Shown piece by piece: positions 1 through 30,296 of a DNA stretch of 30,296 bases. The DNA lies in the NCBI GenBank assembly GCA_043820105.1, contig JBDREC010000080.1, positions 1 to 30,296 of the forward strand. Reading direction: 5' to 3'. Numbering within the stretch: the first letter of the stretch is position 1; the number at the start of each line of letters is the position of its first letter. The stretch comes from JBDREC01 sp043820105 [NCBI: Pseudomonadota bacterium] (GTDB lineage: Bacteria > Bdellovibrionota_F > JAHFAK01). Under the pieces are notes generated by a model. The model saw only the letters and a program-made list of their open reading frames with translations. It was not told the origin of the DNA and did no database searches. The translations under genes were made by a program, and so were the position numbers.

Positions 1-609
1 TTTAAGCTTAATGGTAAAATTTATGAAGCACCGCTTATTGCAGGATCAGGTTCTGTAATAGATTTTTATGAGCAGATGGCTCTAGCTTTAAATGTTGATC
101 ATGTAAGCAGACGAAGACCAACTTTGTTAAAGGCTATCAGATCAACTATCGAAGATTTAATTTTGTCACAAAAACAGAGAATAATTATAGTTATAGATGA
201 AGCCAATCTATTGAAACCAGAAATCCTATTTGAACTACATACTCTCTTTCAGTATCAACTGGATTCCCAAATCCATATATCGATGCTACTTGCTGGACAA
301 GCAAGTCTTTTGGATCATCTCATGCTAAGGTCATGTGCTCCGATTGCTTCACGGGTGATAGCTAAAACCCACTTGTCTCCAATCAACAAAGAGCAGATGG
401 AACAATATTTAAAACATCATTTGCAGGTAGCAGGCTGTTCATCAATGCTGTTTGCTAAAGATGCAATTACTGCAATTTTTCAAGGATCAGGAGGACTATT
501 AAGAAAAGCCGGATCACTAGCAAGAGGTGGATTAATCACTGCTGCAGCTGATAAACAAAATGAAGTTACGCCTGAGCATGTTCGAATAGCTGCTTCAGAA
601 TTAATGTGA
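1..609 (+). CDS. ExeA/TniB-like AAA+ ATPase of a transposon, 5' end outside window
   Basis: The reading frame is open from base 1, so this is the C-terminal ~202 residues of a longer protein. The first in-frame ATG (76) is internal to the fold, so it is probably not the start. A Walker B strand ending in DEAN is visible (RIIIVIDEANLL), followed by the sensor region ISMLLAGQASLLDHL and an arginine-containing SCAPIASRVIAKTHLSP stretch. This is the layout of the ExeA/GspA-related ATPases (AAA_22) that accompany DDE integrase-type transposases and help target-site selection, like TniB or IstB. The Walker A part lies upstream of the window. A terminator follows at 703. The integrase partner is expected upstream, outside the window. 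A genuine secretion ATPase is less likely, because no peptidoglycan-binding domain follows. Family assignment is fairly sure; the mobile-element role is inferred. Confidence 0.8.
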   Translation, partial: FKLNGKIYEAPLIAGSGSVIDFYEQMALALNVDHVSRRRPTLLKAIRSTIEDLILSQKQRIIIVIDEANLLKPEILFELHTLFQYQLDSQIHISMLLAGQASLLDHLMLRSCAPIASRVIAKTHLSPINKEQMEQYLKHHLQVAGCSSMLFAKDAITAIFQGSGGLLRKAGSLARGGLITAAADKQNEVTPEHVRIAASELM

Positions 610-611
610 AT

Positions 612-693
612 AATAATATTCGGTGAAACAGAAACAAGCTCTGCAGAGGTGCAACTTGTTGAGGGATAGCCGATGAGGTGGCAATGTTATTCG
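612..693. repeat. Pair of imperfect direct repeats after the transposition ATPase
   Basis: AATAATATTCG at 612-622 and AATGTTATTCG at 683-693 match at 9 of 11 positions in the same orientation. Elements with TniB-like ATPases often carry several short direct transposase-binding repeats near their ends, so these could belong to the element's right end. Two short AT-rich copies are weak evidence and I see no matching terminal inverted repeat. Confidence 0.2.
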
Positions 694-702
694 TCATAAT
701 AA

Positions 703-738
703 AAAGGGAGAGGTGCATAAAGCCTCTCCCTTTGTTTT
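703..738 (+). terminator. Rho-independent terminator after the ATPase gene
   Basis: A perfect 11-bp stem, AAAGGGAGAGG (703-713) with CCTCTCCCTTT (723-733), encloses a 9-base loop and is followed by GTTTT. It ends the transcript of the ATPase gene, whose stop codon is about 95 bases upstream. Confidence 0.85.
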
Positions 739-1251
739 AAATTAAAAATATCGCTTCCTCCAATGTCTTAAAAAACCTTTACTACTGTCCACTTCCCTTA
801 TCGTTTAGTTTAAGTTGTAAATAATTTTATTGGTTCAATAAAATGTAAGATCTATTGTTCAGAATAATGTGTAAGGGGACAAAATATAAAAAAAGATATT
901 ATCTTGATAGCGTTATGGAGCTGGAACAGATAAGGTAAATTCAATTTTTCCAAATTTATGAATATTAAATTGAGTGAGAACAAAACGTGGTAGTGCCACC
1001 ATAATTTCAATATACCCTTGACTATTTTTGCATTTTTTATATTATTTAACTTCAAAAATGCCAAATTTCTGAGGAGGGGAATTCGTGATAATAAGCTATT
1101 ATTGCCATTTTTTTCAAAATTTCAAATCTTATTTTTTCTATATATATTTTCCTTTAATATTATAACTTAAGATATTTGTTTCGGGCACGAGTTCGAGCAT
1201 TATAGGTGTTACGTTCGGGGGAACGTTGTTTAATAATATTTAGGAGGGGAA
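739..1251. other. Intergenic stretch, mostly without recognisable genes
   Basis: About 510 AT-rich bases. An AT hairpin with a perfect 9-bp stem (824-832 with 836-844, loop GTT) and a small GC-rich hairpin (ACGTTC 1211-1216 with GAACGT 1221-1226) just before the nuclease gene are visible. A possible 26-codon ORF starts at GTG 1085 after a strong GAGGAGGGG ribosome site and ends at 1165; it would encode an aromatic-rich peptide (ISYYCHFF at its start), but nothing else supports it. A poor sigma-70-like pair (TTGTTT near 1176 and an AT-rich -10 near 1198-1205) could drive the nuclease. No protein family could be recognised on either strand. Confidence 0.4.
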
Positions 1252-2028
1252 ATGTTTAATTATAAGTTTATATTTTGTCTTATCGCAGGTCTTATTTTAT
1301 TTTCAAGTTCATTAATTTTTGCACAGGGAAAAATTGGAGCAAGGGTTAAATATGTGCATGATGGGGATACCATAGGAGTGGTCTTAGATGATGAAGCTTC
1401 TTCTGATTTTGGATCAAGTAAATATCGAAAAATACGCTTCTTAGGAATTGATACACCAGAAACAAATTTCAGTGCAAATGGAAACAATTATGAGCCTCAA
1501 GAATATGGAATAGAAGCAACTGATTCGCTTAAGGCTTTGCTTCCTTTTAAAGCACATGTTACGCTTGAGCTATCTGGAAAGACTTTAGATGATTCTCAAG
1601 ATAAATATGGAAGGATTCTTGCTTTTGTTATTCTAGATGATAAAGATCATCTTGAAACCTTAGGTTTTGATGAACCTGTAAATACAAATTTATTTCTTGT
1701 ATCATATGGACTTGCTGCTCCGTTTATGATTTATCCTGGTTTTCTGTATATTGAAGAATTTTATCAGGCATGTGAATATGCAATAAATAATGAGCTAAAT
1801 ATGTGGAATCCTGAAGCTCCAATTGAATGGCTTCCATTTGAATATCGTGCTATTAAAAGAGGGGGTAAAAAGAACTGGCATTATTATGTTGGTGATATTA
1901 GGGACTTTAAGGCATACTCGCCTGAAGCTTATTGGGACTATGTTAGAGAAAATATTTCTCCAAAATATAGAGTATATTTCTTTAATAGCAATGATGTTGA
2001 AGAATCAGATTTCGAAATAGCTTTCTAA
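1252..2028 (+). CDS. Secreted thermonuclease (staphylococcal-nuclease-like domain)
   Basis: The 258-residue protein has an N-terminal signal peptide (hydrophobic ~5-24, ending around IFAQ) and then an SNc domain covering roughly residues 27-190. Family motifs are visible: VKYVHDGDT near the domain start (metal-site aspartates), KIRFLGIDTPETN (arginine and acidic active-site region) and DKYGRILAFV (the second active-site arginine). Known members hydrolyse DNA and RNA with calcium outside the cytoplasm; a secreted or periplasmic nuclease is the natural reading here. About 60 C-terminal residues (aromatic and charged) go beyond the usual domain and I cannot assign them. The start is supported by TAGGAGGGGAA just upstream of ATG. 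It appears monocistronic; a separate promoter for etfB follows. Confidence in the family is high, substrate preference is not visible. Confidence 0.88.
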   Translation: MFNYKFIFCLIAGLILFSSSLIFAQGKIGARVKYVHDGDTIGVVLDDEASSDFGSSKYRKIRFLGIDTPETNFSANGNNYEPQEYGIEATDSLKALLPFKAHVTLELSGKTLDDSQDKYGRILAFVILDDKDHLETLGFDEPVNTNLFLVSYGLAAPFMIYPGFLYIEEFYQACEYAINNELNMWNPEAPIEWLPFEYRAIKRGGKKNWHYYVGDIRDFKAYSPEAYWDYVRENISPKYRVYFFNSNDVEESDFEIAF

Positions 2029-2052
2029 GATCATACCTTTATTTTTCTTAAT

Positions 2053-2081
2053 TTGACTTTAATTTCCATAGTAAATAATAT
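2053..2081 (+). promoter_or_regulatory. Sigma-70-type promoter of the etf operon
   Basis: TTGACT (2053-2058) and TAATAT (2076-2081) are separated by exactly 17 bases, giving a predicted start near 2088, about 34 bases before the etfB ATG at 2122. This also argues against translation starting at 2053. Confidence 0.7.
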
Positions 2082-2121
2082 TAACAAAAAATTATTAATC
2101 TATAATTCAATAGAGGTTAAC

Positions 2122-2892
2122 ATGAGAATATTTGTTTGCATAAAACAAGTTCCAGATACAGAGGCCAAAATACTTCCAAAAGATGGCAATCAAATAGATG
2201 AAAATGGAATAAAGTGGGTATTAAATCCTTATGATGAATATGCTGCTGAAGAAGCTTTAAAATTAAAAGACAAAATTAGTGGCTCTGAAGTTATTGTTAT
2301 TTCAGTTGGCAAAGCAAAATCCCAAGAAGCAATAAGGCAAGTTTTAGCAATGGGCGCTGAAAGAGCAGTTCATGTTGAAACTGATAAGAGTCTGGATCAT
2401 CAAACAATAGCTAAAGCTTTGTCACAAGTTGTTAGAGCTGAGGCTGAACCAGCAGTTATATTTATGGGGAAGCAAGCAGTTGACGATGATGCCTATCTTA
2501 CTCATATTTTTCTAGCTAATGAACTTAACTATCCTGTTTCAACAAATGTAACAGAATTTTCATATGCAGATGGAAAAGTAAATGTTAAGCGTGAGATTGG
2601 TGGTGGAAATTTAGAGTCAATTGAAATGGCGACTCCTTGTATTGTTGCTGCATCAAAGGGATTGAACAACCCAAGATATCCTACCTTGCCTAATATCATG
2701 AAAGCAAAGAAAAAAGAGATAAAGAAATTAAGTCTAGCAGACCTTTCAATAAATGATGTGCAAGCTAGTTTTATTATTGAATCACTGGTTATACCGCCTG
2801 AAAAACAGGAAGGAAAAATTATTCCAGGTGAACCAGCTGAAGCAGGAAAAGAACTTGTTAAGTTGCTTAGAGAAGAGGCAAAAGTAATATAG
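2122..2892 (+). CDS. etfB: Electron transfer flavoprotein beta subunit
   Basis: The 256-residue product begins MRIFVCIKQVPDTEAKI, the classic EtfB opening, followed by WVLNPYDEYAAEEALKLK, a conserved G-A-E-R-A-V-H-V segment and the QAVDDDAYLT and ATPCIVAASKGLNNPRYP motifs of the family. EtfB binds AMP and, with EtfA, forms the soluble FAD heterodimer that takes electrons from acyl-CoA dehydrogenases. Length is normal for the family. ATG 2122 is chosen over the longer frame start at 2053 because it has AGAGG nearby, fits the family N-terminus and lies after the promoter. It is first of a three-gene operon (etfB, etfA, membrane oxidoreductase). A palindromic heptamer repeat begins directly at its stop codon. 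Identification is firm; the electron donor dehydrogenase is not in the window. Confidence 0.95.
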   Translation: MRIFVCIKQVPDTEAKILPKDGNQIDENGIKWVLNPYDEYAAEEALKLKDKISGSEVIVISVGKAKSQEAIRQVLAMGAERAVHVETDKSLDHQTIAKALSQVVRAEAEPAVIFMGKQAVDDDAYLTHIFLANELNYPVSTNVTEFSYADGKVNVKREIGGGNLESIEMATPCIVAASKGLNNPRYPTLPNIMKAKKKEIKKLSLADLSINDVQASFIIESLVIPPEKQEGKIIPGEPAEAGKELVKLLREEAKVI

Positions 2893-2932
2893 CGTATAGC
2901 GTACGGCGTACAGTGTACGCCGTACGGAGTAA
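2891..2932 (+). repeat. Heptanucleotide repeat with 12-bp hairpin between etfB and etfA
   Basis: Six degenerate 7-base units can be read in phase: AGCGTAT, AGCGTAC, GGCGTAC, AGTGTAC, GCCGTAC, GGAGTAA. Within them CGTACGGCGTAC (2900-2911) and GTACGCCGTACG (2915-2926) form a perfect 12-bp stem with a 3-base loop. There is no T-tract, so it is not an ordinary terminator; it could tune or stabilise the etfB-etfA message. The first unit overlaps the etfB stop codon. Confidence 0.85.
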
Positions 2933-2965
2933 GATGAAGAAATTTGAATAACAGTGGAGGATAAA

Positions 2966-3922
2966 ATGACTACAGCAGTTTATATTGAGTTAGAAGATAA
3001 TAAGATTAAGAAAGCTAATTTAGGGAGTCTCACTGCAGCTAATTCTGCAGGTGGAGATATTGTGGCCATAGTTTTTGCTGAAAATGTTGATTCATTTATG
3101 GAAGAATTAAAAAAATACTCAGTTAATAAGATAATAAAAGTATGGTCAGATGATGTTAAAACATATCAGCCCGATGTTTATGCAGAACTTTTATCAAAAG
3201 TTATTACAGATAATAGGATTAATGATCTTTTGGGGCTTGCAACAGCACAAGGCAAAGATTTATTGCCGCGAGTTGCCGCTAAATTAAATGCTTCAGTTGT
3301 TATTGATTGTTTAGATATTGATTTTAAAAACGCTACAGTTACAAAACCAATGTTTGCATCAAAGGTTTTATCAAAGATAAAATTAAATAATCAGAAAAAG
3401 GTTTATGCTTTAAGACCTAATGTAGTAAATCCAGTTGAAAAAGAAGGGGCAGATTTACCTGAAGTTGTGGATTTTTATGCTGGGTCTGTTTCAATACTTG
3501 CTCAAGTTAAGGAAGTAATAAAAGCAGCATCTGAAAAGATTGATTTAACAGAAGCTGAAATAATCATATCTGGCGGAAGAGGCATGGGAAGTGCTGAGAA
3601 TTTCAAGTTATTAGACGATACAGCGAAAATTTTAAATGCAGCTGTTGGCGCAAGCCGCGCAGCAGTTGATGCTGATTACGCCACCATGGATATGCAAGTT
3701 GGCCAAACAGGAAAAGTTGTTAATCCTGTTCTTTATATAGCATGTGGAATTTCTGGAGCAATCCAACATTTAGCAGGCATGAAAACATCAAAGGTCATAG
3801 TTGCCATTAATAATGATGCAGAAGCTCCAATTTTTAAAGTTGCTGACTATGGAATAGTTGGCGATTTATTTGATGTAGTTCCAGTTTTAGCAGAGGAGCT
3901 AAAAAAGGTTGTTTCTAATTAA
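2966..3922 (+). CDS. etfA: Electron transfer flavoprotein alpha subunit
   Basis: The 318-residue product has the N-terminal nucleotide-fold domain (~1-190) and the conserved C-terminal FAD domain (~200-318) with [52 protein letters not shown] and [20 protein letters not shown], all hallmarks of EtfA. It carries the redox FAD and passes electrons from EtfB-docked dehydrogenases onward. ATG 2966 sits 6 bases after GGAGG; a GTG at 2954 is in frame but upstream of that ribosome site, so the ATG is preferred. The gene lies 73 bases after etfB and 90 bases before the membrane oxidoreductase, with heptamer repeats in both gaps. Its TAA stop is part of the first TAAGTGG unit of the downstream array. 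Identification is firm. Confidence 0.96.
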
Positions 3923-3992
3923 GTGGTAAGTGGTAAGTGGTAAGTGGTAAGTAAAATATTGATTTCTTACAGCTTACAGCTTACAGCTTACA
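3920..3992 (+). repeat. Two opposing heptamer arrays (TAAGTGG and CTTACAG) after etfA
   Basis: Four perfect TAAGTGG units (3920-3947, then TAAG) begin with the etfA stop codon. After 14 AT-rich bases follow three CTTACAG units (3966-3986) and a partial fourth. GTAAG blocks of the first array pair with CTTAC blocks of the second, so the RNA could form a long interrupted hairpin between etfA and the next gene. No T-tract follows, so readthrough into the oxidoreductase gene is expected. Confidence 0.9.
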
Positions 3993-4012
3993 CCTAGATC
4001 CATGAGGTACTC

Positions 4013-5941
4013 ATGACCCCAGACCATTTTAATCTATCCTATTTTATTTATATTGGAATTCTAATATTATCATTACTGTTTTTTGCTTATTCAGTTGTGT
4101 CACGTATTAAAATCATGATGAGAACAAGCAGTATAAAGCGTTTTGATAAACCACTTGAAAGATTCATTGTTGTTTTGAAATATATGTTTGCGCAAACCAA
4201 ACTTTTTTATGATCCAATTCCTGGGCTGGCTCATGCTTTAATTTTCTGGGGTTTTTGTGTTATTGCAATTGAATCAATAAATTTCTTTTTATCAGCACTT
4301 GTTGTTGACCTTAGAATACCTTTTACCAGTGGTTACTATTTCATCTTTTTGGAAGCATTTACGGTTTTGGTTATTTTAGCTGTGGCTTATTGCTATTTTC
4401 GTAGATTGTTTATTAAACCAGATAGATTAGAGCTCACTAAAGAAGCTCATGTGATTTTAGGATTAATCCTTGTTTTAATGCTTACTTATTTTACAATGAC
4501 TATGGCTGAGGGCACTATTATTGGAAAAATGCACAGATTAAAATATGCAAGCCTTGCTCTTTATCCTATGTTTTCAGGCTTTTCATACGAATTTAATGTG
4601 CTGATTTATGGCATTTCCTGGTGGATTCATTTATTATCATTCCTCTTTTTTTTAAACTTATTGCCATACTCAAAACACATGCATGTTTTAACTGTTTTAT
4701 TTAATGTCTTTTTTAGTGATCTTGATAAAAAAGGTAAGATGAAAAAGCTTGATCTTGAAAACAGTGAAAGCTTTGGAATATCAAATCTAGCTGAACTTAC
4801 TTGGAAAGATGTCCTTGATGGTTTTACTTGCACAGAGTGCGGAAGGTGCACAGAACTTTGTCCAGCTAATAAAACAGAAAAAAGCCTTAATCCCAAAGAG
4901 ATTATATTAAAAATTAGAGATTATGTTTATGCAAACTATAAAATAAAAGAAGATGAAAAGCTTGGTAATATTTTAGAAGAATTTATTCTAAAAAAAGACA
5001 TTTGGTCTTGTACCACTTGCCATGCTTGTGTTACAGCATGCCCAGTTTTAAATGAACATTTACCAAAGATTTTTGGTTTAAGACAAAATCAAGTTTTAAT
5101 GGAAGGCGATTTTCCAGAAGAAGCACAACTTGTTTGTAAAAACATAGAAAATAATTCCAATCCCTGGGGTATTGGAAGCTCAGAAAGAGATAAGGTTTTA
5201 TTAGATTTGGATGTTCCTAGAATAAGTGAAAAACCAGATGCTGAATATTTACTTTATTTAGGCTGCGCAGCAAGTTTTGATGAAAGAAATAAAAAAGTCG
5301 CCAAGTCTTTAATCAAAATATTGAAAAAAGCTGGAGTTTCATTTGCTGTCCTTGGTAATGAAGAAAAATGTTGTGGTGAAACTGTTAGAAGAATAGGCAA
5401 TGAATATTTATTTCAGATGATAGCAGAAGAAAATAAGGCGATTTTTGAAAACTATAAAATAAAAAAAGTAATTACAAGTTGTCCACACTGTTTCAATACT
5501 TTCAAAAATGAATATCCTTGCTTTGGACTTGATTTAGAAGTTGTTCACCACACTCAGTTTATTGATATGTTAATTAAAGAAGGAAAACTTGATATTTCAA
5601 GCAAGACAGAAGCAAAGATTACTTACCATGATTCATGTTACTTGGGTCGATACAATGATATTTACAATGAACCAAGAAGCATTCTTCAAAAAATATGTTC
5701 AAATGTTTTTGAAATGCCAAATTCTAAACGAAAAAGCTTTTGTTGTGGTGCAGGTGGCGGTAGAATGTGGATGGAAGAAACAGAAGGAAAAAGAATCAAT
5801 ATTGAACGAGCAAAACAAGCCCTTGCTACAGATGCTGACAAAATTGTAGTTTCTTGTCCTTATTGTTTAACAATGTTTGAAGATGCAATGAAGGATTTGG
5901 GTGAAAATAAAGAAATTCTGGATATTTCAGAGATTGTTTGA
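4013..5941 (+). CDS. Membrane Fe-S oxidoreductase, EtfAB:menaquinone oxidoreductase (EMO)-like
   Basis: The 642-residue protein joins an N-terminal membrane domain with about five helices (~9-29, 72-95, 108-129, 146-164, 195-235) to a cytoplasmic Fe-S part. Histidines in or near helices (H74, H146 and a cluster in YSKHMHVL) could ligate heme b, as in NarI-like domains. Two ferredoxin motifs follow (C273, C276, C279, C283 and C333, C336, C339, C343), then two CCG domains (CCG at 453 and 577, each followed by a CPHC or CPYC motif) of the HdrB/HdrD type, which bind noncubane clusters. In known enzymes of this architecture encoded beside etfBA, electrons from reduced Etf enter the menaquinone pool. 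Position directly after etfA fits that role. GAGG lies 5 bases before ATG 4013. The quinone type is inferred. Confidence 0.85.
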   Translation: MTPDHFNLSYFIYIGILILSLLFFAYSVVSRIKIMMRTSSIKRFDKPLERFIVVLKYMFAQTKLFYDPIPGLAHALIFWGFCVIAIESINFFLSALVVDLRIPFTSGYYFIFLEAFTVLVILAVAYCYFRRLFIKPDRLELTKEAHVILGLILVLMLTYFTMTMAEGTIIGKMHRLKYASLALYPMFSGFSYEFNVLIYGISWWIHLLSFLFFLNLLPYSKHMHVLTVLFNVFFSDLDKKGKMKKLDLENSESFGISNLAELTWKDVLDGFTCTECGRCTELCPANKTEKSLNPKEIILKIRDYVYANYKIKEDEKLGNILEEFILKKDIWSCTTCHACVTACPVLNEHLPKIFGLRQNQVLMEGDFPEEAQLVCKNIENNSNPWGIGSSERDKVLLDLDVPRISEKPDAEYLLYLGCAASFDERNKKVAKSLIKILKKAGVSFAVLGNEEKCCGETVRRIGNEYLFQMIAEENKAIFENYKIKKVITSCPHCFNTFKNEYPCFGLDLEVVHHTQFIDMLIKEGKLDISSKTEAKITYHDSCYLGRYNDIYNEPRSILQKICSNVFEMPNSKRKSFCCGAGGGRMWMEETEGKRINIERAKQALATDADKIVVSCPYCLTMFEDAMKDLGENKEILDISEIV

Positions 5942-6085
5942 TTTTAATCCCTTCAATAAGAAAATAAAGGCTCGTCTTGTTGTTGTAATTAAAATCATTT
6001 AAGTCAATTTGCCTCCTTTTAATATATAGTTTTTGTTTGATGATATAAGCTCTTGAAAGAATGAAACAAATAGTGCCCGCCGCTT
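5942..6085. other. Spacer after the oxidoreductase operon
   Basis: AT-rich and without a convincing terminator. It contains GGCTCGTCTTG (5969-5979), a motif that recurs near other gene ends in this window, here inside an 18-base match to 19330-19347. No ORF could be supported. Confidence 0.4.
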
Positions 6086-6101
6086 TGGCATTAAACCTGC
6101 A
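6086..6101 (+). promoter_or_regulatory. Sigma-54 (-24/-12) promoter of the beta-helix lipoprotein gene
   Basis: TGGCATTAAACCTGCA fits the TGGCAC-N5-TTGCA consensus with the invariant GG and GC dinucleotides at the correct spacing. The predicted transcript start near 6112 is about 40 bases upstream of ATG 6154. Use of this promoter requires an NtrC-type activator such as the one encoded at 17897. Confidence 0.7.
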
Positions 6102-6153
6102 ATAAAAATATCTATAAAGAAATAATTGTCAAAAATAATGGAGGATAGGAAAA

Positions 6154-8211
6154 ATGAAAAATTTAATTACAATTTTGATTATTTTAATTTCATTAGTTTT
6201 ATTTGCATGTTCATCAGGTGATGAAGCTGATAGTTCTGACCAAGAAGTTATTGATTCAACAGAAAGTGGAGATGGTGTTGCAGTTGAAGATATAGATGGT
6301 GACGTTGATAGCGATGGTGATGGTGATGGTGACGGAGATGGAGATGGTGCCGGCGATGGCGATGGCGATGGTGACGGCGATGGCGACGGCGATGGTGATG
6401 ATGATACCCAAGATCAAGATGAAGATTCAGATGGCTATAAAGCAAGTGAAGATTGTGATGATAATGATGCATCTGTTAATCCTGGAGCCTCTGAAATCTG
6501 TGATGATATAGATAATGACTGTGATGGGTTAGTTGATGATGAAGATGACAGTGTTGAAGCCAATAAATACTTTTTAGATGAAGATGAAGATGATTATGGC
6601 ACTTTAGATATAATTGTAAGACAATGTGACCAGCCAAGTGATGCAAAGTATGTGACAATTGCAGGAGATTGTGATGATACAGATAATACTGTTTATCCAA
6701 CGGTTTTTGTAGATCAAGTAGATACATCAGGCGAATCAAATATTTACTCAACAATCCAAGAAGCCATTGATAATGCCTCTGCTAATGTTTGCATAATGGT
6801 TTCACCAGGAACTTATAATGAAAATATTGTTGTTACATCTAAACCTTTAATGCTTTATAGTTCTAATGGCCAAGAAGACACTTTAATTGTTGGTGATGGA
6901 TCTGATTCTGTTATTAAGCATGATTATTCTGCTTATTCATCACTTATTTCACTAAATGGCATAATTGGTTTTAAAATTATGTCAGGAACTGCTAACAATG
7001 GTGGTGGGCTTTATATAAAGGGATCTTCTAAACCCATAAAAATTTGCCATAATAATATTACTGAAAATGAAGCTAGTAGTGGTGGAGGTATATATATTGT
7101 AAATGGAACTAATAGCACACTAAAATCAAATATTATAACTGAAAATACTACCTATAGTTCAGGAGCAGCTATACTTTTGCTTAATAGTGAAGGTGTTGTA
7201 GTTGAAGATAATGTAATTAAATCTAATCATGATTCTGGTGCTTTGAGTTTAAGCAATTCAAGTTTTGTATCTATAAAAAATAATAATATTTCTGGAAATG
7301 AATCGAGTGGGATAGCAGGTGGCATAAAAATTAGTTCTAGTAATAATGTTAAAATAATAAGTAATGAAATAATTGAAAATAGTGCACAATCATCTGGAGG
7401 TGCTATATATTCAAGCTCAAGCGAAAACATAGAAATTAGAAATAATACCTTTACAGCTAACCTTGCAAGTTCTTTGGGCGGTGCTTTATATTTTTATTCC
7501 TCTCCTTCCATGTTGATTAGAAATAATGTCTTTAATTTAAATAATTCTAGTTATGGTGCTGTTGCTTATTTTAGAGAAAGTGAAGGTTTAAATTTTGAAA
7601 ACAATTTAGTATATGCAAATGGACAAGATACTTCATTTACAAATGTTAATAATATTTATCTAGGTTCAACTTCTAGTAGCAGTGAAAATACCTTCTTATT
7701 AAATAACACTTTTTTAAATAATATTAACTCTTCTGGAGTTATTTCAAGAGCTGGTGATTTTTATACTAACCTTTATATTAGAAATAATATCTTTGGTCAT
7801 AACTCTTGTGGAGTAAGTCTTGGAAGTTCTAGCACATATACAATAAATTTTGATTATAATATCACCTATGAAAATGGAGATGATTTCTTTTGCGGATCAA
7901 CAGAATATTCTGATTCAGATAATATCTTTGATGCTAGCCCTGAACTCCTAATTTTTGATGAAGATTTTAATGAAGATGGATTCAGTGATTATGAAACTGA
8001 TGAAAATTCAAATGGTATTTATGATGTATTAGAAAATGATTTAGCAATTACATATTTTGACCTTAACGATAGTTCACCTGCTATAAATAGTGGAACTGAA
8101 GATTTCGATGCTGATGGGAGTTCAGATTTTGAAGATTTTGATACAAGCGAAGATAATCTAACTGATATGGGTGCCTTTGGGGGAAGATATGGAGAGCTCT
8201 TATACTGGTAA
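6154..8211 (+). CDS. Surface lipoprotein: Asp/Gly tract, MopE-type motif, parallel beta-helix
   Basis: The 685-residue product starts with a lipoprotein signal ending LVLFAC, with C19 as the likely lipidated residue. Next come a DG-rich tract (~46-82), a MopE-like metal-binding segment (DCDDNDASVNPGASEICDDI, then DNDCDGLVDD), and from ~190 to ~590 a run of ~23-residue right-handed beta-helix repeats rich in N-N-x-I/F and GGG/GGA turns (PbH1/NosD type). The end, SPAINSG followed by DMGAFGGRYG, resembles the C-terminal part of choice-of-anchor-Q proteins. Such proteins are typically exported and bind calcium or polysaccharide; a cell-surface role is inferred. A strong GGAGG precedes ATG. It is probably monocistronic, under sigma-54 control, and ends at a two-way terminator shared with the converging lysC-lysA gene. 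Confidence 0.82.
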   Translation: MKNLITILIILISLVLFACSSGDEADSSDQEVIDSTESGDGVAVEDIDGDVDSDGDGDGDGDGDGAGDGDGDGDGDGDGDGDDDTQDQDEDSDGYKASEDCDDNDASVNPGASEICDDIDNDCDGLVDDEDDSVEANKYFLDEDEDDYGTLDIIVRQCDQPSDAKYVTIAGDCDDTDNTVYPTVFVDQVDTSGESNIYSTIQEAIDNASANVCIMVSPGTYNENIVVTSKPLMLYSSNGQEDTLIVGDGSDSVIKHDYSAYSSLISLNGIIGFKIMSGTANNGGGLYIKGSSKPIKICHNNITENEASSGGGIYIVNGTNSTLKSNIITENTTYSSGAAILLLNSEGVVVEDNVIKSNHDSGALSLSNSSFVSIKNNNISGNESSGIAGGIKISSSNNVKIISNEIIENSAQSSGGAIYSSSSENIEIRNNTFTANLASSLGGALYFYSSPSMLIRNNVFNLNNSSYGAVAYFRESEGLNFENNLVYANGQDTSFTNVNNIYLGSTSSSSENTFLLNNTFLNNINSSGVISRAGDFYTNLYIRNNIFGHNSCGVSLGSSSTYTINFDYNITYENGDDFFCGSTEYSDSDNIFDASPELLIFDEDFNEDGFSDYETDENSNGIYDVLENDLAITYFDLNDSSPAINSGTEDFDADGSSDFEDFDTSEDNLTDMGAFGGRYGELLYW
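6292..6405 (+). repeat. Hexanucleotide GGNGAY tract encoding Asp-Gly repeats
   Basis: Degenerate 6-base units such as GGTGAT, GGAGAT and GGCGAC run for about 110 bases inside the lipoprotein gene and encode alternating Gly-Asp. Several blocks repeat exactly, so replication slippage could change the length in frame without breaking the protein. Confidence 0.85.
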
Positions 8212-8215
8212 AGAA

Positions 8216-8233
8216 AACAAGGTTCGTCTTGTT
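8216..8233. terminator. Two-way terminator between convergent genes
   Basis: AACAAG (8216-8221) and CTTGTT (8228-8233) pair around a GTTCGT loop. The top strand continues GTTATTTTC and the bottom strand reads AACAAGACGAACCTTGTTTTCTTT, so a T-rich tail is present on both sides, better on the minus strand. It sits between the stop codons of the lipoprotein and lysC-lysA genes. The 6-bp stem is short. Confidence 0.55.
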
Positions 8234-8257
8234 GTTATTTTCTGGGTAGGCACTTTT

Positions 8258-10831
8258 CTATATCAATAATTCCTCAGCCGGCTTTCTCTGATTATAATTA
8301 GAACTCATCGAATATCCATAAGCTCCAGTATTTGCTATCAATAAAACATCATCTTCACATGTTTCTGGTAAACACCTGTCAAAACCAAGTGTATCGCCTG
8401 ATTCGCAAATAGGTCCGACAATATTAGCTAGCATCTTTAATGGCTTATCAAGTTTTGATAAGTTGACAATTTCATGCCAGGAACCATAGAGCATTGGTCT
8501 AATAAAAGAATTCATACCTGCTGAGGTTCCAATGTATGTGATATCTCCTTTGGTTTTGATTTGGTTTACTTTGGATATTAGGACGCCAGCTTCAGCCACC
8601 AAAAAGCGACCAGGTTCCATCCATATTTCAATGTCAGGATTATCTTTTTTGAAATCATTTAAAAGTTTATCAAGTTTTTTTAAATTAAGGTTTTCTTGAT
8701 CAGGTCTTTCAGGGACTCCAAGACCTCCACCAACATTAATGATTTTAACATGGTCAAAGGATTTGGAGATTTCATATAAAAATTCAAGCATATCTAACCA
8801 ATGAGAGCTATCAAAAATGCCACTTCCTGCATGAGCGTGAAGTCCAATGATTTTACAATTAAGATTTTTGCATAGCTCGAGCACCTGGGGTAGCTCATTT
8901 GGACTTATTCCAAATTTTGACTCAAGACCAGCTGTTTTGACAAAGCTGTGATGGCCTTTGCCAAGGCCGGGATCTATTCTTAAAAAGATATCTTTGTTTT
9001 TAAAAATATTAGACCAGGATTTTAAAGGGTAGGTGCTATCTAAATTTATTAAAACATTTTCTTTTAAGGCATTTTCAAATTCATATTTTGATGCAAAATT
9101 TGGTGTAAATAAAATTCTTTTATTTTCAATTCCACTAAACAGATTTTTTATAAGCTTTACTTCATTTAAAGATACACATTCAAAACCAAGACCAAGGCTT
9201 TCAAGTATTTTAAGGATTTCAGGATTACTATTTGCCTTTATTGAATAAAAGGTTTTTGAAATTGAAGTTAAAGATTTAAGTTGAGTTGCTCTTTTTTCAA
9301 TAAGCTCTTTATTATAAACATAGGCACAGGGAATTTCCTGTGCGACCTTTAGCAAGTCATCTTTTCTTTTTTGCCACCATTTAAAAGGCTTTTGATCTAA
9401 GGTAATTTCACTATCTGCAAAAAGCTCAGTCCAGGTTGGACCAAGTGAAAGCCTGGTTTTAGCGTGTTTAAATAAGAGCTCATGAAGACCAACAACAAGC
9501 TTATCTGCCTTTTCATCATCAAGCACAAAGGTTATATTAAGATCAGAAGCTGCCTGAGAAACAAGATAAATTTTTTGTTCTTCAAATACTTTAAGGGCAG
9601 ATGATATCTTATGCAGAATTGATCTAATATTTCTGCCTACAAGACTTATAGCACTACAACTTGATATTATTTTTGTAGAGCAAATATTTGAAAGTCTTAA
9701 AATGAGCTCTTCAAGAATTTCAGGATTAATTGCATTTGCTGTGTGATCAAGTGAAACTGTTAAATTAGCCTCAGAAGTTGAAACAAGATCAATTGATAAA
9801 TCAAGGTCTTTGAATATGGAAAAAATATTAGCCAAAAATCCAACTTGATGCCACATCCCTATTGTGTCCATTGAAACAAGGGTGATTCCTCTTTTTAGGG
9901 AAATAGATTTAACACTTGCTCCTTGATCAAGGGTATTTGAAGAAATTAAAGTGCCTTTAAAGTCAGGTCTATCAGTCCAACAGATTTGCAGGGGAATATC
10001 ATTTTTCATAACAGGATAAAGGCATTTTGGGTGCAAAACTTTAGCTCCAGTTGAAGCAATTTCTTGAGCTTCCTTATATTCAAGGGACATTAAAAGACGA
10101 GCCTCTGGAACTGCATGAGGATTAGCTGTGAAAAGACCTGGAACATCAGTCCAGATCTCACATTTTTCGGCGTTTATCTTGGATGCAATAATGGTAGCGG
10201 AAGTATCTGATCCACCGCGACCTAATAAGACAGTGTTGCAATTTTCATCAGAGGCAATAAATCCTTGGGTGATTAAAATCTCAGCACTGATTGAAGAAAG
10301 GCTTTCTTTGAATTCCTTGTCATAACTAAAGTCAACTTCACAACTACAATATTTGCGCCATTGATTATCTGAACTTGGCTTTGCTTTAAGATATTTTCTA
10401 ATGTCCACAAAGCTTGCATTTAGTTTGTTTTGTTTTAGAAAGAGGCTTCCAAGTTGAGTAGACATTAATTCACCACAGGCCATTACTTGGGCGCTTATTT
10501 TGGGACTTGCTTCACCAGTTAATTCAATTCCCTTTAAAAGGCGTTTTAAGATTTCGAATTCATTTGGCTTAAAATCCTTGATTTCCATCTCTTTTGCTAA
10601 AGCAAGATGCCTTTTTATTATTGCTTCAATTTTATCATCAGAAATAGTATTAATATTTTTTAGCATGCCTTCTAGTTCATTTGAAATGCCTGATAAAGCA
10701 GAGCAAACTAAAATGACTTTATCATTTTCTTTTAATTTATTCTTAGCAATGTCTTTTATGTTTTGCCAATTTGTTCTAGTTGAAACTGATGTTCCACCAA
10801 ATTTTAAAACAATCCATTTTTGATCGCTCAA
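8258..10831 (-). CDS. lysAC: Bifunctional aspartate kinase / diaminopimelate decarboxylase
   Basis: The 857-residue protein carries both ends of the lysine pathway. Residues ~5-300 are an aspartokinase (VLKFGGTSVS at the start, LLGRGGSDTSATI, a TGAKVLHP segment), ~310-460 look like the paired ACT regulatory domains, and ~490-857 are a PLP-dependent decarboxylase with FYSIKANSN (PLP lysine K532), HAHAGSG, EPGRF (E739) and GPICESGDTL (C809). Aspartokinase phosphorylates aspartate; the decarboxylase converts meso-diaminopimelate to lysine in the cytoplasm. Such fusions are known from Xanthomonas and relatives. Fusing first and last enzymes, with ACT domains between, suggests lysine feedback on the kinase half. 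Translation starts at TTG 10831, with AGGAG 6-7 bases upstream; no better ATG exists. A heptamer array lies just upstream of the ribosome site. Confidence 0.93.
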   Translation of the reverse strand: MSDQKWIVLKFGGTSVSTRTNWQNIKDIAKNKLKENDKVILVCSALSGISNELEGMLKNINTISDDKIEAIIKRHLALAKEMEIKDFKPNEFEILKRLLKGIELTGEASPKISAQVMACGELMSTQLGSLFLKQNKLNASFVDIRKYLKAKPSSDNQWRKYCSCEVDFSYDKEFKESLSSISAEILITQGFIASDENCNTVLLGRGGSDTSATIIASKINAEKCEIWTDVPGLFTANPHAVPEARLLMSLEYKEAQEIASTGAKVLHPKCLYPVMKNDIPLQICWTDRPDFKGTLISSNTLDQGASVKSISLKRGITLVSMDTIGMWHQVGFLANIFSIFKDLDLSIDLVSTSEANLTVSLDHTANAINPEILEELILRLSNICSTKIISSCSAISLVGRNIRSILHKISSALKVFEEQKIYLVSQAASDLNITFVLDDEKADKLVVGLHELLFKHAKTRLSLGPTWTELFADSEITLDQKPFKWWQKRKDDLLKVAQEIPCAYVYNKELIEKRATQLKSLTSISKTFYSIKANSNPEILKILESLGLGFECVSLNEVKLIKNLFSGIENKRILFTPNFASKYEFENALKENVLINLDSTYPLKSWSNIFKNKDIFLRIDPGLGKGHHSFVKTAGLESKFGISPNELPQVLELCKNLNCKIIGLHAHAGSGIFDSSHWLDMLEFLYEISKSFDHVKIINVGGGLGVPERPDQENLNLKKLDKLLNDFKKDNPDIEIWMEPGRFLVAEAGVLISKVNQIKTKGDITYIGTSAGMNSFIRPMLYGSWHEIVNLSKLDKPLKMLANIVGPICESGDTLGFDRCLPETCEDDVLLIANTGAYGYSMSSNYNQRKPAEELLI

Positions 10832-10846
10832 GTTAACTCCTGTTAA

Positions 10847-10881
10847 TAAGTGGTAAGTGGTAAGCTGTAAGTGGTAAGTTA
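10847..10881 (-). repeat. Heptamer array in the leader of the lysC-lysA gene
   Basis: On the plus strand it reads TAAGTGG, TAAGTGG, TAAGCTG, TAAGTGG, TAAGTTA. It mixes the two unit types seen after etfA and ends only 15 bases from the TTG start codon, so it should be in the 5' leader, or interrupt the promoter, of the minus-strand gene. Confidence 0.85.
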
Positions 10882-11282
10882 AGTGAAATTACAAAATAAT
10901 CAATTATATTTTTCTACAGTTTCTAATATAACATATCATAAAAACATCTTGAGATATCGGCTTTTGTGCTTGCATAAAGGTGCAAAGATTCTCCATGAAA
11001 ATAAAAAATAGAAGACGAACGTTCGATTGTAAAATTATTATTAAAGAAAGCAATATCTTTCATATTACGTGGCAGTTTCATAGCAAATAATTAAAGGCTT
11101 GTTTTTTAATAATTAATTAAATCCAAATTCATGAATATCTTAATCCAAAAAATTGGATTATTCATGATTTTGGATATTTATTTCTAAAATAAAAATTAAT
11201 CGAAATTCACTAATTGCTTGAATTTATAGAAAATCCCAAAAGGCCACTTAAAGGGCATGAAACTTGCAAATTGAGTTTTTGT
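10882..11282. other. Divergent intergenic region between lysC-lysA and the peptide locus
   Basis: About 400 bases, very AT-rich, without a supportable ORF. It contains AAGACGAAC overlapping a CGAACGTTCG palindrome (11012-11025) and a large nested inverted repeat (11121-11175). I found no convincing -35/-10 pair for the lysC-lysA gene. Confidence 0.4.
11121..11175. repeat. Nested inverted repeat (55 bases)
   Basis: Outer arms ATCCAAATTCATGAAT (11121-11136) and ATTCATGATTTTGGAT (11160-11175) are complementary at 15 of 16 positions. Inside, AATCCAA (11142-11148) pairs perfectly with TTGGATT (11153-11159), leaving a 5-base bulge on the left. No T-tract follows on the plus strand. It could be a regulator site, a cruciform or a recombination remnant at the edge of the peptide locus. 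Confidence 0.7.
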
Positions 11283-11311
11283 TTGACTAAACGAGATCTT
11301 TTCGCTATATG
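11283..11311 (+). promoter_or_regulatory. Sigma-70-type promoter of the peptide locus
   Basis: TTGACT (11283-11288) and TATATG (11306-11311) are 17 bases apart. The predicted start near 11318 is about 25 bases before ATG 11343, which has a GAGG ribosome site. It supports starting the first gene at 11343 rather than at the in-frame TTG 11214. Confidence 0.65.
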
Positions 11312-11342
11312 TCAATTTCCCAAAACGGTTGGCGAGGCAGTT

Positions 11343-11570
11343 ATGAAACGAATAAATTCTATTTTTTATCAAAATTCCCACATATATAGTATATTTCCTT
11401 CAAATCTTAACGATCAAGAGTTGCAAAATGAAATTGGAAATTTGGAAGAATATACAAATAAAAAGTTAATGGAGATTTCAGGTTATATTAAAGAAAATTG
11501 CTATAATAATGGAGTTTATTCAATGAATGAAGAAGTGGATATTGTTTTTGTGGAAAAGAAGTTGAGTTAA
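11343..11570 (+). CDS. Small protein of unknown function, first gene of the peptide locus
   Basis: A 75-residue product beginning MKRINSIFYQNSHIYSIF, charged in its middle (QELQNEIGNLEEYTNKKLME) and with one cysteine (ENCYNNG). No signal peptide, membrane helix or family motif is visible. ATG 11343 follows GCGAGG by 7 bases and sits right after a good promoter; the frame stays open to a TTG at 11214, but that start precedes the promoter and lacks a ribosome site. It is separated from the acetyltransferase gene by 91 bases. It might be a partner, a regulator or simply a resident gene; composition and orientation match the genes after it. Confidence 0.55.
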   Translation: MKRINSIFYQNSHIYSIFPSNLNDQELQNEIGNLEEYTNKKLMEISGYIKENCYNNGVYSMNEEVDIVFVEKKLS

Positions 11571-11661
11571 GTCTATGTTGATTTAGAAAAAGTTTATATG
11601 AAAGTAGATGATGGAGACTATTAAGATATTTTATTCCAATTTGGGGAGGTGATTTAGAGCT

Positions 11662-12495
11662 GTGTTAAAAAAAGGAGAATTTAACTTGAATTCAAATGAT
11701 TGGAAAGAAAAAATAAGTATTCTGATGGAAGGGAATCTAACTAATCTATTCCAAGATTATTCACAGGTTGATGGCTTCACTTTTGAATCAAACGAAAATT
11801 ACGGGATACTAATTTCTCCTTATAACTCTTATTTGTTAAATACAGTTTTATATTTTAATATTGTTGATGAGAGCAAACTTGAATTTTATATTTCTAATAT
11901 AATTAATACTTTTAGCGATAAGCATCTATCCTTTACATGGAGAATTGGTGGATTATCTCGAAATAAAGATGTTATAAAATTATTATTAGAAAAGAATGGA
12001 TTAAAGTATCTGGAAGATCAACCTTTAATGTGGTTAGATTTTTTGGACTATTTTAAATCCATGAGTTTAAGTAATCCAAGTAAATTAAATATTAAACAGA
12101 TCGTAGATGGTGAGGATTATTGTGATTATTTAGAAGTGTTATCCAATGGTTTTCAACTTGATCCTATTATAACTTCTTTTTTTATGAAATTTCAAAACTT
12201 TTTCGGCTTTAAGAAAAGCAGTAAAATTAGAAACTTCGTAGGATATTATTACGATAAACCAGTTTGTTGTTCTTCTATATATACAGATAATAAAAGTTGC
12301 TCAATTTGTAATGTTACTACAAAAAAAGAATATAGAAAAAGAGGATTTGGCAGGGAAATAACTTTACATAGTATTCGGGAAGTTCACGAATTAGGTTTTC
12401 CTGGTGTAGGTTTATTTTCATCATTTGATGGATATGAGTTGTATAGAAAACTGGGATTTTTAAAAATCTCAAGTAACATAATTTATAGGATGTAA
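11662..12495 (+). CDS. GNAT-family N-acetyltransferase
   Basis: The 277-residue protein has a C-terminal GNAT core (~170-277): a beta-strand pair around NFVGYYYDKPVCCSSIYT, the acetyl-CoA binding segment NVTTKKEYRKRGFGREIT with the R/Q-x-x-G-x-G signature (R225-K-R-G-F-G230), and a closing YELYRKLGFLKISS strand typical of the family. The N-terminal ~150 residues resemble a degenerate partner domain as in two-domain GNATs. It would transfer an acetyl group to an amine, possibly on the neighbouring peptide product, or protect the producer as MccE does in microcin C systems. Two starts are possible: GTG 11662 after GGGGAGGTGAT, or TTG 11686 after AAAGGAG; the first is used. The substrate is unknown. 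Confidence 0.75.
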   Translation: MLKKGEFNLNSNDWKEKISILMEGNLTNLFQDYSQVDGFTFESNENYGILISPYNSYLLNTVLYFNIVDESKLEFYISNIINTFSDKHLSFTWRIGGLSRNKDVIKLLLEKNGLKYLEDQPLMWLDFLDYFKSMSLSNPSKLNIKQIVDGEDYCDYLEVLSNGFQLDPIITSFFMKFQNFFGFKKSSKIRNFVGYYYDKPVCCSSIYTDNKSCSICNVTTKKEYRKRGFGREITLHSIREVHELGFPGVGLFSSFDGYELYRKLGFLKISSNIIYRM

Positions 12496-12531
12496 TAAAA
12501 TATAATAAACTAGTTCTAAAGGAGTTTTGTT

Positions 12532-12642
12532 ATGAGTAGGAAAATAAATAAACGAAAAACACAAAAGAATTCTAATTCTGTGATTAAATTTAATTTAATT
12601 GCTACAAGTAAAATGATTGGTTGCGCGAATAAAATAAGTTAA
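12532..12642 (+). CDS. 36-residue orphan peptide, candidate E1-modified precursor
   Basis: A 36-codon ORF follows TCTAAAGGAGTTTTGTT, one of the best ribosome sites in the window, and lies alone between the acetyltransferase and the E1-like gene. The N-terminal half is strongly basic (MSRKINKRKTQKN); the second half reads IKFNLIATSK then MIGCANKIS, with one cysteine and several Ser/Thr residues. The FNL element recalls the FNLD box of class I lanthipeptide leaders, which is read by an RRE domain; the next gene carries an RRE-like domain. A leader-plus-core precursor is therefore plausible. Unlike MccA-type peptides it does not end in asparagine. It could instead be a small unrelated protein. 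A weak AT hairpin lies before the next gene. Confidence 0.55.
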   Translation: MSRKINKRKTQKNSNSVIKFNLIATSKMIGCANKIS

Positions 12643-12725
12643 AATATATTTATTAAAATTGATATTATATATTAATTATTAGGGTTTTCTTAATAATAAT
12701 TATATTTAACTATTTCAAGATTGAT

Positions 12726-13862
12726 ATGAGGATTATATTTGTGAGTAATGAATGCTTAATTAGTGATAAATTGTCGCTTTCAAAAAATGTAGAGATAGTT
12801 TACGAGGGGAATAATCTCATTAGTGTAATGCAGTCTGACTTATCAATAATTGAAACTTATAAATGTAATGTTTTAGTAAAAGAAATATTTAAACTATTAC
12901 ATGATAATGATGAAACTTTAGATAATTTATTTGTTAAGCTCGAGGTTAAAAATGATAGTCTTAAAAAAGAAATTATTAAATTCTTATTTGAATTAGAAAA
13001 GAAAAATATAATTGAAAATAAAACAAAATTAGAAAGAACAAGACCCGCTGAGATAAACAGAAGTATATTGGAAAGATATTCATCTCAGTTTTCATTCTTT
13101 TCTTCATTTGAAAAGAATAAAAAGTCTCGTTTTGATTTTCAAAAAGATCTTATTCAATCAAAAATACTTATCTTAGGTATAGGGGGAATAGGTTCAATAG
13201 TGTTTGAAGGTCTTCTGAGGAGCGGAGTAAATAATTTTATTTTATATGATTATGATAAAGTTGAAGTTAGTAATCTTAATCGACAGATTGTTTATACTTA
13301 TGACGATATAGGAAAATATAAGGTTGATGTAGCCATAGAGCGAGCAAAAAAAATAAATTCTGATTGTAGAATTAAAGCTAATAAAATAAAAATCGATAGG
13401 ACTATTTCTATAGAAACCGTTATTAAAGATTCTAGTCTAGTAATTGTTTGCTGCGATGAACCTAATATTGAAGACATCGTGGACATTGTAAATCCAGCCT
13501 GTGTTAAATACCAAAAATCATTTATTGTTGGGGGAGGGTATTCTGCACATATAGGGTCACTTCCGATAACGATAATACCTAAAAGATCGATATGTTGGAA
13601 TTGCTATAAAAACTTTATATATAGGAACAATACAATAAAGTCAAAATATTATAAATTCAAGAACACTACATTGGGAAGCAGTATTATGCCCACAGCTGGT
13701 ATAATAGCAAATTATACGATTATTGAAGCAATAAAGGTGATAACAGGATATTCTAAACCTAACTTTACTAATGTGGTTAGTGAATTAAGTTTTACTGATA
13801 TGAAGGTAGAGAAAATATCAATATCACCTGATAAAAAATGCCAAAGTTGTAGGAATTTTTAA
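12726..13862 (+). CDS. ThiF/MoeB/MccB-like E1 adenylating enzyme with N-terminal PqqD-like domain
   Basis: The 378-residue protein starts with a ~110-residue domain whose pattern (NVLVKEIFKLLHDNDETL, then EIIKFLFELEKKNII) matches PqqD/RRE winged-helix peptide-binding domains. The E1 domain follows with LGIGGIGS (G151-x-GG-x-G156), LYDYDKVEVSNLNRQ (R186), a lysine in DIGKYKVD and VCCDEP, the ATP and adenylation residues of ThiF/MoeB. CWNC (290, 293) and CQSC (372, 375) look like the structural zinc site. Such enzymes adenylate a C-terminal carboxylate or side chain; MccB and PaaA act on short peptides. The adjacent 36-residue ORF is the obvious candidate substrate. Its stop overlaps the next ATG (TAATG). 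No clear ribosome site precedes its own ATG. Confidence 0.82.
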   Translation: MRIIFVSNECLISDKLSLSKNVEIVYEGNNLISVMQSDLSIIETYKCNVLVKEIFKLLHDNDETLDNLFVKLEVKNDSLKKEIIKFLFELEKKNIIENKTKLERTRPAEINRSILERYSSQFSFFSSFEKNKKSRFDFQKDLIQSKILILGIGGIGSIVFEGLLRSGVNNFILYDYDKVEVSNLNRQIVYTYDDIGKYKVDVAIERAKKINSDCRIKANKIKIDRTISIETVIKDSSLVIVCCDEPNIEDIVDIVNPACVKYQKSFIVGGGYSAHIGSLPITIIPKRSICWNCYKNFIYRNNTIKSKYYKFKNTTLGSSIMPTAGIIANYTIIEAIKVITGYSKPNFTNVVSELSFTDMKVEKISISPDKKCQSCRNF

Positions 13863-15283
13863 TGTTAAGAATATTGAGTGTCATATTTTTAATCTGTTTT
13901 AGTTTATGTACTTGTACTAATAAAAATAAAGATATTAAAAAAGAAATAATATCTATTGAGCTGTTGTCACTTGCATATAATTATGATGTGAGTGGATTGC
14001 TAACTTATTCCGCATTATCTGTTATTAATGATACTAGTGCACACTTATTTAGCTTAGAAAAAGACTTAACAATTCGAGGTAATTTAGCAAAACATTATTT
14101 AGTTAATGACACTTATACTAAGTATAAAATATTATTAGATAAAAAATATCTTTCTCTTAGAGGAGATTCTTTAACTAGTGAAGATGTTGTATTCTCTTTT
14201 ACATACTTGTGCAAATATTCATCATATATAAGAGGATTATTATCTTCAGTTAAGGGTGTAAGTTCATGTAAAAAAGAAAAATGTGAAATTGGAATTAGGG
14301 AAGTGGATCAATATCAAGTAGAATTTGAACTTGATAGTCCGGATCCTAATTTTATAAAAAAATTATCCTCCCCATTTTTTATTATTTTTAAAAAGGGGAA
14401 GTCTTATTATGAAAAAATAGGGAAATGTAAGATACCATATCAAACGGGTCTAGGGAATTTAGCTGACTGCAAGGATGGTTTTTTACAGGTTGTTTTCAAG
14501 GAAAAAGTGGTTAATATCTATGATTCACAGGCGAAGTTCGATCTTAGGACAAAATTTGATGGCAAATTATTAGATGAAAATCCAGGAAAGACTTTCTCAC
14601 CTTCTCTCATAGTGCTTTCTTTAGCTGCAAATCCAAAATCAAACCTTTCAAGAGAAGTTAGGTTAGCTGTTCTGGATAGTGCAACTAGATCTAGGGCCAT
14701 TTTGTCAGAAATGATTAAATTAAAAGTATCCTATACATTTGTTTCCGAATGGTTTATGGCCAAAAAATATAAAATTAAAAAACATAATCAGAAATTACCT
14801 TATATCGATAAAAAACTTTGTCCATCTCGACCAATGAAGTTTATCATAGATAAATCATTGCCCGAAAGAAATAATCTAAGAAAATGGTTAAAACAACTAT
14901 CGCCTTGTGAAATAGAAATAATTGAGTATCAAACAGAAAGGGTAGTTTATGAATATGCAGATTCTGATTTTGGTTTTTTATGGGTAACTCCAGATTATTT
15001 AGATTATTACAATATTTATTCAATTTTTGATTGTGAAGAAAATATTTGTTTTTTTAATTGGCAAGATAATCAATTGCAAACACTATTGAATAAAATAAAA
15101 TCCGCTGATTTATCGGAGGAGAAAAAAGCCTTAATATCACAGAACATTGAAGAGCATTTAATTAATAATGGATATGTAGCTCCTCTCCTACAGTTAAATA
15201 CATGGATGAAAATTAATAATGCAATCTTACCTGTTCATCCTGCTGGATTAGCACAACTTAAAATAAGTGATTTCATTTTATGA
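13862..15283 (+). CDS. Peptide-binding-type (SBP family 5) lipoprotein
   Basis: The 473-residue protein has a short lipoprotein-like signal (FLICFSLCTC; C18, or C16, as lipidation site). The body follows the family 5 (OppA/DppA) plan: an initial segment about a background state, YKILLDKKYLSLRGDSLTSEDVVFSFTYL corresponds to the conserved region with GxxLTAEDV, and the C-terminal part ends with HLINNGYVAPLLQLNTW. Sequence is diverged and cysteine-rich for the family. No permease or ATPase genes adjoin it; instead it overlaps the E1 gene by 1 base and the histidine kinase by 4 (ATGA). A role as an extracytoplasmic sensor that presents a peptide to the kinase is inferred; import through a permease elsewhere is the alternative. 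AGGA precedes its ATG inside the E1 gene. Confidence 0.75.
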   Translation: MLRILSVIFLICFSLCTCTNKNKDIKKEIISIELLSLAYNYDVSGLLTYSALSVINDTSAHLFSLEKDLTIRGNLAKHYLVNDTYTKYKILLDKKYLSLRGDSLTSEDVVFSFTYLCKYSSYIRGLLSSVKGVSSCKKEKCEIGIREVDQYQVEFELDSPDPNFIKKLSSPFFIIFKKGKSYYEKIGKCKIPYQTGLGNLADCKDGFLQVVFKEKVVNIYDSQAKFDLRTKFDGKLLDENPGKTFSPSLIVLSLAANPKSNLSREVRLAVLDSATRSRAILSEMIKLKVSYTFVSEWFMAKKYKIKKHNQKLPYIDKKLCPSRPMKFIIDKSLPERNNLRKWLKQLSPCEIEIIEYQTERVVYEYADSDFGFLWVTPDYLDYYNIYSIFDCEENICFFNWQDNQLQTLLNKIKSADLSEEKKALISQNIEEHLINNGYVAPLLQLNTWMKINNAILPVHPAGLAQLKISDFIL

Positions 15284-17838
15284 AGAAGTCAATAGTAAGG
15301 ATGCTGGGAAGAAATTTATTTAAATCACTATTTGTTTTATTTATATTGGCATGTATTTCTTTATGTGGCGTGATTTTTATTATAAATATTATTGAGCAAA
15401 ATAAGGCGGAAAATGCAATTTCAAATTCTGTATTTTATGCATTGCAAGAACCGGTTAGAAACTCAGATCTAATTTCAATCATAAGGATTATTAAAAGTTA
15501 TCAGAAAGCAAATTATTTTGCAAGATTTTGTATTAATTTAAATGGGGGAACCGAATTAATTCAAGAAAAAGAATGTAGTATATTAAAAAAAAGAATCTAT
15601 AAAGTACCCTTATCAGATAAAAATATTTTAATTGCTATAAAAGCAAAATCAACATGGCAGTTATGGTATGTTGTTATTTTTGTTTCTTTAATGTCTTTCA
15701 TCCTATTATTGATTATTTTGAAAATTTATAAAACTGGTAATGAAATTGCATCTGAAATAAAAATATTAGGAACTGATATTGAATTTAATAATTTTCAATA
15801 TTATGAAACATTTATTACTCAAAGAAAAATAATTAAAATTAAAGAAGAACTAAAACAAAAATCCCGTCTAGCCTCCGTCGGCCAAACCGCGGCCATGATC
15901 GCGCATGATGTTCGAAAGCCTTTTACTAGTCTTGAAGTTTTATTGGGTTTGATTCCGGCGCGAAAAAATGATGATGAATTTATGAAAAAGGCGATGAATG
16001 ATATTCGAGGGCAGCGAAAGCAGGTTTCTGATATGCTTAATGATATTTTGGAATTTACGGGTAAGAAAGAAGCTAACATTGAAAAATGCAATCCAGCGAC
16101 GATTATTTCTTCTGCGATTTTTGAAACTAGGGCAAGCTTTAATGATACTTTTGTTGAATTTATTTATGATTTGAAGCATACGGGGTATTATAATATTGAT
16201 ATTTATAAGGTCACTCGTGTTTTTACGAATATAATTGGCAATGCTGTTGAAGCAATGAAAGGCGTACAGTGTAAAGCATACAGCGTACGGCGTGAAGATG
16301 AAGATATTAATGAGATTTGGTTTAAGACTTGTGATGGTGAGATAGAAGGCAAAAAGTTTATTCAAACTACTATTGGAAATTCAGGTAGTTTTATTAGCAA
16401 TGAAGATAAAAAAAGACTTTTTGAAGCTTATTTTACCAAAAATAAAAAGGGTGGAACAGGGCTTGGCCTGGCGATTTGTAAAAAGGTTATAATGGATCAT
16501 GGTGGTAGCATTCAAATCAATTCGGACAAGGAATCAGGAACTGAGTTTGTTTTTACTCTTCCTTATCTTGATGGGGATGAATCGCTTGTTAATTTAAACT
16601 TAATAAAAAATTCAACACAGATTTTAGATCAAAATGAAACTCATGATTCAATAGATACTCAAGACATGCTTTCAAGTATCAATGATATTAACAAAAAACT
16701 TGGAAGAAAGCTTCGGCTTCTTGTATTAGATGATGAACCCTTGTTCAGACTTTCTTTGAGAAATCTTATAATAAAAAGTGAAGAACTGTCTCCTGTTCTT
16801 GATATCAGTGAGCATGAATCCCCTGAAAGTGTATTGGAATATCTTAAAGAAACAGAAGTTGATTATGCTATACTTGATATTGATCTCGGAGTCAAAAAAA
16901 TGAATGGCTTAGAGCTTTGTAAGATTATTAGCGATAAATATCCATCAATTAAAATGATTATCCATTCAAATAAAAATAAAACTGAGAATGAGAAACAGGC
17001 GAAAAAAGCAGGAGCACTTGAATTTGTTCCAAAACCAATGACAGTGGTAAGCTTATTGAGCTTTTTGAGTTTGTCGATTTTAGATAATAGATCTTTGGAA
17101 TTTGGAACTCAGAGCACAGAACTCAGAAATCAGCATAAAGATAAAAGAAAAGGTGATTTGAAAATTCTTGTTGTTGATGATGAATTTATCATAAGTATGG
17201 GACATAAGATATTAATTAATGATTATTTTAAAAAACGTAATTTTGTAAAATCAGAAGCTGAAATAATTAAATATGAAATATTAACTGCTACAGATCCTGA
17301 GATGGCTTTGGAAATATTGAAAAGTGAAAAAATTGATATTATTCTTAGTGATTTTTATTTTGATGGAAAATCAATGAATGGAACCGGCCTTGTGAGTGAA
17401 GCTAGTAAGCTTGATCCTAAAATAAGATGTTTTGTTATTTCTAATTCTTTAGGTGATGCATGTAAACAGGAAGTTTTCAAAGCAGGTGCAAAAGAATATT
17501 TTCAGGCTCCCTTGACTTGTGAGATGCTTGATAAAATGTTTTGTTTTTTAAATGGCCAAACTTCATCTTTTGATAATAATTTTCAAAGATTTAATTATAG
17601 CAAAAGTAAAATAGATTCAGATGAATTAATTAGCCAAACAGATGATAAATTTAAAAAGCTTTCTCAATTATCGGATAAATTACACCATGATATTAATAAA
17701 CCGTATTCAATGGCCGTTTTAACAGTAAATGAAATCAAGAAATTAACGGATGATGAAAAAATCATAAAACTAATTGAAGATAATATTATTAAGTCGCTTG
17801 ATGACTTGAGAGAGTTTAATGATAATTTAAAATGCTGA
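15280..17838 (+). CDS. Membrane hybrid histidine kinase with two receiver domains and a second H-box
   Basis: The 852-residue protein has two membrane helices (~14-36, ~130-150) flanking a ~90-residue periplasmic domain, a HisKA domain (MIAHDVRKP, H209), and an HATPase with N-box (NIIGNAVEAM) and GGTGLGLAI (391-399). Two receiver domains follow (~485-605, D533; ~628-755, D691), then a C-terminal segment with LHHDINKP (H803) that looks like a second H-box without an ATPase. It overlaps the binding-lipoprotein gene by ATGA, so the periplasmic domain probably contacts that protein. Output is expected through the NtrC-type regulator 58 bases downstream. Oddities: a 64% GC patch at the H-box and two degenerate heptamer repeats within the coding sequence (16261, 17105). 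No ribosome site is seen; translation is probably coupled. Confidence 0.88.
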   Translation: MKKSIVRMLGRNLFKSLFVLFILACISLCGVIFIINIIEQNKAENAISNSVFYALQEPVRNSDLISIIRIIKSYQKANYFARFCINLNGGTELIQEKECSILKKRIYKVPLSDKNILIAIKAKSTWQLWYVVIFVSLMSFILLLIILKIYKTGNEIASEIKILGTDIEFNNFQYYETFITQRKIIKIKEELKQKSRLASVGQTAAMIAHDVRKPFTSLEVLLGLIPARKNDDEFMKKAMNDIRGQRKQVSDMLNDILEFTGKKEANIEKCNPATIISSAIFETRASFNDTFVEFIYDLKHTGYYNIDIYKVTRVFTNIIGNAVEAMKGVQCKAYSVRREDEDINEIWFKTCDGEIEGKKFIQTTIGNSGSFISNEDKKRLFEAYFTKNKKGGTGLGLAICKKVIMDHGGSIQINSDKESGTEFVFTLPYLDGDESLVNLNLIKNSTQILDQNETHDSIDTQDMLSSINDINKKLGRKLRLLVLDDEPLFRLSLRNLIIKSEELSPVLDISEHESPESVLEYLKETEVDYAILDIDLGVKKMNGLELCKIISDKYPSIKMIIHSNKNKTENEKQAKKAGALEFVPKPMTVVSLLSFLSLSILDNRSLEFGTQSTELRNQHKDKRKGDLKILVVDDEFIISMGHKILINDYFKKRNFVKSEAEIIKYEILTATDPEMALEILKSEKIDIILSDFYFDGKSMNGTGLVSEASKLDPKIRCFVISNSLGDACKQEVFKAGAKEYFQAPLTCEMLDKMFCFLNGQTSSFDNNFQRFNYSKSKIDSDELISQTDDKFKKLSQLSDKLHHDINKPYSMAVLTVNEIKKLTDDEKIIKLIEDNIIKSLDDLREFNDNLKC
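15862..15914 (+). other. GC-rich patch encoding the H-box of the histidine kinase
   Basis: Of 53 bases 34 are G or C, about twice the local average. The codons (GCC, GTC, GGC, ACC, GCG, ATC) differ from those on both sides. It encodes RLASVGQTAAMIAHDV, the phosphoacceptor helix. Upstream sequence is particularly AT-rich and downstream sequence looks like the rest of the window. Confidence 0.8.
16261..16295 (+). repeat. Degenerate heptamer repeat inside the kinase gene (HATPase domain)
   Basis: In-phase units GGCGTAC, AGTGTAA, AGCATAC, AGCGTAC, GGCGTGA resemble the array between etfB and etfA, sharing GGCGTACAGTGTA exactly. It encodes GVQCKAYSVRRED just after the N-box. Five units are 35 bases, so with flanking sequence the frame stays open. 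Confidence 0.75.
17105..17132 (+). repeat. Degenerate heptamer repeat in the linker between receiver domains
   Basis: Units GAACTCA, GAGCACA, GAACTCA, GAAATCA follow each other in phase and encode GTQSTELRNQ, in the linker between the two receiver domains. This is another unit sequence but the same 7-base period and degenerate style as the other arrays. Confidence 0.6.
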
Positions 17839-17896
17839 ATTCAGAAATTTGAATTAACATAAAATTATGCCTGCGATTTTGTTAAGGGAGGCCAAA

Positions 17897-19348
17897 ATGA
17901 AGAAATATAAGCTTATTATTATTGAAGATGATTCTTTGCAAAGGACCTATGCACAGGAAATATTGGAAAATGAATTTGAGCTATATTTTTCTCAAGAAAT
18001 AAATGAGATTGTAAGAAATATTGATGAAAATAATATAGATCTTGCACTTATTGATATTGATCTTGGAGCTGATTATACAGGCATTGATATTTTGAACTTA
18101 ATAAAATCAAAATGCCCTAATTGTGTATGTATTATGGTTACTTCAAGTTCATTATTGTCTGTTGTTAGAGAGTCAATTAAGCAAGGAGCCGCTTGTTATC
18201 TAAAAAAACCATACACACAAGATGAACTAAATATTCAAATTCAAATAGGCATTATAATTCGAGAAAAAAATAAAGAATCTTTAATTAAAGATGAAATTAT
18301 CAAAGTAAATCGTAATGCCCACCTAAATAAAATAATTGGGGAAAGCAAAGCAATAAAACAAATAAAAGAACAAATAAATGAAGTATCCCAATATCATAAT
18401 GCCACTATTTTGATAACAGGTGAGTCAGGAACCGGAAAAGAGCTTGTAGCCAGGGCCATACATGAAACTTTAAAATCAAGCTCTCGACCATTTGTTCCAG
18501 TTAATTGTGCTGCAATTCCAGCAGAGCTTTTAGAAAGTGAATTATTTGGCCACGAAAAGGGTTCATTTACTGGAGCCTGTGATCGAAAAATTGGTTGTGT
18601 AGAACTGGCATCTGGAGGTGATCTTTTCCTTGATGAGATAGGAGAGTTGTCTTTAAGTGCACAGGCAAAACTATTAAGAGTTATTCAGGAAAGAGAGTTT
18701 ACAAGAGTAGGGGGATTAAAACCGATAAAGTCTAATTTTAGACTCATTTCCGCAACAAATAGAGATCTCAAAAAATTAAAAGAAGAGGGAAAATTTCGAA
18801 ATGATCTTTATTTCAGAATATTTGGTTATCCAATCCACATTCCACCCCTTAGGGAAAGACTTGAAGATATTCCATTCCTTCTTGAGCACTTTATTGCAAA
18901 ACAATCGTCAAGGCTTGGAAAAAAACTATGCGGATTTGATAATGATCTAATTAATCTATTTTCTTCTATGAATTGGGAAGGAAATGTAAGAGCTTTAAAA
19001 AACCTTATTGAAATAATGGCGATTAAGGCTAAATCTGAAAGGCTTAGTACAGTAGATTTGGATATGTTACAGTATTGTGGAAATGAAAAATCCGAAAAAC
19101 ATAATTTCTCTAATTGTTCTATCGACAGAAATTTCTATGATAATCTGAAAGAAAACGGCTTGTTTGATACACTAAAAATTATTGAAAAAAATATAATTAA
19201 AGATATGTTAATGAAGTCACGAAATCAATCAAACGCAGCTGAAGCTCTGAAAATCCGAGCAACAACCTTATCAGAAAAGATCAAAAAATATAAAATTGAT
19301 GTTAGGGAATTAAAGCCAAAGAAACCTGGAAATAAAGGCTCGTCTTGA
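17897..19348 (+). CDS. NtrC-type sigma-54-dependent response regulator
   Basis: The 483-residue protein has a receiver domain (~1-120, phosphoacceptor D53 in LIDIDLG), a central AAA+ domain (~140-380) with Walker A GESGTGKE (175-182), GSFTGA (222-227; the sigma-54 contact loop, usually GAFTGA), LFLDEIGEL (Walker B) and LRERLEDIP, and a C-terminal Fis-type helix-turn-helix (NAAEALKIRATTLSEKIKKY). It activates sigma-54 promoters. ATG 17897 after GGGAGG is chosen over ATG 17867, which has no ribosome site. It is 58 bases after the kinase gene, its likely partner. A near-perfect sigma-54 promoter lies 10 bases after its stop codon. The stop lies within the recurrent GCTCGTCTTG motif. Confidence 0.93.
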   Translation: MKKYKLIIIEDDSLQRTYAQEILENEFELYFSQEINEIVRNIDENNIDLALIDIDLGADYTGIDILNLIKSKCPNCVCIMVTSSSLLSVVRESIKQGAACYLKKPYTQDELNIQIQIGIIIREKNKESLIKDEIIKVNRNAHLNKIIGESKAIKQIKEQINEVSQYHNATILITGESGTGKELVARAIHETLKSSSRPFVPVNCAAIPAELLESELFGHEKGSFTGACDRKIGCVELASGGDLFLDEIGELSLSAQAKLLRVIQEREFTRVGGLKPIKSNFRLISATNRDLKKLKEEGKFRNDLYFRIFGYPIHIPPLRERLEDIPFLLEHFIAKQSSRLGKKLCGFDNDLINLFSSMNWEGNVRALKNLIEIMAIKAKSERLSTVDLDMLQYCGNEKSEKHNFSNCSIDRNFYDNLKENGLFDTLKIIEKNIIKDMLMKSRNQSNAAEALKIRATTLSEKIKKYKIDVRELKPKKPGNKGSS

Positions 19349-19357
19349 TTATTTTTA

Positions 19358-19373
19358 TGGCACCAATATTGCA
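19358..19373 (+). promoter_or_regulatory. Sigma-54 promoter of the secreted metallopeptidase gene
   Basis: TGGCACCAATATTGCA is a near-perfect -24/-12 element with correct spacing. The predicted start near 19384 gives a leader of about 55 bases before GTG 19440. The activator encoded immediately upstream is the first candidate to control it. Confidence 0.8.
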
Positions 19374-19439
19374 GATAATCATGCTTAATTGGTATAAACA
19401 AGGATTTTCATTCAAATCCTATATTTGGGGGCATTTTAA

Positions 19440-20702
19440 GTGAAACGTATAAAATCAAAAAAATATCTTATCAATAATCTATTTCTTCTTTATCTTTTAT
19501 CAAATCTTATTAGTGCAAATGCATACAGCAATTGTCTAAATCTTTTTGATAATGTAAGTGAATCAAATGAATTAATAGACTTAGTAAGGAACTTAAGTTC
19601 AAATGCTGTAAATGAAAAAGGTGAAAGGGCTTTTGAAGTAGAATATCTTGATGATCTAATGCTTGAAAGACAAATATCATCTCTCCCTCGTTTTATTCAA
19701 AGTGATCCAACTTTTGATAAAAAAACAAGTCCAATTGTTATTGATGTTGCAAATTTAGAAAGTGATAGGGCTCAAAGAATTTATCAAATGTCAAAAGATG
19801 TTGCTATAGCTTTAAATGAAATTTTTACGGAAAATAAAAATCCATTAATTATTTGGATGCTTGATAAGCCAAGTTGGTCTGATTTATTTGATATGCCCTA
19901 TGCAATTAGTTCAGGTTTTGGAAGTGTTACGTATTATATTAAAGATATGAGCAGCATATTTTTAGGAAGAAGTGGAGATCCACATGCTTATCAGGCACAT
20001 TATTCCTATATCAAATATTTTTTACGAGATACTGGAAACAAGCATCTTGAAAAAATTAAAAAAGCTTTTGGTCTTAAGAGTGTTGACGAGCTTGATCAAT
20101 TTTTAATGGGTATAGAGTCAGATATTTTATTTAAATTTAGACATATTCAAGCCTTGCCTCATGAAATAGGTCACCACTATTTATGGGGAAGTGGAATTAG
20201 AGACAGAATAAGTGATACTGTGACTGAGATCTTAGCTGAACTTATATCAAAATCTGTTGATTTTAATGGTTTCAATAAAGATAGAAAAGCTTCGGATCCT
20301 GATTACGAAAAAGGCTTTGATTTATTAGATGAAGTTGTTTTTCAGATATTTGATGGAAAAATTCATTTAGAAGCTAAAAAATATCTTTTAAAACATCCTG
20401 AATCGGATCTTTCTGATTTAATAAATGGTGCCAAGTTTTGGTATAATCAAATAGTAAGTAAAGAATTTGCTCAAAAATATTCACAGATTCCTGGTTTTAC
20501 TCAAAAGCTTTTTGAAAAGCTACTTGCCTTTGAAGGCCAAATCACTGATCAAATCTTTGTATTTTTTGTAGCTGAAACATTAAGCCAGACAAGTGGCGAG
20601 AAATGGACAGTTCAAAAACTAATCGAATCAAATATTATTATGGAAGCTCTGTTTCTCGATATTGATATAGAATTATTAAAACAAATCCTAAGAAAATCCT
20701 AA
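19440..20702 (+). CDS. Secreted HExxH zinc metallopeptidase-like protein, family not recognised
   Basis: The 420-residue product has a basic N-terminus and a hydrophobic signal segment (LINNLFLLYLLSNLISANA). Its centre holds PHEIGHHYLWG, an HExxH zinc motif (H241, E242, H245), followed 18 or 22 residues later by glutamates in DTVTEILAEL (E263, E267) that could be the third zinc ligand, as in gluzincins. The surrounding sequence matches no family I can name. It starts at GTG 19440 after GGGGGC; no ATG alternative gives the signal peptide. It is preceded by a sigma-54 promoter and converges on the 1529-residue secreted protein. A peptidase acting in the periplasm or outside is inferred; its substrate is unknown, though the peptide locus upstream makes peptide processing a thought. 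Confidence 0.7.
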   Translation: MKRIKSKKYLINNLFLLYLLSNLISANAYSNCLNLFDNVSESNELIDLVRNLSSNAVNEKGERAFEVEYLDDLMLERQISSLPRFIQSDPTFDKKTSPIVIDVANLESDRAQRIYQMSKDVAIALNEIFTENKNPLIIWMLDKPSWSDLFDMPYAISSGFGSVTYYIKDMSSIFLGRSGDPHAYQAHYSYIKYFLRDTGNKHLEKIKKAFGLKSVDELDQFLMGIESDILFKFRHIQALPHEIGHHYLWGSGIRDRISDTVTEILAELISKSVDFNGFNKDRKASDPDYEKGFDLLDEVVFQIFDGKIHLEAKKYLLKHPESDLSDLINGAKFWYNQIVSKEFAQKYSQIPGFTQKLFEKLLAFEGQITDQIFVFFVAETLSQTSGEKWTVQKLIESNIIMEALFLDIDIELLKQILRKS

Positions 20703-20747
20703 AAAGTGGGTGGCACATTTTTGATCGTTTCTTGGACGCCACATTTT
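20703..20747. repeat. 45-bp direct repeat, copy 1
   Basis: This copy begins right after the metallopeptidase stop codon and matches 21050-21094 at about 41 of 45 positions without gaps. It contains GTGGGTGGCACATTTTTG and TTGGACGCCACATTT, in which GTGGC and GCCAC are inverted. Related motifs ATTGCGACCAAA and ATTGCGACTTT lie just downstream (20764-20820), which together resemble the multiple binding sites of an integrase-type transposon end. Confidence 0.8.
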
Positions 20748-20859
20748 ATTTTACTATTTTTTATTGCGACCAAATGTTCTCAAAAAAACCCATAAATAAT
20801 GGCAAAATTGCGACTTTAAGTACAAGGCTTATGAGCTTGGTTTCGTGTAAGTTGCTGAA

Positions 20860-20988
20860 ATGAAATATGAAAGGTGCAAGTCCGTCTTGGCACACCTTGT
20901 GCAATAGCATATTAATAGCTTTTTCATATTCCTCCTCCTTGAAAAAGATATATTTTAAGCCAGTTGAGAAATCAACTGGCTTTTTTGT
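20860..20988 (+). ncRNA. Possible small RNA or structured 3' UTR with a CCTCCTCC loop
   Basis: An 8-bp stem CTTTTTCA (20919-20926) with TGAAAAAG (20940-20947) displays TATTCCTCCTCCT in its loop, complementary to Shine-Dalgarno sequences. A strong terminator follows 10 bases later. Further short stems precede it (GCACA with TGTGC around 20890-20902). No good promoter is visible, so it could equally be the 3' end of the metallopeptidase message. The 5' boundary is a guess. Confidence 0.35.
20957..20988 (+). terminator. Strong Rho-independent terminator
   Basis: AAGCCAGTTGA (20957-20967) pairs perfectly with TCAACTGGCTT (20972-20982) around a GAAA tetraloop, followed by TTTTGTTTT. It ends plus-strand transcription from the metallopeptidase gene or from a small RNA. 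Confidence 0.92.
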
Positions 20989-21049
20989 TTTATATTCAAT
21001 GTAAAATCTGACAATAGGACACTGTTTATTAAAATCATTTTTTTGTTAT

Positions 21050-21094
21050 AAAGTGGGTGGCAGATTTTTGCTAGTTTCTTGGACGCCACATTTC
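21050..21094. repeat. 45-bp direct repeat, copy 2
   Basis: Second copy of the 20703-20747 repeat, in the same orientation and 347 bases away, just beyond the stop codon of the converging 1529-residue gene. Differences are few (CAC/CAG, GATCG/GCTAG and the final base). Confidence 0.8.
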
Positions 21095-21111
21095 ATTATT
21101 TCAACTAATTA

Positions 21112-24100
21112 CTATTCACTACTTAATTGTTGTCTGATTTCTTGTATTTTTTCTCTTAGTTTTTTATGTAAACTAATTGAATCTGGTCCTAGTTTTGTTA
21201 CCATTTCATCAGGAACTGTTCCATAGACTGTTTCAAGAACAAATAAGTATCTTGACATAACATCGGCTTGACCTGAATTATTTATTGTTTCAACAAGCCA
21301 AGGTGTTGATTTAGGTATTTCGGCTACTTTTTCTCCTGTTCTTTTTGCCTCTTTCCATGCTTCTGAATCTAGATATCTTGTCATCCACATATTATAAATT
21401 TTATGTAAGAAGTCTATTGGTTCAATAAAATGGGTTTCAATAGGTGTTAAACCAGCTTTGGTTTTTTTAATATTGTCAGTTGCTGTTTGAAAGGTGCCAT
21501 GAGCATCGAGAAAATCAATAAGAGCCATAGCATACATAAATTCATCATAAGATCTTGCTGCAACTGTAATAATATTTAGAGTAAAAACTAAAACTGGATC
21601 ATTAGAATCAGCATGATTAAATCTATACTCAACTCTATAACGGCTTCTAGATCCACCTTTTTTTCGCCAATTTGTTTCTGAAGTTCTATCCTCAATTTCT
21701 AGATCAGGATCAAAACCTTCAATTACATCTCTTGCTTTCTGGACATCAAAATTCATGCTAAGACCAAAAACGACCCTAGCCGGAAGTTTGTCCTCAACAA
21801 GTACATATCTGCTGGCAAGATCAGGTTTTTCGAGCTCTTCTTTTAATTTATAAGTTAATCCACGTGGAGAAGTCAGTCTTTGTCCTTGCTTTCTAAGTTG
21901 AGCTAATAACTTTGCTGATTTTCCACTAAGAACAAATGGTCCATCGTTTGCTTTGAGTTCAGGTAAGTGCTGCCATATAAACTCGCCGAGTTCACGAAAG
22001 GCAGTTCTTTGTGTAATTCCAAATAAAGCATCAAAAACAGGTCTAAAACTTGACATATCAACATGTTTAAACTCAGTTGAAAGTAATTTATCCTGCTGAA
22101 CAGCTTCCAGTAGCCGTGTTCCAAAGTTTATAGCTCTTATCATTTGGTTTGGATTACTTGCAAAGCTAGCATAAGGTATTAGTATTTGATAAGGACTTAT
22201 TATAGTGAAAACTTGTCCATTAAGAACCACTGTTAAGCTAGAATCCTGTAAAGTGCTGCCTTGTTTTACTAATTGAAAGCCTCTTTCTTGAGTTATTAAT
22301 AATCTTTCAATTGCCTCTAAATCCATTGGGGTATCAACTATAATATGAATTGCTGCTTTTGTAGCAATTAGACTTTTCAGATAATAAAAATCAGCATTTA
22401 CATCAGCGTCAGCAGCTGAAATATATTCACCAGGTTTCCCTTTTTTATATCTAGCATATCCTCTTTGCCAAGTTCCTGGATTATTAGCTAGAAAAATTGC
22501 AGTGGCAGTAGCATCTCTTAGTTCTGTTAGATTTAACTCATGTACCCGTCTTGTTAATGAAAGGGTCATGCCAGGTCCTGCTGACCTATCTAGTTCAATG
22601 GAATCTGAGAGGATATCTCTTTCATCATAATCTGTCTCTGTATAGATGTCTTTTGCATTGGCTCTGGCTTCAGCTAGTCTAGTAATGGCGGTTATCATAG
22701 CTATGTTAGGATCATAAGGTTCAGGATCACTTCTTCTGGTTTGTCTTCTTGGAGGACGGGCAGCAAGAATAGCTTGTGTTTGGCTTCCATCTTTATTTGT
22801 AACTGTTACATGGCTTCCACTTTTTCTGCCATTTAATTTATTTTGTAGATCTGTCCAATTAGTTTGCTTTGTATCAAATAAGTGGCCTTGTTCTCTTAAT
22901 AACTTTCTAACTCTTAAATGAGCCATTGGATTTTCTGTTAATATTTGATTTAATTTATCAACTGTTGCAACAGTAATATTAGGAACCACAGTGCTTGTGC
23001 CTTCAGGGAATTCTTCTGGCAATAAACTAATAAACTCATGCCATGAAATTATTTTGCCACTAGTTGGTCCTGCTAACATCATGCCTTTTTTAGAATAAAC
23101 TCTGCTGATAGCACTTGCTAGTCTTTCATATAAAAGATTTAAAAGATGCTCTTCAAATAATGAATTTCCACTTTCCTTTAGTTTTTGAATTTCTCTTATT
23201 AAAGTTAAAACATATGGATCTTTCCAGACTTCTTCCATTATATCAGCTTGAGTGACTTCAGGATTATCACCAATTGTTTCATCTTCATTTTCACCTATTG
23301 ATGGTTCTTGGACATCTTCTCCTTCTTGACCTGGAAGATCAATGTTTTCACCTTCAATGCTTGGTAATATTGCAAAGCCTTCTTCTTCACCTGGAAGTTT
23401 GTGATCTTCTTCTTGACCAGGTACAAGTGGAGGAGGTGCTATGGCTGGCATTGCTGGAGCTCCTTCAAGCAATGATGGGTTTTCTACAGCTTCAAATTCC
23501 ACCTGATTTCTTAGACTTTCTAAAAAGGAAGTGTCAAGAATAGGTCGCTCAGGACTAAATGGTAATGAATTGAAATCAAAGGTTTGATTAGTAGTTGGAA
23601 TAAATGTTTTTCTTTTACCATTTCCAGTTGCAGGTGAACTGCTTTCTTGTATAGCCAATGATTCATTTGATGAAGAAGCTAAAATTGTATTTTGACCTGG
23701 ATTTTCATTTGGATTCGTTTGGTCTCTTACAGATTCAAGTTCAAAACCCGGTGTGCTTTGCGCTTTTACCGCTTGACTTGAATCAACATCAATAGCTTCA
23801 CCGAGGCCTCTTCCTTCGTATTGTGCTTGATTGGCAAGGTCCCTTGAAACTTGGATCCTGTTTCCATGTTCAAGAGGGTTTGGTCTGTTTTGTGATAACA
23901 ACCTTGTTTCAAGTTCATATGGTAAAAATGTTTCTCCTGTGGCTTGGCTAATATAGGCTCTCATGCTGTCAACTTCAGCTACTAAAGCCTCATATTGTCC
24001 TCGATGTAATTGCCCTCTAATATAGGAGTCATTTAAATTTGCTTCTAAGCTGCTTAACTTGCTTTCAACAACTGCTGTGTTAACAAGATTATTTGTCACG

Positions 24101-25701
24101 GCGTTTCCGGCAGCTACTGCCACTTTTAATTGAATTAAGAAAAGGCCAGCGCAAAATATTTCAGATCTTAAATTTAAATGCTGAGGTGGAATTAATCGAA
24201 GTGCCTCATTGACTCTTCCTAAAATAACAAATCCTGAAAGTTCTGTTAAAAACTGCCCTGACTTATTTAGAAGCCCTAAGGCCAAGGCTTGGCTTTGAGG
24301 TAGTGTTCCAGCTGCTTTTAATAAATGCTGTCCTGCTAAGACATGCCAGGTTCTGGATAAGACCTTTAGCCCACCTAAAAAGATAGCGCATCTTAAGAAA
24401 CCTTGTGCTGTAAAATATTCACCATTTCCAATTAAAACAGCATGAAACATATCATGAGCAGCCCAAAATACGCTGATTTCAGACATAGTACCAATACCCT
24501 TAGCTACCCAAGCAGCTTTTCCAATATTTGAACCAGACCAAATAACTCTAGAACCAAAGGCAATTCGGGAAGAAGCAAGATATCCTTCAACTGAAGCTCC
24601 AATTGGAGCGGCAATCATCATTGCTAATGTTAATGGAACGATTTCTGTGAAGCCTTTATCTATTACTTGGTATAAGGCTTGATCATGGAGGCCTGTTATG
24701 CCAGTTTCTCCTGTTACCGTGCGATAAAAAGAGCCAGCCTCAGCTGAAATTGCAGTATCTTTTGAGTTTTTTAATGCTTCCAGATTTAACATTATAGTAT
24801 TGGCCGGATACATTGATTTTAAAAAATAATTTGATCTTAGCTTTTTTGTGTAAGAAAGTATAAAAACTTGTCTTTTAGTTTCATCTTCAATTTTTGATAA
24901 TTCAATAAAATTTTCAAGCTTAATGCCACTTAAAGTTAAGCTTTTTCCCAAGTCGTGGAGTTCGTTTTTTGCTTGGCCAAGATTTTGGATTTCACCATTA
25001 ATTAATTTTGCCTGTATAGCCAGAATGCTTGCTTGAAAAGTTGCACTTTTTTCGTCTATTACTGATTTAGCTTCTATATATAAAGCCTCTACAAAACCTT
25101 TGTTTATTATATTTGAGGCTTCTCTGATTTTTTCGGCTTCTAAAGTTTCATAATTTATATGGTCTATAAATCTTAATTGCAACTGGTATAGAGCCACTAA
25201 AGAAGGTAAAACTTTTAAGAATTGTTCTTGTGCATTTAATACAGATTCAATTAATATTTTTAACTCAGAAATTTCAGTGTCAATTTTGGATGCAGGACTT
25301 ATTCGTTCTAATGTTTCAAGAGCAAGGTTTAGTTCACTTCTAAAAAAATAAAGACGTGCTAATGAGAAAAGTTCGCCATTTGAATCATCCAATTCTGAAT
25401 AAAGCATTGCCATATGTTTTAGCAATAAAATTGTATTTTCATTGTCCTCTGATTGTATTAATAGCTCCAGAGTTTCCTCACAAAGCACAGATAATAGATT
25501 TCTTTGAACTTCATTTTGAGCTGTTTGAATTTCATGAATTAATGAGTTTGTTGTGTTAATTGCCAGCTCATATAAAGAGTTTTCTTCATCATAAAGAAGA
25601 TCTGAATCTAAGACTTGTGAAAATATGTTGCTTGAAAACATGATTGAAAATAATATGAAAATTATAGAAATCTTTTGTTTTAGCTTGCCATGTTTTACCA
25701 T
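21112..25701 (-). CDS. Large secreted protein of unknown function (1529 residues)
   Basis: It begins with a signal peptide (KISIIFILFSIMFSSNIFSQ). Residues ~30-330 look helical and charged, with a tetratricopeptide-like feel but no clear repeat. Residues ~340-550 contain several hydrophobic helices (LTLAMMIAAPIGASVEG, FLRCAIFLGGLKVL, LFLIQLKVAVAAG). Residues ~560-830 are low-complexity and probably disordered, with PGQEEDHKLPGEEE and PGQEGED blocks. The C-terminal ~650 residues look globular, with basic stretches (RPPRRQTRRSDPEP) and no motif I recognise. Starts at ATG 25701 with AGGGA upstream. An extended -10 promoter lies at 25764. It converges on the metallopeptidase gene. A cell-envelope or exported role is all that can be inferred. 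Confidence 0.7.
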   Translation of the reverse strand: MVKHGKLKQKISIIFILFSIMFSSNIFSQVLDSDLLYDEENSLYELAINTTNSLIHEIQTAQNEVQRNLLSVLCEETLELLIQSEDNENTILLLKHMAMLYSELDDSNGELFSLARLYFFRSELNLALETLERISPASKIDTEISELKILIESVLNAQEQFLKVLPSLVALYQLQLRFIDHINYETLEAEKIREASNIINKGFVEALYIEAKSVIDEKSATFQASILAIQAKLINGEIQNLGQAKNELHDLGKSLTLSGIKLENFIELSKIEDETKRQVFILSYTKKLRSNYFLKSMYPANTIMLNLEALKNSKDTAISAEAGSFYRTVTGETGITGLHDQALYQVIDKGFTEIVPLTLAMMIAAPIGASVEGYLASSRIAFGSRVIWSGSNIGKAAWVAKGIGTMSEISVFWAAHDMFHAVLIGNGEYFTAQGFLRCAIFLGGLKVLSRTWHVLAGQHLLKAAGTLPQSQALALGLLNKSGQFLTELSGFVILGRVNEALRLIPPQHLNLRSEIFCAGLFLIQLKVAVAAGNAVTNNLVNTAVVESKLSSLEANLNDSYIRGQLHRGQYEALVAEVDSMRAYISQATGETFLPYELETRLLSQNRPNPLEHGNRIQVSRDLANQAQYEGRGLGEAIDVDSSQAVKAQSTPGFELESVRDQTNPNENPGQNTILASSSNESLAIQESSSPATGNGKRKTFIPTTNQTFDFNSLPFSPERPILDTSFLESLRNQVEFEAVENPSLLEGAPAMPAIAPPPLVPGQEEDHKLPGEEEGFAILPSIEGENIDLPGQEGEDVQEPSIGENEDETIGDNPEVTQADIMEEVWKDPYVLTLIREIQKLKESGNSLFEEHLLNLLYERLASAISRVYSKKGMMLAGPTSGKIISWHEFISLLPEEFPEGTSTVVPNITVATVDKLNQILTENPMAHLRVRKLLREQGHLFDTKQTNWTDLQNKLNGRKSGSHVTVTNKDGSQTQAILAARPPRRQTRRSDPEPYDPNIAMITAITRLAEARANAKDIYTETDYDERDILSDSIELDRSAGPGMTLSLTRRVHELNLTELRDATATAIFLANNPGTWQRGYARYKKGKPGEYISAADADVNADFYYLKSLIATKAAIHIIVDTPMDLEAIERLLITQERGFQLVKQGSTLQDSSLTVVLNGQVFTIISPYQILIPYASFASNPNQMIRAINFGTRLLEAVQQDKLLSTEFKHVDMSSFRPVFDALFGITQRTAFRELGEFIWQHLPELKANDGPFVLSGKSAKLLAQLRKQGQRLTSPRGLTYKLKEELEKPDLASRYVLVEDKLPARVVFGLSMNFDVQKARDVIEGFDPDLEIEDRTSETNWRKKGGSRSRYRVEYRFNHADSNDPVLVFTLNIITVAARSYDEFMYAMALIDFLDAHGTFQTATDNIKKTKAGLTPIETHFIEPIDFLHKIYNMWMTRYLDSEAWKEAKRTGEKVAEIPKSTPWLVETINNSGQADVMSRYLFVLETVYGTVPDEMVTKLGPDSISLHKKLREKIQEIRQQLSSE

Positions 25702-25763
25702 TTAGATATCCCTGTTTTAATTAATTACATAAATTATTTTTAGCTTTTATAATTAAAGCATTA

Positions 25764-25772
25764 ATTATACCA
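25764..25772 (-). promoter_or_regulatory. Extended -10 promoter of the 1529-residue protein gene
   Basis: The minus strand reads TGGTATAAT, a perfect extended -10 element (TGN plus TATAAT). The -35 region is poor (TTTTTG at 15 bases). The transcript would start near 25757 with a leader of about 56 bases. Confidence 0.5.
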
Positions 25773-26000
25773 AAGCCATTAAGGCAAAAAGTCTAATTAT
25801 ATTTGTCTGTTAGCCTGATAAAGGTGCTAGTTTTATGTTAAATGAATGAAAATAATACTATTTCTATTTGTAAATGAGACTTTAATTGGGCATTTTTCAA
25901 AAATGAAACAAAATTCTCAAATTGTGTATTTTACCCATTTATAATTTATTTTAGATTATGTATCTAGTTGAAAATCATGGCTTTCTTGATGGCTATTTTT

Positions 26001-26016
26001 TGGCATACTTATTGTA
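26001..26016 (+). promoter_or_regulatory. Sigma-54-like site upstream of the DUF4097-like gene
   Basis: TGGCATACTTATTGTA has the -24 GG and correct spacing, but the -12 element is GT instead of GC. The leader to ATG 26161 would be about 134 bases and include the heptamer repeat. Weaker than the other sites. Confidence 0.35.
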
Positions 26017-26083
26017 AAGAAAGATGCTTGCTTGTTTTTAATAAGTTTTTTAAATAGTCAATAAATTCATTAGGCTTTTTGGC

Positions 26084-26142
26084 CTTCAGCCCTTAGCTTT
26101 CAGCTTTTTTTGCTGATAGCTGGTAGCTGACAGCTGATAGCT
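26084..26142 (+). repeat. Inverted heptamer repeat in the leader of the DUF4097-like gene
   Basis: The left arm CTTCAGCCCTTAGCTTTCAGC (26084-26104) and right arm units AGCTGGT, AGCTGAC, AGCTGAT (from about 26118, after GCTGAT) are built from 7-base units and are partly complementary, so they can fold into a hairpin about 18 bases upstream of the start codon. Confidence 0.75.
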
Positions 26143-26160
26143 AAACACACGAGGTCTCTT

Positions 26161-27306
26161 ATGAAGTCTAAATTATTTATTTGTGCTGTGCTTACATGCA
26201 TTTTTCTTTTTCATGTCATTTCTTTAAACGCTTCAGTTGTTGATGCAATTGAAGGCAAAGCTATAGCAAAGAAGAAATATGAAAAATCAGAAAACGTTGA
26301 TTCAAAAATTAAAACTTTGTATTTTAGCGGAGCTCATTCAGATGTTAAATTTGAAGGATGGGATAAAGAGGAAGTAAAAATAAAAGCAAGAATTCTAATT
26401 TTTGAATACAAAAGTAAAACTCCAATTGAAGAGTTTTTAGAAAGCTATGAATACTTTTTTAAAAAAGACTCAGACTCAATTACTCTTTACAGAAATCCGA
26501 TTAATTTCGATGGTAATAGAAGCTCTAACATTCAGTTTACCATAAATCTTCCCAAAAGACTTTTACTAAAAGTTAGTAATCACAGTCATGGTAATTTGGA
26601 CCTTATTAATTGTAATGGAGGAATAGATTTGGATCATAGTCATGGTACAGTATCAATTGATAATGAATCTATTACAAATAAACTCAAAACAAATATTTCT
26701 CATTCTACTACAAAAATTACGGTTAAAAAACTTTCGGAAGATACTCTAGAATTTGATTTAGACCAATCTCATGGCAGATTAAATTTGGATCTTCCAGGTT
26801 TGGGAAAGAGGTTTAAATTAAGAGCAAGACATGCAGATACTGATGTGAAAACTACAGTAAAATCTGATCAAATGGGTGATTATAAATTTGATGTGCAACA
26901 TGATGATTTAGATTTGGATTTTCATGGCTTGGCAGGGAAATTAGTAATTGATTCAGCCCATGCTGAAGTTAGTCTAAAGATTAAGGAAAAAACTGCTGGC
27001 AAACTGGATATGAACATAGAAATTCAACATGATGATTTAGAAGCTAAGTTGCCTGATATTTTGGGAGATTTAAAAGTAAAATCTCAGCATGCTGATATTG
27101 AATTTGATTTTGATGAATATAGTTATGACAAAGTAAAAACACATAAAATAGATGTTGATTATGGTGATGTTGAGTCTAATATATTAAAACAATATGATAG
27201 CAGTCTGGATTTTTCAGAAGGTGAGATTCTTATTACTACAAATAAGGATTCTGGTTATAGAGTTGATATTGAAAATTCTCATGGGGACTTGAAGTATGAG
27301 AAATGA
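26161..27306 (+). CDS. Secreted DUF4097-like beta-repeat protein with a histidine ladder
   Basis: The 381-residue protein has a signal peptide (LFICAVLTCIFLFHVISLNAS) and then short beta-strand repeats of the DUF4097 type (VKFEGWDKEEVKIKARI; GNLDL; GTVSID). From ~140 on, a His-containing turn recurs about every 20-25 residues: NHSHGNLDL, LDHSHGTVSI, ISHSTTKIT, DQSHGRLNL, RARHADTDV, VQHDDLDLD, DSAHAEVSL, IQHDDLEAK, SQHADIEFD, ENSHGDLKY. In ordinary members the corresponding turns carry Ser-Gly-Asp. Stacked His and Asp suggest a metal-binding face, which is inference. GAGG precedes ATG by about 7 bases. It is monocistronic; its TGA is followed directly by eleven GTGGTAA units. An exported, envelope-located role is likely. 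Confidence 0.72.
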   Translation: MKSKLFICAVLTCIFLFHVISLNASVVDAIEGKAIAKKKYEKSENVDSKIKTLYFSGAHSDVKFEGWDKEEVKIKARILIFEYKSKTPIEEFLESYEYFFKKDSDSITLYRNPINFDGNRSSNIQFTINLPKRLLLKVSNHSHGNLDLINCNGGIDLDHSHGTVSIDNESITNKLKTNISHSTTKITVKKLSEDTLEFDLDQSHGRLNLDLPGLGKRFKLRARHADTDVKTTVKSDQMGDYKFDVQHDDLDLDFHGLAGKLVIDSAHAEVSLKIKEKTAGKLDMNIEIQHDDLEAKLPDILGDLKVKSQHADIEFDFDEYSYDKVKTHKIDVDYGDVESNILKQYDSSLDFSEGEILITTNKDSGYRVDIENSHGDLKYEK

Positions 27307-27384
27307 GTGGTAAGTGGTAAGTGGTAAGTGGTAAGTGGTAAGTGGTAAGTGGTAAGTGGTAAGTGGTAAGTGGTAAGTGGTAAG
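27307..27384 (+). repeat. Eleven perfect GTGGTAA units
   Basis: A 77-base perfect tandem array of GTGGTAA (27307-27383, plus one base) begins directly at the stop codon of the DUF4097-like gene. Perfect copies suggest recent expansion and likely length variation between strains. There are no spacers, so it is not a CRISPR array. Confidence 0.97.
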
Positions 27385-27483
27385 ATTCTTGTTTAATTAA
27401 AAATATTCATGAAAAGATAAAAAACAATTTATAAAAAATTCATGATCTTTTCTTGTACTTCTATCCTTATTACTGAAGCTTTA

Positions 27484-27924
27484 TTAAAATTCTATCTTTT
27501 GACTTCTGCCATCATGATAATACCAATAAAAATTATTAAATCCAAGATTAGCTTCTTTTAGATAATTTGTAATTCCATAAACATGATTGCTTCCAACAAT
27601 AACATACAGATCTTTTTTTGCTTGGATTGCCTGACAATAAATTTGCGAAATCTTTTTTGCTGAATTTAAATCCCTGACAGGTCTAATAGTATCATAAAAA
27701 TTACTAATAACTTGTTCTGTTCTTTCTTTGCTTGTATTATCATTTAAATCAAAGACTGGAAAATAAAAATCATCTAGATCCAATCCTAGTTCTTTAAGAT
27801 GATACTCTTCTTCATTATCCTGGAAATATCTTCCTGTGGCCAGGCCAAGTTCTTTTGCAATAATTAAGACGTGATCAATAGAAAACTTATTATAATATTC
27901 TCTGATAAGTTCGTCTTTTCCTTT
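27484..27924 (-). pseudogene. 5'-truncated gene of unknown function
   Basis: The frame is open from just after a TAA (27925-27927) and has no ATG; the first alternative start is TTG 27783, but sensible protein sequence continues upstream of it (KDELIREYYNKFSIDHVLI, then AKELGLATGRYFQDNEEEYH). The rest includes DLYVIVGSNHVYGITNYLKE and ends SQKIEF. About 146 residues remain. No family is recognised. A frameshift in the A-rich run AATAAAAAGGAAAAG just upstream, or loss of the 5' end, would explain it. Upstream (27928-27960) is a short GC-richer patch. It could also be a real gene with an unusual start. Confidence 0.5.
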
Positions 27925-28055
27925 TTATTGTCCCTGAGGTGGTTGGGGCGTGAAACGGGATATGTGGTTTTATAAGAGTGTTAACATTTTCCAGAATTAA
28001 AAATAAAATCTAAAAATTCATTTGCTAACTAGTTGAAATATCTTTAGTGTTATTT

Positions 28056-28071
28056 TGGCATTTATATTGCA
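28056..28071 (+). promoter_or_regulatory. Sigma-54-type promoter very close to the recQ start codon
   Basis: TGGCATTTATATTGCA fits the -24/-12 consensus with exact spacing. Transcription would begin around 28082, only about 5 bases before ATG 28087, so the message would be nearly leaderless, which agrees with the lack of a ribosome site there. Confidence 0.55.
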
Positions 28072-28086
28072 ACTAGAAAAATAATT

Positions 28087-29946
28087 ATGATTGATAAAGC
28101 AAAAAATACTTTAAAAAACGTTTTTGGTTATGATGAATTCAGGCCGCTTCAGGAAAAAATAATTCGAAATGTCCTTGAAAGAAAAGATGCTTTGGCAATT
28201 ATGCCAACTGGAAGTGGTAAGTCATTGTGCTATCAGATTCCAGCAATAATTTTTGATGGATTAACAATTGTTATTTCTCCTCTTATTTCGCTAATGAAGG
28301 ATCAGGTTGAGGCTCTTAATCAAGTGGGTGTAGAGGCTGTTGTTTTAAATAGTTCTTTGTCTTATGATGAATATTGTCATAATGTTTTTCGAATTAAAAA
28401 TAATCAAATAAAGCTATTATATTTAGCTCCTGAAACTTTGTTAAAGCCACAGATCTTAGAAATGATTTCAGGCTGTAAGGTTGATTTTTTGGCTATTGAT
28501 GAGGCTCATTGTATTTCAGAATGGGGTCATGATTTCAGACCTGAATATCGTCAGCTAAGTGAAGTTAGAAAAAAATTAAAAGATACTACCTGTATTGCCT
28601 TAACTGCAACAGCGACTTTGCCAGTAAGGGAAGATATTAAAGTAAGTTTAAACTTTAGTGAAAATAATGAATTTATATCTAGTTTTAATCGGGAAAATCT
28701 ATTTTTGCAGATACTTCCTAAATATGATCCCTTAGAACAAATTCTAGAGTTTTTGGAAAAATATAAGAATCAATCTGGAATCATTTATTGTTTTTCAAGA
28801 AAGCAGGTTGATTCGCTTTATGAAAGTTTACTTGAGCATGGTTTTTCTGTTAAGCCATATCATGCGGGCCTTGATGATAATGTGAGAAGAAAAAACCAAG
28901 AGCTATTTATTAAAGATGATGTGCAAATTATTGTTGCGACCATTGCTTTTGGAATGGGGATAAATAAACCAAATGTAAGGTTTGTTATTCACCACGATTT
29001 GCCAAAAAATATAGAAACATATTATCAGGAAATAGGTAGAGCAGGGCGGGATGGAATAAATTCTCATTGTCTCTTGCTGTTTTCTTATAGCGATACTCAA
29101 AAAATAAAATATTTCATTAATCAAAAAGAGGACCTTGAAAAAAGAAGGATAGCAAATATTCATTTGAATTCATTGCTTGGCTTCGCTGAAACTAGTGTGT
29201 GTCGAAGAATTCCAATGCTTAGTTATTTTGGTGAAACATTTGATGCAGAAAACTGTGAGATGTGTGATAATTGTGTTAGCGAGCCCAAGCCTTTAGTTGA
29301 TATATCTTTGCCTGCTAAAAAGTTTTTATCCTGTGTAAAAAGAACAGGTGAATTGTTTGGAACTCATCATATCATTGATGTGCTTAGAGGGTCTCAATCT
29401 CAGAAGATTAGTAAGTTTCAACATAACCTGCTTTCTACGTATGCAATTGGAAAAGAATATTCCAAAAAACAGTGGTTTCACTTATCAAGGCAGTTTATTC
29501 AGCAAGATTTTGTTTGTCAGGATCTTAATCATGGAAGCTTAATACTTACAAAAAAGGCTTATGAACTTTTTAAGGGTAAAATTAGCGTTTTAGGTATATT
29601 GCTTGAGGATAAGCAAAAGCATGAAGTTAAAAAAGAACCACCAATTAAAAAGAGGAAAAAAACAAAGATGGAGGTCTTAGACTATGATAAAGATCTGTTT
29701 GAAATCTTACGTAAAATTAGAAAAGAAAAAGCAGATCAGACAAATGTTCCTCCATATGTGATTTTCCCAGACACAACTTTAATTGAGTTTTCAAGCTATT
29801 TCCCAAAATCAAAAGAATCCATGATAAATATGAATGGAGTAGGGCAGATTAAATTAGAAAAATATTCTCAACTATTTTTAGATCCTATTATAGAGTATTG
29901 TGAGAAAAATAATATTGATGAAAATGAAAAAGGATCGACTTATTAA
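28087..29946 (+). CDS. recQ: ATP-dependent DNA helicase RecQ
   Basis: The 619-residue protein begins with the RecQ Q-motif region (FGYDEFRPLQ), then Walker A MPTGSGKS (39-46), DEAH (138-141), SALTATAT-like ALTATATLPVRED, and the motif VI region YYQEIGRAGRDG. The zinc site of the RQC domain is seen as C372, C390, C393, C396. The C-terminal ~90 residues (YDKDLFEILRKIRKEKADQ to GVGQIKLEKY) form an HRDC domain. RecQ unwinds DNA 3'-to-5' in recombination repair. Length is normal. No ribosome site precedes ATG 28087; a next in-frame ATG would remove the Q motif region, so the start is kept. Its last bases overlap a minus-strand remnant. Identification is firm. Confidence 0.96.
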   Translation: MIDKAKNTLKNVFGYDEFRPLQEKIIRNVLERKDALAIMPTGSGKSLCYQIPAIIFDGLTIVISPLISLMKDQVEALNQVGVEAVVLNSSLSYDEYCHNVFRIKNNQIKLLYLAPETLLKPQILEMISGCKVDFLAIDEAHCISEWGHDFRPEYRQLSEVRKKLKDTTCIALTATATLPVREDIKVSLNFSENNEFISSFNRENLFLQILPKYDPLEQILEFLEKYKNQSGIIYCFSRKQVDSLYESLLEHGFSVKPYHAGLDDNVRRKNQELFIKDDVQIIVATIAFGMGINKPNVRFVIHHDLPKNIETYYQEIGRAGRDGINSHCLLLFSYSDTQKIKYFINQKEDLEKRRIANIHLNSLLGFAETSVCRRIPMLSYFGETFDAENCEMCDNCVSEPKPLVDISLPAKKFLSCVKRTGELFGTHHIIDVLRGSQSQKISKFQHNLLSTYAIGKEYSKKQWFHLSRQFIQQDFVCQDLNHGSLILTKKAYELFKGKISVLGILLEDKQKHEVKKEPPIKKRKKTKMEVLDYDKDLFEILRKIRKEKADQTNVPPYVIFPDTTLIEFSSYFPKSKESMINMNGVGQIKLEKYSQLFLDPIIEYCEKNNIDENEKGSTY

Positions 29947-30170
29947 TTAGACAAGAAATTATAACTTTCAATTTTATTTAATGTATAATTTAGCATTCTT
30001 TCTAAGATTAATTTTCCTTTTATCTTTGTTGCAAAGCTTGGATAACCATGATTGCCTGGACAATCTGGAATGGGATCAGTATTGATTCTTAATTGATATT
30101 TTTTCAATTCCTCCCTAGGCATTACAAAGTTCTTTGCTTTTTCCAATTTTACACGGTCAGGATAAAGAAG
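29943..30170 (-). pseudogene. C-terminal gene remnant, possibly of a creatininase-like hydrolase
   Basis: The frame is open only from a TAA at 30171-30173 and encodes about 75 residues from LLYPDRVKLEKAKNFVMP to SYNFLSN. The stretch GYPSFATKIKGKLILERML resembles the C-terminal GxPxxATxEKG region of creatinine amidohydrolase-like proteins; this is a tentative resemblance. The only starts are TTG 30146 and an internal ATG. The catalytic N-terminal part is missing, so it looks like a decayed gene end. It overlaps the recQ stop by a few bases. Confidence 0.35.
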
Positions 30171-30203
30171 TTAATGCCAGAGCACATTATGTGAGATTGA
30201 TGC

Positions 30204-30296
30204 TTATTTAATCAATATTTCAATTTTGATAGCAGCTTCTCCGATTAAATCTAAATCAGTTTTTATTTTATAACTGTTTTTATTTGAAATTAGGTA
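30204..30296 (-). other. Short open frame entering from the right edge
   Basis: A 30-residue open frame (YLISNKNSYKIKTDL, then IGEAAIKIEILIK) runs from the window edge to a TAA at 30204-30206. It could be the end of a minus-strand gene lying to the right, or chance. No family recognised. Confidence 0.2.

Follow-up and report, generated by a model that had tools for sequence, protein, structure and literature searches.

Can a peptide that is modified by an E1-like enzyme also be sensed by the products of the gene unit that encodes it? This question is raised by a stretch of 30,296 nucleotides (contig JBDREC010000080.1, hereafter the window), in which a gene for an E1 enzyme is followed by genes for a binding lipoprotein, a hybrid histidine kinase and an NtrC-type regulator. 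The original prediction had read these genes as one system for a modified peptide signal, made and sensed by the same cell type and ending in sigma-54 gene activation.

Organization of the unit and comparison with other E1 loci

All the genes named in that prediction were found on the + strand and in the order proposed, with corrected start codons for the first ORF and the activator. Between 11121 and 19348, the + strand reads as a dyad, a sigma-54-type site, a 75-codon ORF, a GNAT gene, a 36-codon ORF and the genes for the ThiF/E1 enzyme, the lipoprotein, the hybrid kinase and the NtrC-type activator. The features of this region and of the adjoining downstream stretch are the following:

11121..11175, no strand: dyad with 17-nt arms, 94% complementary, its centre about 130 nt upstream of the expected transcription start
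11141-11160, no strand: second dyad, TAATCCAA-N4-TTGGATTA, within the 11121..11175 dyad
11253..11268, +: sigma-54-type promoter site GGGCATGAAACTTGCA (strict scan)
11343..11570, +: 75-aa protein with no assigned function (codon score; the ORF opens at TTG 11214)
11662..12495, +: acetyltransferase of the GNAT type, 277 aa (sub-threshold in the Pfam GNAT models)
12532..12642, +: candidate precursor peptide MSRKINKRKTQKNSNSVIKFNLIATSKMIGCANKIS, 36 aa (ribosome site, comparison with E1 loci)
12726..13862, +: probable RRE-ThiF (E1-like) adenylyltransferase, 378 aa (ThiF match; R186, K199, D244; Cys pairs 290/293 and 372/375)
13862..15283, +: lipoprotein-like oligopeptide-binding protein (SBP family 5), 473 aa (Pfam and PDB matches)
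15280..17838, +: membrane hybrid histidine kinase, 852 aa (HisKA, HATPase and two receivers by Pfam)
17897..19348, +: NtrC-family activator (receiver Asp, GESGTGKE, GSFTGA, Fis-type HTH; the ORF opens at 17867)
19358..19373, +: sigma-54-type promoter site TGGCACCAATATTGCA (strict scan)
19440..20702, +: protein of 420 aa, probably exported; HEIGH (HExxH) at residue 241 (sequence motif)
20888..20992, +: sigma-54-type site, then a hairpin whose loop is UCCUCCUCC, and a strong terminator (pattern scans)

The E1, lipoprotein and kinase genes are interlocked, since base 13862 belongs both to the E1 stop codon and to the lipoprotein start codon, and the lipoprotein and kinase genes share 4 nt (15280-15283). 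A pattern scan of positions 10800-21200 found no terminator-like site on the + strand before 20957. The overlaps at 13862 and 15280 support the proposal of a single unit, and the promoter placed ahead of it corresponded to the sigma-54-type site at 11253. We consider it rather probable that the unit, kinase included, works as one functional system. Both the stop-start overlaps and the absence of a terminator-like site in between argue against an alternative in which two separate modules are neighbours by chance, namely an E1/peptide pair and, behind it, an ordinary binding-protein/kinase/NtrC system that senses oligopeptides or nutrients. Binding-protein/kinase pairs are widespread, which favours this alternative, as does the comparison with other E1 loci described below; on balance we hold it to be distinctly unlikely.

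The comparison covered 17 annotated loci of extended E1 enzymes (L002-L005, L007, L014, L016-L024, L030 and L031), all of them plasmid-collection records with an incomplete gene table and at most 4-6 kb per side, less at record ends. Set apart from these 17 were L001 (of the same kind as L014), L015 (partial E1), L028 (an E1 fragment) and the unannotated L006, L029 and L032. A histidine kinase or a binding protein was annotated in 0 of the 17, so that an E1 lacking the lipoprotein and kinase as neighbours, which had been named as grounds for refuting the prediction, is what all of them show as far as they are annotated. The E1-lipoprotein-kinase gene order, whose recurrence in other genomes the original prediction had offered as a check, was likewise seen in none of these annotated stretches. 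The pairing of an E1 with a kinase and a binding protein is unusual within the plasmid sample, and the coupling is therefore either special to the lineage of the window or accidental.

The same loci bear on a second alternative, in which the pathway resembles those of microcin C and pantocin A: the E1 would make an antibacterial peptide, the GNAT would protect the producer, and the kinase and activator would only set the time of production, cued by a different peptide that the lipoprotein binds. The best-known products of RRE-ThiF enzymes, microcin C and pantocin A, are indeed antibiotics, and N-acetyltransferases lie beside some of these enzymes (PMC12250964, accessible portion). At L016, L017 and L018, 3 of the 17 loci compared, a GNAT is annotated beside the RRE-E1. 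Against this, an MFS or ABC gene is present in 12 of the 17 (the MMPL gene of L030 not being counted as an exporter), whereas no exporter was found among the 18 window ORF proteins scanned against Pfam; among the unannotated loci, Pfam revealed an MFS protein in L006, whereas L029 has an ABC ATPase together with a LytTR regulator that is divergent to the E1 gene. The window peptide ends in ...CANKIS, with Ser last, whereas the microcin C precursor MccA ends in Asn. Finally, the window GNAT is not detectably MccE-like, its best BLASTP value against the MccE of L016 being E=0.35; the MccE-like immunity role that had been suggested for it was thereby left unsupported, and we rejected this assignment. 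All Pfam GNAT models stayed under their curated cut-offs with this protein (the best at 22 bits against 27), and a Streptomyces plasmid GNAT resembled it with 27% identity over 73% (E=6e-15). Taken together, we regard the antibiotic reading as rather unlikely.

The first gene of the unit had been predicted as a small protein. The protein stood, its start did not: the 118-aa reading from TTG 11214 was rejected in favour of ATG 11343, which is preceded by GGCGAGG and opens a frame of 75 aa with a codon score of +13.9 bits. In Pfam this ORF gave a match at chance level only, and it had no match in NCBIfam, PHROG or PADLOC. Beside the window E1, no radical SAM enzyme, oxygenase or peptidase was found, nor did the Pfam scan show a protease there.

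The E1 enzyme and its candidate precursor

The E1 matched Pfam ThiF with 161.4 bits over residues 137-373 and PHROG 19840 over residues 47-373 (E=4.2e-40), while the NCBIfam MoeB and ThiF models scored far under their cut-offs. In a PDB search, MccB came first (79.8 bits, E=1.9e-21) and PaaA (73.2 bits) was next among bacterial enzymes, after ubiquitin E1s. R186, K199 and D244, invariant in a seven-sequence alignment, show the same 13/45 spacing as in EnfB, whose catalytic residues are R167, K180 and D225 (PMC12250964, accessible portion). The ThiF part also matched the E1-E2 defence models of PADLOC (best E=5.6e-16), so the catalytic domain by itself is unspecific.

The N-terminal part matched the PqqD/RRE model TIGR04302 at residues 33-96 with E=0.0019 and 18.6 bits against a cut-off of 100. 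When compared to an N-terminal profile of 14 RRE-E1s, the first 144 residues, linker included, gave E=9.1e-8 and a probability of 94%, and residues 1-112, without the linker, gave E=0.011 and 3.8%; for the latter piece, shuffled sequences reached 0.78% at best and 12 pieces of other window proteins 1.2%. A structure model placed strands and then helices in the E1 at low confidence (pLDDT 48). These comparisons point to a probable RRE in the N-terminal part, short of proof.

In a tree of 25 proteins, five MoeB/ThiF-type rows were split from the 20 RRE-E1s with 100/100 support, and we rejected the reading of the window E1 as a plain MoeB/ThiF enzyme on the basis of this separate group, with a joint clade still at p=0.155 in the AU test. 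The assignment to the peptide-modifying type made in the original prediction was supported by the ranking of MccB and PaaA in the PDB and by the group formed by the MoeB/ThiF enzymes. A clustering with the latter, which had been named as evidence to the contrary, was absent from the best tree, although the AU test left it standing (p=0.155, and p=0.191 with TcdA in the set). Once TcdA joins the tree, the separation of RRE-E1 from MoeB/ThiF is no longer clean and needs 2 changes, and the window E1 was flagged for a long branch and an odd composition. Its closest row by path was a Lactiplantibacillus plasmid E1 with 30% identity. Among genome contigs, the search with the E1 returned three relatives of MoeB/ThiF type (L008-L010, 29-32% identity) and no close one; 387 genomes of the phylum of L009, a set that holds no known positive, gave no match at E<=1e-20. 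Viral contigs searched with the E1 and with alignments A2 and A3 yielded no confirmed relative, and the phage collection held no place covering 80% of the query.

The 36-codon ORF ahead of the E1 gene encodes MSRKINKRKTQKNSNSVIKFNLIATSKMIGCANKIS, a peptide with 9 K/R, zero D/E, a single Cys at position 31, Asn33 and a C-terminal Ser36. Its start is well equipped, with AAAGGAG followed by 7 nt and then ATG. Among 20,000 simulated gaps of 230 nt, an ORF of at least 30 codons behind such a ribosome site arose in 0.01% when the gap itself was the source and in 0.025% when the intergenic stretches of the window were used. A comparable small ORF was found ahead of the E1 in 10 of 16 RRE-E1 loci, the window included, as opposed to 10 of 59 control genes (Fisher p=0.0007), the control gene starts being hand-picked from annotation tables and L001, L015, L017, L023, L028 and L030-L032 standing outside the 16; MccA, the positive control, was recovered by the search. 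Inspection by eye of a looser list showed a small ORF with a ribosome site in L031 and L032 and no clear one in L030, and L014 carries two tandem 19-codon copies ahead of its E1. The predicted peptide gene directly ahead of the E1 was supported, by its good ribosome site and by its parallels in many relatives, and a general lack of such ORFs beside E1 homologues, which would have spoken against it, was not what we found (10 of 16 loci have one). The codon score of the peptide was neutral (+1.6 bits over 35 codons), and the plasmid collection held no homologue, the sole match (E=6) lying within a phage capsid gene. A stable attenuator hairpin between peptide and E1 was also considered and rejected, none being found there (fold z=-0.18).

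The peptide shares an ending of the form C-x(1,2)-N-x(1,2)-S with the small ORFs of a Nocardia (L002) and an Actinacidiphila (L031) locus, that is, with 2 of the other 12 among 13 candidate precursors. As background, this pattern occurs at 16 of 7985 open-frame ends when all sequences are taken and, within the window, at 3 of 744; the ending was spotted post hoc, and L002 and L031 are themselves related. In local alignments with these two small ORFs, 124 and 427 of 1000 shuffles, respectively, scored as well as the window peptide. As a shared feature of the three sequences, the ending may be taken as a lead only.

Taken at the level of sequence, these data make the 36-aa peptide a likely substrate of an E1-type enzyme, and we are reasonably confident that the E1 encoded next to it is the one that modifies it. 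The competing view is that the E1 acts on a protein or a cofactor, by sulfur chemistry of the MoeB/ThiF kind or by tagging as in E1-E2 defence, and that the 36-aa ORF is spurious. The neutral codon score, the AU result and the PADLOC matches to the ThiF part are compatible with it; the separate 100/100 group of the MoeB/ThiF rows, the N-terminal extension common to RRE-E1s, the strong and well-placed ribosome site of the ORF and the lack of any E2-like gene among the proteins of the unit in the Pfam scan all oppose it, and we deem it very improbable. If the peptide is the substrate, its lack of Asp and Glu leaves the E1 just two kinds of group to activate, the carboxylate at the C-terminus and the side chain of an Asn. 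Our preferred guess for the product is a thiolactone that joins the C-terminus to Cys31, sixth from the end (CANKIS).

Binding protein, kinase, activator and control sites

The assignment of the lipoprotein to the family-5 binding proteins was sustained by its best PDB matches, which are peptide- or oligopeptide-binding proteins (best E=7.5e-6), the Pfam SBP_bac_5 score being 28.9 bits against a cut-off of 32.4. Its N-terminus has a hydrophobic stretch followed by LCTC. Its structure model reached a pLDDT of 33, and plasmids gave 12 weak partial matches. The best solved relatives, of the YejA/OppA kind, bind peptides, the match being weak and confined to about residues 50-206 in the best three; in contrast to YejA and OppA, no ABC partner turned up for the window protein, neither a permease nor an ATPase being found among the 18 window proteins scanned. 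YejA, which has the oligopeptide-binding fold, is part of an importer required for microcin C sensitivity (PMC10924461, accessible portion), indicating that a binding protein of this type can meet E1-made peptides.

The hybrid kinase carries H209, receiver aspartates D533 and D691 and a second H-box at H803, and has two hydrophobic stretches at about 11-41 and 125-153. No PDB match was obtained for residues 1-157, and the LuxN-type model of NCBIfam scored 68.9 bits (cut-off 1550). For the activator, the ATG at 17897, preceded by AAGGGAGG, is a better start than 17867. The protein has the elements of an NtrC-family sigma-54 activator, i.e. a receiver, an AAA+ domain with a GAFTGA-type loop (in the variant form GSFTGA) and a Fis HTH; it scored 305.5 bits with the LuxO model (cut-off 800), and many other NtrC-family models were similarly below their cut-offs.

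Four strict sigma-54-type sites (11253, 19358, 20888 and 28056) were found in the window where 0.55 were expected, a number reached in 0 of 200 shuffles. They are all on the + strand and all intergenic if the first ORF begins at 11343. The strict rule, which keeps GG and GC and allows at most 1 mismatch, was set after a looser scan with two mismatches that gave 26 sites against 15 expected. The 11121-11175 dyad, seen in sequence terms as a candidate enhancer for the NtrC-type activator, was matched in 1 of 300 shuffles of the same intergenic stretch and in 0 of 5 other intergenic stretches, by a test devised after the repeat was seen. Because a sigma-54-type site and a dyad lie ahead of the unit, its autoregulation by its own activator is a fair guess. 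Control of the gene at 19440 is a weaker one, since no inverted repeat of at least 10 bases was found within 19000-19445. The HExxH protein encoded there, for which the plasmid collection held no relative, is a possible output of the circuit. The element at 20888-20992 may be a small RNA; the Rfam search returned nothing at gathering score.

A proposed make-and-sense circuit among known systems

Putting these pieces together, the explanation that we favour, tentatively and at somewhat short of an even chance, is an RRE-ThiF RiPP unit coupled to its own binding-protein/kinase/sigma-54 circuit in a full make-and-sense loop. The N-terminal part of the E1 would probably bind the leader of the 36-aa peptide, its ThiF part would likely adenylate either the carboxylate at the C-terminus or the side chain of an Asn, and the enzyme would then, probably, close or tag the C-terminal GCANKIS, for instance as a thiolactone onto Cys31. 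In a host that we assume to have two membranes, the modified peptide might well leave through an exporter encoded elsewhere and be bound by the lipoprotein, which could plausibly signal to the kinase; phosphate might pass from the kinase to the activator, which would bind the dyad at 11121-11175 and turn on the unit itself, in a positive feedback, along with sigma-54 outputs, the HExxH protein at 19440 being one example. No result shows a link between peptide and kinase, and we infer the sensing of the product by the kinase of the unit from their linkage alone.

In its enzyme part, the window resembles the RRE-ThiF (TLAT) pathways of microcin C (MccB), pantocin A (PaaA), GRC (GrcB), enterofaecin (EnfB) and ind (IndF), with which it shares an N-terminal extension joined to ThiF, the Arg/Lys/Asp residues and an upstream small ORF. 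It differs from them in the neighbours of the E1, where no exporter was found and the genes present code for an oligopeptide-binding lipoprotein, followed by a hybrid kinase and an activator of the NtrC type. GrcB, itself an RRE-ThiF enzyme, makes a thiolactone between an internal Glu and a Cys at the C-terminus, whereas the window peptide has no Glu or Asp and its Cys31 is sixth from the end. GCANKIS also departs from all three precursor patterns described in the accessible portion of PMC12250964, in which MccA ends in Asn, GrcA has Glu/Cys and EnfA ends in WIVI.

In its sensing part, the window is reminiscent of the Vibrio LuxP-LuxQ-LuxO-Qrr system, made up of a binding protein, a hybrid kinase, an NtrC-type sigma-54 activator and a small RNA, the last having a possible sigma-54-dependent counterpart here. 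In contrast to LuxP, the binding protein of the window belongs to family 5, the peptide type, and the signal would be a peptide. In Agr systems a thiolactone peptide is sensed by a kinase; the likeness to these autoinducing peptides lies only in the proposed product, a ring between a Cys and the C-terminal carboxylate, as no AgrB or AgrD was seen in the window and the chemistry would be done by the E1. The most detailed version of our favoured circuit would be a self-amplifying sigma-54 peptide autoinducer resembling LuxPQ-LuxO-Qrr and built around a RiPP. In this version, a CANKIS thiolactone made by the E1 would act through the OppA-type lipoprotein, the hybrid kinase and the NtrC-type activator on the unit, on the exported HExxH protein and on a small RNA under sigma-54 that carries an anti-ribosome-site loop; with all these details combined, we judge it quite improbable.

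The claim that the combination is unfamiliar held in part. A study on RaS-RiPPs and Rgg/SHP signalling, PMC13361665, reportedly mentions ThiF, a histidine kinase and quorum sensing. In streptococci, RiPP clusters have been described that adjoin quorum-sensing operons and in some cases include a ThiF enzyme, and GRC clusters sit near such operons (PMC12250964, accessible portion), so that the unfamiliar part is the form with a binding protein, a hybrid kinase and sigma-54. A search of titles and abstract openings, mostly outside the subscription literature, found no description of an RRE-ThiF enzyme that has a binding protein and a kinase as neighbours.

RRE-ThiF enzymes are abundant, with 27,400 candidate fusions in RefSeq in one survey (PMC12150305, accessible portion), yet their products are known for few. 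For the GRC and enterofaecin peptides, a role as quorum-sensing effectors has been proposed and is unproven (PMC12250964, accessible portion). An enzyme, its peptide and a candidate chain from receptor to promoter within one locus would make the quorum-sensing question directly testable.

A candidate sigma-54 small RNA

20888-20992, + strand: candidate sigma-54 small RNA, with a sigma-54-type site, a hairpin and a terminator

The sigma-54-type site of this element, TGGCACACCTTGTGCA, is followed downstream by a hairpin with the loop UCCUCCUCC and by an 11-bp terminator. The fold gave a z of -5.6 (0 of 200 shuffles), the terminator being the main contributor, and the element is possibly a sigma-54 small RNA. 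On the - strand, a 32-codon ORF (20829-20927) has a strong ribosome site and an ATG to which the UCCUCCUCC loop is likewise antisense, and the loop may for this reason be the ribosome site and start of that ORF rather than part of a small RNA. Duplex energies of the small-RNA candidate were calculated against 19 start regions, one of them the candidate's own antisense, and stood out for those of the gene starting at 6154 (none of 200 shuffles equally low), the GNAT gene (2 of 200) and the NtrC-type activator gene (6 of 200).

The candidate is flanked by the two copies (20700-20750 and 21047-21097, 90% identical) of a 51-nt direct repeat, and GTGGC...GCCAC is present in both. Another repeat, a tandem array of the seven-base unit taagtgg, lies at the end of the gene starting at 26161 (approximately 27305-27385).

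Other sigma-54-type sites in the window

6086, + strand: sigma-54-type site with two mismatches, upstream of the beta-helix/MopE-motif gene 6154
19440-20702, + strand: exported-looking protein of 420 aa, with HEIGH at residue 241
28056, + strand: sigma-54-type site upstream of recQ

The 19440-20702 gene is preceded by a sigma-54-type site with one mismatch; its product had no family match and no relative in the plasmid collection. Since the 28056 site begins 31 nt upstream of the recQ ATG, almost no leader is left for that gene.

C-terminus of the hybrid kinase

C-terminal to its two receivers, the kinase (15280-17838) carries a second H-box, HHDINKP, within residues 795-852, with no ATPase downstream. 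This region is perhaps a phosphotransfer domain derived from a kinase dimerisation domain.

Plasmid loci encoding RRE-E1 enzymes

An M50-type membrane protease lies directly behind the actinobacterial RRE-E1 (a ThiF/E1 enzyme with an N-terminal extension) in L002 and L030, the L030 match being below the Pfam cut-off, and in L031 this position is also occupied by a protein. In L014 (Lactiplantibacillus plantarum), a tandem pair of 19-codon ORFs (4565-4741), both ending in ...EEKNGSC, sits upstream of an RRE-E1/MFS pair. Because of their Glu and C-terminal Cys, these ORFs would suit GrcB-type thiolactone chemistry.
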